From NCBI GenBank assembly GCA_028876395.1, contig JAGWRX010000129.1, positions 1 through 50,877 on the forward strand: DNA of 50,877 bases, written 5' to 3'. A model generated the notes under the pieces. That model had not been told where the DNA came from. It saw only the letters and a program-made list of their open reading frames with translations, and searched no databases. Each line of letters opens with the position of its first letter. The stretch's first letter is position 1. The position numbers and the translations under genes are program-made. Positions 1 to 50,877 of the stretch are shown piece after piece. This DNA comes from Acidobacteriota bacterium. Its GTDB lineage: Bacteria > Acidobacteriota > Terriglobia > Terriglobales > Acidobacteriaceae.

Positions 1-87
1 ACAGCGATCAAGGCGCTACTGGAGGCCTACAACGCCCAACTCCACCGATATCAACAAATCGTCGCAGCTTCGCCCTCCATCCCCTGA
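1..87 (+). CDS. C-terminal end of an unidentified protein (partial)
   Basis: The first frame is open from the window edge and ends in TGA at 85-87, giving 28 residues (start TAIKALLEAYNAQ, end ASPSIP). The helical, Gln-rich tail resembles the end of a cytosolic protein, but no family can be named from so little. It is followed by a terminator-like hairpin region, which fits the end of a real gene. An accidental open stretch of this length is also possible. Confidence 0.4.
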   Translation, partial: TAIKALLEAYNAQLHRYQQIVAASPSIP

Positions 88-96
88 ACTTACCGC

Positions 97-128
97 AAAA
101 AACAAACCCCACCAAAAATGATGGGGTT
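97..128 (-). terminator. Rho-independent terminator (minus strand)
   Basis: AACCCCA (105-111) pairs with TGGGGTT (122-128). Read on the minus strand, the stem is followed by a T-rich run (complement of 97-102). It lies about 70 nt past the stop of the arabinofuranosidase gene and would end that transcript. It can also form as a hairpin after the plus-strand gene ending at 87, but without a T-tract in that direction. Confidence 0.6.
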
Positions 129-142
129 CGTCAGCAGTCTGA

Positions 143-172
143 AGGGCCGGAACTCAGATGAGTCCCGGCCCT
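143..172. terminator. Strong hairpin just after the GH51 gene
   Basis: AGGGCCGG (143-150) pairs with CCGGCCCT (165-172). After one A/C mismatch the stem continues with ACTC/GAGT around an AGAT loop. It starts 24 nt beyond the minus-strand stop codon at 196. It lacks a T-tract, so it probably stabilises the 3' end in tandem with the hairpin at 105-128. Confidence 0.5.
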
Positions 173-195
173 AGTTGCTTGGCGCGAATGCTCAG

Positions 196-2106
196 TTACT
201 GTTCGTCGAACTGAATCACTTCAATCGAGTAGCCCGGTACCGTGTGTTTGATGCTGCTGCTCACATTCGTCAGCGTCGATTGAACCGGCACAATGTGCGA
301 CGGGCTGTCGATGGTGTTGGTGGCCTCCATGCTGTGCGCGGTCAGGCTGACCACTTTGGCTGTCGGTGCAAGCTTGGCCCCCGGCAGCTCAATCGTCAGC
401 GCCTGCGGGTCCGACGATCCATTCACCAGCTTCAGATACAACTGCTTCTTCGCTGTGTTTTTGGTGATTGAGTAGAACAGCTTTGGCCCCGCGCCTTCCA
501 GCTTTGCGCTGAGCGTGTGGTTGCCCAGGTACTCCGCAAACAGCACCTGCGCATAGTAGCTGGGCGAGCCGTAGCTCTTCATGGTGTCATAGCCGATCAG
601 GTCCGTTTCCCACTGCATGCCGCCGGGATTCACGTTCACCAGCAGCGGCGCATAGGCGGCCATGATGATGATGTCGCTGTTGCGCTCCATGCCCGTCATC
701 CATGCCGCATCGCCCAGAGCCGCGGCAAAGTTCGGCGTGGGTGCGCCCTCGCGCGTGGCCCACTCGCCCACAAAGATCTTCGGCCCGTTGCGGTCCGTCT
801 TGTCGTAATGCGAGGCGTCGTGGAAGTTCTGCGTCGCGCGCACATAATAGTGCTCGTCCAGCACGTCGGGTTTCGAGTTCTTGAGCGGCGCGGTGGCAAT
901 CAGCTGCAGATTGGGATACTTCGCCTTGATGGCCTTGTAGAACGGCTCGTAGCGCCGCTCGTAGCTGCCGGACTTGTCCAGCCAGTCCTCGTTGCCGATC
1001 TCCACGTAGGTCAGCTTGAACGGCGCCGGATGCCCGTCCTTCGCGCGCTCCGCGCCCCACTTTGTGTCCGTTCCGCCGGTCACGTATTCGATCTCGTCCA
1101 GCGCGTCCTGCACATAGGAGTCAAGCTGCGGCCCGGGCTCCACGTGCTCGCCCATCAGCGAGTAGCCCGCATACACCGCCAGCACCGGCTCCATCTTCAG
1201 GTCCTCGCACCAGTAGAGGAACTCAAGCAACCCCATGCCGTCCGAGGAGTGATACATCCACGGGCTGGGGTGCGTCGGCCGGTCAACGAGCGGGCCGATG
1301 GTCTTCTTCCACTCAAAGCGCTCGCTGATGTGGTTGCCCTCAAGATAGTTGCCGCCGGGGAAGCGCAGAAACGTGGGGCGCATCGCCGCCATCTTTTCCA
1401 TCAGGTCGATGCGGTTGCCGTTCGCGCGGTTGTGATAGGTGGGCGGGAACAGCGACACAAGATTCAGCCACAGCGTGCCGGGATGTCCCACGGTCAGGGC
1501 AAGATGGTTGGCTGGCGAGGCCGTCACCGCGCCCGTCTTCAGCGTGAATTCGTACTGCTTCCACTCCGTGCCGAGGCCGGAGACGGTCGTGGTTGCCAGC
1601 GCCTTGCCGGTGTCGTCCGCCACCAGGCTCACCGTCACCGGGCCCAGGTCGCCTGACCCGGCCTTGGCATAGAACGAGCCCTTGTACGTTGTGCCGGGCC
1701 GGACGGCCATGCCCCAGTAGCCCACGTTCAGCACGCCGGCCTGGTTGTTGGCGTTGGCCTTCTCCACGTCGATGCGCATGCTGTTCTTCAATGCGTCGCT
1801 GGGTCCTGTCGCGTGGTCGGGCTCCATCTTTGCGGCGGCATTGCCGTCCTCCACCAAATACCAGTAGGGCACACCGCTCCAGTCGTCGCGAAAGGTGCGG
1901 TTGCGCACCATCTCCGCGTACAGTCCGCCATCATAGGAGAAGTTAATCTCCTCGGTCATCAGGCCATAGAGCGTGGGGCTCACGGCGTGCTCCGGCTGGT
2001 CCGCGTGGATGGTGAGCGTGGCAGGCGAGCCCTGCGCAAAGGCCACGGTTCCGGCAAGGACAGCGGCGACCGCAGCCGCCGTTCTAGCAAACGTTTTCCC
2101 AATCAT
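196..2106 (-). CDS. Secreted alpha-L-arabinofuranosidase, GH51 family
   Basis: The gene encodes 636 aa. An open frame extends upstream to 2280, but the ATG at 2106 follows GGGAGAAAG and begins a classical Sec signal peptide (MIGKTFARTAAAVAAVLAG, cleavage near AFAQ-G), so that start is chosen. The N-terminal strand (GLMTEEINFSYDGGLYAEM) and the FLRFPGGNYLEGN motif near residue 250 are typical of GH51. The acid/base glutamate is likely E373 in EIGNEDW and the nucleophile E448 in FVGEWATREG. Residues about 90-220 look like an inserted carbohydrate-binding beta-sandwich, as in many bacterial GH51 enzymes. It should remove arabinofuranosyl side chains from arabinan or arabinoxylan outside the cytoplasm. 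It stands alone, with tandem hairpins downstream and a possible TATACT -10 box at 2138-2143 (minus strand). Confidence 0.9.
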   Translation of the reverse strand: MIGKTFARTAAAVAAVLAGTVAFAQGSPATLTIHADQPEHAVSPTLYGLMTEEINFSYDGGLYAEMVRNRTFRDDWSGVPYWYLVEDGNAAAKMEPDHATGPSDALKNSMRIDVEKANANNQAGVLNVGYWGMAVRPGTTYKGSFYAKAGSGDLGPVTVSLVADDTGKALATTTVSGLGTEWKQYEFTLKTGAVTASPANHLALTVGHPGTLWLNLVSLFPPTYHNRANGNRIDLMEKMAAMRPTFLRFPGGNYLEGNHISERFEWKKTIGPLVDRPTHPSPWMYHSSDGMGLLEFLYWCEDLKMEPVLAVYAGYSLMGEHVEPGPQLDSYVQDALDEIEYVTGGTDTKWGAERAKDGHPAPFKLTYVEIGNEDWLDKSGSYERRYEPFYKAIKAKYPNLQLIATAPLKNSKPDVLDEHYYVRATQNFHDASHYDKTDRNGPKIFVGEWATREGAPTPNFAAALGDAAWMTGMERNSDIIIMAAYAPLLVNVNPGGMQWETDLIGYDTMKSYGSPSYYAQVLFAEYLGNHTLSAKLEGAGPKLFYSITKNTAKKQLYLKLVNGSSDPQALTIELPGAKLAPTAKVVSLTAHSMEATNTIDSPSHIVPVQSTLTNVSSSIKHTVPGYSIEVIQFDEQ

Positions 2107-2333
2107 CGACTTTCTCCCAAAATTGCAGTGACGGGCCAGTATAGCGCACCAAGGCCCATCCTTGGGAACGCGGCCCAGGACACCGATACGAGCTGAGTCT
2201 CCCGCTCCAGCAACGGGCACCAGAGCAGAACGGCCGCCTGGCCTGCAGATCAGCCCGCATCTCGGCGACAGAGCGCACATCCCGCCAAACCGCTCAATCG
2301 TTTTGGGGCGGGGCGCAGTTCATGATTGAGTGT

Positions 2334-2341
2334 GCTAAAAT
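2334..2341 (+). promoter_or_regulatory. Possible extended -10 promoter for the PH-like/DUF4410 unit
   Basis: TGCTAAAAT gives a TGn-extended -10 element (TAAAAT at 2336-2341), 26 nt before the chosen start at 2368. No convincing -35 box is visible, which is usual for extended -10 promoters. It sits in the 261-bp gap between divergent genes. Confidence 0.35.
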
Positions 2342-2367
2342 CTTCCGTTCAAGAAAGGCTTACTCCC

Positions 2368-2988
2368 ATGCAAGAAGATCTTGCTGCGAGCCGACCTCAT
2401 GCCTCGATTTTGCCCCTTTCCCGTTTGAATCAACTCTACAGTTCGTCCCCCCGCTTTCCGGCCGCGAAGTTTCTGATGATCGCAGCGCTCCTTGTATTCA
2501 GTTCCGTTTTCAATCCTGGGTATTGTATCGACGCCGATCAGTCCAGTTTTCAGAAGGTCTTTCACCTCGTAGGCATTCCGGGATTGCGGCGAGACGAAAG
2601 AGTCAACCTGACGCTGGACTCAGATGGATTTTCGTTCCAGACCAGGAAGGTCCAATATCAGGTGCCCTATGCACGCATTCATCAGGTTCTGCTGTTGAGT
2701 TCTGATCGCAGGTATGAGGGCAGAACCTATGCAGCCGCGCTTGCAACATATGGTGTTGGTGCACTCCTGATCCTGAAGAAGCACCACGTCGATACGGTTG
2801 TTCTGGACTATGTGAATGAACGCGGAGGCAAGATGGGCATTGTTCTTCAAATGGAGACATCGCAAGGGGAGGTCTTCAAGAACCTTCTGAAGAGTCGAGG
2901 CGTTTCCATCGAAGAGCCCGAAAGACTTTCCGAATCACTCCCGAAGCAACAAACAGTAACCAACGCCACTGATAGGAGCAAGCAATGA
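2368..2988 (+). CDS. Hypothetical exported or membrane-anchored protein with PH-like domain
   Basis: The gene encodes 206 aa from the ATG at 2368, which has AAAGG 9 nt upstream; the frame opens earlier at 2326 without a good ribosome site. One hydrophobic segment (FLMIAALLVFSSVF, about residues 34-47) follows a roughly 30-residue polar N-terminus, so it is a long signal peptide or a single membrane anchor. The remainder alternates strands (NLTLDSDGFSFQTRKVQYQV, YARIHQVLLLS) and ends in a helix (GEVFKNLLKSRGV), which resembles a bacterial PH-like fold. Its TGA overlaps the start of the next gene (ATGA), so the two are translationally coupled. I do not recognise a named family; the fold is an inference from the strand pattern. 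Confidence 0.65.
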   Translation: MQEDLAASRPHASILPLSRLNQLYSSSPRFPAAKFLMIAALLVFSSVFNPGYCIDADQSSFQKVFHLVGIPGLRRDERVNLTLDSDGFSFQTRKVQYQVPYARIHQVLLLSSDRRYEGRTYAAALATYGVGALLILKKHHVDTVVLDYVNERGGKMGIVLQMETSQGEVFKNLLKSRGVSIEEPERLSESLPKQQTVTNATDRSKQ

Positions 2989-3503
2989 AAGTCGCGCTTT
3001 TTTCCATAGCAGTTATCGCATCGGCGTTCGCGCTGACAGTTTCCGCCGCGGCTCAGACCACTTCCAGCAGTACAAGCGGAAAGAAATACCAATATGTCGA
3101 GGTGAATCGTTTCGAAGTGCAGCAGGGCGTGGATTTACCACCCGATTACCTGCTGACGATCGACGAGGATCTGAACAAAGAACTTGGAAAGATCAAGGGT
3201 ATGAAGCAGGTTCTACGCGAAGGCGAACCACTCCCTCAGGGGGAGCCGGTCCTGCGGGTTACCGGCACGATCACAAAGTACAAAAAAGGTAATCAAGCAA
3301 CGCGCTACCTTGTGGGTTTCGGTGCCGGAGCGACAGTCATTCGTGCGCATGTCAAGTGCTACGATGCGGCCACGAAGGAATTGCTTCTGGAGCGCGATGT
3401 AGACGGAAAAGTGATTATGGGATTAATGGGTGGCAAGTCAGAAGGTGCCAACAACGGCATCGCCAAGGAGATCGCCAAGGACATCAAAAAGAAGTTCCTT
3501 TAA
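2985..3503 (+). CDS. DUF4410 family exported protein
   Basis: The gene encodes 172 aa with AGGAGCAAGC before the ATG. A clear Sec signal peptide (MKVALFSIAVIASAFALTVS, cleavage after AAAQ) is followed by a DUF4410-type domain: FEVQQGVDLPPDYLLTIDED, then LRVTGTITKYKKGNQATRYL, the Gly-rich FGAGATVIRAHVKC, and ELLLERDVDGKVIMGLMGGK. DUF4410 proteins are small secreted or lipoprotein-like proteins of unknown function, frequent in Acidobacteriota. There is no lipobox Cys here, so it is probably soluble in the periplasm. It overlaps the PH-like gene by 4 nt and both are exported, so a shared envelope function is likely. Confidence 0.8.
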   Translation: MKVALFSIAVIASAFALTVSAAAQTTSSSTSGKKYQYVEVNRFEVQQGVDLPPDYLLTIDEDLNKELGKIKGMKQVLREGEPLPQGEPVLRVTGTITKYKKGNQATRYLVGFGAGATVIRAHVKCYDAATKELLLERDVDGKVIMGLMGGKSEGANNGIAKEIAKDIKKKFL

Positions 3504-3657
3504 GTGATGTACAAGGCTTGCATGATTGGCGGCCAGCCCGATCGTCTGTCGCGTTCGAATCACCGCCGATCCGGAAGTTACGATTCGGAATGGATCCAAA
3601 GCCAGGCTTCACTCCAGTGCAGAAGTGATTTTCTGGGCATTGCGGAATGGGGCCGCG

Positions 3658-4773
3658 TCAGATGATCCAGCCGCCGCCCACCACTTCATCGCCGTCGTAG
3701 AAGACGGCCGACTGGCCGGGCGTGACGGCGCGCTGCGGCTCGTCAAAGGTGGCCACGGCCTCGCCTTCGGCGCCCGGCTCCAGCGTGGCCCAGGCGGGCT
3801 CGTGCCGGTGGCGAATCTTGATCTTTACGCGCATCGGCCCAGTCAGCGTGGGAATGCTGATCCAGTTCAGGTCGCGGGCACGCAAGGTGCGGGTGGCCAG
3901 TTCGGCGTCCGCGCCCACCGTCACGCGATGGCTGGCCGGGTCAATCTGCAGCACATACAGCGGCGACGGGGAAGCGACGCCAAGCCCCTTGCGCTGCCCG
4001 ACAGTGAAATTCGAAATACCGTCGTGCCGCCCCAGCACCTCGCCGCTGGAGGCGACAAGCTCGCCCGCCGTCTCCGGAGCGCGCTCGCCCTGCTCCTCCA
4101 GATAAGCTGTGAGGAACTGCTTGTAGTCGCCGCCGGGAATGAAGCAGATCTCCTGCGAGTCGGGCTTTTCGGCCAGCGCGAGCCCCTGCTGCCGAGCCTG
4201 CGCGCGCACCTCGGGCTTGGTAAGCCGGCCCAGCGGGAAGAGCGTGTGCGCAAGCTGCTCCTGCGTGAGGCCGAAGAGGAAGTACGTCTGGTCCTTGGCA
4301 AGGTCCGCGGGGCGCTTCAGGATCCATCGCCCGCGCCGCTCGTCGTATTCGTTCACCGCGTAGTGGCCCGTGGCGATGCGGCTGGCCCCAATGCTGCGCG
4401 CGGTCTTCAAAAGCTGGTCAAACTTCAGGTGGTTGTTGCACAGCGAGCAGGGAATCGGCGTGCGCCCTGCCAGGTACTCGCGCACAAAGGGCCGGACGAC
4501 ATCCTGCTCAAAGCGCTCCTCCTGCTTCACCACGTAGTAGGGAATCCCCAGATGCTCGGCGACACGGCGCGCATCGTACACATCGTCGAGCGAGCAGCAG
4601 CGCCCGGCCTTCGGCGCGTCGGGAATGCCATGCTTGCCGGCCAGCCGCGTCTGATCCCAGAGCTGCAGCGTCAGCCCCACGACCTGGTCGCCGCTCTGGG
4701 CGAGCATCGCCGCAACCGTCGAGGAGTCCACCCCTCCGGACATGGCTACGGCAATCGTGTTCTGCTTCTGCAT
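3658..4773 (-). CDS. mnmA: tRNA-specific 2-thiouridylase MnmA
   Basis: The gene encodes 371 aa, the usual MnmA length. The frame is open to 5055, but the ATG at 4773 starts directly before the PP-loop (AVAMSGGVDSS, residues 9-18), which binds ATP and adenylates U34 of tRNA-Lys, -Glu and -Gln. The catalytic cysteines are likely C112 (SLCNNHLKF) and C210 (DSQEICFIPGGDYKQFL). The central GHYA motif and the C-terminal beta-barrel (about residues 215-371, ending AVFYDGDEVVGGGWI) are present. It lies 83 nt downstream of a cysteine desulfurase gene on the same strand. That enzyme supplies persulfide sulfur for this reaction, so the two probably form one operon. Confidence 0.95.
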   Translation of the reverse strand: MQKQNTIAVAMSGGVDSSTVAAMLAQSGDQVVGLTLQLWDQTRLAGKHGIPDAPKAGRCCSLDDVYDARRVAEHLGIPYYVVKQEERFEQDVVRPFVREYLAGRTPIPCSLCNNHLKFDQLLKTARSIGASRIATGHYAVNEYDERRGRWILKRPADLAKDQTYFLFGLTQEQLAHTLFPLGRLTKPEVRAQARQQGLALAEKPDSQEICFIPGGDYKQFLTAYLEEQGERAPETAGELVASSGEVLGRHDGISNFTVGQRKGLGVASPSPLYVLQIDPASHRVTVGADAELATRTLRARDLNWISIPTLTGPMRVKIKIRHRHEPAWATLEPGAEGEAVATFDEPQRAVTPGQSAVFYDGDEVVGGGWII

Positions 4774-4856
4774 CGCGTTCTTCTCTATAGATGTGTCCGG
4801 CGTCGAAAGGACTGAAAACGGGCCGTGTCCCCGCGACTGCTTCCTTGTTCCCTGCC

Positions 4857-6050
4857 TCAGCCCAGGGTTCCAGCGGCCACAGGCGAAATGGCCCGCAGAT
4901 GTTCCACGGCCTCGGGCACAACCCGCAGCACGTGGTCCACATCCGCCTCGGTTGCGGTCTTCAGCAGGCTGAAGCGCAGGCTCGCCCGCGCCCGGTTCTT
5001 GTTGAGGCCCATGGCCAGCAGCACGTGGCTCGGCTCCGTGGCCCCGGAGTGGCACGCCGACCCGCCCGACACCGCCACGCCCTTCAGGTCCAGCGCGATG
5101 ACCAGCGCCTCGCCCTCCAGCTGATCGAACCAGATGTTTGTCGTATTGGCCGCGCGGGGAACCGGCATGCCGTCCTCGCCCGCGCCGTTGAGCCCCGTGC
5201 CGGGCATCTTAAGAATCTCCCGCTCCAGCCGGTCGCGCAGAGCAGCCACGCGGTCCATCGTGCCGTCTTCCAGGCTCTGCATCGCCAGCTCGGCGGCCTT
5301 GGCAAGGCCCACGATGCCGGCCACATTTTCGGTTCCGGCGCGGCGACGGCGCTCATGGCTTCCGCCTACCAGCAGGCTCTCCACCGGCGTTCCGCGGCGC
5401 ACAAACATGGCGCCTACTCCCTTGGGGCCGTGCATCTTATGGGCGCTGATGCTCAGCAGGTGGCAGCCGAACTGGCGCATGTCAAACGGTACCTTGCCCG
5501 CGCCCTGCACCGCGTCAATATGGAAGAACGCCCCGGCTTCGGCGGCGATTTTGCCAATCTCTTGCACCGGCTGCAGCACGCCCGTTTCGTTATTGGCCAG
5601 CATCACGCTGATCAGCCGCGTGTTGGGCCGCAACGCGTTGCGCACGGCTTCGGGATCAATCAGGCCGCTGGGCAGCGGGTCCACGAAGGTGACCTCCGCG
5701 CCGCGCTCGGCCAGCCGGTGGGCCGCCTGCAGCACCGCCGAGTGCTCGATTGAGGTTGTAATCAGGTGATCGCCGGGCCGCAGCAGGCCAAATAGTGCCG
5801 TATTGTCGCCCTCCGTGCCACCGGAGTTGAACACCACCTCGGCATCATGGCAGTTGAAAAACCCGGCCATGGTCTCCCGCGCGCGATCAATCGCGGTCCG
5901 CGCCCGCTGGCCTTCCATGTGAATCGAGGAGGCGTTGCCAAAGTGCTCAATCCAATAGGGATGCATCGCCTCCACCACCTCCGGCAACAGCGGCGTGGTG
6001 GCATTGGCGTCCATATAGACGCGAACACGCTGAAAACCCCCATGCGCCAT
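4857..6050 (-). CDS. Cysteine desulfurase (NifS/IscS-like)
   Basis: The gene encodes 397 aa. The frame opens at 6266, but the ATG at 6050 is preceded by GGGGAG with 9-nt spacing and gives the expected N-terminus (VYMDANATTPLLPEV). It is a PLP enzyme that converts cysteine to alanine and carries the sulfur as a persulfide. The PLP lysine is K205 (SAHKMHGPKG) and the catalytic cysteine C333 lies in the loop SGGSACHSGATEPSHVL. The substrate-binding RRRAGTENV segment is also present. No IscU or IscR neighbour is seen. The gene directly downstream is mnmA, so a role in tRNA thiolation is at least as likely as iron-sulfur cluster assembly. Confidence 0.92.
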   Translation of the reverse strand: MAHGGFQRVRVYMDANATTPLLPEVVEAMHPYWIEHFGNASSIHMEGQRARTAIDRARETMAGFFNCHDAEVVFNSGGTEGDNTALFGLLRPGDHLITTSIEHSAVLQAAHRLAERGAEVTFVDPLPSGLIDPEAVRNALRPNTRLISVMLANNETGVLQPVQEIGKIAAEAGAFFHIDAVQGAGKVPFDMRQFGCHLLSISAHKMHGPKGVGAMFVRRGTPVESLLVGGSHERRRRAGTENVAGIVGLAKAAELAMQSLEDGTMDRVAALRDRLEREILKMPGTGLNGAGEDGMPVPRAANTTNIWFDQLEGEALVIALDLKGVAVSGGSACHSGATEPSHVLLAMGLNKNRARASLRFSLLKTATEADVDHVLRVVPEAVEHLRAISPVAAGTLG

Positions 6051-6232
6051 AGCGGCAACTCCCCGTCTTCGAGGGTACCACGACCCCGACTTCCGGCCCT
6101 CTGGCGGCCTCGCCCAGAGGCGGCTCATCGACCGTGGACGTGTCTCGGCGGTCCTGCTCCGGCCGGTCCCCGACGATGTTGGCAAGTGCTTGCAGGTTGC
6201 CCGGCCAGTTCCATCGGGCGGCCGCATCGGGC

Positions 6233-6250
6233 CTGACACTTTGGTGTCAG
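6233..6250. promoter_or_regulatory. 7-4-7 palindrome, possible operator
   Basis: CTGACAC (6233-6239) and GTGTCAG (6244-6250) form a perfect inverted repeat around TTTG, just upstream of a possible promoter for the exopolysaccharide locus. It is followed by CGTATTTTT, so a weak terminator hairpin is an alternative reading. A dimeric regulator such as the TetR protein encoded at 7294 could bind it; that link is only an inference from distance. Confidence 0.3.
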
Positions 6251-6257
6251 CGTATTT

Positions 6258-6288
6258 TTGCCGCAATCCGTGGGCCGGCTGGTATATT
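6258..6288 (+). promoter_or_regulatory. Possible promoter of the exopolysaccharide locus
   Basis: TTGCCG (6258-6263) and TATATT (6283-6288) are separated by 19 bp. The hexamers are fair but the spacing is longer than ideal. It would give a leader of about 150 nt before the antiterminator gene, a length that fits processive-antitermination systems in which leader RNA recruits the factor. Confidence 0.3.
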
Positions 6289-6435
6289 GGGGACGCTGGA
6301 GCTCCCCCGCTTCGGCTCGGCGCATATCGCTCAATGGATGGAAGCGCTTGCTTTCATTCGCATCTTCGGCTCGCCCGCGAAATGGCGCGCCGCAGCCGGC
6401 CAGTCACGAGGGGGAGGATGTTCACCTAAGTGAGG

Positions 6436-6525
6436 ATGGCGAAGCCTTGCAAAAAATCGAGCACGCAAGTCTCCCCAATGTGTCCACCTCTTTGCCGCAA
6501 GGCTCGTCTGAAGCCTCCACCGTGA
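6436..6525 (+). CDS. Possible 29-codon basic leader peptide overlapping upxY
   Basis: An ATG at 6436 opens a 29-residue frame rich in Lys, Pro, Cys and Ser (MAKPCKKSS..., ending LKPPP). Its TGA at 6523-6525 overlaps the in-frame GTG at 6522 of the antiterminator gene (GTGA). The stop/start overlap, directly before the conserved RWYAVYT block, is what coupled leader peptides look like. Against it, the Shine-Dalgarno sequence is either too close (GAGG adjacent) or too far (GGGGGAGG 18 nt away). Treat as a candidate only. Confidence 0.2.
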   Translation: MAKPCKKSSTQVSPMCPPLCRKARLKPPP

Positions 6526-7079
6526 CCCGCTGGTATGCGGTCTACACCACCAACCGGCATGAAAAGCGCGTGGCTCTGCACTTCAGCCAGCGAGCGATTG
6601 AGCATTACCTGCCGCTCTATCGCGCCGAGCGCAAGTGGCGAAACGGATTGAGGGTTACGCTCGACCTCCCGCTCTTCCCCTGTTACATCTTTGCGCGCAT
6701 TCCGTTGTCGGAGCGTGTGCGCGTGCTCAGCGTGCCCGGCGCGCTGACGGTTGTGGGCGGCACGGGGCGCGACCCCGTACCGCTGCCGGATACCGACATC
6801 GATGCGCTGCGCTGGGGTCTCAAGGAGCAGCTCATTGAACCGCATCCCCGCCTGACTGCCGGACAGCAGGTGCGCATTCTCTGCGGCGCGTTCGCCGGCA
6901 TGGAAGGCGTCGTGCTCAGAAAAAAAGGCGCCTGCCGCGTCGTCATCACGCTCAAGCAGATCATGCAGAGCATCGCGGTGGAAGTGGACGAATCGAACCT
7001 GGAGTTGCGGGGGGAAGGCCGCGGCGCGGCTGGCCGCATCTCCGGCCTGGGCTCCGGAATCTGCCTCCAGGGCGCCTGA
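6447..7079 (+). CDS. UpxY-family transcription antiterminator (NusG-like)
   Basis: The product is 210 aa from a TTG at 6447, preceded by GAGGA with 10-nt spacing. Family members usually carry a polar extension of 15-25 residues before the WYAVYT motif, which this start provides. In-frame GTGs at 6480 and 6522 are alternatives, and the true start is not settled. The NGN domain begins at RWYAVYTTNRHEKRVALHF and continues through FPCYIFARIPLSERVRVL. A C-terminal KOW-like segment (LTAGQQVRILCGAFAGMEG) follows. UpxY proteins ride on RNA polymerase and allow long polysaccharide operons to be transcribed past terminators. Its place as first gene of a locus of about 18 kb fits that role exactly. Confidence 0.85.
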   Translation: MQKIEHASLPNVSTSLPQGSSEASTVTRWYAVYTTNRHEKRVALHFSQRAIEHYLPLYRAERKWRNGLRVTLDLPLFPCYIFARIPLSERVRVLSVPGALTVVGGTGRDPVPLPDTDIDALRWGLKEQLIEPHPRLTAGQQVRILCGAFAGMEGVVLRKKGACRVVITLKQIMQSIAVEVDESNLELRGEGRGAAGRISGLGSGICLQGA

Positions 7080-7293
7080 CAAAAGAGAACGGCCTCTCAC
7101 TCCAGCCGGCATAACTCCCTGCTCTCTTCAAGCGGAGCGCCCGCTCAAATTTACTTTTCGATGTTCGCGAAAAAATCGCCGCTTCACGCCGCTCGCCTTG
7201 CGCAACCGATGCGGCGCGCGCCGGTGCCGGCAAAGCTCAAGCGCAAAATCATCTGAACCCCTGATGCCTTGGGGCAATCAGCAGGAAAACGAT

Positions 7294-7884
7294 ATGGCTG
7301 AAACACCCGGAACAGTAAGGGGCAGCGCGGAAGAACGCATCCTGACAACCGCTGCGGCCCTCTTTGCAAAATTCGGATACAACGGCGTCAGCACCCGCGA
7401 AATCGCGGCGACCGCCGCCGTCAACGAAGTCACAATCTACCGCCACTATCCGCGCAAGCGCGATCTGTATCTTGCGGCGCTCAGTGCCGAGCTTCAGCGC
7501 GTGCATCTGAGGGGAGAACTGCTCACGCGCCTGGCGGAGGCGGAGACCGCGCGCGGTGCGGTGGCCTGCGCTTTCGAGCTGATCTCCACAACGCTCCTGC
7601 AGCAGCCTCAATTGCTGCGGCTGCTCAGCTTCAGCGCGCTTGAGCTCAGCGAGGATCTTGATCCTCTGCTGCGCCGCCATCTCGGTGAGCAGGTTGAAGT
7701 GATTGCGCGCTATCTTGAGCCGTGGGTCGAGCGCGGCGAGGTGCGCAGCGCCAGCGCCAAGACGCTGGTTCTTACTCTCATTGCCATTGTCCTGGGCCGC
7801 GGCCCGCTGGGTCGCGTCTTTGCCAGCGGCGATGCGAACCTCAACGGCCTGTTTGACGCGTATTCGGAGTTCAGTCTTGCCTGA
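7294..7884 (+). CDS. TetR-family transcriptional regulator
   Basis: The gene encodes 196 aa. The frame opens at 7198, but the ATG at 7294 has AGGAAA about 8 nt upstream. The N-terminal DNA-binding domain is typical: RILTTAAALFAKFGYNGVST, then the recognition helix region AATAAVNEVTIYRHYPRKRD and LYLAALSAEL. The C-terminal half (residues 75-196) is helical and would bind an unknown ligand and form the dimer interface. It lies between the antiterminator gene and the UDP-glucose dehydrogenase gene, 85 nt before the latter, in the same direction. It is therefore a good candidate local regulator of the exopolysaccharide genes, perhaps through the palindrome at 6233-6250. Confidence 0.9.
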   Translation: MAETPGTVRGSAEERILTTAAALFAKFGYNGVSTREIAATAAVNEVTIYRHYPRKRDLYLAALSAELQRVHLRGELLTRLAEAETARGAVACAFELISTTLLQQPQLLRLLSFSALELSEDLDPLLRRHLGEQVEVIARYLEPWVERGEVRSASAKTLVLTLIAIVLGRGPLGRVFASGDANLNGLFDAYSEFSLA

Positions 7885-7968
7885 ATCGCACGCCGTCTGG
7901 CAGACTGCCGGCAGCTCGGTGAACCATCCGCGAAGCGTCTGCGCGGAAACAACCATGAAGAGGATTCG

Positions 7969-9387
7969 ATGACACAACCCATCACCATTGCCGTAGTCGG
8001 CTCTGGATATGTCGGACTTGTTGCGGCCGCATGCTTTGCTGAGATCGGCCACCGCGTCATCTGCGTGGACAACGACGAAGCCAAGGTGCGCATGCTGCGC
8101 GACGGCGGTGTTCCCATCCACGAGGAGCACCTGCCTGAGCTGTTGAGCCGGCACCGCGCAGACAGGCTGGAGTTCACCACCGATCTACACGCCGCAACGC
8201 GAGTCGCGCAGGCCATCTTCATCGCCGTGGGAACGCCGCAGAGCAGCTCGGGAAGCGCCGACCTTTCCTATGTGGATGCGGTCGCCAGCGAGATTGCGCG
8301 CTCCATCGACTCCTACAAAGTGGTTGTCGAAAAGAGTACGGTTCCGGTCTACACGAACGAGTGGATATGCCGCGTGATTGAGCGCAATGGCGTGCCCAGG
8401 GACCTGTTTGATGTCACCTCGAATCCCGAGTTTCTGCGTGAAGGCACCGCCGTGGTGGACTTCCTGCATCCGGATCGTATCGTGATTGGAGCGGCAACGG
8501 AGCGCGCCTCCGAACTGCTGGCGCGGCTCTACAAGCCGCTCACTTCCGGTGACTACTATCGCGCCGCGAACGCGATACCAGGGCCGCGCGGCGAAGGCGA
8601 CCCGCCGCCCATCCTGCTCACCTCCACCAAGGCGGCGGAGATTATCAAGCACGCATCGAACGCGTTTCTCGCCACAAAGATTTCCTTCATCAACGCGGTG
8701 GCCAATATCTGCGAGGCTGCCGGCGCGGATGTGGAGGAGGTGGCGCGCGGCATTGGAATGGATGGCCGCATCGGCGGCAAATTTCTGCGTGCCGGCATCG
8801 GCTACGGCGGATCCTGCTTTCCCAAGGACGTGGCTGCCTTCCGCAATGTTGCGGAGTCCGTGGGTGTGGACTTCGGACTGCTGCGCGAAGTGGAAAAGAT
8901 TAACGAGGGGCAGCGGGAGCGCTTCTTCCAGAAAGTTCGTTCTGCGCTCTGGACCTTTCGCGGCAAAAAAATCGGCGTGCTCGGCCTCGCATTCAAAGGC
9001 GGCACGGATGACATTCGCGAGTCGCCCGCGCTGGACATCGTGCAGAAGCTGCTGGATGAAGGATGCCTTGTCAGCGCCTACGACCCGGCGGCTGAGCAGC
9101 GCGCCAGGGAAGTCATTCCTCCCGGCGAGCAAATGCGCTATGTCGATGATCCCTACGCGGCGGCGCAGGATGCGGATGCTCTGCTCATTCTGAATGACTG
9201 GCAGGAGTTTGCCGATCTCGATCTCAAGAAGCTGCACTACACGCTGCGCTACCCCATTGTGATTGACGGCCGCAACCTGTTTGACCCCTCTACGATGCTG
9301 CAGCTTGGCTTCACGTATCTCAGCGTGGGCAGGCCCGGACTCTCTCTCCTGCCCGACCCGGTAACGCCGGTTCCCTCGCGGCGCTAG
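7969..9387 (+). CDS. ugd: UDP-glucose 6-dehydrogenase
   Basis: The gene encodes 472 aa, with GAGGATTCG before the ATG. The N-terminal Rossmann fold (IAVVGSGYVGLVAAACFAE) binds NAD. The catalytic cysteine is C283 in GIGYGGSCFPKDV. The KSTVPV motif and the C-terminal UDP-binding domain (KIGVLGLAFKGGTDDIRESP) are intact. It oxidises UDP-glucose twice to UDP-glucuronate, the acidic sugar donor for many capsular and colanic-acid-like polymers. A GDP-mannose dehydrogenase can look similar, but the GGSCFPKD context and the UDP-type C-terminus favour UDP-glucose. It is the first biosynthetic gene of the locus. Confidence 0.93.
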   Translation: MTQPITIAVVGSGYVGLVAAACFAEIGHRVICVDNDEAKVRMLRDGGVPIHEEHLPELLSRHRADRLEFTTDLHAATRVAQAIFIAVGTPQSSSGSADLSYVDAVASEIARSIDSYKVVVEKSTVPVYTNEWICRVIERNGVPRDLFDVTSNPEFLREGTAVVDFLHPDRIVIGAATERASELLARLYKPLTSGDYYRAANAIPGPRGEGDPPPILLTSTKAAEIIKHASNAFLATKISFINAVANICEAAGADVEEVARGIGMDGRIGGKFLRAGIGYGGSCFPKDVAAFRNVAESVGVDFGLLREVEKINEGQRERFFQKVRSALWTFRGKKIGVLGLAFKGGTDDIRESPALDIVQKLLDEGCLVSAYDPAAEQRAREVIPPGEQMRYVDDPYAAAQDADALLILNDWQEFADLDLKKLHYTLRYPIVIDGRNLFDPSTMLQLGFTYLSVGRPGLSLLPDPVTPVPSRR

Positions 9388-9454
9388 GCAGGCGCGCCCG
9401 GCCCAGCGGGGACCAACCGTGCCGCCCTTCACAACAAGAGAGCGCGAAGATCGA

Positions 9455-10621
9455 ATGGAAAAGAGATTGCGCGTCGGCTTCGTATCCATCGAGGACGCAT
9501 CGTCGGAGGCCAGCTGGTCTGGCACTCCGCTGAACATGCTGCGCGCGCTGCGCGACTCGCCGGGCGTGGAAGTTGAACTGATCAGCCCGCTGCGACGCAC
9601 ATGCAGGTGGCTGTACCTTCCATTCAATCTATGGTCCAGGCTGACGAAGAAGACATTTGAATGGAGGCGGGAGCACCTGAGCCTGCGCTGTTTCGCCGCG
9701 CAGATTGAGCCTGTTGTGCGCAGGGAGAAGCTGGACGTAATTTTCTCCACCTCTTCGATCCCCATCACGCGGCTGACAGCATCCACGCCGGTGGTCTTCT
9801 GGACTGATGCGAATTTTCACGGCATGGACGGCTACTATACGAAGAACTTTTCGTCACGCACGCGAGCCTCGGGCCGCCGCCAGGAAGAGGCCGCGCTGCG
9901 GCGTGCGAATTTTGCCTGCTACGCATCGCACTGGGCGGCGGATGGCGCAAGGAGGTTCGCCGATCCTGAGCGCGTGAAGGTGCTGCCCTTCGGCCCCAAC
10001 CTGCCCATCCAGCACACACGGCAGGATGTGGAGACGTGGATTCGCGAGCGTCGCGAGGCGCGGCCGCGAAGTTGCACTCTGCTGTTTGTGGGCAGGAACT
10101 GGGATCGGAAGGGCGGAGACGTTGCAATCGAGACCGCCCGCAAGCTCAATGAGGCGGGCATTGCAACCACGTTGCGCGTGGCGGGCTGCAATCCTCCCGG
10201 CCCGCTGCCGCCATTCGTTGAAGCGTTCGGCTTCATCAACAAGCGCGAGCCGGAAGGCTACAAGCGCCTGATTGATCTGTATCGCACGTCGGACATCTTC
10301 ATTCTTCCCTCGCGCGCGGAGCCGTTCGGCATTGTTGTCGCCGAGGCCGCCGCCTGTGGCCTGCCTGCGCTGGTCACGGCATCGGGTGGGTTGGCCGAGA
10401 CCGTGCAGGAAGGTAAAACCGGGTTCCGCCTGCCCCTTGAAAGCGACGCCGCGCTCTGGGCCCAGCGGGCAAGGATGATCCTGGGCGCATACGGCGCATT
10501 CGCGAACGATGCGTACAAAGAGTTCGAGAATCGCCTGAACTGGTGCGTCTCCGCGCGGTCTCTTGTGGAGCTCCTGCGACACGCGGCGCAAGAGAAAAGT
10601 CGCACAATGAAAATCGCCTGA
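9455..10621 (+). CDS. Glycosyltransferase, GT4 family
   Basis: The product is 388 aa from the ATG at 9455 (MEKRLRVGFVSIED). The frame extends to a GTG at 9419, which has no better ribosome site. It has the two-Rossmann GT-B architecture. The C-terminal half carries LLFVGRNWDRKGGDVAIE and the retaining-transferase EX7E signature in EPFGIVVAEAAACGLPALV, followed by SGGLAETVQEG. The N-terminal half is divergent, as expected for acceptor recognition. It probably adds one sugar to the lipid-linked repeat unit on the cytoplasmic face of the membrane. The sugar and linkage cannot be read from sequence. Confidence 0.88.
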   Translation: MEKRLRVGFVSIEDASSEASWSGTPLNMLRALRDSPGVEVELISPLRRTCRWLYLPFNLWSRLTKKTFEWRREHLSLRCFAAQIEPVVRREKLDVIFSTSSIPITRLTASTPVVFWTDANFHGMDGYYTKNFSSRTRASGRRQEEAALRRANFACYASHWAADGARRFADPERVKVLPFGPNLPIQHTRQDVETWIRERREARPRSCTLLFVGRNWDRKGGDVAIETARKLNEAGIATTLRVAGCNPPGPLPPFVEAFGFINKREPEGYKRLIDLYRTSDIFILPSRAEPFGIVVAEAAACGLPALVTASGGLAETVQEGKTGFRLPLESDAALWAQRARMILGAYGAFANDAYKEFENRLNWCVSARSLVELLRHAAQEKSRTMKIA

Positions 10622-10726
10622 CGAGTTGAGCGGCGCAGAACAGCAACCCGAACACATGATTTGCAACTCATACGATTTCATTCACGCACGGCAGCTGGGC
10701 CAACTGGGCCAAGGAGCATACCAAAA

Positions 10727-11812
10727 ATGAAGAGAGCTCTTATCACAGGCGTTACGGGACAGGATGGCGCCTACCTGGCTGAACTCCTGCTGGCCAAGGA
10801 ATACGAGGTGCACGGCATCAAGCGGCCCACCTCGCTGTTCAACACTGATCGCATTGATCATCTTTACGAGGACCCGCACAAGGAAGGCCGTCACTTCATG
10901 CTCCATTACGGCGATCTCACAGACGGAAGCAGTCTGATTCGCATCGTGCAGGAGGTGAAGCCCGACGAAATCTATAATCTCGCAGCGCAAAGCCACGTAA
11001 AGATTTCGTTCGAGGAGCCGGAGTATACAGCCAACTCCGACGCGCTGGGCACGCTGCGCCTGCTTGAGGCAATCCGCATTGCCGGCCTGGAAAAGACGAC
11101 GCGCTTCTATCAGGCTTCCACCTCGGAGCTCTACGGGCTCGTGCAGGAGATGCCGCAGAAGGAGACCACGCCGTTTTATCCGCGCTCTCCTTACGCCATC
11201 GCAAAGCTCTATGCCTATTGGATCACGGTGAATTATCGCGAGGCATACGGCATGTATGCGTGCAACGGAATCCTCTTCAACCACGAGTCGCCGCAGCGGG
11301 GCGAAACCTTTGTCACCCGCAAGATTACCCGTGCGCTCAGCCGCATCAAAGTGGGATTGCAGGACCGCCTTTACCTCGGCAATCTTGACGCGCTGCGCGA
11401 CTGGGGCCATGCGCGCGACTATGTGGAGATGCAGTGGCTGATGCTTCAGCAGGCAGAACCCAGGGACTACGTCATCGCGACCGGCGAACAGCATAGCGTG
11501 CGCGAATTCGTTGAAACCGCCGCCGGCTTTCTCGACATGCAAATCACCTGGCAGGGAACAGGCGCCGATGAGAAGGGAATCGACAAGGACGGCAATGTGA
11601 TTGTGGCCGTTGACCCGCGCTACTACCGTCCCGCTGAAGTAGAGACTCTGCTCGGAGACGCGAGCAAGGCGAAGCGCGAACTGGGCTGGCATCCGCGAAC
11701 CACCTTCCGCGAGCTGGTAAAAGAGATGGCCGAAGAAGATTTGAAAACAGCGGAGAAGGATGCGCTGGTCAGAAAGCATGGCTACTCGGTCCTCAACTAT
11801 CACGAAAGCTGA
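10727..11812 (+). CDS. gmd: GDP-mannose 4,6-dehydratase
   Basis: The product is 361 aa from the ATG at 10727, with AAGGAG 10 nt upstream; the frame opens at 10661 without support. It is a short-chain dehydrogenase/reductase with NADP-binding [15 protein letters not shown] and the Gmd-specific [20 protein letters not shown]. The catalytic YxxxK is in [11 protein letters not shown], with the serine in QASTSELYG and the later [17 protein letters not shown] segment. It converts GDP-mannose to GDP-4-keto-6-deoxymannose, the first step to GDP-fucose. The next gene, 21 nt downstream, performs the second step. Confidence 0.97.
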
Positions 11813-11833
11813 TCCTCGGAGGACCGTGCAGGC

Positions 11834-12790
11834 ATGGAGAAAAACAGTCGAATCTTCGTGGCAGGACATCGCGGCCTGGTGGGCTCGGCCATCTGTCGCG
11901 GCCTTGAGCAGAGTGGCTTCTCGAACCTGCTGCTGCGCACGCACGCTGAACTTGACCTGGCCGACCGCGCGGCCGTGCGCGCCTTCTTTCAGCATGAGCT
12001 GCCGGAGTACGTTTTCCTTGCCGCAGCCAAAGTTGGCGGCATCCTGGCCAACGATACCTACCCCGCGGACTTTATTCGCGAGAATCTCGAAATTCAAACC
12101 AACGTCATTGATGCAAGTTATCGCAGCGGCGTCAAGCGCCTGCTGTTTCTCGGGTCCAGCTGCATTTATCCCAAGCTTGCTCCGCAGCCCATCAAGGAGG
12201 AGTACCTGCTGACCGGCCCGCTGGAGCCGACCAACCGCTCTTATGCCCTGGCCAAGATTGCGGGCGTTGAGATGTGCTGGAGCTACAACCGCCAGTATGG
12301 AACACAGTTTCTGGCGGCCATGCCAACCAATCTCTACGGGCTTGCGGACAATTTCGACCTGAACAATTCGCATGTGCTTCCGGCATTGATTCGCAAGGCG
12401 GCAACGGCGAAAAAGAATGGCGACGCCAGCATTGAAGTGTGGGGAACCGGAGCGCCTCGCAGGGAACTGCTTTACAGCGACGATCTCGCCGAGGCCTGCA
12501 TCTTTCTCATGAATCTTCCCGAGGCCACTTTTGCGACGCTTCTAAATGATCGCGAACCGCCGCTGATCAACATCGGCACGGGCCAGGATCTGACGATCCG
12601 CGAGCTGGCTCAGCTGGTGTGCCGCGTGGTGGGCTTCGAGGGTCAACTCAAATTCGACGCCTCGCGTCCGGATGGAACGCCGCGCAAGCTGCTCGATGTG
12701 ACGCGCATCCAGTCGCTGGGATGGCATGCTACCACTTCGCTGGAAGAAGGCATCCGGCGTGTCTACGCGGCGGTGGCACAGCAATTCTGA
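11834..12790 (+). CDS. fcl: GDP-L-fucose synthase
   Basis: The gene encodes 318 aa. GGAGGACC lies upstream of the ATG. The NADPH-binding motif is FVAGHRGLVGSAI; family marks include AAAKVGGILANDTYPADFI, the active-site serine region FLGSSCIYPKLAPQP and the YxxxK motif in NRSYALAKIAG. The enzyme epimerises and reduces GDP-4-keto-6-deoxymannose to GDP-L-fucose. The pair with gmd predicts fucose as a component of the exported polymer, with UDP-glucuronate from the dehydrogenase as a second precursor. Confidence 0.97.
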   Translation: MEKNSRIFVAGHRGLVGSAICRGLEQSGFSNLLLRTHAELDLADRAAVRAFFQHELPEYVFLAAAKVGGILANDTYPADFIRENLEIQTNVIDASYRSGVKRLLFLGSSCIYPKLAPQPIKEEYLLTGPLEPTNRSYALAKIAGVEMCWSYNRQYGTQFLAAMPTNLYGLADNFDLNNSHVLPALIRKAATAKKNGDASIEVWGTGAPRRELLYSDDLAEACIFLMNLPEATFATLLNDREPPLINIGTGQDLTIRELAQLVCRVVGFEGQLKFDASRPDGTPRKLLDVTRIQSLGWHATTSLEEGIRRVYAAVAQQF

Positions 12791-12871
12791 TGAAGCCTGC
12801 ATCCGGCGCATCGCCGGAGCCGGAAGGAAGCCGCAGCGCAGTCCAAAGAGACGTGGCGCCGCGAAGACTGG

Positions 12872-15172
12872 ATGACGACAACTCTGCATAATCCGCAAGC
12901 ACACAAGGCGCCTGGAGCGCCCGCCGCGGCTGCGTGCGATGTCGTCGTGGTCGGGCAATTTCCGCCGCCTGTCCATGGATTTGCCCAAGCCACAAAGGAT
13001 GTTGCGGCGCTGCTGGAGGCACGCGGACTCCGAGTCGAGCGGCTTGACCTGAAGCCGATCAAGGACCGCGAAAGCTATTTGTCATGCCTCAGGATCCGCC
13101 TGTCGCAGATTGCAAAAGCAGTGGCGGCGGTGCGAAGTGGTGCGCGGGTCTATCTTGCCTTGTCAGGCGGAGTACGGCAGGCAGTCGATTTGATATTTCT
13201 GGTTATAGGGCGCATCGGGCGCGCCAGAATCCATATTCATCACCATAGCTTCGCCTATCTTGACCGTCCGACGCTGTTGACCAGGCTGTGCTTTCTCGCA
13301 GCGGGCGAGTCTGCCACGCATATCGTGCTGTGCGGCGTGATGAAGAGGGAGTTGCAGGCGAACTACAAGATCGCGCGCAACGTTGGAGTGATCTCGAATG
13401 CATGTCTTCAGTCTGTTCGCTCTGCGCCAAGAGTCCGCACGGAGGTACGCTGCATCGGATATTTCAGCGCACTGACGCGGGAGAAGGGCATCCTCGAGTT
13501 CCTGCGGGTCGCCGCGCAGTTGGCCGAGCGTCATCCTGAATTGAAGTTCCCCATCGCCGGCCCGTGCCACGAGGCGGAGATCCTGAGCGAGGTTCAGAAA
13601 GCAAGCAGGAATTGCGCGGGCATTGACTATATCGGGCCGGTGTACGGCGAAGAGAAGAATGCTTTTCTGGAATCGCTGGACGTGCTGCTGTTCCCAACCA
13701 GTTACCGCAATGAGGCTGAGCCGCTGGTAATCCTGGAAGCGATATCCTCCGGCATTCCGGTGATTGCCCGGGAGCGCGGATGCATTGGAGAGATGCTCGC
13801 CATGAGCGACTGTCAATCCGCGGCGATTCCGCGGGAGGCGCCGTTCGTCGCAACCGCAGTGGAGCAGATTGAAAGGTGGCTCGCCGTTCCGCAGGTGTAC
13901 AGTCGCCGCTCTGCATGCGTTCTCGATCAATTCGAGCGCGTCGCAGAGCAGTCCGAGCGCGATTTCGACCGCATCTTCCTCGATGCAGCGCAGAGCCGTG
14001 CTCCCCGCCGGGAAAGCATCCGGCTGCTGCACGTCATTCAGTCAGTGAATGCGGAGTCGGGCGGGCCGATTGAAGCGCTGCTGCGCATCTCTGAGGTGCT
14101 CACGCGCCGCGGTCATCATGTTGAAGTGGTCAGTCTCGATTCGCCCGAAGAAATGGCGCATGACGCCATGCCGCTTCCTGCCGCGGGCGTTGGGCCCGGA
14201 GTGCTTCGCTACACATATACCCCGCGGCTGACCTCATGGCTGAAGAGAAATTCCGGGCGCTTTGACGTGGTGATCCTGCATGGCCTCTGGGACTACTCGG
14301 CCTTCGGCGCATGGCGCGCGCTGCGCAAGTCCGGGACACCTTATTTTGTTTTCGCGCACGGCATGATGGATCCGTGGTTTCGCGAGAAGTATCCCCTCAA
14401 GCACATCGCAAAGCAGATCTATTGGCTGCTCGGTATCGGCCGCGTGTTGCGGGATGCCAGGGCAGTTCTCTTCACCTGCGAAGAAGAAAGAGTGCGCAGC
14501 CGCGACAGCTTCTGGGGATACGCATACAAGGAAGAAGTCGTTGCCTTCGGAACCGCTGATGCAAAGGGCGACGCGAACATTGAGAAGGCAGCCTTCGAGT
14601 CCGCCATGCCGGCCCTCAAAGACAAGCCATTCCTGCTGTACATGGGCCGCATCCATCCCAAGAAAGGCTGCGATCTCGTCATTCAGGCCTTTGCGGAAAC
14701 AGTGGCCCGCAACTCAACGCTCGATCTTGTCATGGCAGGCCCTGACCAGGTGGGATGGGCTCATGAACTCAAGGCGCTCGCGAAGAAACTGAGAGTGAGC
14801 GATCGCATCCACTGGACCGGCATGTTGAGAGGCGATATGAAATGGGGCGCGCTTCGCTCCGCCGAAGCGCTGATTCTGCCCTCTCATCAGGAGAACTTCG
14901 GCATCGTCGTAGCCGAGGCAATGGCCTGTTCCACGCCCGTTCTCGTCAGCGACAAGGTCAATATCTGGCGCGAAATTCAATCCGCGAACGCGGGCATTGC
15001 GGAGACCGATGACCTGGCGGGAACGCGGAGGCTGATCACGCGATTCTGCGCCCTCAGTCAGGACCGGCGCGAACAGATGGGCGACGCCGCGCGAAGTGCT
15101 TTTCTGCGCTATTTTGACATTGAGGCCGCCACGCGCGACCTGCTCAGGGTGATTGGACCAGCACTGGAGTAG
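12872..15172 (+). CDS. Fused tandem glycosyltransferase (GT4-GT4)
   Basis: At 766 aa this is about twice the usual length and holds two complete GT-B modules in one uninterrupted frame. Module 1 (about residues 25-365) starts VVVVGQFPPPVHGFAQATKD, contains GYFSALTREKGILEFLRVA, and ends with an EX7E-like NEAEPLVILEAISSGIPVI. Module 2 (about residues 385-766) starts IRLLHVIQSVNAESGGPIEA, contains YMGRIHPKKGCDLVIQAFAE, and has EX7E in HQENFGIVVAEAMACSTPVL. The two halves are not obvious recent duplicates, because their N-terminal acceptor domains differ. It probably adds two consecutive sugars during repeat-unit assembly. The joint near residue 370-385 is Arg-rich and carries no membrane segment. 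Confidence 0.88.
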   Translation: MTTTLHNPQAHKAPGAPAAAACDVVVVGQFPPPVHGFAQATKDVAALLEARGLRVERLDLKPIKDRESYLSCLRIRLSQIAKAVAAVRSGARVYLALSGGVRQAVDLIFLVIGRIGRARIHIHHHSFAYLDRPTLLTRLCFLAAGESATHIVLCGVMKRELQANYKIARNVGVISNACLQSVRSAPRVRTEVRCIGYFSALTREKGILEFLRVAAQLAERHPELKFPIAGPCHEAEILSEVQKASRNCAGIDYIGPVYGEEKNAFLESLDVLLFPTSYRNEAEPLVILEAISSGIPVIARERGCIGEMLAMSDCQSAAIPREAPFVATAVEQIERWLAVPQVYSRRSACVLDQFERVAEQSERDFDRIFLDAAQSRAPRRESIRLLHVIQSVNAESGGPIEALLRISEVLTRRGHHVEVVSLDSPEEMAHDAMPLPAAGVGPGVLRYTYTPRLTSWLKRNSGRFDVVILHGLWDYSAFGAWRALRKSGTPYFVFAHGMMDPWFREKYPLKHIAKQIYWLLGIGRVLRDARAVLFTCEEERVRSRDSFWGYAYKEEVVAFGTADAKGDANIEKAAFESAMPALKDKPFLLYMGRIHPKKGCDLVIQAFAETVARNSTLDLVMAGPDQVGWAHELKALAKKLRVSDRIHWTGMLRGDMKWGALRSAEALILPSHQENFGIVVAEAMACSTPVLVSDKVNIWREIQSANAGIAETDDLAGTRRLITRFCALSQDRREQMGDAARSAFLRYFDIEAATRDLLRVIGPALE

Positions 15173-15228
15173 GCGGCGGATATGCATCCTCACTTGAATA
15201 CGCCGGCCTGAATATGAGGGCGGCCGAA

Positions 15229-15834
15229 ATGGATCATCGCATGGCCGTGGTTCCCAAACGCAAGTATCAGCAGCTCGACCAGTTCAGGATGCCGCCGGGG
15301 TTTCGCGGCCGCTCTGCTGCCTATGTGCAGTTGTGGTGGTGCGTGCAGTCCACGCTGTTCGCGCTGTCACCCCAGGTCATGTACGGATGGAGACGATGGC
15401 TGCTGCGGATGTTCGGCGCCAGCATCGGCAATGGCGCAGTCATCCGCCCAAGCGTCCGCGTGACATATCCATGGAAGCTCAAGGTTGGCGACCACTGCAT
15501 GATCGGCGACAGCGTTGAGCTGTATACGCTCGGCGCAATCGAGATAGGCGATTGCGCCGTCATCTCGCAGCGTTCCTATATCTGCACCGGCTCACATGAC
15601 TATACGCGTTCAACGTTCGATATCTGCGCCGGCAAAATCGTCATCGAATCGGAGGCGTGGCTGGCCGCGGACGTCTTCGTGGCCCCCGGCGTGCGCATCG
15701 GACATGGAGCGGTCATCGGGGCCCGCAGTTCGGTTTTCCACGACGTGCCGCCGGGCACGCGCTCTGTCGGCACTCCCGCGCGCGTCGTGGGAACCCGCAC
15801 AATGCAGGATCAGGCTCCGCATGGATCCTCTTAA
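15229..15834 (+). CDS. wcaF: WcaF-like acetyltransferase (hexapeptide repeat)
   Basis: The product is 201 aa from the ATG at 15229, which has GAGGG 9 nt upstream; an ATG at 15214 is the alternative. The N-terminal part (LDQFRMPPGFRGRSAAYVQL and FGASIGNGAVIRPSVRVTYP) matches the colanic-acid acetyltransferase WcaF group. It is followed by left-handed beta-helix hexapeptides (VGDHCMIGDSVELYTLGAIE, IGDCAVISQRSYICTGSHDY, WLAADVFVAPGVRIGHGAVI). The catalytic His is likely the one in TGSHDY. It would transfer acetyl from acetyl-CoA to a sugar of the repeat unit, probably fucose by analogy with colanic acid; the acceptor is inferred. Confidence 0.85.
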   Translation: MDHRMAVVPKRKYQQLDQFRMPPGFRGRSAAYVQLWWCVQSTLFALSPQVMYGWRRWLLRMFGASIGNGAVIRPSVRVTYPWKLKVGDHCMIGDSVELYTLGAIEIGDCAVISQRSYICTGSHDYTRSTFDICAGKIVIESEAWLAADVFVAPGVRIGHGAVIGARSSVFHDVPPGTRSVGTPARVVGTRTMQDQAPHGSS

Positions 15835-15882
15835 GGTGAAGAGCACGCATGCAAACGATGCTGAAGTCGCACGGCGCAGTGG

Positions 15883-17298
15883 ATGCTGGAGAGTGAGTTG
15901 ATCGTGAGCGGGCTACTGCGCGACCTGCGCGGCAAACGAGACGGCAGTTACAGCGCCCGGCGCAGCAATCTGCTGCGTCTTGCGGTGCTCAGCAGCGGCC
16001 TCAGCAAAGTGACCGCCGTGGGCCTGCAGGGGCTGGCGATTCCGCTTGTCTACCACGCGCTGGGCACGCACCGGTTCGCCCTGTATCTGCTGCTCACAGC
16101 GGCTCTGGCCACCATCACGCTGTTGCAGTTTGGCGCAGGTCCGGGGTTGACGCAGGCCATTGCCAAGGCGCATGCGCACGGAGACAGCAATGAGGAAGGC
16201 GGCGCTTTGGCGTCGGCTTTTGCGTTCGCTATCGCCGCCGCGGCGCTCGGCGGAGTGATCTGCGTGCTGCTGGTCAGGCTTGTGCCGGCCGCCACGCTTT
16301 TTGGAGCAAGCTACGCCGGCGACCAGGCTTTGATCATCGACACCGCGGACGCGGTGGTGCTGGTGATGGCTCTTGCATTGGTTCTCGGCGTTGTCGATTC
16401 GGCCCTGGCGGGCTATCAGGAGCAGGTGGCGACGAACCTGGGAATGTGCATTGCCAACGTCATCAGCACCGCCGCCCTTATCGTTCTCTGCCGGTATCAT
16501 CAGCCGACGATCGTGCAGGTCATGCTGGTTCTATATGGCGGCGCAATCCTAAGCCGCTTTGTCAACCTGGTCGTGCTGCTGCTGAAGCGCCCTTATCTGC
16601 TGCCCGGTTTCATGCACATGAACCGTCGCAACCTCGGCCTCATGATGCACACTGGAGTGGCCTTCTGGCTCATCCAGGCTGCAGGCGTCCTGGAGCAGCA
16701 CGGCGGCACGTACCTCATGGCACATCTCACCACGCCGCATGCCACGGATCTTTTCGGAGTCATCTTCCGCGCGGGCAATCTGATCAGCTCAGCCATCGGC
16801 ATCTTTACGCAGCCCTTGTGGCCTGCCTTTACCGATGCCGTTGCGCGGCACGACTCCGGCTGGGTCCGCCGCGCTGCCGCAAAGATCAAGCGCATCGTCA
16901 TGTCGATCGCAGGGACTCTCGCCTTCCTTATGGTCACCATTGGCCCGTGGACCATCGAACACGTATGGCGCGTCAGCATCACCGGAAGCCGCCTGGCTGT
17001 GATCATCATTGGTGTATACGTTCTGTTCAACCTTTGGACCCACTACCACTACATCCTGCTGATGGGACTGGATCGCGCATGGACTGTCGCCGGGCTCGTG
17101 CTGATTGAGAATTGCACCATGCTTGCGCTCGGCGTTGCATTGGTTCCTCGGATGAATGCATCGGGGATGGCGGCGGCATATCTTCTGGCAAGCGCTCTGC
17201 TGCCCGCCTGGCTTTTGCCGCGCATTCTCAACGGCCGCATGAACGATATTGCACAGAGCCAGGCATGGCCGTCTGCGGTACGTGCGCAACAAATATAA
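15883..17298 (+). CDS. Wzx-type polysaccharide repeat-unit flippase
   Basis: The product is 471 aa with about 12-14 hydrophobic segments (for example AFAFAIAAAALGGVICVLLV, ALALVLGVVDSALAGYQEQV and LAVIIIGVYVLFNLW). It belongs to the MOP-superfamily polysaccharide exporters (PST/Wzx type) that move undecaprenyl-linked repeat units across the inner membrane. The N-terminus of about 45 residues is charged and cytoplasmic. The start at 15883 has only a weak ribosome site; a GTG at 15904 is possible. It is flanked by an acetyltransferase gene upstream and a glycosyltransferase gene 8 nt downstream. Confidence 0.85.
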   Translation: MLESELIVSGLLRDLRGKRDGSYSARRSNLLRLAVLSSGLSKVTAVGLQGLAIPLVYHALGTHRFALYLLLTAALATITLLQFGAGPGLTQAIAKAHAHGDSNEEGGALASAFAFAIAAAALGGVICVLLVRLVPAATLFGASYAGDQALIIDTADAVVLVMALALVLGVVDSALAGYQEQVATNLGMCIANVISTAALIVLCRYHQPTIVQVMLVLYGGAILSRFVNLVVLLLKRPYLLPGFMHMNRRNLGLMMHTGVAFWLIQAAGVLEQHGGTYLMAHLTTPHATDLFGVIFRAGNLISSAIGIFTQPLWPAFTDAVARHDSGWVRRAAAKIKRIVMSIAGTLAFLMVTIGPWTIEHVWRVSITGSRLAVIIIGVYVLFNLWTHYHYILLMGLDRAWTVAGLVLIENCTMLALGVALVPRMNASGMAAAYLLASALLPAWLLPRILNGRMNDIAQSQAWPSAVRAQQI

Positions 17299-17306
17299 GA
17301 GGGTGG

Positions 17307-18434
17307 ATGCGGGAAATCTCAATCATGCACGTTGTTCTTGAACCACGCTACTCCGGGGCGGAGATGCTGGTTCGCAACCTGGCGCAGCACCAGATGCAAT
17401 CGGGCCATCGAGTTTCGATTACTGCCCTCAGGCCCGTGCAGCAGAGCTTCGCCGGCGAAATGCAGAAGCTTGAGCAGCAGGGCTGCCGGATGCTTATCCC
17501 GAAGTCCGCTCTCGATGGCTTGCGAAGGGCAATGTGGCTGTACCGCTCCGTCAAGGCCATCGAGCCGGACATCGTGTTTGCTCATTCGGCTCTGCCAAGC
17601 GTTTACGCTAGATTGGCGCTGCGCTTTACGCGGAGGCCGGTGGTCGTCACGGTGCTGCACTCGGACGATGACTTCAATGAGCCGCGCATGCGCCGGATGG
17701 AGAGGCTGCTGCGAAGCCGCCACGCGCAGGTCGTTGGCGTGAACAGCAAGTCTGTCGAGAATTACCGCCTTCGCGTTACGGATCGCGTTTCCACGCAGGT
17801 CATCATGAATGGTGTCCACGCCGATCGCTTTTCTCAGCTCGCAGCGCGTTCCGGGGAATGGCGCCAGAAGCTCTATGCGCCGGAGCCCGGTGAAGTGATC
17901 GCGCTGCAGGTCGGCCGCATCTCTTTTCAGAAGCAGCAGCATGTCTCCGTCGAGGCTCTTATCCGTTTGAAAGCCCAGGGCATCTCGAACCTGCGCCTCG
18001 TCCTCGCCGGGCCGATAGACGAGCAGCGGTATTTCAATAAGCTGATGACGCGCATCCGGGAGGGCAAGGTTGCGCGCCAGGTGCAGGTGATGGGCGCGCG
18101 CGGAGACATCGCGGAACTGCTCGCAGGGGCGGACATGTACCTCATGCCATCCGACGGCGAGGCGCACAGCATCGCAGCCCTTGAAGCGCTGGCCTCCGGC
18201 GCTTACTGCGTATTCAGCGGCATCCCTGCGTTCGCAGGCTTTCGCGGCCTTCCCGGTGTTTCCATGATCGGCGATCCGCCCACCGCGGAGGATCTGGCTT
18301 CATGCCTTGAGGACGCGCTGGCCAACGGTCAATGGCGCAGGCGATACGAGCGGAATCTCGGCGATCTTACATTCGAGCGGTGTGCCGCCGAATATAATCG
18401 TCTCATCCAGCGATTGCTTTGCCTTCCCGCATAA
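17307..18434 (+). CDS. Glycosyltransferase, GT4 family
   Basis: The product is 375 aa from the ATG at 17307 (MREISIMHVVLEPRYSGAEM). The frame runs back to 17112 inside the flippase gene, but AGAGGG precedes 17307 and the protein begins at the first Rossmann strand there. The N-domain has YSGAEMLVRNLAQHQMQSGH. The C-domain has ALQVGRISFQKQQHVSVEAL, and the donor-site motif near residue 285 reads DGEAHSIAALEALASGAY, a variant of EX7E. It follows the flippase by 8 nt. The specificity is unknown. Confidence 0.86.
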   Translation: MREISIMHVVLEPRYSGAEMLVRNLAQHQMQSGHRVSITALRPVQQSFAGEMQKLEQQGCRMLIPKSALDGLRRAMWLYRSVKAIEPDIVFAHSALPSVYARLALRFTRRPVVVTVLHSDDDFNEPRMRRMERLLRSRHAQVVGVNSKSVENYRLRVTDRVSTQVIMNGVHADRFSQLAARSGEWRQKLYAPEPGEVIALQVGRISFQKQQHVSVEALIRLKAQGISNLRLVLAGPIDEQRYFNKLMTRIREGKVARQVQVMGARGDIAELLAGADMYLMPSDGEAHSIAALEALASGAYCVFSGIPAFAGFRGLPGVSMIGDPPTAEDLASCLEDALANGQWRRRYERNLGDLTFERCAAEYNRLIQRLLCLPA

Positions 18435-18776
18435 TGCGGGCATGCCTGGCGGATGAAGGATGCATCCATCAGGCCGCCATGAACGTGGATGCACGCCCGA
18501 TGAAATATACAATGGCTTCGCTGAGCCAAATCGGAACGCGTCACGGGCCTGCATTCGGGCATTACAGCGCAGCCTCCTGGAAGCACCGGCCGCAGGCCTT
18601 CCCCGGGCCTGGACTTCAGTTGGAAGTTGATCGTGAACTCGGGTCGAGTTCGCATCCCAATTTTGAGTTGACACGATCCTTGAGCGATCGCGCCTTGGAG
18701 TCATCGAAACTTTTACCTGCGAACTGAGTTGTTCAGCTCGTCAACGCACGACGGATGAGGAATTCCGGACATTCAC
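18435..18776. other. 342-bp intergenic region before wzc
   Basis: No convincing gene is present; the open frame 18419-18727 has no ribosome site and poor codon use. Short palindromes occur: CCCGCA/TGCGGG around the stop codon at 18426-18440, GGATGCATCC near 18466 and AACTC/GAGTT near 18640. A TTGACA sits at 18668-18673 but no matching -10 box follows at normal spacing. The length suggests an internal promoter for the export genes (wzc-wza-wzy), so the locus may have two transcription units. Confidence 0.4.
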
Positions 18777-21038
18777 ATGACAACAAACGATAGCCACAGT
18801 TCACAATCCGGGCCGACTCCCCAGCGGCCTTTGGATGACAACCCGGGCTCCCTGCTTCAATCGGACTTCAGCGCAGAGTCGTCTATGCTCTACGACGCGT
18901 GGGTCATGCTGCGTCGCAGACGTTACTGGGTGCTTGTCACTTTTATCGCGGGAATCTTCGCATCCGTGATTGCCGCCAGGATCTCTCCGCCTCAATTCGA
19001 TGCCGTATCGACGATTCGCATTGTGGAGGGCGGCGATACCGGCATCCAGTTTCAGGATGCGCCGGCCAGCTCGATTCTCGGCGAGGACCCGGAGATCAAG
19101 CTTCAAACCGAGATTGCGGTGCTCACCAGCCATACGGTTGCCATGCGCGTTGCCAATGCGCTCGATCTCTATCACGACAGCACGTTTTCCCGGCCCGGCA
19201 AAGGCGAAGGCATTCCAAGCGCAGGCAACCCGCAAACGGTGCACAGGGTCCTTGTCGCGATGAGCGGTGTGCTCAAGGTGGAAGAAATTCCGCACACTGA
19301 GGCGATCAGCATTACGGTTCGCACCCGGTCTCCGCAGCTCTCTGAAAGGATTGCCAACACCCTGGTTGACGAATACGTAGCGCGCGGCTACCAGGTGCGT
19401 TACGAGTCGCAGCACGGAATCTCAGAGTGGCTTGCAAAACAGCTCGACGACCTGCGGCAACAGACAGAGGATGCACAGAGCCGCGCTCTTGAGTATGGAA
19501 AGAAGCTCAACCTGCTGGACACCATGGTCGCGGCGCCGTCCTCCACGGCGTCCAACGGCGCGAGCGCAGGAGCGCAGTCGCTGGACACGCAGCGGCTGCT
19601 CGGCATGCAGCAGTCGCTTGTCGCCGCCGAATCCGACATGCTGGTCAAGGAAGCGCAGTACAACGTGCTGCAGAACTCCACCATCGATTCGATCAACCCG
19701 CAGTCAGACCCGGTTCTGGCGGCACTGTTGACGGCCCGCGACTCCGCCATGGCGCAATACAAGGAGTACAGCGCCAAGTACGGGCCGAACTATCCCGCCG
19801 TCAAACAGGTCAACGCGCGCATCGCGCAGCTCGACCAGCAGATCAACAGCGAGCTGGCGAATGCGCGAACGCGTGCCTTCACGGACATGACCGTGGCGCG
19901 CAATTCGGTCAAGTCGCTCAAGTCCGCGGTCGATCAGGAAAAGCAGGGCATGGAGCAGCGCGACGACGACGTCGTGCGCTACACAATTGCCGAGCGCGAT
20001 TTCGAGTCCTCCTACGCGCTCTATCAGGGCCTGCTGCAAAAGCTCAAGGAAGCCGGCGTGCTCGCCGGCCTCAAGGGCAATAATGTCGAAGTGATCGATC
20101 GCGCGCTCGTGCCGCTGACCAAAGCCGCTCCCCGCACGTCGAATTATCTGCTTGCGGGCAGCGGCATGGGGCTTCTTCTGGGCTGCCTGCTCGCCGTGCT
20201 CGTGGATGCGCTGGACAAGTCCATTCTCGATGCCGACCTGCTGGAGCAGACCATCGGCGCGCCCACCATCGGCATGATTCCCAGGTTGCGCGGCGCACAG
20301 TCAGACACATTGCAGACAACCCGAAAGCAGGAAGACCTGGACTCCGCCGCAAGGCAGCAGATTGAGGCGTACCGGACGTTGCGCACGTCTCTGCTGCTTT
20401 CGCATCCGGGCCAGCCCCCGCGCACCATCGTGGTCACCAGCGCGATTCCTGAGGAAGGCAAAAGCACAACGGCCATCAACCTCGCCATGATTCTTGCGCA
20501 GGGCGGCAGCAAGGTCCTGCTCATGGAGTGCGATCTGCGGCGGCCCAGCATCGGCTTCAAGCTGTCCATGCCGGCAGCGCAGGGCGTCAGCCAGATATTG
20601 GCAGGCATCAGGCAGCCTGCTGAATGTATTCACAGCTTCGACGACCAGAGCGGTGTCGATATCCTGGTCGCAGGCGCGCAGCCTCCCAACCCTGCCGAGC
20701 TGCTTGCTTCGCAGCAATTCACCACCCTGCTGCAACAGATGCGCTCAGCCTACGACTTCGTCATCCTCGACTCGCCGCCAACCGTTTCCGTTTCTGATGT
20801 GCAGATCATCGCCGCGCAGTCTGACGGCGTGTTGTTCGTCGTGCGGTCGGGTTCCACATCCCGGCACCTTGCGCAACAAGGCTGCCGCATGCTGCGCCGT
20901 ACGGGAGCGCATCTTCTCGGCGGTGTGCTCAATGCCATTGACTATCGTTCTGACACGTACGGCTACTACGGATATTACGACTACTACTCAAGCGGCAAGT
21001 CGGGTTCCGGTTCAAAGGAGAAGCGACATGAGAAATAA
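18777..21038 (+). CDS. wzc: Wzc-like tyrosine autokinase / chain-length regulator
   Basis: The product is 753 aa. The order is a polar N-tail, a Wzz-type domain opening with a membrane segment (YWVLVTFIAGIFASVIAARI, about 45-64), and a long periplasmic coiled-coil stretch (about 200-430). A second membrane segment (YLLAGSGMGLLLGCLLAVLV, about 457-476) precedes a cytoplasmic BY-kinase domain. The kinase has Walker A IPEEGKSTTAINLA (K562), Walker A' LLMECDLRRPSIG and Walker B FVILDSPP. The C-terminus is a tyrosine cluster (TYGYYGYYDYYSS), the autophosphorylation tail. It controls polymer length and export with Wza, whose start codon overlaps the end of this gene. No partner phosphatase gene (wzb) is in the window. 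Confidence 0.93.
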   Translation: MTTNDSHSSQSGPTPQRPLDDNPGSLLQSDFSAESSMLYDAWVMLRRRRYWVLVTFIAGIFASVIAARISPPQFDAVSTIRIVEGGDTGIQFQDAPASSILGEDPEIKLQTEIAVLTSHTVAMRVANALDLYHDSTFSRPGKGEGIPSAGNPQTVHRVLVAMSGVLKVEEIPHTEAISITVRTRSPQLSERIANTLVDEYVARGYQVRYESQHGISEWLAKQLDDLRQQTEDAQSRALEYGKKLNLLDTMVAAPSSTASNGASAGAQSLDTQRLLGMQQSLVAAESDMLVKEAQYNVLQNSTIDSINPQSDPVLAALLTARDSAMAQYKEYSAKYGPNYPAVKQVNARIAQLDQQINSELANARTRAFTDMTVARNSVKSLKSAVDQEKQGMEQRDDDVVRYTIAERDFESSYALYQGLLQKLKEAGVLAGLKGNNVEVIDRALVPLTKAAPRTSNYLLAGSGMGLLLGCLLAVLVDALDKSILDADLLEQTIGAPTIGMIPRLRGAQSDTLQTTRKQEDLDSAARQQIEAYRTLRTSLLLSHPGQPPRTIVVTSAIPEEGKSTTAINLAMILAQGGSKVLLMECDLRRPSIGFKLSMPAAQGVSQILAGIRQPAECIHSFDDQSGVDILVAGAQPPNPAELLASQQFTTLLQQMRSAYDFVILDSPPTVSVSDVQIIAAQSDGVLFVVRSGSTSRHLAQQGCRMLRRTGAHLLGGVLNAIDYRSDTYGYYGYYDYYSSGKSGSGSKEKRHEK

Positions 21039-22062
21039 ACAGATGTACGTCGCGACCGTCATTCTGCTGGCCGGAATGTCGCAGGCTGCTGCTGCGAACA
21101 TGTTTGCGCAGAGCGCCTCCGGCGCGCAGAGCTCCGATCTCTCCTCCAGCGAGTCCACGCTCCCGGGCATGCAGAAGACCACGTCGTCGCGCGGTTCCCG
21201 GCCGGGCGGAGGAGGAGCAGCCTCAGCGATCACGCCAGCAGCCACAGGCCGGCTCTATCCCGCGTCCGGTGAGCTGCTCATCGGCGTCGGCGATCTTCTC
21301 CACGTCGCGGTCTTCGATACGCCGGAATTCGATCAGGATGCCCGCGTAGACCCCGAAGGGCATGTCGACTTCAACGGCATCGGCAGCCTTGCAGTCGAGA
21401 ATATGAAGCCGGCCGATGTGGCGGCCATGATCCAGAAGAAGCTGAAGGACGATGGCATGGTGCTCGATCCAAAAGTCACCGTCAGCATCGCCGATTACAT
21501 CTCGCACGGCGTATCCATCCAGGGCGAGATTCGCACTCCCGGCATCTATCCGGTTCTCGGCAAGCGCCGCCTCGCGGATCTGCTCACCGCGGCGGGCGGC
21601 CCGACTGAGCTGTCCGATGGAATAGCGGACATCCTGCACCCATCGTCGCCGACGCCCGACCACATCGACCTCAAATCGTCAGCGGACACGTACGCCATCG
21701 TACCCGGCGACACCATCACGCTTGAGCGCGCGCCGCTGGTGTACATCGTTGGAAACGTGCGCCGTGCCGGCGGATTTCCCCTTGCCCGCGCCACAACCAT
21801 CAGCCAGGGACTTGCCCTTGCGCAGGGGCTTAGCCCATCAGCAAAAGACAAGCAGGTCTATCTCTTTCGTGATGCAGACAACGGAAAGCGGGTCGTGAGC
21901 GTCCTCAATCTCCACAAGATTCTTCGCGGCAAGCTCGCGGATGTGCCCCTCAAACCCAACGACATTGTCTTCATTCCCAACAGCAGCGTTGCCGACGTGG
22001 TCAAGGCCACCGCGGCCGCACTGCCTGGCATCGGTACCGCGATCATCTACGCGCGCCCATGA
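21028..22062 (+). CDS. wza: Wza-like polysaccharide export protein (SLBB domains)
   Basis: The product is 344 aa from the ATG at 21028, with AAAGGAG upstream and an 11-nt overlap with wzc. A Sec signal peptide (VATVILLAGMSQAAA) and a Ser/Gly-rich linker (about 30-70) precede the Poly_export domain, which begins ASGELLIGVGDLLHVAVFDT. Two SLBB beta-grasp segments follow (VSIQGEIRTPGIYPVLGKR, and VYIVGNVRRAGGFPLARAT). No lipobox Cys is visible at the signal peptide, unlike E. coli Wza. The C-terminal segment is short, so the mode of outer-membrane anchoring is unclear. It forms the periplasmic and outer-membrane exit channel that works with the Wzc kinase. Confidence 0.88.
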   Translation: MRNKQMYVATVILLAGMSQAAAANMFAQSASGAQSSDLSSSESTLPGMQKTTSSRGSRPGGGGAASAITPAATGRLYPASGELLIGVGDLLHVAVFDTPEFDQDARVDPEGHVDFNGIGSLAVENMKPADVAAMIQKKLKDDGMVLDPKVTVSIADYISHGVSIQGEIRTPGIYPVLGKRRLADLLTAAGGPTELSDGIADILHPSSPTPDHIDLKSSADTYAIVPGDTITLERAPLVYIVGNVRRAGGFPLARATTISQGLALAQGLSPSAKDKQVYLFRDADNGKRVVSVLNLHKILRGKLADVPLKPNDIVFIPNSSVADVVKATAAALPGIGTAIIYARP

Positions 22063-22077
22063 CCTGTTCCTGGCGCG

Positions 22078-22094
22078 GGAGCGCATCGCGCTCC
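22078..22094. terminator. GC-rich hairpin between wza and wzy
   Basis: GGAGCGC (22078-22084) pairs with GCGCTCC (22088-22094) around ATC, 16 nt after the wza stop. There is no T-tract, so it is more likely an RNA-stability element or a partial terminator than a full stop. A polar element here is the kind of site an UpxY-type antiterminator could help polymerase pass. Confidence 0.35.
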
Positions 22095-22177
22095 AGGACG
22101 CTTGCTTCAGCTGGAGTTCAGCATAGTGGCAACAGCGGCCTTTTCTCAGCAAGACTGCGTTGCAAAAGGCATAAGCA

Positions 22178-23614
22178 ATGATTGCAGTGAACAGCGAGCC
22201 GCTCGGCCGGCACGGCAAGCCACCAGCGGGCCCCGGCGGCGCTGCGTCATTTTCGCGGCAGATGAATGGCAAGCTCTTCCTGCTTTATTGCACGGCCGCT
22301 GCTGCGGACTTCCATTCGTACAAGCAAGGCGGTACCCCATGGCAGGTCGCCGTCAGTCTCATCAGCACGGTGGCATTTGTCGCATTCGTCTTCAATGCGC
22401 GGCGGCCAGGCGCGCAGTTGCGGTCTCTTCAGCGCGTCACGTGGCTCTGGTGGATTTACATTGCCACCACGCCGTTTATCGCCTACTGGCGCGATGTGCC
22501 CGCAGGCCATTATCTGCGCATCCTGCTGCCAACGCTGCTCATGGGCGAGAGCCTCATCATGGGCCTTCTGCTCCTCAGCGAGTCAGAGGAAAACGCGCGC
22601 CTCATCTTTCGCGGGCTCTTCTACGCATCAGCCGTATCGAGTATCGTTTACCTGGTGCGCGGCCTCACCATGGGACTCGGGCTGCAGAATGTCCGTTATT
22701 ACATCCTCAGTCCGTTGCTTATCATTCTGTTCTCCTTCGCGCTGTGCAGGCTTCTCTTTGAGGGCGCAAGAGCCGGCATCGTCAATGTCGTCGCGCTCAC
22801 AGGTGGCGTGATCGTCATCTTTCTGTCTGTCACGCGAACCTACTTTGCGGGCATCGGCGTCATCCTTCTGCTGCTCGCATATGTCCTGCTGCGGCCGCCT
22901 GCCTGGTTGAACCAGCGGGTGCGCAACAGGCTTAAGAAGAATCTCCTCGGGGTAACCAGCGTATTGGCCCTCCTCGCCGCCGTCGTCTTTGTGGCGTTCC
23001 CCGGCGTCGTTACGCATTGGTCCCAGCGGAATGCCTCTCTTGGCGCTCAGGACCCGACGGCACTCACACGCATTGCAGAGGCCGCCGGCGAACTTCAGGT
23101 GATGAAGAAGGACAAGAGCCATCTCCTGTTTGGCTCCGGCATCGGCGCCGAACACAAGAATGATATGCGCTATCTCATCGGCGTATCGGCGCTGGCTGGA
23201 GAAGACTATGCCGCCTACACCTTCAGCCCCGGACACATTGGATGGGTCTACCAGTTCTTCACCTCCGGCCTGTTGATGGGCTGGGTTCTGCCCTTCATCT
23301 TCCTGTTCGCTATCTGGAAGGGCAATGCACATGGCGCGCCTTACATTGCGCGCCTCGCGGCGATAGCGGTCGCAGCGGCGCTGGCCATCACCACGCTGGG
23401 CAACATGCTCGGCGATCGTGGCGCTGGCCTGGGCCTCGGCTTGCTCATTGCGCTTTCGCTTCACGGCGAGAGGACGAGCGCTCACGGCAGGAGGCGCGCG
23501 CCGCACGGAATCCACACGCAATTTCTTTCCGTGAACCAAAGGCCAGTGCCCGCACTTCAGCAAGGTGGGCAAGCACCGCTGCCTGCTTCCCCTCGCACTC
23601 CGGAAGGAATCTGA
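22178..23614 (+). CDS. Wzy-type polysaccharide polymerase / O-antigen ligase-like membrane protein
   Basis: The product is 478 aa from the ATG at 22178 (AAAAGG upstream). It has about ten hydrophobic helices, including VAVSLISTVAFVAFVFNA, LLPTLLMGESLIMGLLLLSE, YILSPLLIILFSFALCRLLF and NVVALTGGVIVIFLSVTRTY. A large periplasmic loop (about 275-355) sits between the central helices, the arrangement expected of Wzy polymerases and WaaL ligases. With Wzx, Wzc and Wza in the same locus, polymerase is the likelier role. The last 50 residues are polar and Arg/Pro-rich and may be disordered. Confidence 0.8.
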   Translation: MIAVNSEPLGRHGKPPAGPGGAASFSRQMNGKLFLLYCTAAAADFHSYKQGGTPWQVAVSLISTVAFVAFVFNARRPGAQLRSLQRVTWLWWIYIATTPFIAYWRDVPAGHYLRILLPTLLMGESLIMGLLLLSESEENARLIFRGLFYASAVSSIVYLVRGLTMGLGLQNVRYYILSPLLIILFSFALCRLLFEGARAGIVNVVALTGGVIVIFLSVTRTYFAGIGVILLLLAYVLLRPPAWLNQRVRNRLKKNLLGVTSVLALLAAVVFVAFPGVVTHWSQRNASLGAQDPTALTRIAEAAGELQVMKKDKSHLLFGSGIGAEHKNDMRYLIGVSALAGEDYAAYTFSPGHIGWVYQFFTSGLLMGWVLPFIFLFAIWKGNAHGAPYIARLAAIAVAAALAITTLGNMLGDRGAGLGLGLLIALSLHGERTSAHGRRRAPHGIHTQFLSVNQRPVPALQQGGQAPLPASPRTPEGI

Positions 23615-23622
23615 TTCGCCGC

Positions 23623-24852
23623 ATGAAAAGGATTCTCATTCTGGAAATCTCCGGCAGCGGGCATCATCCCAGCTATCTGCGGCGCATTCTGGAATCAGGC
23701 ATCCTCGACGCGGCGCATGTGATTGTCGCCGGACCCTCCAGCCTGTCGGCTCACAGTGAGCTGAGGGATCTCCGTTCGCAGTACGAGTTCCATGAGTTGG
23801 CCATCGATCCGAACCAGCAGGCGCGGCTCGCGGATTTCTCCGCCATCGGCCTTGTCCGCCGGGAATTTGTCCTGCGTGCGATTTTTGAAAGAGCATGGCG
23901 GCGCGCCTGCAGCAGCGGACAGATTGATCTGGTCGTGCTGCCGCTGGTGGATGGATGCGCGAACGCAATTGCCTTGCGAGGCGCGCCGTTTGGCGGCACG
24001 CCCTGGATCGCCGTCTCCATGCGCGCTCAGTTTCATCTGCGCAAAATGGGCGTAACGGTGCCACGAACGATCAGCCGGCTCGCACGTGAAATCCTTTTCC
24101 GCAGATTACTGCAACGGGAAAGCCTCAAGGCATTGCTCACCATCGACCCCACGCTCGCCGAATACGCAACACGCCAGCGAGCAAGCGAATTCGCAAAAGT
24201 GTGCCTTCTGCCCGATACGTGCAACACCTACACGCTCATTGAAAAGAACGTTGCGCGGAAGCAGCTCGACATTCCCATCCCTGCGAAACTCATCCTCGCA
24301 TACGGTCATTTGACCGCGCGCAAGGGAATCTTCAATCTGATACGCGCAATGACGCGCGAAGAGTGCCCAAGGCATGTGCATCTTCTGCTGGCTGGAAGTC
24401 AGGATGAGGACGTCAAGAAGTTTCTCGCCGGCCCTGTTGCCGCGCACCTTCGCGCGGAAGGCCGCCTGCACCTGCTGCCGGGCTTCGTGCCGGAGGAGTC
24501 CGTGCCCGCCCTGCTTTCAGCGGCGGACGCATTATGGGTTGGATATATCGGCTTTTACACGATGAGCAATATTCTGGTGCTTGCCGCGCGCCATCACTTG
24601 CAAGTGATTCCATCGAATCAAGGCGTGATAGGCTATCTTTCAAGCAGGCACAACCTCGGCCTGATGGTGAATCCGCTTTCTGAAGATTCAGTCGTGGATG
24701 CCCTGCGCGAGGTTGCAGACCCGCCTCCGTCGCGGCCGGAGCAGATAGCCAGGGCGCGCGCAGCATTCGCCAGTCACACCGATGCAACGTTCCATCAAGT
24801 CATGAAGCAAGCAATCCGGTCCGCTGTTCCCGATCTGATCTCTGATCGGTAG
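23623..24852 (+). CDS. Glycosyltransferase (GT4-like)
   Basis: The product is 409 aa from the ATG at 23623 (MKRILILEISGSGHHPSYLR). A longer frame back to 23242 lies inside the wzy gene and is not used. The N-domain is divergent. The C-domain has AYGHLTARKGIFNLIRAMTR, then HVHLLLAGSQDEDVKKF, and a donor-site region VGYIGFYTMSNILVLAARHH, where the usual glutamates of EX7E are not clearly kept. The transferase assignment therefore rests mainly on the fold pattern and the location. It is the last gene of the exopolysaccharide locus and ends 52 nt from a convergent phage-like gene. Confidence 0.72.
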   Translation: MKRILILEISGSGHHPSYLRRILESGILDAAHVIVAGPSSLSAHSELRDLRSQYEFHELAIDPNQQARLADFSAIGLVRREFVLRAIFERAWRRACSSGQIDLVVLPLVDGCANAIALRGAPFGGTPWIAVSMRAQFHLRKMGVTVPRTISRLAREILFRRLLQRESLKALLTIDPTLAEYATRQRASEFAKVCLLPDTCNTYTLIEKNVARKQLDIPIPAKLILAYGHLTARKGIFNLIRAMTREECPRHVHLLLAGSQDEDVKKFLAGPVAAHLRAEGRLHLLPGFVPEESVPALLSAADALWVGYIGFYTMSNILVLAARHHLQVIPSNQGVIGYLSSRHNLGLMVNPLSEDSVVDALREVADPPPSRPEQIARARAAFASHTDATFHQVMKQAIRSAVPDLISDR

Positions 24853-24904
24853 CCCGCTTCTCATCCATTCTTCGCCTCCCGCCCAAAGTCCTGCGTTTTC
24901 TCGC

Positions 24905-25132
24905 TCAATGCCGGTGCCACGCCTCCACGGCAACCTCAATCACGGCAAACACCACGCTGACAGCCGCCAGAAACCCCTTGGCCCGCTGCCAGCTCTGCTC
25001 GTGCCGATCCATGCGCCGTTCCAGCTCTGCAATGCGTCCGCCATTGCCGTCGCCCATCAGGCCTGCCATCTGATTTTTCAGCACGCTCAGATCGCTGAGC
25101 ACCTGCGCCTCGAATTCATTCATCATCCGCAT
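24905..25132 (-). CDS. Small XhlA/holin-like membrane protein
   Basis: The product is 75 aa. The ATG at 25132 has GGAG at 8-nt spacing. The N-terminal two-thirds are a charged coiled coil (LSVLKNQMAGLM, then RIAELERRMDRHEQSWQ). One C-terminal membrane helix follows (AKGFLAAVSVVFAVIEVAVE). This layout matches haemolysin XhlA/holin-associated phage proteins. No endolysin gene sits beside it, so a lysis role is uncertain. It is the last gene of the phage-like module and faces the exopolysaccharide locus tail-to-tail. Confidence 0.6.
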   Translation of the reverse strand: MRMMNEFEAQVLSDLSVLKNQMAGLMGDGNGGRIAELERRMDRHEQSWQRAKGFLAAVSVVFAVIEVAVEAWHRH

Positions 25133-25177
25133 CCGCCGGACTCCGTCTCTTCCTTGCCTGTCTGAAGGCCTCTGGCG

Positions 25178-27487
25178 TCACAGAGGCAAATTGATGAACA
25201 ACGCGGCCGAAAACTCCGAGTAATTCGGAGGCGTGGAGCCGTCGTACATTCTGACGTAGAACCGGTCGCTTGCCGAAGCGCGAGAGAACGTCATGCTTGA
25301 CTGCGAGCTCCGCATTACCAGGTCCGGATCTTCGCCTGCCATAAAGCAGAAGTCGCGCGTGCGGATTTCAAACCCGCCTCCTGTGGGCGCCGTTGCACCC
25401 GTATCAATCGTGACCGTGCTGCCGCTCATCGAAGTCACCGTGAGCGCTTTCAGGTTCGTTAAATAGGTTGGCTCCACAAGCGCGGGCAGCCAGGTATCTG
25501 CCGGAACCGTTGCGTTGGTTCTGATCGCCAGATCATCGGCCCAGTCATTGGCGAATGCGATCGCGTACTCGACAAGGTCGGGATAACTCGCCTGGTAGCT
25601 CAACTTCACGGTGCGCACAACCACCTGGGCGTTGAGACCAGTTGAAGGAGCATTCAGCTGCAATGCGTCTCCCGGCCACACATCCGCGCTGAGGCTCAGC
25701 CCCGCGGTTCGGTACGTGCCGCTCCACGACGCACTCACGCTGGCCGCAGCCTGCGCCATCGCCAGCGCCGCATTGCGGCAGTCCGCGGAGCTGCGCGCAG
25801 ACGGATTCGTGACCGAGCCAATCCACGCGGCAACCGCGGGCAACCCGGCCTGAGTCAGCGCCTGCTGGCTCGCCGCGTTCACTGCGCGCCCCACGGCTCT
25901 CCCCATCGAACGATAACTCACTGCGATCTGCTCACCCGCGGGTGGCGCAAACCCCGTGTAGAAAACAAGCCTCCCTGTGCGCTGCAGATAGCACTCCGAC
26001 GCTTGCGTCGCAGGTCCTATTCTGCGCGTATACGCGGTCCCGCCGGAAGGCGTACACACCACCCAGCCCGATCCAAGATTGGTCAGATTCAGGGACCGCA
26101 TCGTTCCCGCCAGGTTGATACTGCTCGCGGCCGCCACCGTACACGCCCCAGGAAGGCTTGCAACCGAGCCGTCGTAGAGCGTCACCGGCATTCCAGCTAC
26201 GCCGTTGACAAACTCCTGTATCTCGAACAGTAACTTGGCGGGCGCCAGATTCCACTGCCCGCCGTACGCGATGCCACCACTGTCATCGGAAGAGCGATAG
26301 ATGGCAAGTGCCCGCTGGTTCTCAGGGCAATGCACGCGAACGCGCAGCGTGTATTGATTTGCCGTATTGATCGTGTAGGCAGTCCCCGTGGCTGTTCCCT
26401 GAACAATCGGCTGCAGCGTAACGGTTCCGGTCGCCTGCTGCGATGCTACCTGAAAACCTGCGGTGCATCCTGCCAGCGTCTCCAGACCCACAAAAAATCC
26501 GGCCAGAATTCCCGTGCTGCCTGCCGCGAGAGTCACGCCAGTGGCCTCCAGCAGGAGAGTGCCGCCCATCTCCACCGGATCGAGCCAGGTCAGCAGCGTG
26601 TCTCCGTCAATTCCGTTTCCGCCCTGCATCGCCAGCCCACCCGAACCGAGCGAAAAATAGCCGGGCCCTCCTGAATTGCCCCAGACGCGCAGATCGATTG
26701 CGCTCTCGTTGAAAAGCTCGTGAATGATGATGGACTTCGACGAGGGCGGAAAGTATGGATTGGCACCGAGAAAAAACTGAGTGGTCACTCCGTCGCCGAG
26801 AAAGTACTCCGTCACATAGGCAACAGGCTCATGCTCGCCGCAGGCAGTTACGTCATTGGCCAGTGCGCGCTTCACGCTGCCGGAAAGCGCCAGATTGTTC
26901 AGGCTCAGCGTCCCGTCCGTCTCGTTCAGCGTATGCACCGTGCTTTGTATCGGTGACAGCGCCAGTGCGCCGTTCACTGCGCGATACGATGCTCGCGCCT
27001 GGTCTGCAACCTGGCCCGCGCTCCTGCTCCACGACGCGCCCGCGTCCGGCACAAAGTTGCTTACCACCTCACTCAGCGTGAGTGCGCTGGTGGAGAGACT
27101 TGCCGACCCCGTGCGCGTTACGAGGGATGTAACCAACGCGCCCGCTGTCTGGCCGGTCGCGCCTTTGCTGGGCGCCATGGATAACTGGTCCAGGAGCAGC
27201 TCGTCGCTCAATGCCTGCACCGCGATGCGGTAGCGCGGCCCCTCCAGGCCCATCCCCGCGTACTCAGGCAGAGGACTTATAGCGATGTACCCGGTGAAGT
27301 AGTACGTCCCATCATCGCCAGTTACAACAAGTGACTGGTTGCGCAGCGGCGTCGCAAGGCTCCCGTCCGATGGGAGGCTCAACCAGAGCTGGCAGGCTGA
27401 AGGCGCATTCAACGCGCGCTCAATCGTCAATGGATGTGCCGCGTCAAGCGCCTTGGTGTAGTCCTTCCCTTGAATGGAAATCTTCAT
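25178..27487 (-). CDS. Large phage tail / baseplate hub-like protein
   Basis: The product is 769 aa. The N-terminal part (MKISIQGKDYTKALDAAHPL, SQSLVV-type strands and YYFTGYIAISPLPEYAGMG) resembles the start of tail-hub or distal-tail proteins. The middle is a Gly/Thr/Ser-rich beta domain with a lectin-like look (residues about 260-430). The end (residues about 690-769) resembles a fibronectin-type strand pattern (FEIRTRDFCFMAGEDPDLVM, RFYVRMYDGSTPPNYSEFS). It is the largest gene after the tube-like protein and takes the place where a tape measure plus tip proteins would normally lie. The exact tail role is inferred from position. Confidence 0.6.
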   Translation of the reverse strand: MKISIQGKDYTKALDAAHPLTIERALNAPSACQLWLSLPSDGSLATPLRNQSLVVTGDDGTYYFTGYIAISPLPEYAGMGLEGPRYRIAVQALSDELLLDQLSMAPSKGATGQTAGALVTSLVTRTGSASLSTSALTLSEVVSNFVPDAGASWSRSAGQVADQARASYRAVNGALALSPIQSTVHTLNETDGTLSLNNLALSGSVKRALANDVTACGEHEPVAYVTEYFLGDGVTTQFFLGANPYFPPSSKSIIIHELFNESAIDLRVWGNSGGPGYFSLGSGGLAMQGGNGIDGDTLLTWLDPVEMGGTLLLEATGVTLAAGSTGILAGFFVGLETLAGCTAGFQVASQQATGTVTLQPIVQGTATGTAYTINTANQYTLRVRVHCPENQRALAIYRSSDDSGGIAYGGQWNLAPAKLLFEIQEFVNGVAGMPVTLYDGSVASLPGACTVAAASSINLAGTMRSLNLTNLGSGWVVCTPSGGTAYTRRIGPATQASECYLQRTGRLVFYTGFAPPAGEQIAVSYRSMGRAVGRAVNAASQQALTQAGLPAVAAWIGSVTNPSARSSADCRNAALAMAQAAASVSASWSGTYRTAGLSLSADVWPGDALQLNAPSTGLNAQVVVRTVKLSYQASYPDLVEYAIAFANDWADDLAIRTNATVPADTWLPALVEPTYLTNLKALTVTSMSGSTVTIDTGATAPTGGGFEIRTRDFCFMAGEDPDLVMRSSQSSMTFSRASASDRFYVRMYDGSTPPNYSEFSAALFINLPL

Positions 27488-27606
27488 CGCGACTCTCTGC
27501 CCCTGGTTGAAACCGTGATGCCGGCTGGGCGCAAATCCGCCGCTGCTCTACGGCGTTTGCTTTGCGCATTGTTTACGGGTGTGTGGATTGCAGAACAGCC
27601 ATCGGC

Positions 27607-28581
27607 CTATATCAGCGCGCTGGCAGCCGGCATGAAGCTGCGATAACACAGCGCGCGCTCCCCATCCAGCGGGTCTGTCACAGGCAATGCCAGAAATGTT
27701 CCTTTCAGGAGCACTCTCTCCAGGCCGCCCTTCTGTTTGGCGTCGAGAGGGATGCTCGATTCCTCCGCACCGGTCATTGTTTGCAGCCGGGGATAGTGGA
27801 AGAAAATTCGCTCTCCCTGCCGGCCTTCGACCGCGAACAGCGCCGACCACTCCTGATAAAACGCGCCGCCCTCGCGATCGACAAAGCCCGTCACACCCTG
27901 CAGCTTTGCACCCGCTGCCGGCGCGCCTCCGGGCAGTGGCGCGGCCAGCGTCAGCGAAGTTGAGCTGACCTGGGAAACCAGCGCGACATTGAATGTGACT
28001 CGCCGGATGTAATCCACATCCGTCAGCGCCTGCCGCACATACGCGCCCGACACGGGCGACCCCACGTAGCCCGTCTGCCCCGCGTAGTCCGCATCAATCG
28101 CGATCATCGACCCGGCCTTGAAGTTTGCCGCATCGGTGGAACTCAACACCACATTCGTCGCGGTTGACCCGCTCAGCACCGTGACCGCCGCCGCTGCCTG
28201 GGCTCCGTCGGCAGATGCAGTTGCGCCCGCTGCCGCCACCAGCAGATTCATATGCTGCGAGCCTGTGGCCAGCGCCATGGTCAGCTTGGTCCAGCTTAGA
28301 AACTCAAAGCTCACCTGTGCTTCCAATGTCTCGCGTATCTGCTCCAGCGGAGACGCGGGAATCCCCGCCAGCACCGGAGCCGTCTTGCTTGTTGGCTTGC
28401 GCGTGAATCCCTGGATCCATCCCAGGCTGATCCACGGCGCGGGAGGCGCGTCCAGGTTGAATGAGCCCTGCTCCGCAGGGTCGAAGAGCACCGGCGTCTG
28501 TGCTGCGCGATTCACGGGCGCAAAATATGCCCGCACGCGCCGCGCCACAGGCGCAGGAGATGAAAACCAGTTCGCTGCCAT
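27607..28581 (-). CDS. Phage tail-tube-like protein
   Basis: The product is 324 aa. Its ATG directly follows the stop of the preceding gene (TAAATG), so translation is coupled. The N-terminal third contains WISLGWIQGFTRKPTSKTAP and LEAQVSFEFLSWTKLTMALA, which fit the beta-rich opening of major tail proteins. The middle (about 115-240) is Ala/Thr/Ser-rich like an inserted immunoglobulin-type domain, and VDYIRRVTFNVALVS is a conserved-looking strand pair. It sits after the small connector proteins, the normal place for the tube protein. I could not confirm the family from sequence alone. Confidence 0.55.
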   Translation of the reverse strand: MAANWFSSPAPVARRVRAYFAPVNRAAQTPVLFDPAEQGSFNLDAPPAPWISLGWIQGFTRKPTSKTAPVLAGIPASPLEQIRETLEAQVSFEFLSWTKLTMALATGSQHMNLLVAAAGATASADGAQAAAAVTVLSGSTATNVVLSSTDAANFKAGSMIAIDADYAGQTGYVGSPVSGAYVRQALTDVDYIRRVTFNVALVSQVSSTSLTLAAPLPGGAPAAGAKLQGVTGFVDREGGAFYQEWSALFAVEGRQGERIFFHYPRLQTMTGAEESSIPLDAKQKGGLERVLLKGTFLALPVTDPLDGERALCYRSFMPAASALI

Positions 28582-29067
28582 TTACTCCCCCTGCTCCTGA
28601 TAGCTGTAAACCGTAATTTTGGCTGACCGCATGATGCGATCACGCTGCACAACGACTGGCGTAAAGGCCGGCTCACCCCAGAACACCTGCGTCAGCATCG
28701 TCCCGGGCGGCTGGGTAACATAGTTGAGCTTTGGAGTGTAGAAGGGCTGCACCATCGCGGTCAGTTCCTCGTCCATTTCACTTAACAGCCGGCCGCGATC
28801 CAGCCCGCCGAAGCTCTGTGTGCCGCAAGTCTGGTAGATGATCTCGCACTCCTCGGCAACCATCGTTGAATCCAGATCCAGATCAGCGCCAAGGCCAAGC
28901 CATCGCAGTACGAATACGTCAGTGGGCAGTTGGCTGAACGGCGCCTCTGCCTCTTCCACCAGGATCCCAGGGCGCTGCGCCCCGCGCAGCAGGACGGTGC
29001 GCGCCGGATTGATGGTTGCCAGCCGGGCACGCAGAGCCATATAGAAAGAGTCTTTCGCATTTTGCAT
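28582..29067 (-). CDS. Phage tail-completion / neck-like protein
   Basis: The product is 161 aa. AGGAG lies 9 nt before the ATG at 29067. It begins with an amphipathic helix (DSFYMALRARLATINPARTV), followed by strands (GILVEEAEAPF, CEIIYQTCGTQSFGGLDRGR) and a C-terminal strand pair ending KITVYSYQEQGE. This size and position, immediately before the tube-like gene and coupled to it by TAAATG, are those of tail-terminator or minor tail proteins. No named family was recognised. Confidence 0.6.
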   Translation of the reverse strand: MQNAKDSFYMALRARLATINPARTVLLRGAQRPGILVEEAEAPFSQLPTDVFVLRWLGLGADLDLDSTMVAEECEIIYQTCGTQSFGGLDRGRLLSEMDEELTAMVQPFYTPKLNYVTQPPGTMLTQVFWGEPAFTPVVVQRDRIMRSAKITVYSYQEQGE

Positions 29068-29116
29068 GGAGTGCAGCTCCTAAGGAACACGAATGGGTCT
29101 TGCGTACAATGCGCAA

Positions 29117-29551
29117 TCACAAAGCCTGCGGCCGCGCCTGGCGCAACAGCAGCCGGTAGAGATACACCTGGCCGAAGGCCTCGTTCGAGGCGATCGATTC
29201 GATCAGGTAGTCCTGCCCGGCCACAGTGAGAGCAAGCGTCGAAGCGAAGAGGGCCTGGGCCGACGCAAAGTTGAGCGTCCCCAGCTGCTGTTCCACTCCG
29301 GTTGCAGACATGAATAATTCCCACTTGGGCTGGTCGCCTTCCTGCCAGCTCGGACGCAGCCTGCGCATCGCCACAGGACTTACCACAACGTCAACAAAAG
29401 CGGTAGCCACCAGTCCAACTTCAGACTGGCTTGTGTCAGTATTTGTGCTGGTGACTCGCAGTAGAGCCGATGTCCCAGCAACTCCCCGCAGCAGGGCATC
29501 AGCCAGCATCGCTGGAGCCCACACCGGATTGCGCGGCGCCGTATCGCTCAT
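29117..29551 (-). CDS. Small phage head-tail joining-type protein
   Basis: The product is 144 aa. The start at 29551 lies just 3 nt after the stop of the connector gene, so the two are coupled. It has a short helical opening (NPVWAPAMLADALLRGVAG) and then mostly beta strands (SALLRVTST, VGLVATAFVDVVVSPVAMRR, DYLIESIASNEAFGQVYLYR). Its size and order match head-closure or head-tail joining proteins. Function is assigned by position; no motif is diagnostic. Confidence 0.6.
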   Translation of the reverse strand: MSDTAPRNPVWAPAMLADALLRGVAGTSALLRVTSTNTDTSQSEVGLVATAFVDVVVSPVAMRRLRPSWQEGDQPKWELFMSATGVEQQLGTLNFASAQALFASTLALTVAGQDYLIESIASNEAFGQVYLYRLLLRQARPQAL

Positions 29552-29554
29552 TGC

Positions 29555-30178
29555 TCACCCCAGCCTGTTCGCAACGTACGGGCGCAGCCATGCCTGCACT
29601 GTCTCGTCGACCAGCGAACTTGAGAAATACTGCATCCACATTGTGTCGATTCTGGTTCTGCTCGCGTTCAGTGCCGGCGTTGCCTGCGCATTGCGCACGA
29701 TCTGCGCGCAGGCAGTCTTGATGTCGTCACCGATTGTCGCGAGCCCGGCTGTATACGTCACCATTACCTCGTTGTACGGCAGGCCCAGCAGGTTCCAGGG
29801 CAGCGTCAGCTCTCCCGTGGCGGAGTCATAATCCACGGATGCGGGGTCAATCCCGATCCATTGCCCGGGCAGCGAGAAGGCCCAGCTGATTTCAAAAAGC
29901 GTCTCGTCAACAATCTGCCCGCGCCGTGGCTTGGCATAGCGCCCCTCGACGCTCACCAGCGGCGTGGTTGCGGCGCCCAGCGGCGCCAGGGGCAGATACG
30001 TCAGGCGCACGGCCTGCGATCCACTGGTAATGCGCAGGCGCTCGGTGTACTGGATCACGTTCAAGTCGGGCCGCCTGCAGTAGCTGTTGATGAGTGCCGT
30101 GGCGGCTGTAACCCAGTCCGCCGTTGTGCCAGCCGGCAATCCATAATTGGTGTAATCCGCTGGCTGCAGATATGCCAT
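29555..30178 (-). CDS. Phage head-tail connector protein (gp6-like)
   Basis: The product is 207 aa from the ATG at 30178, with AGAGGG about 6 nt upstream; a TTG two codons earlier is less likely. It opens AYLQPADYTNYGLPAG, then an Ala-rich helix (ADWVTAATALINSYCRRPDL), a beta domain and a helical end (DDIKTACAQIVRNAQATPAL). This helix-rich, two-domain plan is that of HK97 gp6-type connector proteins that dock onto the portal. It directly follows the capsid gene, as in HK97-type modules. A hairpin (30265-30290) lies in its leader. Confidence 0.7.
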   Translation of the reverse strand: MAYLQPADYTNYGLPAGTTADWVTAATALINSYCRRPDLNVIQYTERLRITSGSQAVRLTYLPLAPLGAATTPLVSVEGRYAKPRRGQIVDETLFEISWAFSLPGQWIGIDPASVDYDSATGELTLPWNLLGLPYNEVMVTYTAGLATIGDDIKTACAQIVRNAQATPALNASRTRIDTMWMQYFSSSLVDETVQAWLRPYVANRLG

Positions 30179-30264
30179 ATCCAACCCTCTTTCTGTTCCA
30201 GCCCGATGGTCTGAAGTAATTGCCTGGTAACCCCTGCCGATAGCATGTGGAGCGCGCTGAAAGC

Positions 30265-30290
30265 AGAGGCCCCTGCATTACGGGGCCTCT
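30265..30290. terminator. Leader hairpin between capsid and connector genes
   Basis: AGAGGCCCC (30265-30273) and GGGGCCTCT (30282-30290) form a perfect 9-bp stem with an 8-nt loop. It lies 87 nt before the connector start and about 28 nt after the capsid stop (minus strand). There is no T-tract, so it may be a processing or stability element or a weak terminator. It is one of the hairpins recurring upstream of genes in this module. Confidence 0.5.
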
Positions 30291-30317
30291 ACTCGCAGTC
30301 ACCTGCCAGGCTGAAGC

Positions 30318-31286
30318 TTACCGGTCAACCAGCACCTGGTAGTGCGCGTAGTTGGCGCCCTTGACGACCAAGCCGCCGAACTTGACGGCAACGTACTGGT
30401 GGGCGAGGGAGTTGGGCAGGCCGAGCTGGAAGATGCGCGGCGTCGGATCGCCGAGCCAGTGATACTCGATCAGGTCCTCCGTCACGATGTAAGCCGGAAG
30501 CACCGCTGTACCCGAACCCGGGGTGCCCGTGTAACTCAGGCTCCAGTCCGGAATCAGCGGCAGGTCGCCCGCCTGCGTCGAGAGCATCTTCACGCGCAGG
30601 CCGCCGGTGATCTGATCGGTGTTCAGCACCACGTTGAACTCGGTTTTCATCTCGCGGTCAATCAGGTCCAGCAGCACCGGGTTGGCGTAGATGGCCGTGG
30701 GGCGCACCGCGTAGCCGTTGCTGGCCACCATCTGCGCTACGGCGGACTTGATTCCATCCACGATCGAGGCGCTGGTGCCGATGGTTGTCGTGTTGCCGCC
30801 CGCCGCAATCTGCGCGGCCGCACCGTAGTACTGCGTGGTGGTGGGCGTGCTCAGGCTGGTGTCGTTGCCGTTCCACAGCGCAACGTCGTGCGCCACCATC
30901 ACGCCGCTCACCGTGTCCACCAGGTCCTTGGCCTGCAGATAGGCGAACTGCTGCTGCTGGTTGCCGAGTTCAATGTCGAACAGGTTGTAGTTGATCTGCG
31001 AAACGATGGCCTTCAGCGGCACGCTGCGCTCCACGCGCGTGGGGCTCACCACCGGCGCAACGATGCTGCGCGGTTCCACGAAGCCTGCCGTGCCGGGGTT
31101 GGGAAGAGCCGTCTCCTCGAAGAATCGCGAAGGGTGGCCCGTCGCGGGAACCTGCTTGATGCGCTGCCCGAAGGGGCTCGAACGGCGGCAGATGTCGAAG
31201 ATCTCGGTCTGATACAAGGGAACTTCAACTGCGCCGGGCCCGATAAAATCAGCTGCTGCGTGAATATCTGCAAAGGTTGCGTTCAT
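30318..31286 (-). CDS. Phage major capsid protein
   Basis: The product is 322 aa from the ATG at 31286 (MNATFADIHAAADFIGPGAV). An ATG at 31307 is in frame, but the GGAGGGGG Shine-Dalgarno sequence lies inside those extra codons, so the later start is preferred. The sequence has the look of a short HK97-fold capsid protein without a delta domain: a helical N-terminal arm, ETALPNPGTAGFVEPRSIVA (E-loop-like), a central spine helix (NQQQQFAYLQAKDLVDTVSG) and a C-terminal strand block (EYHWLGDPTPRIFQLGLPNS). A separate scaffold-like gene lies just upstream, consistent with a capsid protein lacking its own delta domain. Confidence 0.75.
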   Translation of the reverse strand: MNATFADIHAAADFIGPGAVEVPLYQTEIFDICRRSSPFGQRIKQVPATGHPSRFFEETALPNPGTAGFVEPRSIVAPVVSPTRVERSVPLKAIVSQINYNLFDIELGNQQQQFAYLQAKDLVDTVSGVMVAHDVALWNGNDTSLSTPTTTQYYGAAAQIAAGGNTTTIGTSASIVDGIKSAVAQMVASNGYAVRPTAIYANPVLLDLIDREMKTEFNVVLNTDQITGGLRVKMLSTQAGDLPLIPDWSLSYTGTPGSGTAVLPAYIVTEDLIEYHWLGDPTPRIFQLGLPNSLAHQYVAVKFGGLVVKGANYAHYQVLVDR

Positions 31287-31343
31287 AGGCTTTTCCGCCC
31301 CCTCCATGGGGCCAGTAGTAACTCAGTAAACAGCAGGCAGCAC

Positions 31344-31358
31344 ATAGCTGACAGCTAT
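31344..31358. repeat. Small palindrome in capsid gene leader
   Basis: ATAGCT (31344-31349) pairs with AGCTAT (31353-31358) around GAC, 58 nt before the capsid start. It has no minus-strand T-tract. It is weaker than the other leader hairpins of this module but takes the same relative position. Confidence 0.35.
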
Positions 31359-31441
31359 CTGTTTTCCGTGATGGCTTATCAACTGATGGCCGCTCTTTCC
31401 GTGCCTGATGTCAGCTGTAAGCCGTTCGCTGCAAGCTGATT

Positions 31442-31840
31442 TCAGGCGATGGCCCCTGCCCGCAGCAGTTGGCTCTTCACTGCAATGCGCTGCTCCAGGC
31501 TCAGCCCGGCCAGCGCCGCATCCAGAGTCCGCACGTCCACCGGACCCTCGCCAACGCCGTGTTTGGCCAGCATCTCCGCGGTTGCCGCGGGCATTGTTTT
31601 GCGCAGCGCGGTCAGAGCCGAGGGCGCGGCTGCTGCTTTCAATTCGGCAAGCTCCCTCTCGGTGGCCGCCAGTCTTTCAGCCAGCTCTGCTTCACGCCGG
31701 CTCTGCTCCACGGTTGCGGAGATCCTCTCCACCTCGCCGGTCAGCAGGCTCTGCCGCTGTTCAAGCCAGCTGAGCGTGCGTTCCAGCAGGGCGGTCGCAG
31801 CTTCAAGCCGCTCACTTATCCCTCTCTCTTCGTTCTCCAT
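31442..31840 (-). CDS. Coiled-coil phage scaffold-like protein
   Basis: The product is 132 aa from the ATG at 31840, with GGAAGGGG upstream. The frame extends to 32044 across a terminator and the end of the protease gene, so the longer version is rejected. Residues 5-75 form a charged heptad coiled coil (ERLEAATALLERTLSWLEQR, AELAERLAATERELAELKAA). A short helical C-terminus follows (LDAALAGLSLEQRIAVKSQL), which could bind the capsid. Placement between protease and capsid genes, with this composition, is typical of scaffolding proteins. Confidence 0.6.
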   Translation of the reverse strand: MENEERGISERLEAATALLERTLSWLEQRQSLLTGEVERISATVEQSRREAELAERLAATERELAELKAAAAPSALTALRKTMPAATAEMLAKHGVGEGPVDVRTLDAALAGLSLEQRIAVKSQLLRAGAIA

Positions 31841-31897
31841 GAAATCCCCTTCCTGTTCGCTGTGAATCTCGCGCGCTTTGAGCGCCATCCAGGCAGC

Positions 31898-31923
31898 AAA
31901 AAAGGCCCCGCCGCGCGGAGCCT
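31898..31923 (-). terminator. Terminator between protease and scaffold genes
   Basis: AGGC/GCCT (31903-31906 with 31920-31923), then one C/A mismatch, then a four-bp GC stem around a CGC loop. On the minus strand this is followed by six T residues (complement of 31898-31903). It sits 27 nt past the protease stop and 63 nt before the scaffold start, and reads as an intrinsic terminator inside the module. Confidence 0.6.
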
Positions 31924-31950
31924 CTGCTGACTGACTTATCTGCCTGCGTT

Positions 31951-32451
31951 CTAACTTGCCATTTTGAAGCTGGTGGCGCGATAGGCTGCCTTCTCTCTCA
32001 GCAGGATTGCCGCGCCCGTAAAGGTCACGCGGGTCAGCTTCCATATCTCAGCCCGCATATCTTCCACCCGCGCGTCCGCCAGCTCGTAACTCATCCCCAT
32101 TGCTTCTGGAGCCTGCGCCTCAATTGCCTTGGCTACGTCGGGAAAGTCCCGCGCATAAAGATAGCCACGCACCACTAACTTGTTGCCCGCCAGGTTGGCT
32201 TCGGTCAGCAGCCCGATCTTGCGCCGGGCATCGTGTCCGTCCCATCCTGGCCGGTAGTCCACCGCCATTCCCATCAAAGAGGGCAGCGCCTTTTCCGCTG
32301 CCTCTCGCGTCAGCATCACCCGGTGTCCGCGCGCGCCGGCCGGAGCCTTGTCACTTGCCGCGTTGACCACCGTCAATACCCCTTCAAACGGCACCCTGTT
32401 CGGATGCCCTTCGACGTGGGGAATGTGTACCGCCATTGCTTCCAATCGCAT
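31951..32451 (-). CDS. Putative prohead maturation protease
   Basis: The product is 166 aa from the ATG at 32451 (MRLEAMAVHIPHVEGHPN), which has GGAG 5 nt upstream; the frame opens at 32625. A possible catalytic pair is H73 in GWDGHDARRKIG and S121 in MGMSYELADARV. These are spaced like the His and Ser of phage prohead proteases (S78/U9 type), and the strand after the serine (LTRVTFTGAAILLREKAAYR) also fits. It lies between the portal and scaffold-like genes, where such proteases occur. No full family signature could be confirmed, so the call relies on position plus this pair. Confidence 0.6.
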   Translation of the reverse strand: MRLEAMAVHIPHVEGHPNRVPFEGVLTVVNAASDKAPAGARGHRVMLTREAAEKALPSLMGMAVDYRPGWDGHDARRKIGLLTEANLAGNKLVVRGYLYARDFPDVAKAIEAQAPEAMGMSYELADARVEDMRAEIWKLTRVTFTGAAILLREKAAYRATSFKMAS

Positions 32452-32569
32452 GCGCTCTCCGCCCATCTGCTTTCGCTTGCCCGGCCATGCCTGAACAGCG
32501 GCCAGGCCGGGTTGCGCTCCGCTAAGGCATTTTTCGGAATGTTTATAGACATTTTGAGATCGGCGAGAG

Positions 32570-32596
32570 GTGGCTCTTTCTTGAGGGAAGAGCCAC
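32570..32596. terminator. Leader hairpin between portal and protease genes
   Basis: GTGGCTCTT (32570-32578) pairs with AAGAGCCAC (32588-32596), a perfect 9-bp stem with a 9-nt loop. It lies 42 nt past the portal stop and 119 nt before the protease start. No T-tract follows on the minus strand. Confidence 0.5.
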
Positions 32597-32637
32597 TTCA
32601 GTACATCGCTCCGGTTCACATCCATTCCGAAAATGCT

Positions 32638-33930
32638 TTAACCTGCCTGCCCTGCTTCCGCTTCGCCTGCCAGCTGCACCGCTCCGTTCTTTTCGAGAGG
32701 CCCCAGCCCGCGCATTGCCCGCACTTCGTTCACCGTCAACACACCGGCCTGCAGCAACTGCACCTGCACAGCCAGCTCTGTCTCCTCGTCTCTCGCATTC
32801 AGATCGTTGAAGACAAACTCGAATTCGCGCCACCCGATGCACTTGGCGAACAGGTCGCGTGTGATGTGGCCAGCCAGTAGCTGGGCCAGCGGCAGAATCG
32901 CTCCGCGAAACGCCTCGTCCGCCAGTTCTGCCGCGGTCGAGCGATTGACATCGCCCTCCAGCCCCAGCAGCAGCGGCGGCAGCCCAAACGCGTTGGCCAC
33001 CATGCGAATCAGAAATTCCTGCCAGGCCAGCCGCAGGTCCGCATCCGTGCCTTGCGCAAAGCGCAGCACCTCGGGCTTCTGCTCGGTTGAGAGCAGCGGC
33101 ACGCGGCCCGTGCCCTCAATCTCGTCCTGCCACCAGCGAATCAGGCGGTCGTGCTGCGCGGGTGTCGCCTCGTTGAGCCACAACGCATACTGCGCCACGG
33201 AGTTGGCTGCCAGCTTGCCCGCGAAGCGATGCGCGCTTAGAAACTGATTCACCGTTTCGAAGGCAACCTCCAGCGGCCCCAGTCCAAACGGCGTAAAGCT
33301 GCGCGGATTCATGCGCACATAGATGAGTTGGTTGTCGCGCAACTCCACGGCGCTGGACTCGAGCTGGCCCGGCATCGCCTGCGCGTAGCGGGGCGAGTCC
33401 TGCTGGCCGTCCCATCGGGCGTTGATGCGGATCGACGCGCCATCCACGGGCCACAGCATCGCGGGCCGCTCTTCGTCGCCGGTCGGCTCCATCTCAATCG
33501 CTCCGAAGCCGCCGGTGAGCGCGTCCTCGATCACCTGCTCGATCAGCGTGCGAAAGCTGTCTACGCCGTTGGGCTCTTCCAGCGTCCGTCGCAGGCCCTG
33601 CAGGCGGCGGATTGCCTCGGCCCTGTCGGCCGGTTGACAGCCGCGCCGCACGCGCACCTGCCAGTCCATCGCCGCGATGCGATCCTTGATGACGTTGATG
33701 GCGCGGCGCACCACCGGCGTTTCTGCAAACCGGCGCAGGTTCGCCGGCGTCGGCTTGGGCAAGTGCCGCCCCGGAAACTGCATCGGACTCAGAACGGCGG
33801 GCAGCGCCAGCGTTTTGCGCTCCGCCTCGGCATCGGCTGCGCTTGCTTCCATATCCGCCTTGCGGCCCGCAGGCCAGGCGGTCGCCTGCCGCCACATCTC
33901 CCGCAACTGTTCTCCTACCCTCACGCGCAC
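32638..33930 (-). CDS. Phage portal protein (HK97-type)
   Basis: The product is 430 aa from a GTG at 33930. A second GTG at 33924 has better spacing from AAGGAAG and may be the real start. The sequence shows the portal pattern: VVRRAINVIKDRIAAMDWQV near the N-terminus, IEQVIEDALTGGFGAIEMEP, the wing/stem region SAVELRDNQLIYVRMNPRSF, and GLPPLLLGLEGDVNRSTAAE, a typical crown-proximal helix region. The end, VNEVRAMRGLGPL, is common in phage portals. It forms the dodecameric DNA gate and docks the terminase. Unusually, it is separated from the terminase gene by a kinase/DUF3037 pair and has its own possible promoter. Confidence 0.88.
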   Translation of the reverse strand: MRVRVGEQLREMWRQATAWPAGRKADMEASAADAEAERKTLALPAVLSPMQFPGRHLPKPTPANLRRFAETPVVRRAINVIKDRIAAMDWQVRVRRGCQPADRAEAIRRLQGLRRTLEEPNGVDSFRTLIEQVIEDALTGGFGAIEMEPTGDEERPAMLWPVDGASIRINARWDGQQDSPRYAQAMPGQLESSAVELRDNQLIYVRMNPRSFTPFGLGPLEVAFETVNQFLSAHRFAGKLAANSVAQYALWLNEATPAQHDRLIRWWQDEIEGTGRVPLLSTEQKPEVLRFAQGTDADLRLAWQEFLIRMVANAFGLPPLLLGLEGDVNRSTAAELADEAFRGAILPLAQLLAGHITRDLFAKCIGWREFEFVFNDLNARDEETELAVQVQLLQAGVLTVNEVRAMRGLGPLEKNGAVQLAGEAEAGQAG

Positions 33931-33957
33931 CTTCCTTTTTTCGCCATCCTGAAAAGC

Positions 33958-33989
33958 AAAAAGGCACAGCCCTTGAAAGGGCCATGCCT
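33958..33989 (-). terminator. Intrinsic terminator in portal leader
   Basis: AGGCA/TGCCT (33962-33966 with 33985-33989), a 2x2 internal loop, then GCCCT/AGGGC around a TGAA loop. On the minus strand it is followed by five T residues (complement of 33958-33962). It lies downstream of a TATAAT box at 34072-34077 and only about 30 nt before the portal start, so it is positioned like an attenuator. Confidence 0.65.
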
Positions 33990-34071
33990 CTGTCCGTTTC
34001 CATCTTGCAGCTATTCGCTGAAAGCTTGTTGTTTTCTGCTTACAAAAACCATCCTACCGCAAACGCCGGAA

Positions 34072-34077
34072 ATTATA
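34072..34077 (-). promoter_or_regulatory. Possible promoter -10 box for portal gene
   Basis: The minus strand reads TATAAT here (complement of ATTATA), inside an AT-rich patch that stands out from the GC-rich surroundings. No good -35 hexamer is seen at 16-18 bp. Transcription would begin near 34064 and run through the terminator hairpin at 33963-33989 into the portal gene. This may separate capsid-gene expression from the upstream kinase pair. Confidence 0.4.
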
Positions 34078-34120
34078 TGCAAACTCTTTCCGGGAAAATT
34101 CACATCGTCCATCCGCGAGC

Positions 34121-34153
34121 GAACAGCTGGCAGCCGGCGGCTGGTAGCTGTTC
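34121..34153. repeat. Long hairpin after DUF3037 gene
   Basis: GAACAGCT (34121-34128) pairs with AGCTGTTC (34146-34153). After a 2x2 internal loop, CAGCC/GGCTG pairs around GGC. It begins 2 nt beyond the DUF3037 stop on the minus strand. It has no T-tract but shares the stem, 2x2 loop, stem architecture of other hairpins in the module. Confidence 0.5.
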
Positions 34154-34154
34154 T

Positions 34155-34991
34155 TCAGACGCGCAGTTCGCGCCGCGCCGTTTCCGCCACGCGGCCCAGG
34201 TCCGATGTGGTCAACACGCGAATCTCGTGTTCTTCCATCGTCTCCACGCCAAAGCGGTAGATCGCCAGCCGCTCTGGTTCGGCATCGGTCGCGCCCAGTT
34301 TTGCGGCGGGCTCAATAATCGCGGTCAGCTCGAGCGATGCCTTCTCCACGCGCTCCACGCCGGCGCGCAGGCTGGCAGCGGAGAAGGCCAGCACCTTGGC
34401 CATCTCCACTCCTGGCTCCAGGCTCACCGCGTGAAACATGCGTATCACGCCGTTGGGCCGGTAGCCCACGTCAATCCACAGCGGATCTCCGGGCCGTGTG
34501 TAGTCCGCAGCGGCGATGCGCTTGCGCAGCAAGTCCCACACGCCGGCGCGCTCAAACTCCGTGCGCATCTTGGCCTGAATGCCCGCCCTGCCGCTCAGCC
34601 GCTGCGCCCGCTCGCGCGCCGGCGGATCGACATAGAGCCGCATCAGCTCTTCCATCCCTGCGGGAAGACTCTCCGCCAGATAAGCCTTGGGCGCAGTCAT
34701 CTGAACGTTCAATGAGAGCGACTCATCGAGCAGGCGCATCAGCTTGCCGTCCGCATCCTCAAGAAAGCGCCTGCGCAGCTCGCTCTCCATGCCTTCCAGC
34801 AGCGCGATATCAGCCTCGGGATCGATGCAGCGCACGCGGCGCCAGTCGCGCGTAAAGCGCACCTCCGCCGGCTCGCTGCTGCCCTGCTCGCGCAGAATCA
34901 CGCCGATGTGCACATACTCATTCCGCACCGCGTCCGGCACGTAGCGCAGCAGTTGAAACTCGCATGTCCGCCGCTCGTTTTCGCTTTTCAT
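34155..34991 (-). CDS. DUF3037 domain protein, partner of HipA-like kinase
   Basis: The product is 278 aa, 18 nt downstream of the HipA-like gene. The N-terminal half has the DUF3037 signature: CEFQLLRYVPDAVRNEYVHI followed by GVILREQGS, and then RFTRDWRRVRCIDPEADIAL. The C-terminal half is a second alpha/beta domain ending in VLTTSDLGRVAETARRELRV. DUF3037 has no known activity. In other bacteria it is commonly encoded beside a HipA-like kinase, as here, so the two probably act together. Its place inside a phage head operon, not in the host backbone, is notable. Confidence 0.82.
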   Translation of the reverse strand: MKSENERRTCEFQLLRYVPDAVRNEYVHIGVILREQGSSEPAEVRFTRDWRRVRCIDPEADIALLEGMESELRRRFLEDADGKLMRLLDESLSLNVQMTAPKAYLAESLPAGMEELMRLYVDPPARERAQRLSGRAGIQAKMRTEFERAGVWDLLRKRIAAADYTRPGDPLWIDVGYRPNGVIRMFHAVSLEPGVEMAKVLAFSAASLRAGVERVEKASLELTAIIEPAAKLGATDAEPERLAIYRFGVETMEEHEIRVLTTSDLGRVAETARRELRV

Positions 34992-35009
34992 CCCAGGCGC
35001 CGCCGCCTC

Positions 35010-35921
35010 CTACGTCACTCTTCCCACGATGCTAGCTTCCCCGCGCGCATCCTTCAAACCGTCCTGCGTCATTTCCTCGTTCATTTCGCCCCATTTGGGA
35101 AATGGCCTGCGATCCGATTTCCCGAAGGCTTCAATCAGTTCGCGTATCCGGCCGCGGCGCGCCAGCAGCTTTTCCACCAGCGCCTCCATTTCAGCGAGGT
35201 CGCCGCCATACCACTCCGGCGGAACTTCGTTGGCCGCAGCCCACACGGTTTCAGCGGGCATGGCCTCCATGCGCGAGAGCCAGGGCTCAAACGACTCCCA
35301 CCCTGTTATCCCGCGGTAGACGTCGTTGCGGTAGTAAACACCACGCAGGGGAATATCCGCAAACTTCCATTCCCCGGCGTGAAAGCAATACCCGTAGTCG
35401 ATGAAGACCGCGCGGTAGCGCCGCTCGCGCTGCCTGCGCGCAAACACCGCCTGCCGTCCGTTGGCGTTGCCGGTCCACTTGTCCAGCGCCAGGATGCCGG
35501 CGAACTCGCCGAGGTTCCTCACCTCGCACAGTTGCTCCTCGGGCAGGTAGTCCACCACCTGCCCGGGCATCAGCCCGCCTACAAAGCGCGACCCGAACTG
35601 CAGTCCCGGCTGGCATCGCGCCCGCGTCCGGCCCAGGTCCATCTCCAGCTCCGGCGTGTTGTCCACCAGCCAGCCTGTCACCTCCACCAGCTCGGCCTCG
35701 GGAGCCGTAAGCCCCGCCGCCACAGCCAGCCGCGAGGCCAGCAGCTCATTGGCCAGCACACGCACGTGCTGCGGGTTGTTCTGGAACTTCACCACGTACG
35801 CGTGGCCGTCCGCGCCCAGCATCAACTGGCCCTGTGCACCGCCCCGCATCCGCCGGATATGCTGCACTGCCAGAACCGCCAAGCCCGTCTCCTCACGCGT
35901 TACAAATTGCTTACCCGCCAT
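35010..35921 (-). CDS. HipA-like Ser/Thr kinase domain protein
   Basis: At 303 aa it is shorter than canonical HipA (about 440 aa) and lacks the N-terminal HipA sub-domain. Kinase features can be placed: ATP-binding K45 (AYVVKFQNN), the helix-C glutamate E59 (LANELLASRLA), catalytic D147 with N152 and N154 (LALDKWTGNANGRQ), and the metal-binding aspartate D175 (VFIDYGYCFH). All are intact, so activity is likely. The gene starts 28 nt after the terminase stop on the same strand and probably shares its transcript. No HipB-like antitoxin is adjacent; the DUF3037 protein takes that position. Confidence 0.8.
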   Translation of the reverse strand: MAGKQFVTREETGLAVLAVQHIRRMRGGAQGQLMLGADGHAYVVKFQNNPQHVRVLANELLASRLAVAAGLTAPEAELVEVTGWLVDNTPELEMDLGRTRARCQPGLQFGSRFVGGLMPGQVVDYLPEEQLCEVRNLGEFAGILALDKWTGNANGRQAVFARRQRERRYRAVFIDYGYCFHAGEWKFADIPLRGVYYRNDVYRGITGWESFEPWLSRMEAMPAETVWAAANEVPPEWYGGDLAEMEALVEKLLARRGRIRELIEAFGKSDRRPFPKWGEMNEEMTQDGLKDARGEASIVGRVT

Positions 35922-35948
35922 TCTAAGCGCACGGGCCGCACTCCATCG

Positions 35949-37556
35949 CTAACGGCTGCGCACACTGCTTTCCAGGAGCTCCGCGCGTGCGGCCAGGCCG
36001 ATGGCCATGGCCATCACCCGGTCGTCATGCAGGCCCGCGCGCGCCCCCGTGCTGCCGTTGGGCAGGCGCACAAAGCTGCGGCACTCGGCCAGCAGCCGCC
36101 GGCTCAGGAAGCGCTCCGGCTGCTCGACCAGCGCCGCGTCCAGCCTGCCCAGCACCGCTGGTCTGCTGACGGATGTGGTCAGCCATCCCGGCTGCCCCCC
36201 TTGATGATGGATGCGGGTGTAGCCGCACGCCGTCTGAGCCAGCGCCAGCACGCCGCTGCCGTGATTGTTGCGCTCCACCACCAGCCATGCATTGTTGTAT
36301 TCGCCCGCCAGCGCCGTCACCAGCTTTGCCAGTTCCAGCCCGCCCACGTGCCCGGCAAACTCCGCGCACTGCAAGCCTGTCTCCAGCTCCAGCACCTGGG
36401 CAGCGGAGTAGTCCCCTTCGCTGCCGCCGCCGGCCGGGTCCAACGCGACCATGTACTCCTTGCCCTTGACCGGAGGCAGCCATATCTCCAGCTCGCCATT
36501 GCGCCGCTGCTCGGCCGCGGGCGGAGCCGTCGCCATGCGCGCTTCAATTGCCGCCAGATCGAAGACGGAATCGCCGCTGGCTCTGAAGCAGCTCTCGCTG
36601 TCCTCGGCGTACTCCTGCCGCGCCAGCCCGCGAAAGTTCGCCCGCACCTGCCGGCGAAAGCCGATTTGCTCCAGATCCAGATGCGCGCGCGTCATCAGCT
36701 CTCGCTCTTCATCGGTCAGGCTGGCCGCGTCAACGGCCTCGGCGCGATAGCGAGGCTCCATCCACCACGGGAAGAAGTGCCGCACCATGCCTGTCTCGGC
36801 GGCCTTCTGCCACTCCTCGTAAAAGCAACCGCCTACACCTTCCGGCGTCGATTCCAGAATCAGCTCGCCGCCGGGCGCGAGCGCCGCGCGCAGCCCTGCC
36901 AATGTTTCCGCGGGGTTGCCCGGCCAGCGCGCCAGCTCAGAGCAATGCAGATTCTGCACCGTCAGCCCACGGCCCGCGTTGCGTTCACCCGCAGACACAA
37001 CCATGTACTGCGAATCCATCGCAGGAAAGGCAATCTGACGCACATTCGCGCGTGAGGTCTTCAGCGGCCCATCGCGCAGGGTCTCCGGCAGCCAGTCCAG
37101 AAAGCGGTGCACAATCCTGAAGATCTCCTCTGCGGCCTCCTGCGTGTGTGCCACCTCCAGCGTCAGCGTCCCCGGCTGCGTGATCGTCTTCAGAAAAAAG
37201 CGCGCCGCGGCCCACGTGGTCAAGCCCATCTGCCGCGCCTTCAGCACGATGTTGCGCCTGCCGCGACGCTGCTCAAAAGCCTGCTGCACACCATTCGCCC
37301 TGAGCGGCTGCGTTGAGCCATCGCGTGTGCGTACGCGCAGCAGGCCGCGGGCCAGTGCAATGGTCACGGTGCGCCCGCGCAAACTCGCCGGGCGCTGGTC
37401 AAGGATGCGCCCGAATCTCTCCAACTCCTCCCGGTCCAGCGCCCATGGCCACGCGCTGTCCTGCTGCGCGCGCAGTCCTTCTCCGCCTGTGCCTGCCACT
37501 TGTCCTCCGCCCGCTGTGACTTGCTGAGTTGTGCGGAACTGGATGCGCCTCATCAT
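35949..37556 (-). CDS. Phage terminase large subunit
   Basis: The product is 535 aa from the ATG at 37556. The frame is open to 37691, and an ATG at 37595 is also possible; no start has a strong ribosome site. The ATPase domain has a deviant Walker A, KARQMGLTT (residues 106-114), and a Walker B-like segment ending in E207 (LHCSELARW). The nuclease domain has D373 (VALDPAGGGSEGDYSAAQVL), D382 and a C-terminal acidic pair (GLHDDRVMAMAIG) that would bind metal. It packages DNA into the prohead through the portal. A small terminase subunit is not recognisable next to it. Confidence 0.9.
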   Translation of the reverse strand: MMRRIQFRTTQQVTAGGGQVAGTGGEGLRAQQDSAWPWALDREELERFGRILDQRPASLRGRTVTIALARGLLRVRTRDGSTQPLRANGVQQAFEQRRGRRNIVLKARQMGLTTWAAARFFLKTITQPGTLTLEVAHTQEAAEEIFRIVHRFLDWLPETLRDGPLKTSRANVRQIAFPAMDSQYMVVSAGERNAGRGLTVQNLHCSELARWPGNPAETLAGLRAALAPGGELILESTPEGVGGCFYEEWQKAAETGMVRHFFPWWMEPRYRAEAVDAASLTDEERELMTRAHLDLEQIGFRRQVRANFRGLARQEYAEDSESCFRASGDSVFDLAAIEARMATAPPAAEQRRNGELEIWLPPVKGKEYMVALDPAGGGSEGDYSAAQVLELETGLQCAEFAGHVGGLELAKLVTALAGEYNNAWLVVERNNHGSGVLALAQTACGYTRIHHQGGQPGWLTTSVSRPAVLGRLDAALVEQPERFLSRRLLAECRSFVRLPNGSTGARAGLHDDRVMAMAIGLAARAELLESSVRSR

Positions 37557-37744
37557 GCCCGCCCTGGAATGCAATGCAGCTCCGGTTGATGACATCCCCG
37601 GAGTTGGTTGGAGCGGATATGGCGGCACTGGCCCCTGCGCCCGCAGCCGTCTGCGCCGGTTTCTGCCTGTGTGCCAATGCCGCCGGCACAAACAAGATGG
37701 TTGCGAATTTCTTCATCCGGCTCCCTGGTGCGCCGCGCACAGCC

Positions 37745-40700
37745 TTACTGAATCGCGCGAACGTTATACGTGCATGCTGCCGGTGTTCCCGCCACCACCG
37801 CAACCACGCTTACCGCTGCCGATCCTGCCGCGCTTATCCTGCACTTCTGCACAAATCCAGCGCCCGCAGTACATCCCGCTGCTGCGCTGGCATCGCACGT
37901 CATCGAAGTTGTCGCGGTCGGAATGCTTGCTGTTCCTGTCGCTTCCTGTCCTGCCGTCAAAGCAGAACCGCCAATGCTCCCGGTGGTTCCAGCAGCAATC
38001 ATCGATGGGGCGAATTCGATATTGGCGATGTGCGTTGTCTGCCCTGTCACGCCGTAGTTGAGAAGAAATACTCCCCTGATGAACGCAGTTCCAGGCGCGA
38101 AGGCGGAGTTGGACTGTGTCCCTCCAACAGAAGTTCCCGAAATATACCCCGAAAATTGCTGCCACGAAGAGGTAAGCGCGGCTGCACCCGCTGCTACATA
38201 CTGGTAGGTCCCAGCCGGATTAGTGTTGGAAAGCGAGGTTCCAGCGGGAATCGTTGGTCCGCTCCACGCAGCCGTCAGTGTGATTACATTTCCAGAGATT
38301 CCTCCGACTGCCCAAAGCCCATTCGTGACATACGAGCCACCGTATCCGTCGGTGGTGTTGTTCTTGCTGTATGTGCCGACAGGATAGGCATAACCGCCCG
38401 CGTTGATGTAGTTCCAGAAGATAGCCTGACGCTGATAAGAATTGCTTGAGGAACCTGCCCAGTTTGCGCTGCTCGTCAGCGTGATGGTCGTATCGCCGGG
38501 GTTCAACTGCGCGGCCAGAGTCGTCGTCGTTCCAGAGACGTAGACATAGTCTTCTGGGAAAATCTGGTTCTGATCAATATCAAATGCCGTGATGCCTGCA
38601 TAAAGCTGGTTGCCACTTTGACAGGTTGCCAGGCAGGTCGCCCAGAGACTCATCTTGTATTGCAGGCCAGTGTCAACAGGCATCAGCTCATTTGTAAAAT
38701 ATGCCGACTGGGCCGTTGAGCTGTAAAAACTTCCTCCTGTCACTCCCTGCGCCCCGTCATAGGTAAGGGAAGGGAAATTCTGATTGTTTTTCAAATACGC
38801 TGTGCCATTCGTGACGAGGTTTCCAGAACGGGACAGGATGTAACTCTGCACCGGGGCGGTGGTTGCCGTCTGTGTCTGCACAAAAGCTGTCGTAGCAACC
38901 TGGGTGGTATTTGTCCCCTGCGCGGCGGTTGGAGCGGTGGGAGTTCCGGTCAGAGCAGGAGAAGCCGCCAACACCACGCTGCCCGTGCCGGTGGTGCTTG
39001 CGGTCGTCACGTTGCCGCTGCCATCCGTGGACAGAGCGGGGGCTGACAAGATGCCCGTATCCTTGATGCCCGGAACCGTCGCCGTGACCGCCTGCTGGGT
39101 GGTAAGGTTCACGCCATCAAACACGGTAGCCGGGCCGCTCGGAATCCACTTGCTCAATTCCTGGTCAAACACATAGGTCTGCTCACTGTACGCCATGCCC
39201 ACGCCTACGGTGGGCGCGGTCGCATAGTTCGCGCCGTTGGTGCTCATGGTCGCGCTGCCGGTCAGGTTACCGCTTCCATCCGTGGTGATGAAGGCTGCCG
39301 GAGGCACAACCGGCACATTCGACGCGGTAGACGTTCCTCCGATGAATTGCAGTCGAATTTGCGTGTTGGCTGGATACCCCGTGCCACCGGAACACGTTAC
39401 ACCCGTTACGGTGCCTGAGCCGATTGTCGCGGTACAGGTCGCACCCGTTCCCGTTCCTCCGTACCCGTTGGTAGATGGAGGAGCTAGGAAGCCAAGCACG
39501 TTTCCGGGCGCGCTTACGGTATAAGGTCCGCTCCCCTGCGGAGGCTGCACAAGACGGACGCGCATCTTCGCGCCCTGCCATCCGTTGAGGAAGCTGAAAT
39601 TGCCACTGCTCAAGTTGGCAGGAATATTAAGCGACTGATAGACAGATTGCGTCGCGTCGAACTGGTAAGGCGACGCGGCGTTCTGCACCTGAAAATAGCC
39701 GTCAGACGTGGCCAGATTCTGCTGCGTGACGGAACCATACAGCAGCGCATTGCTGTTGGTGCTCAGCATTGCGCTTCTCGATAAGACTTCGGGGGGCGCG
39801 GCATAAACAAAGTTGCCCTTGAAGGTCTGCGCCGTCAATTGGTTGTCCTGGCCGATGTACGCGTAATGCGACGGTGGCGTGCATCCGCTGGAGATTCCAT
39901 AGCAGGGATCAACCTTCACAACGGACTGCTGAATGTCGACCGAGCCCGCGACAAGCGTGGGAGCGGAAGTTGTTTGATATTCAATCACCGAAATCGGCGA
40001 CCCGATGTTCGGCGGTATGGCATGATCGTCCGAGCCGCGCACGTTTACATCCGAGGCATACGCGATGACGAAATACTGCCCCGTCGCTGTCCTGTAACAT
40101 AGCTCGCATTCCGCATCGTTCAGTTGCAGGTGATTTCCCAGCAGGCTGAAGACCGTGCCATAGGCATTGTCGGCTTCGATGGACGATGCAGTGACGCTGC
40201 CCGCCACGCCTGTTGAAATCACCGGCTCGCCCACGGTCTGCGTGCTGTAAATGTGCCTGAGCTGGATGCGCGGGTCGCCGCCCGCATTCGAGAGATAGAG
40301 CGTAGCGCCGCTCAGTCCGCCGCCGCCCGTGACGCGATCAATGGTGTAGCCCCACACGGCCTGGTTCGCATTGCCAATGCCGATGCCGCGAAAGCCGCCA
40401 TAGAACATCAGGCGGCTCATGTCCCAGGTGTAGAAATCGTTGCCGTTCCCGCTGGCGTTGAAATAGACGCCGACCGAATTGGTGAAACTCGGCGGCTGGT
40501 AGTTGGCGTAATCAAAGCTAAGGTCACTGACTTGAAATCCCCACGCACCACCCTGAGTCAAGTTCAGGATGGGTGTATTGTCCGTCAACTGGACGAGCTT
40601 CACGCAGCCCATCGCCGAGCCTAGAATCCTGAAGCCGGTGGGAACAGCGCTGCTGTTGTTTACCGTCAGCGCACCCGAGATCAGATAGGTGCCGCATGGC

Positions 40701-42043
40701 ACAAAGAACTGCTGGCCGCCATCGGTCCAGTTGATCGGCTGCGATAGAACTGTCTGCATGGCGCTGTTGAGCGCTGCAGTGTCGTCCGTTCCGTAGTATG
40801 CCTTCACGCCGGTTGTCACGTCCGTGGTGGCGGCGGTGGCAAGCGTAACGTGCGTGGAGTCCACCACGGAAGCGATGGTCGTCTTGAGACCCGCGCCCGG
40901 AAGTACGTTCGAGCCATCCTGCGCCCATCCAACGGAGATCGTGGGAGCAGCAGCATAGTCCATGCCGCCCACCCAGATGTGCATCGTGGGCGCGCCGCTG
41001 GAATTTGTAGTGATATACCCCTTCGCTGTCACAGCGGGGCTTGACCCGGCGCTGCTGAATGTCACAGGAATCGTGGCGCTTGCCGGAAGGCCGCTGTATC
41101 CAGAGAACGAAACCGCTGTAACCACGCCGCTGGTGTTGATGGTGACGGTCGCCGTTCCGAGCGCGCCGCCTTGCAGATACGTGGCTCCCGCGCCGGGAAT
41201 GTTGATGGTCTTGCCTGCGTCCGCGGCTGTGAACGAGCACGCATTGCAGGTCACGGTCGTAATGCCGCCGACCGTCGAGGTTGTCATCGTGCCGGCTCGT
41301 CCATCTCCCACGGCGCCGGCGTCCTTCACGTTGTAGCGCTGTGATGTGTCAGCGTAGTGCTGCGTGGCAAATTGAAGCCGCGCTGCCGCGCCGCCCGGCG
41401 GATCGGAAGCAGCATAGCCGGGGCCAGTTAACGTTCCGCCGGACAACGGCATGGCGAGCGCGAAGCTCGAATCCACGTAGTGCTTGTCGGCCGCCTGCAG
41501 CGGCTGCGAGGGATCGCCGCTGAGATAGAGCGGTCCGGTTAATGTGCCGCCCGAAGGCGAAAGAGAACTCGATGCCATCGTCTGAATTGCCTGGTCCACG
41601 TATGACTTAGTTACTGCCTGCACGGCCTGGGCCGCAGGCATCACTTGTGCGCGCACCTGCGCGATGGTTGCCTGTGCCGCCGCGGGCACCACCCAGTACT
41701 CCGTGCTTGTGGTGCCGTCGCTCATGTTATAGACGGCGGTGTAAAACAGGCCTGCGGGCGAGGAGCCCAGGTTGGGAACCAGGTTCACGCTCACAAAGCC
41801 GTCTGTGCCGATGGTCGCGCTGGTACGGCCTGCTGCTACGGCGGCGCCGCTCGCGGTGGTAAATGCAGGCCAGCTCAACTGCAGCGTTCCTGAGCCGGGC
41901 GCGCCATTGGCCAGATACACCGTTCCCTGAACGGTTGTTGTGCTGATGGTCTGCGCACAGGCCACCCACGCCCATGCCAAGCCAATCAGAAACATCCCTA
42001 TCCATTTGCCGGCGCGAAACCACGTCGTCTTTGTGAGCTTCAT
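37745..42043 (-). CDS. Secreted tail-spike-like protein with pectate-lyase-type beta-helix
   Basis: The product is 1432 aa. The N-terminus is a Sec signal peptide (GKWIGMFLIGLAWAWVACAQ, residues 12-31). Next come a beta-sandwich (35-120) and two phage tail-fibre repeats (GGTLTGPLYLSGDPSQPLQA plus KHYVD at 165-191, and again at 202-231). A pectate-lyase-3/GH28-like beta-helix entry follows (YNVKDAGAVGDG at 237; DDTAALNSAMQ at 420; GTYLISGALTV at 451). A further fibre repeat (ALTGTPTAPTAAQG plus QVATTAFV) lies near residue 1065, and a beta-rich C-terminus ends the protein. Such modules make trimeric spikes that bind or degrade polysaccharides. A signal peptide is not expected on a cytoplasmically assembled tail protein. 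It is the second gene of the module, ahead of the terminase. Confidence 0.82.
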   Translation of the reverse strand: MKLTKTTWFRAGKWIGMFLIGLAWAWVACAQTISTTTVQGTVYLANGAPGSGTLQLSWPAFTTASGAAVAAGRTSATIGTDGFVSVNLVPNLGSSPAGLFYTAVYNMSDGTTSTEYWVVPAAAQATIAQVRAQVMPAAQAVQAVTKSYVDQAIQTMASSSLSPSGGTLTGPLYLSGDPSQPLQAADKHYVDSSFALAMPLSGGTLTGPGYAASDPPGGAAARLQFATQHYADTSQRYNVKDAGAVGDGRAGTMTTSTVGGITTVTCNACSFTAADAGKTINIPGAGATYLQGGALGTATVTINTSGVVTAVSFSGYSGLPASATIPVTFSSAGSSPAVTAKGYITTNSSGAPTMHIWVGGMDYAAAPTISVGWAQDGSNVLPGAGLKTTIASVVDSTHVTLATAATTDVTTGVKAYYGTDDTAALNSAMQTVLSQPINWTDGGQQFFVPCGTYLISGALTVNNSSAVPTGFRILGSAMGCVKLVQLTDNTPILNLTQGGAWGFQVSDLSFDYANYQPPSFTNSVGVYFNASGNGNDFYTWDMSRLMFYGGFRGIGIGNANQAVWGYTIDRVTGGGGLSGATLYLSNAGGDPRIQLRHIYSTQTVGEPVISTGVAGSVTASSIEADNAYGTVFSLLGNHLQLNDAECELCYRTATGQYFVIAYASDVNVRGSDDHAIPPNIGSPISVIEYQTTSAPTLVAGSVDIQQSVVKVDPCYGISSGCTPPSHYAYIGQDNQLTAQTFKGNFVYAAPPEVLSRSAMLSTNSNALLYGSVTQQNLATSDGYFQVQNAASPYQFDATQSVYQSLNIPANLSSGNFSFLNGWQGAKMRVRLVQPPQGSGPYTVSAPGNVLGFLAPPSTNGYGGTGTGATCTATIGSGTVTGVTCSGGTGYPANTQIRLQFIGGTSTASNVPVVPPAAFITTDGSGNLTGSATMSTNGANYATAPTVGVGMAYSEQTYVFDQELSKWIPSGPATVFDGVNLTTQQAVTATVPGIKDTGILSAPALSTDGSGNVTTASTTGTGSVVLAASPALTGTPTAPTAAQGTNTTQVATTAFVQTQTATTAPVQSYILSRSGNLVTNGTAYLKNNQNFPSLTYDGAQGVTGGSFYSSTAQSAYFTNELMPVDTGLQYKMSLWATCLATCQSGNQLYAGITAFDIDQNQIFPEDYVYVSGTTTTLAAQLNPGDTTITLTSSANWAGSSSNSYQRQAIFWNYINAGGYAYPVGTYSKNNTTDGYGGSYVTNGLWAVGGISGNVITLTAAWSGPTIPAGTSLSNTNPAGTYQYVAAGAAALTSSWQQFSGYISGTSVGGTQSNSAFAPGTAFIRGVFLLNYGVTGQTTHIANIEFAPSMIAAGTTGSIGGSALTAGQEATGTASIPTATTSMTCDASAAAGCTAGAGFVQKCRISAAGSAAVSVVAVVAGTPAACTYNVRAIQ

Positions 42044-42080
42044 GCGTGTATTGTCCTTTGCCTTTTTGCCGACGAGGCCA

Positions 42081-42128
42081 TGGCTCGCTCTCCATGCGGG
42101 TTTGTATGCCCGCGCGGAGAGAAAGCCA
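42081..42128. repeat. 48-nt interrupted hairpin in spike gene leader
   Basis: Three stems stack with two 2x2 internal loops: TGGCT/AGCCA, CTCTCC/GGAGAG and GCGGG/CCCGC, with loop TTTGTATG. The lower edge is 38 nt upstream of the spike start codon. No T-tract follows on the minus strand, so regulation of translation or RNA processing is more likely than termination. Confidence 0.5.
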
Positions 42129-42194
42129 TCACCGTCTTGCTGTCAGCTCATCGTTCTGTTGGATGCTTTGGTGTCGCGCAGCCGGAATCTTGCA

Positions 42195-42536
42195 TCAACC
42201 TTCCGGCTCGCGGCTTCCGCCTGCGGTTTCCGCGTCCTGCTCGCTCATTTCGGCGAGCCACTCCGGCTCGGCCGCCCATTCGCCCGCCAGGCTGCGGATC
42301 GTTCGGGATAACTCGGCTGCACCGCGCTTCTCGTGATATTCGGCCAAATCGTACAGGAATTTGATGCTTTGGAGATGGCCTTCCAGGGAGCTCCTGGCGA
42401 GCGCCCTCGCGATTTCAATACTGCTCTCTTCCAGCACCATGTCGGCCGCCACGCGCAAATCCGCGGCGCCGCTGTACTTGTTTCCCTGCGTCCGTGGCGG
42501 ATCCATTTCCACGGGCATTTGTTCCGATTCGTTCAT
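42195..42536 (-). CDS. Small helical protein at head of phage-like module
   Basis: The product is 113 aa. The ATG at 42536 is preceded by GGCGGACAG. A disordered N-terminus (QMPVEMDPPRTQGNKYSG) leads into two or three helices (DLRVAADMVLEESSIEIARA, EGHLQSIKFLYDLAEYHEKR, ELSRTIRSLAGEWAA). The C-terminus is acidic and Gly/Glu-rich. No family was recognised. As the first gene before spike and terminase, it could be a divergent small terminase subunit, but no helix-turn-helix is apparent. An unrelated chromosomal or phage accessory role is equally possible. Confidence 0.55.
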   Translation of the reverse strand: MNESEQMPVEMDPPRTQGNKYSGAADLRVAADMVLEESSIEIARALARSSLEGHLQSIKFLYDLAEYHEKRGAAELSRTIRSLAGEWAAEPEWLAEMSEQDAETAGGSREPEG

Positions 42537-42592
42537 CTGTCCGCCATTCCCGGACAGCCCTCCACGGCTTGCCTGCTCTTCCGCAGAAAAGG

Positions 42593-42622
42593 AAAAAGGG
42601 CGATTCCCTCAAGGGAGCCGCC
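42593..42622 (-). terminator. Terminator hairpin upstream of phage-like module
   Basis: GGCG/CGCC (42599-42602 with 42619-42622), a 2x2 internal loop, then TCCC/GGGA (42605-42608 with 42613-42616) around TCAA. Five T residues follow on the minus strand (complement of 42593-42597). It lies 63 nt before the first gene, so either it ends incoming transcription or it is an attenuator in that gene's leader. Confidence 0.55.
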
Positions 42623-42635
42623 TCTGCGCATGCAT

Positions 42636-42682
42636 CGAATGCCGTTGCCTTCGAGAGGCAATGCGCGCTTCACCGGCATTCG
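42636..42682. repeat. Nested inverted repeat near module edge
   Basis: The outer arms CGAATGCCG (42636-42644) and CGGCATTCG (42674-42682) are a perfect 9-bp repeat. Inside them TTGCCT (42645-42650) and AGGCAA (42656-42661) form a second stem around TCGAG. The remaining 12 nt (42662-42673) are unpaired. It could be a structured RNA leader or a protein-binding site at the edge of the phage-like module. Confidence 0.45.
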
Positions 42683-42974
42683 GATTGTGCTTTCAGCCTC
42701 TTCTCTGCGGCAGCGAATCCGCGGAAGGAGTCCGAAACGAGATAGGAAAGACTGACACGCTTTCCCTTGTTCGCGTCTTCTTCGTTATGAATGTTCCAAG
42801 GATAGCGAATTTCGCAATAATTCCATGCAAAGCGTGCGGAGCGTTATGGGGCAATTCTTTTCAATCACTTACGCTGCCTGCGCGCGGGCCGCATTGTTGA
42901 CACGAAATTTTGCGAGGGGCATGTTGCAGCTTTGTGCGCCTCGCGGGGCGGGCCTTCATCCGCTGGCCGGCGGG

Positions 42975-43961
42975 ATGCACTACCATATCCGAGTGAGTTC
43001 GCAAGCTACGCACGATCCAATCCTTCTGGTTCACGGCGGAGCCTGGGCCATTCCCCCGGATGCAGCGGCGGCGCATGAGGCTGGCGTGCAGAATGCCCTG
43101 GACGCAGGCTATGCGGTCCTGTCGCGCGGCGGAGCTGCTGTGGATGCCGTCGAGGCAGCCGTCACAATCCTTGAAGACGACCCGACGTTCGATGCAGGCC
43201 GCGGCAGCTTTCTCACGTCTGACGGACGCGTGCAACTGGACGCGCTGCTGATGGATGGCGGCCGCATGAAGGCAGGAGGCGTGGCCTGCGTCGAGCGGCT
43301 GCGCAATCCCATTCAGGCGGCGAGGCTGGTGCTGGAGAAGAGCCCGCACGTCTATATCGTCGGCGCTGGCGCGGAGCAGTTTGCGCTGGCCCACGGCATG
43401 AGCCTCATCGACAATTCCGAACTGGTGCTGGACCGCGAGCGCGAGCGACTGGCCGAAGCGCAGGCGCGCCAGGCAGCCGGATTTGCGGACGACACCTTCT
43501 CCGGCCACAAGGACGACAAGAGCCCCGAGACTGCGTACGCGCTCGATGACAATTCCCACGACACCGTGGGAGCTGTTGCGCTGGACAGGCGCGGCAATCT
43601 GGCGGCGGCCACCTCCACCGGCGGCACGCTGAACAAGACGCCGGGGCGCGTGGGCGACTCGTCGCTTATCGGCTGCGGTTGCTATGCGGACAATCTGGCG
43701 GCAGCGGTTTCGCTCACGGGCTGGGGCGAGCCGATTATGAAACTGGTGCTGGGCAAGTGGGCCACGGACCGCGTGGCCGCGGGCACCGCGCCGGAACTGA
43801 CCGCGCGTGAGGCCATCGCCTATCTCTACAATCGCCTTGGCGGCCACGGCGGCATTATTCTGCTGGGCCCGGACGGGCGCTTCGGCTTGGCGCACAACAC
43901 GCCCGCCATGGCCTGGGGCATCGCAACGGCTTCAGGCACCCGCACCGGGCTCACGGTCTGA
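42975..43961 (+). CDS. Isoaspartyl peptidase / L-asparaginase (Ntn hydrolase)
   Basis: The product is 328 aa from the ATG at 42975. The frame opens at 42825, and a GTG at 42993 (giving SSQATHDPILLVHGGAWA) is a close alternative, so the start is uncertain. The family motif VHGGAWAIPPDAAAAHEAGV opens the alpha-subunit. The autocatalytic nucleophile is T197 in NSHDTVGAVALDRRGN, where self-cleavage yields the alpha and beta subunits. STGGTLNKTPGRVGDSSLIG and the GHGGIILLG segment form the substrate pocket. It hydrolyses isoaspartyl dipeptides and asparagine in the cytoplasm. The next gene (Maf) starts 7 nt downstream. Confidence 0.92.
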   Translation: MHYHIRVSSQATHDPILLVHGGAWAIPPDAAAAHEAGVQNALDAGYAVLSRGGAAVDAVEAAVTILEDDPTFDAGRGSFLTSDGRVQLDALLMDGGRMKAGGVACVERLRNPIQAARLVLEKSPHVYIVGAGAEQFALAHGMSLIDNSELVLDRERERLAEAQARQAAGFADDTFSGHKDDKSPETAYALDDNSHDTVGAVALDRRGNLAAATSTGGTLNKTPGRVGDSSLIGCGCYADNLAAAVSLTGWGEPIMKLVLGKWATDRVAAGTAPELTAREAIAYLYNRLGGHGGIILLGPDGRFGLAHNTPAMAWGIATASGTRTGLTV

Positions 43962-43968
43962 CTCGACT

Positions 43969-44544
43969 ATGCTGATTCTTGCCTCTGCCTCGCCACGCCG
44001 CCACGAACTGCTTGCGCAGGTCGGCTTTTCGTTTCAGATTCATCCGGCGCATATTCCTGAATACCCGCTACCGGGCGAAGACCCCATTGCCTACGTCACG
44101 CGGCTGGCGCGGGAAAAGGCGCAGGCCGTCTACAACGAGCTTGGCAACCCGGATGCGGTGGTGCTGGGCGCCGATACAACGGTTACGCTCGATAATCACA
44201 TCCTGGCCAAGCCGGAAGACCCCGGCGACGCGGCGCGCATGCTGCGCCTGCTCAGCGGCCGAACGCATCGCGTGATCACCGGCGTTGCCGTGGTTACAGC
44301 AACGCGAACCGAGGTGGCTGCTGAGGTTACGGCGGTGCGCTTTCTCACGTTGTCTGACGAGGAGATTACCGCGTACGTTGTCACCGGCGAACCCATGGAC
44401 AAGGCCGGCGCTTATGCAATCCAAGGCCGCGCGGCGCGCTGGATTCCACGCATCGAGGGCTGCTACTTCAATGTGGTGGGGCTGCCGCTGGCGCTTGTCG
44501 CCACGCTGCTTGAATCGGTGAGTCCTGCGCTGAGGAAGACGTAA
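43969..44544 (+). CDS. maf: Maf-family nucleotide pyrophosphatase
   Basis: The product is 191 aa from the ATG at 43969; the frame runs back into the previous gene. Motifs are intact: MLILASASPRRHELLAQVGF at the N-terminus (SxSPRR nucleotide site), VVLGADTTVTLDNHILAKPE (catalytic Asp), LLSGRTHRVITGVAVV and KAGAYAIQGRAARWI. These match the YhdE/dTTP-UTP pyrophosphatase subgroup, which cleaves non-canonical or excess nucleoside triphosphates and has been linked to septum arrest. It probably shares a transcript with the asparaginase gene and ends 10 nt from the convergent TolC-family gene. Confidence 0.92.
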   Translation: MLILASASPRRHELLAQVGFSFQIHPAHIPEYPLPGEDPIAYVTRLAREKAQAVYNELGNPDAVVLGADTTVTLDNHILAKPEDPGDAARMLRLLSGRTHRVITGVAVVTATRTEVAAEVTAVRFLTLSDEEITAYVVTGEPMDKAGAYAIQGRAARWIPRIEGCYFNVVGLPLALVATLLESVSPALRKT

Positions 44545-44554
44545 TGGCGTGCGT

Positions 44555-46027
44555 TCAACGGCCCAGGTAGACGCGGTATTGCGTCTCCAGCACGCCGGCG
44601 GCACGAGCCAGCGCGAGCTTGGCCACGTTGTACTGGTAGAGGCTTTCAACCAGGTTGTTCTGCGCCGTGGCCAGCGTGGCCTGCGCGGTCACCAGGGGCA
44701 GGTTGTCGTCCACGCCAGCGTTCACGCGGTCGGTCTCGTCGCTGAGGGCGCGTGTGGCCAGTTCGACGTTGGAGCGGGCGACCTCGATCAGCTTCGCGGT
44801 TGCGTCCACGTCGAGCAGCGCGTCGCGTACCTGCTGGTCAATGTGGCTGCGCAGGTCGGCAAGCTGGGACTGAACCGCGGCAAGCTGTGCGGCGGATACG
44901 TCCTCATCGCCGCGCAGACTGGCCTCTCGGAAGAGTGGAACGCTGAGCGTGCCCATGGCCACAAAGTTGCCGTGGGTGCCGGCGCCGTTCACCGTGTCCA
45001 CGCCCCAGAAGCCGCCGAACTTCAGAGTTGGCATCCGCTCGCTGCGATAGGCGGTGTGGACCGCCCTGGCTTCGACCACCTGGTTTTGCAGATTTTGATA
45101 GTCCTCCCGGTTCTTGTACGCCACGGCGCGCACTTCCTCGGGGGTCTGCGCGGCCAGGTCGCTGTAAGGCGCGGGATCGGTGAGCTGGATCTTCTGGCCG
45201 GGGTCGATGCCAATTTCCCGCTTGAGCAGGATCAGGTCCTTCTCCTGCTCGTTCTGCGCGGCGATCAGCGCCTGCTGCTGTGCCTGAAGCTGAACGCGCG
45301 CGCGCAACTCGTCGAGATTGGACGCGGTGCCTGCTTCGTGCGCGGCATGAGCCTGGTCAAGCAGCACCTGGTCGGCGGCGAGAAGGGCGTTGGCGTTGTC
45401 CACGTGGCTGGCGGCGGCGATGGCGCGCAAATATGCCGTGGCCACCTGCTGAACGACCTCGCCCCGCGCCGACATTTTGGCGAAGTACGCTACGCGCTCG
45501 GCGGCGCCGGCGGCCTTCCACGCCGCTATGACCGGGCCGGAGAAGAGCGTCTGTTCGAAGTTGATGTGCCCCTGCGTCAGGTCGTCGCGGGTGATGAACG
45601 AGAGCCCCCCGGGCGTGACCCCGCCGGGAAACATCTGGCCGAACTTGCTGATGGTGCCGGGGCCAAAGCCCAGCGCGGCGAGATTATGCTGGAAGACGCC
45701 GGTGCCGCCAGTGAGCGTGATGTTGGGCAGAAACTCCTGCAGCGCCTCGTTCTTCTGCCCGCGGATACTTTTTTCGCCATTCTCGGCTTCCCTGATGCCG
45801 AGGTTGTTTGCCAGGCCGCGGCGCACAGCGTCGTCCAGCGAGAGTTGGAGGGCCGCGTCGCTGACGGGCTGGGCGGTTACGCTGCCCCAGAAAGGATTGG
45901 CGGCGGAGCTTGGGTTCGACAACTGCGCATGCGCGTGCACACCCGGCGCGGCCAGCGCCAGAATCGCCAGCAAGGCGGGCGACGCAGCGCGTCGCAGGAC
46001 AAAATGAACCCCTCGTATCACTTCCAT
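44555..46027 (-). CDS. TolC-family outer-membrane efflux protein
   Basis: The product is 490 aa with a signal peptide (AASPALLAILALAAPGVHA, cleavage near AHAQ). Two repeated TolC/OEP halves are visible. The first has LSLDDAVRRGLANNLGIREA and long helices through DNANALLAADQVLLDQAHAA. The second has VRAVAYKNREDYQNLQNQVV, AAQLAAVQSQLADLRSHIDQ and DRVNAGVDDNLPLVTAQATL. It forms a trimeric channel from the periplasm through the outer membrane for a tripartite efflux or type I secretion pump. No membrane-fusion or pump gene lies next to it in the window. The ATG follows GAGAAAATAG. Confidence 0.92.
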   Translation of the reverse strand: MEVIRGVHFVLRRAASPALLAILALAAPGVHAHAQLSNPSSAANPFWGSVTAQPVSDAALQLSLDDAVRRGLANNLGIREAENGEKSIRGQKNEALQEFLPNITLTGGTGVFQHNLAALGFGPGTISKFGQMFPGGVTPGGLSFITRDDLTQGHINFEQTLFSGPVIAAWKAAGAAERVAYFAKMSARGEVVQQVATAYLRAIAAASHVDNANALLAADQVLLDQAHAAHEAGTASNLDELRARVQLQAQQQALIAAQNEQEKDLILLKREIGIDPGQKIQLTDPAPYSDLAAQTPEEVRAVAYKNREDYQNLQNQVVEARAVHTAYRSERMPTLKFGGFWGVDTVNGAGTHGNFVAMGTLSVPLFREASLRGDEDVSAAQLAAVQSQLADLRSHIDQQVRDALLDVDATAKLIEVARSNVELATRALSDETDRVNAGVDDNLPLVTAQATLATAQNNLVESLYQYNVAKLALARAAGVLETQYRVYLGR

Positions 46028-46178
46028 CTATTTTCTCAGATGTGCGAGGGGGCCGGAGGATTCCGGGTGGGGCGGATTTCTGCGCGGGCGGCGGCGGGAC
46101 GCGCCGTGGCAGGGTGCGGACCCCAAGGGTAACGCGCTATCGTAAGGAAAGCAGCCTCAGCAAGTTACCAAAATTGCG

Positions 46179-46195
46179 GGTTTTGCATCAAAACC
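46179..46195. repeat. Small hairpin upstream of beta-barrel gene
   Basis: GGTTTT (46179-46184) pairs with AAAACC (46190-46195) around GCATC. It is about 90 nt before the outer-membrane protein start, within the 259-bp divergent gap. It may be a regulator site or a leader hairpin; nothing further can be said. Confidence 0.3.
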
Positions 46196-46286
46196 ATTTG
46201 GCACGGAGTGCATCCTCGACCCGGATCGGGAGCTGTTCTTGTGTCAAGCCAGCCCGGTACGCGGGTTTAAACTCAAGACGGAGACC

Positions 46287-46949
46287 ATGATGCGAAAGAA
46301 GTGGATGCAGGCCGTTGCGGCGGTGATTGGAATGGCTGCGTTGAGCAGCGCGACGGCTCATGCGCAGGGCGCGGCAGCGCAGCAGAAGGCGGTCGCAAGC
46401 GAAGCGCAGACCGATGTGGCGGCGAGTTTCTACCAGGCGATGACCAGCAGCACAAGCGGCAATGGCACCGTGCAGACGCCGAAGAATGCCATGGGCGGAA
46501 TGTTGGAAGTACGTCACATTCACAGCTCGATGATCGGCTACGAGTTCACCTACTCGTTCAACCCGGCGGATCAGGCGTTTAAGCCGCAGGTGGGCAATTG
46601 CGGCTACCGCTGCAACAACCAGCCGCTGACCATCACGGCCGGGTCCAACATTATTGGATTGGACTGGGTGTTCTCAAAGCAGTACGGCAACCTGCGGCCG
46701 TTTGCTGTGGGCGGGCTGGGCTTTACGGCCACTGTGCCCAGCAACAGCGCGTATGCGGCCAACAACACCGTGCGGCCGACCTACATCTTCGGCGGCGGCT
46801 TGGACTTTGCCCTGGGAGGGCACTTCGGCGTGCGCGCGCAGGTTCGGGACAACATTGCCAAGGCTCCGGCACTATCGATCTATTACTCACCGACCGGGGC
46901 GTATACCGGGATCATCCAGCCGATGGGCGGCGTCTACTACAGGTTTTGA
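46287..46949 (+). CDS. Outer-membrane beta-barrel protein
   Basis: The product is 220 aa from the first of two ATGs (46287), with GGAG 3-4 nt upstream; the second ATG at 46290 has better spacing. A Sec signal peptide (MQAVAAVIGMAALSSATAHA, cleavage near AQG) is followed by alternating amphipathic strands: IGYEFTYSFNPADQAFKPQV, NIIGLDWVFSKQYGNLRPFA, GGGLDFALGGHFGVRAQVRD. The chain ends in aromatic GVYYRF, the C-terminal outer-membrane insertion signal. It resembles small OmpA-like/OmpW-type eight-stranded barrels. CGYRC could form one periplasmic or surface disulfide. Function is unknown beyond outer-membrane location. Confidence 0.82.
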   Translation: MMRKKWMQAVAAVIGMAALSSATAHAQGAAAQQKAVASEAQTDVAASFYQAMTSSTSGNGTVQTPKNAMGGMLEVRHIHSSMIGYEFTYSFNPADQAFKPQVGNCGYRCNNQPLTITAGSNIIGLDWVFSKQYGNLRPFAVGGLGFTATVPSNSAYAANNTVRPTYIFGGGLDFALGGHFGVRAQVRDNIAKAPALSIYYSPTGAYTGIIQPMGGVYYRF

Positions 46950-46953
46950 GGGC

Positions 46954-47017
46954 GCGCGGTGCGAGCCGCGCAGCAGAAATGCGAACAGGACCAGCTCTCG
47001 ATTTCGGGACCTGGTCC
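46954..47017. terminator. Two hairpins between convergent genes
   Basis: GCGCGG/CCGCGC (46954-46959 with 46966-46971) lies directly after the barrel gene stop. GGACCAG/CTGGTCC (46988-46994 with 47011-47017) lies before the sulfatase stop at 47049. Neither has a T-tract, but together they probably separate the two convergent transcripts. Confidence 0.4.
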
Positions 47018-47048
47018 GTAGCCTGCCGCGGCAGAAATCAAGAACTGC

Positions 47049-48539
47049 CTACGCATAGTAGTCTATCGGCGTGATGGTCGCCTCCGGTTCGCCCGCCGCG
47101 ACAATCCGCCTCTCCAACTCCGCGCGAAGTCCGGCGGCAACCTCCTTGTATTCCGGACGCCCGATAAGGTTCAGCGTCTGCGCCGGATCGCCGGAGATCG
47201 AGTACAGCGCAAAGTCCTGATAGTGCGTGCTGTGCTCTGCTTCACCGTTCCGTACGGTCGGGTCAAAGGCGCAGTAGCACCAGTCGCGCGTGCGAATCCC
47301 CCTGCCGCAGATTGATTGGCTGATCTGAAAATACGACGTCGAGTCCCATGCCTTGCGAGCCTTCGAATCCTGCGCCAGCGCCTTCAGCGGCTTGCCCCGC
47401 ATGCCTGCCGCTGGCTCAATGCCGGCGCCATCCAGCAGCGTGGGCGCCAGATCTAAAAGCGAGACAACCTCCTCGATCGTCGTCGACTGGTCAAAGCCCG
47501 GACCCGCAATGATGAACGGGACATGAATCGAAGCATCATGCGGCGAACGCTTGTATTCACCCAGGCGTGTGCGGAATGTGCAGCCGTGATCGGAGAAGAA
47601 CAGAATGATGGTGTGCTCGAGTTGCCCGGTCCGCTCCAGTGCCGCAACCAGCGTGCCCACACAGTCGTCGATCGCCTGCACGCATCCGTAGTAGCCTGGA
47701 ATCCGCGACCTCCAGTTCCCCGGCAGATTGCGCAAATCCGCGGGTATATACGGGTCGGCGTATTTGCCTTCATACCGCCTGGGCGGAACGAACTCATCCA
47801 CGTCGTTCTGATGGTGCGGCTCCAGTTGCGAGAGGAACAGAAACCACGGCTTGTCGTGCTTCTGCTCGATCAGCTTCACGCCCCGATTCGTGATGAAGTC
47901 CACGCGGTACTCGTCCTTGAAGCCGATATTCTTCCCATCGCTGTCCCAGTAGTTCCCATGATTGGGGTGCGAAACCACTTCGAGCACATTCGCGCCTTCC
48001 CACAAATCGTCGAATCCGCCGCGTGAGGGGCCGGGTGGAATCCAGCCAAGCTGCTTCTCGCCGCTCCGCAGAACGGATTGCGACACATGCCACTTGCCGA
48101 TGAAGTTTGCCGTGTAGCCGTTCCTGCGAAACTCCGTCGCCAGGGTTGGCAGCGTGTGATCGAGTTCGAGATCGAGTTTCCAGACGCCCGTTTCCGTTGC
48201 GTACCTGCCGGTCAGGAAAGAAGCGCGCGAGGGCGAGCACAGCGGCTGATTCGACATGCATTGCCTGAAGTTCGTTCCGCGCTCCGCCAGAGCGTCAAGA
48301 TGCGGTGTTTTGACGGAAGGGTTCTCGTGGTTTGCGCCCACAAAGTCGGCGCGAAACTGGTCAGCGCAAATCATCAGAACATTGGGCCGCCGGGCAGACG
48401 CGGGAGCGTCGCTCACCGCATTGGCCCCGGCCAGCGTTGGGTTCACGGCAACGGCCGTCGCCGCGCCCGATGCCAGGGCAGCATGACGCAGGAAGTCCCG
48501 GCGCGTAGGCTGCGCGCTCGGTATCGCACTTTCACTCAT
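47049..48539 (-). CDS. Tat-exported type I sulfatase
   Basis: The product is 496 aa from the ATG at 48539 (GGGGGAA upstream); the frame opens at 48590 inside a long inverted repeat. The N-terminus carries a twin-arginine signal (TRRDFLRHAALASGAATAVA). The sulfatase core begins RPNVLMICADQFRADFVG (metal-binding Asp). The active site is C101 in PLCSPSRASFLTGR, the CxPSR motif converted to formylglycine. The second metal site DHGCT (in FFSDHGCTFRTRLGEYKRS) is present. It hydrolyses sulfate esters, probably on a polysaccharide or other carbohydrate in the periplasm. A maturation enzyme is not in the window. Confidence 0.9.
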   Translation of the reverse strand: MSESAIPSAQPTRRDFLRHAALASGAATAVAVNPTLAGANAVSDAPASARRPNVLMICADQFRADFVGANHENPSVKTPHLDALAERGTNFRQCMSNQPLCSPSRASFLTGRYATETGVWKLDLELDHTLPTLATEFRRNGYTANFIGKWHVSQSVLRSGEKQLGWIPPGPSRGGFDDLWEGANVLEVVSHPNHGNYWDSDGKNIGFKDEYRVDFITNRGVKLIEQKHDKPWFLFLSQLEPHHQNDVDEFVPPRRYEGKYADPYIPADLRNLPGNWRSRIPGYYGCVQAIDDCVGTLVAALERTGQLEHTIILFFSDHGCTFRTRLGEYKRSPHDASIHVPFIIAGPGFDQSTTIEEVVSLLDLAPTLLDGAGIEPAAGMRGKPLKALAQDSKARKAWDSTSYFQISQSICGRGIRTRDWCYCAFDPTVRNGEAEHSTHYQDFALYSISGDPAQTLNLIGRPEYKEVAAGLRAELERRIVAAGEPEATITPIDYYA

Positions 48540-48581
48540 AGGCAATTCCCCCGGATTCTGTTCGCAGTTTCTGTCGAAACA

Positions 48582-48635
48582 GCATAACAAGGCACCCCAG
48601 ATCTCGACTTTCAGATCTGGGGTGCCTTGTTATGC
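48582..48635. repeat. Perfect 23-bp inverted repeat with 8-nt loop
   Basis: Positions 48582-48604 are the exact reverse complement of 48613-48635, with CGACTTTC between. The repeat contains AACAAGGCACCCCAGATC. It lies 8 nt beyond the EF-G-like stop codon and about 43 nt before the sulfatase start, so it can fold at the end of one transcript and in the leader region of the next. No T-tract follows on the minus strand. A transcript-separating hairpin is likeliest; a mobile repeat element is the alternative. Confidence 0.75.
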
Positions 48636-48643
48636 CGGGGTGC

Positions 48644-50794
48644 TTATTCTTCCTCTTCCTCCACCGGGCGCTTGGCGTTGGCCAGGATCTTCTCTGCCAC
48701 GGCCTGCGGAACGATGTCGTAGTGGTCCATCTCCATGTGGTAGCTGCCCTTGCCCTGGGTCATGGAGGTGAGCAGCGTGCCATAGGTGAGCATCTCGGCC
48801 ATGGGCACTTCGGCGTTGATGATGGTCGTGCGCCCCTTGGACTCCATGCCCTGGACGCGGCCGCGACGTCCATTCAGGTCGCCCATCAGCGTTCCGGCGA
48901 ACTCGTCGGGGGCTTCGATTTCCACCTTCATGATCGGCTCCAGCAGGCAGGGCTTGGCCTGTTCCATACACTTGCGGAAGGCGATGCGGCCAGCCATCTT
49001 GAACGACATTTCGTTCGAGTCCACATCGTGATAGCTGCCGTCGTAGACCGTCACCTTGAAGTCCACGACGGGGTAGCCGGCGAGGTAGCCGCGCGCGGCG
49101 GACTCGACGATGCCTTTCTCGACCGCGGGTACGAACTGCCGCGGAATCGCTCCGCCGAAGATTTCGTTGGCGAACTCGAAGCCGCCGCCGCGCGGCATCG
49201 GCTCCATACGAATCTTGCAGTCGCCGAATTGCCCGTGGCCGCCCGTCTGCTTCTTGTGGCGTCCCTGCGCCTCGGCGCGCCCGCGGATGGTTTCGCGATA
49301 GGGAACCTTGGGGGCTTTGAGGGTGACCTCGGCGTGGTAGCGTTTCTTGAGCCGGCTCACGATGGTCTCAATGTGCGGCTGCCCGGCTCCGGCGATCAGG
49401 AACTCATTGGTCATGGGGTCGCGGTAGAAGCGGATCAACAGGTCCTCTTCCATCAGCTTGTGGATGGCCGGTGCGAGCTTGTCCTCGTCGGCGCGCGTCT
49501 TGGGCTCAATGGCGTAGGTCATGGCGGGCTCAGGCACGGGCGCGAGTTCGACGAGGATGTCGCCGCCTTTCTGCCCCAGCGTGTCGCCGGTGAAGGTTTC
49601 GCGCAGCTTGGCCACTGCGCCCAGGTCGCCGGCGTGCAGCTCGGCCACCTCGACAGCCTTGCGGCCCTGCATCACGCTCAGGTGGCTCAGCCGCTCCTGG
49701 CCGCGGCGGGTGTAGTTCTCCAGCGTCGCGTCGTTTTTGACCACGCCGCTGACGACCTTGAAGAAGCTGATGCGCCCGGAAAAGGGGTCCGTCATGGTCT
49801 TGAAGACAAGCAGCGCCGTCGGCTCGGCGTCGTCCACCTTGCGGAAGGAGATGCCGTCGTTCGCGGCGCCGCCGGCTTCTCCGTTGGAGGCGGCGGCCTG
49901 CAGCGCGGCTGTTTTCACGGCAATGGGCGCGCGCTCAATGGGCGCGGGCGCGTAAACCTTGATGAAGTCGAGCAGGTGATCGGTTGCCACGTTGGCCAGT
50001 CCGCTGGAAAAGAGGACAGGGAAGATGCGGTCTTCGCGAATGGCCTCATGCAGCGCGGAAATCAGGTGCTGCTCGGGGATGGTGCCTTCGGCGAAGAACT
50101 CCTCCATCAGCTCGTCCTTGCCTTCGGCGACCAGTTCGACCAGCGCCTCATGCGCGGCCTTGGCCTGCGGGGCCAGGTTGGCGGGGATTTCGCCGGTGAT
50201 TTTGCCGCGGCCATCGCCGCCGGGCGTGTAATAAAAAGCCTCCATGGTGACAAGGTCAACCACGCCGTGAAATCCGTCGGCGCCGGTGATGGGCAGTTGT
50301 ACGGGCACGCACTGGCGGCCCCAGCGCTCGCGCAGGTCGTCAATGAGCGCGCTCAGGCCGTTCTGGCCCCCGGCCTTGGGGTGGTCCATCTGGTTGACGA
50401 CTACGATGCGGGGAACGGTGGCCTCCTCGGCATATTTCCACACGCGCTCGGTGACCGGCTCAACGCCGTTCTGCGCGTTCACAACAACCACGGACGCTTC
50501 GACGGGCAGCAGGGCGGCGCGGGCTTCATGGCTGAACATGTGGAATCCCGGCGTGTCCACCAAATTGATCTTGACGCCCTGCCACTCGGCAAAGGCGACG
50601 GCGTTCTGCATGGTGATGCCGCGGGCCACTTCCTCTTCGTCATAGGCGGTCACGGCGGAGCCCTCCTGCACGCGCCCCTGAGTCGGTGTCATCTTGGCGG
50701 CATGCAGCAGAGCGGCAATCAAGGTGGTCTTGCCGCTGTGCGCATGCCCCACTACAGCTACGTTGCGGATCTCACTTCCCTGGTACGTTTTCAT
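48644..50794 (-). CDS. fusA: Elongation factor G-like GTPase (EF-G2 type)
   Basis: The product is 716 aa; AAAGGAG lies 6 nt before the ATG. G motifs are G1 GHAHSGKTT, G2 RGITM, G3 DTPGF and G4 NQMD. Domain II covers about 300-400, domain III LAPAIHKLMEEDLLIRFYRD, and domain IV has HGQFGDCKIRMEPMPRGGGF and AIPRQFVPAVEKGI. Domain V ends before an acidic tail (PVEEEEE). The G1 loop GHAHSGKTT differs from the AHIDAGKTT of the main EF-G, which places it in the EF-G-like paralogue group. Its cellular role is less certain than that of EF-G. The symbol only marks homology. Confidence 0.9.
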   Translation of the reverse strand: MKTYQGSEIRNVAVVGHAHSGKTTLIAALLHAAKMTPTQGRVQEGSAVTAYDEEEVARGITMQNAVAFAEWQGVKINLVDTPGFHMFSHEARAALLPVEASVVVVNAQNGVEPVTERVWKYAEEATVPRIVVVNQMDHPKAGGQNGLSALIDDLRERWGRQCVPVQLPITGADGFHGVVDLVTMEAFYYTPGGDGRGKITGEIPANLAPQAKAAHEALVELVAEGKDELMEEFFAEGTIPEQHLISALHEAIREDRIFPVLFSSGLANVATDHLLDFIKVYAPAPIERAPIAVKTAALQAAASNGEAGGAANDGISFRKVDDAEPTALLVFKTMTDPFSGRISFFKVVSGVVKNDATLENYTRRGQERLSHLSVMQGRKAVEVAELHAGDLGAVAKLRETFTGDTLGQKGGDILVELAPVPEPAMTYAIEPKTRADEDKLAPAIHKLMEEDLLIRFYRDPMTNEFLIAGAGQPHIETIVSRLKKRYHAEVTLKAPKVPYRETIRGRAEAQGRHKKQTGGHGQFGDCKIRMEPMPRGGGFEFANEIFGGAIPRQFVPAVEKGIVESAARGYLAGYPVVDFKVTVYDGSYHDVDSNEMSFKMAGRIAFRKCMEQAKPCLLEPIMKVEIEAPDEFAGTLMGDLNGRRGRVQGMESKGRTTIINAEVPMAEMLTYGTLLTSMTQGKGSYHMEMDHYDIVPQAVAEKILANAKRPVEEEEE

Positions 50795-50877
50795 TTGTTT
50801 TCTCCTTTGGGTTGCGGGCTTGGCGGCGCGACGGTACGGCGCAGGAAGATCCGCGGCAGGTAATCAATCGCGCTGGG
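50791..50877 (-). CDS. Possible C-terminal end of a gene coupled to the EF-G-like gene (partial)
   Basis: Reading in from the window edge on the minus strand, 28 codons are open (start PSAIDYLPRIFLRR, end PKGENK) before a TGA that overlaps the EF-G-like ATG (ATGA). The overlap, and the AAAGGAG inside its last codons, are typical of coupled genes. The piece is too short to identify and could be non-coding. Confidence 0.35.
   Translation of the reverse strand, partial: PSAIDYLPRIFLRRTVAPPSPQPKGENK

What the first reader, a model, noticed from the sequence alone, without database searches (positions are those of the whole stretch)
37745..42043. Tail-spike-like protein carrying a Sec signal peptide
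The protein combines phage tail-fibre repeats (GGTLTGPL..., PTAPTAAQG...ATTAFV) and a pectate-lyase-type beta-helix with a clear N-terminal export signal. Tail fibres are normally assembled in the cytoplasm, so export implies another use: a surface-anchored or secreted polysaccharide-binding or degrading protein, or attachment to particles outside the cell. It could be the key to what this module does.
Basis: partly seen in the sequence, partly recalled or inferred. Interest (0 to 1): 0.75.

Follow-up and report, generated by a model that had tools for sequence, protein, structure and literature searches.

The report
Exported spike of a domesticated phage
A soil bacterium carries a phage-derived capsid gene set that is inherited like an ordinary chromosomal locus, and its virus-type spike has an export signal and paired cysteines, which suggests that the spike is finished outside the cytoplasm.

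Summary
In detail: 37745-42043(-) encodes a 1432-aa phage-type spike with a Sec/SPI-type signal peptide. The signal looks used: 109 of 113 scorable homologue leaders keep signal-peptide properties, against 31-42% in a drift simulation; mature spikes have even cysteine numbers (109 of 117, counts 10-38), unlike signal-less neighbours (13 of 30); a fibre domain without cysteine in two phages has a cysteine pair here. The spike belongs to a 15-gene capsid cluster in which I recognised no integrase or tape measure. The capsid gene is found in 115 of 200 genomes (52 of 79 genera) of the family, beside purE/purK in 38 of 52 testable clusters, correlates with host distances and is under purifying selection: a gene-transfer-agent-like element. 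Related signal-bearing spikes also end what look like tail modules of other acidobacterial prophages. Best reading: an envelope-matured receptor-binding spike that meets the particle at cell exit. A particle-independent surface protein is a serious rival: some genomes keep the spike without a detected capsid, and some capsid-bearing genomes have the spike elsewhere. Particles, export and DNA transfer are untested.

The parts
41954..42043 (-). Sec/SPI-type signal peptide, residues 1-30, AxA|Q site
   Evidence: sequence
42054..42059 (-). Shine-Dalgarno-like AAAGGA upstream of the spike start; purine-rich stretches at about the same place in most of the 19 relatives printed
41624..41953 (-). N-terminal domain (TTTVQGTVYLANG...EYWVVP), about residues 31-140; marker domain of the family
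41339..41566 (-). Fibre repeats (GGTLTGPLYL.., KHYVD), about residues 160-235
   Evidence: sequence; alignment
40562..40843 (-). Best-supported part of the pectate-lyase-type region (residues 401-494 match PDB 7chu)
38012..38845 (-). C-terminal fibre domain (residues 1067-1344) homologous to tail proteins of Herelleviridae; holds cysteines 1137 and 1141, absent from the two phage copies aligned
37745..42043 (-). Spike gene, 1432 aa; 16 mature cysteines
42195..42536 (-). 113-aa protein, first gene of the cluster; small-terminase candidate by position only (inference)
35949..37556 (-). Terminase large subunit (phrog_2, E 1.2e-26); ATPase- and nuclease-type motifs (named from memory) conserved in 28 sequences
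35010..35921 (-). HipA-like kinase (PF20613; PADLOC PDC-M66A, E 4.4e-8)
34155..34991 (-). DUF3037 protein (PF11236; PADLOC PDC-M66B, E 1.6e-6)
32638..33930 (-). Portal protein (phrog_2662, E 3.2e-39)
31951..32466 (-). Probable prohead protease (by position; no family hit)
31442..31888 (-). Probable scaffold (by position; no convincing family hit)
30318..31307 (-). Major capsid protein, mainly by synteny; phrog_264 (major head protein) in 4 of 19 relatives, best E 0.0029; none for the window's own copy
29555..30184 (-). Head-tail adaptor (phrog_442, E 1.3e-13)
29117..29551 (-). 144-aa protein, function by position only
28582..29067 (-). 161-aa protein, function by position only
27607..28581 (-). 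Tail tube-like protein (phrog_476, weak, E 0.002)
25178..27487 (-). Tail hub-like protein, 769 aa, next gene after the tube; assignment by position only (no PHROG or Pfam hit)
24905..25132 (-). 75-aa protein with one hydrophobic segment, holin-like by architecture only (no family hit)

Best explanation
The protein is the adsorption spike of a domesticated, gene-transfer-agent-like tailed-phage particle of the Acidobacteriaceae. It is exported by Sec, trimerises and forms disulfides in the periplasm, and joins the short-tailed particle when producing cells open, so that the particle can bind (and perhaps cut) surface polysaccharide of kin. Shown by computation: a signal peptide whose properties are kept, paired cysteines, membership in the capsid cluster, host-like inheritance, purifying selection. 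Inferred: trimer, short tail, meeting with the particle at exit, binding to the hub, polysaccharide target, DNA transfer.
For: Signal; 21 of 21 complete spikes, from 20 of 23 further loci searched, have a hydrophobic leader. Disulfides: even cysteine counts in 109 of 117 (104 of 117 with a cruder cut), 22 of 23 complete loci spikes (partly the same proteins), 28 of 31 relatives found with a prophage-type query, 20 of 21 further spikes; a cysteine pair where two phage homologues have none; VKOR oxidase in the genome. Cluster: same order of neighbours in 36 mapped loci as far as they reach and in most further family loci; capsid in 115 of 200 family genomes; purE or purK beside 38 of 52; Mantel r 0.46-0.76 with host IscS; dN/dS mostly like host genes; terminase motifs kept. 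Particle role: upstream of terminase in 53 of 53 distinct loci with both; co-occurrence with capsid; position of relatives at the end of apparent tail modules; in-frame spike-hub fusions in genomes without a capsid match.
Against: No experiment; no particle, transfer or secretion shown. I know of no tail spike loaded after export (P22 spikes added to heads in vitro are recalled, not looked up). 30 of 200 family genomes have a spike domain but no capsid match; 13 of these have open frames of 330 aa or less. G046, G618, G500 and G516 have a capsid gene but the spike lies on another contig without terminase beside it (in G046 that contig is only 9.3 kb). Six genomes have capsid without spike match. 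Correlation with host MnmA is weaker (r 0.20-0.71; three genes not significant). No structure could be predicted. Hub-like and tube-like assignments are positional or weak. No lysis enzyme was recognised.
Confidence: 0.48

Rival explanations
1. Surface or secreted polysaccharide-binding or degrading protein of the cell that only lives in the phage-derived cluster: exported, disulfide-bonded, used on the cell's own or a neighbour's exopolysaccharide, never part of a particle.
For: Signal and disulfide evidence as above; long spike frames in genomes with no capsid match (L292, L293, L295, and L302 with masked bases); spikes apart from terminase in capsid-bearing genomes (G618, G500, G516, and G046); a homologue of 441 aa among housekeeping-type genes (L204).
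Against: Just upstream of terminase in 53 of 53 distinct loci with both, also in clusters split elsewhere (G037, G013, G032, G016, G050); relatives end apparent phage tail modules; of four spikes from capsid-less genomes checked, three have odd cysteine counts.
Confidence: 0.34
2. Signal anchor: the N-terminus is not cleaved but holds the spike at the inner membrane, facing the periplasm, as a docking site or superinfection block.
For: A single hydrophobic segment; the leader sequence itself changes fast (pN/pS 0.82).
Against: A30 nearly invariant and Q31 invariant over 28 sequences and an AxA-type site by a lax pattern in 113 of 113 leaders, as expected for cleavage.
Confidence: 0.1
3. Ordinary or decaying prophage with a tail spike assembled in the cytoplasm; the hydrophobic N-terminus is incidental.
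For: Phage-type genes and domains.
Against: Capsid gene in 52 of 79 genera, one copy per genome apart from one genome with two partial matches, host-like distances, no integrase recognised, clusters split over loci with parts open, dN/dS like host genes; cysteine parity.
Confidence: 0.04

Closest known systems
Gene transfer agents (criteria read in sections 3 and 10 of PMC9662315)
   Same: Tailed-phage head, packaging and tail genes without recognised mobility genes, host-like inheritance, purifying selection, sometimes dispersed over loci
   Different: Different phylum; capsid protein without match in 50,697 phage records; no gene between tube and hub where a tape measure would be expected; spike with Sec signal and paired cysteines; HipA-like/DUF3037 pair inside; transfer not shown
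Tail spikes with pectate-lyase-type helix (PDB 7chu; P22-type spikes recalled)
   Same: Fibre repeats, helix region, exchangeable C-terminal domains
   Different: Signal peptide and even, paired cysteines
Sec-exported phage proteins: filamentous-phage pIII (recalled), SAR endolysins and spanins (passages of PMC3556154)
   Same: Phage proteins routed through Sec or set in membranes
   Different: Membrane-assembled or lysis proteins, not spikes of a tailed particle
Signal-bearing spikes of other acidobacterial (pro)phages (L200, L202, L203, L288)
   Same: Same N-domain and a signal peptide
   Different: Lie behind apparent siphophage-type tail genes with tape-measure-sized proteins, not in this capsid cluster; the tail assignments rest on recalled motifs and gene size, not on a family search

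Membership tests
Gene transfer agent (PMC9662315 criteria) | Tailed-phage-derived structural proteins | tested here: met
   Portal, terminase, head-tail adaptor hits; capsid and tube weak; hub none
Gene transfer agent (PMC9662315 criteria) | Fully endogenised in the host genome, often several loci | tested here: met
   purE or purK beside 38 of 52; cluster split with flank on both sides in G037, G032, G050, G054, and probably G016 and G013; no integrase recognised among called genes
Gene transfer agent (PMC9662315 criteria) | Vertical inheritance with the host | tested here: met
   Capsid once per genome in 115 of 200, one genome with two partial matches; Mantel against IscS r 0.46-0.76 for 15 cluster genes; against MnmA r 0.20-0.71, three genes not significant; no tree reconciliation was run
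Gene transfer agent (PMC9662315 criteria) | Packages mostly random host DNA | not testable with these tools
   needs particles
Gene transfer agent (PMC9662315 criteria) | Own genome not fully packaged | not testable with these tools
   needs packaged DNA length
Gene transfer agent (PMC9662315 criteria) | Delivers DNA to other cells | not testable with these tools
   needs transfer assay
Sec/SPI-exported protein | n-h-c signal with AxA site, kept in homologues | tested here: met
   own criteria, not SignalP
Sec/SPI-exported protein | Cleaved and exported in vivo | not testable with these tools
   indirect support only: cysteine parity
Disulfide-bonded envelope protein | Even cysteine number (rule seen in passages of PMC7678975) | tested here: met
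   109 of 117; 22 of 23; 28 of 31; 20 of 21; four spikes from capsid-less genomes: 1 of 4
Pectate-lyase-type beta-helix spike | Sequence or fold match to a beta-helix | tested here: inconclusive
   No Pfam hit for the window protein; 7chu E 6.4e-4; structure tool off
Mobile prophage | Integrase, replication and lysogeny genes | tested here: not met
   None recognised among the called genes of the cluster; no integrase family search was run

The most novel reading that the evidence does not exclude
Acidobacterial tailed phages, and the capsid cluster their hosts domesticated, assemble virions in two compartments: heads and stub tails in the cytoplasm, receptor-binding spikes through Sec into the oxidising periplasm, where they gain disulfides and are loaded onto particles as these leave. 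The Acidobacteriaceae would then own a family-wide, previously unrecognised gene transfer agent with an envelope-made, strain-variable spike.
Probability: 0.35. Interest if true: 0.93.

Novelty: new variant of a known kind. Interest (0 to 1): 0.8.

Why it matters
The GTA groups whose genetic basis is established are alphaproteobacterial (two) and spirochaetal (one) (abstract and section headings of PMC9662315). A capsid cluster under purifying selection in about half of the sampled genomes of one acidobacterial family would add a phylum and make gene transfer in soil Acidobacteria testable. A tail-type spike that is exported and disulfide-bonded would go against the usual view (recalled) that tailed-phage fibres are finished in the cytoplasm.

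Tried and rejected
Phage isolates: the capsid protein has no match in 50,697 phage records; terminase 27-31% in the 20 of 421 rows shown; the full spike found no relative in IMG/VR. A signal-less homologue in a true phage: the 107-kb contig G104 has a related capsid (48%) and fibre-like proteins without a signal, but profile comparison gave no homology of its 498-aa protein to the spike N-domain, nor of the first 333 residues of the Mu-like prophage's 2004-aa protein; neither is used as a homologue. G104's hub-, capsid- and tape-measure-sized proteins have no PHROG hit, so its gene names are mine. The first impression that the cluster is limited to one genus (47 and 44 of 99 genomes, all one genus) was a sampling effect, as no other genus of the family was in that set (corrected). 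The first drift simulation had a misaligned identity target (0.06) and was replaced. HipA/DUF3037 as essential: rejected, neither is recognised in G521 (L266). The exopolysaccharide neighbourhood as general: rejected, purE/purK is the commoner flank. Asparaginase as general left flank: 6 of 30. Five weaker N-domain hits outside the family (G084, G076, G380, G189, G276) were not examined for a signal. Literature searches for a GTA in Acidobacteria or a signal-peptide tail fibre (only top rows listed, open-licence PMC only) showed none on point. Seen: passages of PMC5900883, PMC12142844, PMC13314943, PMC3556154 and PMC7678975; abstract, outline and sections 3 and 10 of PMC9662315; for all others title and abstract start. 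PMC12142844 reports a phage-derived region of an Acidobacteriaceae genome without excision genes, which may or may not be this cluster.
Full report
What is there. The ORF at 37745-42043(-) is open, 1432 aa, starts at an ATG with an AAAGGA stretch upstream and begins with a classical signal peptide. It has an N-terminal domain of about 110 residues, fibre repeats, a region resembling a pectate-lyase helix (PDB 7chu over residues 401-494, E 6.4e-4; no Pfam or PHROG hit) and a C-terminal domain shared with tail proteins of Bacillus phage BM15 and Enterococcus phages (residues 1067-1344, 30-35% identity in the 20 of 33 rows shown).

Is the signal real? Of 120 listed homologues (1289 reached E 0.001), 113 could be scored and 109 meet all three of my criteria: hydrophobic core, positive n-region, AxA-type site by a lax pattern. 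Leaders average 42% identity to the window's; drift to 45% or 35% identity keeps the three criteria in 42% or 31% of simulations (the simulation ignores relatedness). In 28 aligned N-termini A30 is nearly invariant and Q31 invariant. The leader's sequence is nearly free to change (pN/pS 0.82) while the domain behind it is constrained (0.28), as is usual for signal peptides (recalled). P0005, P0030 and P0091 have no such leader and lack the N-domain motif.

Is it exported in life? Exported bacterial proteins prefer even cysteine numbers because of disulfides (passages of PMC7678975). Mature spikes have even counts in 109 of 117 (10-38 cysteines), in 22 of 23 complete spikes from loci (partly the same proteins), in 28 of 31 scorable of 32 relatives found with a prophage-type query, and in 20 of 21 complete spikes from 20 of 23 further loci searched. 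Clustering by C-terminal sequence leaves 9 of 9 even, or 5 of 5 with looser clusters, so relatedness reduces but does not remove the effect. Controls: TerL 18 of 28, HipA 16 of 26, hub 8 of 16, portal 8 of 28, HTA 23 of 28, g161 18 of 25, DUF3037 26 of 26 (always two), MnmA 4 of 28, IscS 7 of 26; the skewed ones have nearly fixed small counts. Called proteins of the same loci without signal or membrane segment are even in 13 of 30 (8 or more cysteines) and 54 of 93 (4 or more); those with a signal in 5 of 5 and 7 of 9. The window's 16 mature cysteines, taken in order, make eight pairs, six of them 3-14 residues apart. The C-terminal domain has no cysteine in the aligned BM15 and EfV12 copies but two here, at 1137 and 1141. 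The genome encodes the disulfide oxidase VKOR.

Where it sits. In the window the cluster runs: 113-aa protein, spike, terminase, HipA-like, DUF3037, portal, protease, scaffold, capsid, adaptor, two small genes, tube, hub, 75-aa membrane protein; several names rest on position. No integrase, replication gene or tape measure was recognised; a distant phage-like contig (G104) has a 1736-aa gene between tube and hub. In the first sample 46 of 58 other genomes of the genus match the spike, two of them as stubs. In the family sample the capsid gene is found in 115 of 200 genomes and 52 of 79 genera, without stops, once per genome except one genome with two partial matches (G627); the spike domain in 139 of 200. 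Both occur in 109, capsid alone in 6, spike alone in 30, neither in 55. The spike lies upstream of terminase on the same strand in 53 of 53 distinct loci that hold both. Exceptions: in G046 the 113-aa gene and terminase are neighbours and the spike is on another short contig; in G618, G500 and G516 the spike lies on another contig with no terminase beside it.

Inheritance. purE or purK is beside the cluster in 38 of 52 distinct clusters with enough flank. In four genomes of genus g31 and four further contigs the two main gene blocks are swapped. In G037, G032, G050 and G054, and probably G016 and G013, the cluster is split over two loci with the parts kept (G054 without a spike match). Distances of 15 cluster genes correlate with host IscS (r 0.46-0.76; the two host genes with each other 0.65) and less with MnmA (0.20-0.71; DUF3037, g144 and the 75-aa gene not significant). 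Median dN/dS is 0.07-0.17 for 13 genes (portal 0.10, capsid 0.08), 0.23 for the spike's N-part and 0.33 for the 113-aa protein; host genes 0.10 and 0.12; synonymous sites are close to saturation. G009 and G020, near complete, have no terminase or capsid match and keep a spike stub at the site, between purE and asparaginase in G009 and before the 75-aa gene in G020.

Beyond the cluster. The same N-domain with a signal peptide follows apparent siphophage-type tail genes in genomes of other families and in a viral contig (L200, L202, L203, L288); the tail assignments are mine, from recalled motifs and gene size. Of 32 relatives found with such a query 25 pass a strict leader pattern and all 32 have a hydrophobic segment. 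So the signal was probably present in phage ancestors (inference). Copies without a signal that I saw are 95-99-aa mini-proteins (L201, L207).

After capsid loss. Some genomes without a capsid match keep a long spike frame (L292, L293, L295, L302), others a stub, and four keep an in-frame fusion of signal, N-domain and hub C-terminal part (L296, L301, L303, L251). Two of the fusion genomes are incomplete (G525 53%, G550 84%), so capsid absence is soft there. Fusions suggest that spike and hub act together (inference). Of four capsid-less spikes checked one has an even and three an odd cysteine count; three fusions are even, one with an uncertain start.

Mechanism. I commit to an envelope-matured adsorption spike of a GTA-like particle at about even odds; a particle-independent surface protein is the main rival.

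Limits. Signals were scored with my own criteria, not SignalP; genes were called by a simple script of mine; structure prediction was off; many genomes are incomplete bins; capsid and hub are named mainly from position; relatedness inflates the counts.

Noticed in passing
window 34155-35921: A HipA-like kinase and DUF3037 pair (PADLOC candidate PDC-M66A/B, weak hits) lies inside the capsid cluster in most mapped relatives; not recognised in G521 (L266).
   Followed up: partly
L296:8271-11096, L301:9942-13001, L303:422-3247, L251:6304-7218: In-frame fusions of signal peptide, spike N-domain and hub C-terminal part in genomes without a capsid match.
   Followed up: partly
L248, L249, L250, L253, L254, L260, L205, L206: Short spike stubs (110-195 aa) in genomes without the cluster, with a leader; some end in similar residues, perhaps one old deletion. 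Why they persist is unexplained.
   Followed up: partly
window 7969-24852: Exopolysaccharide-type genes (UDP-glucose dehydrogenase, GDP-mannose dehydratase, glycosyltransferases, GNVR/AAA kinase-like, Poly_export) directly beside the cluster; purE/purK is the commoner flank in relatives.
   Followed up: yes
L158:9034-15045: On contig G099, next to a Mu-like prophage, a 2004-aa protein with signal peptide, collagen-like repeats and 22 cysteines, without detectable homology of its first part to this spike.
   Followed up: partly
L266: Genome G521 has two spikes in tandem and no recognised HipA/DUF3037.
   Followed up: no
L139:59-1718: A viral contig with scaffold and capsid genes (capsid 87%) next to unrelated phage-like genes: capture by a phage or a chimeric assembly.
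   Followed up: no
L201:7037-7324, L207:1237-1536: Mini-proteins of 95-99 aa that consist of the N-domain without a signal peptide.
   Followed up: no
L168, L169 (G104): A 107-kb phage-like contig with distant homologues of capsid (48%) and portal (36%) and a tape-measure-sized gene: possible relative of the ancestor.
   Followed up: partly
L308-L312: Capsid-bearing genomes (G046, G618, G500, G516) whose spike lies away from terminase.
   Followed up: partly
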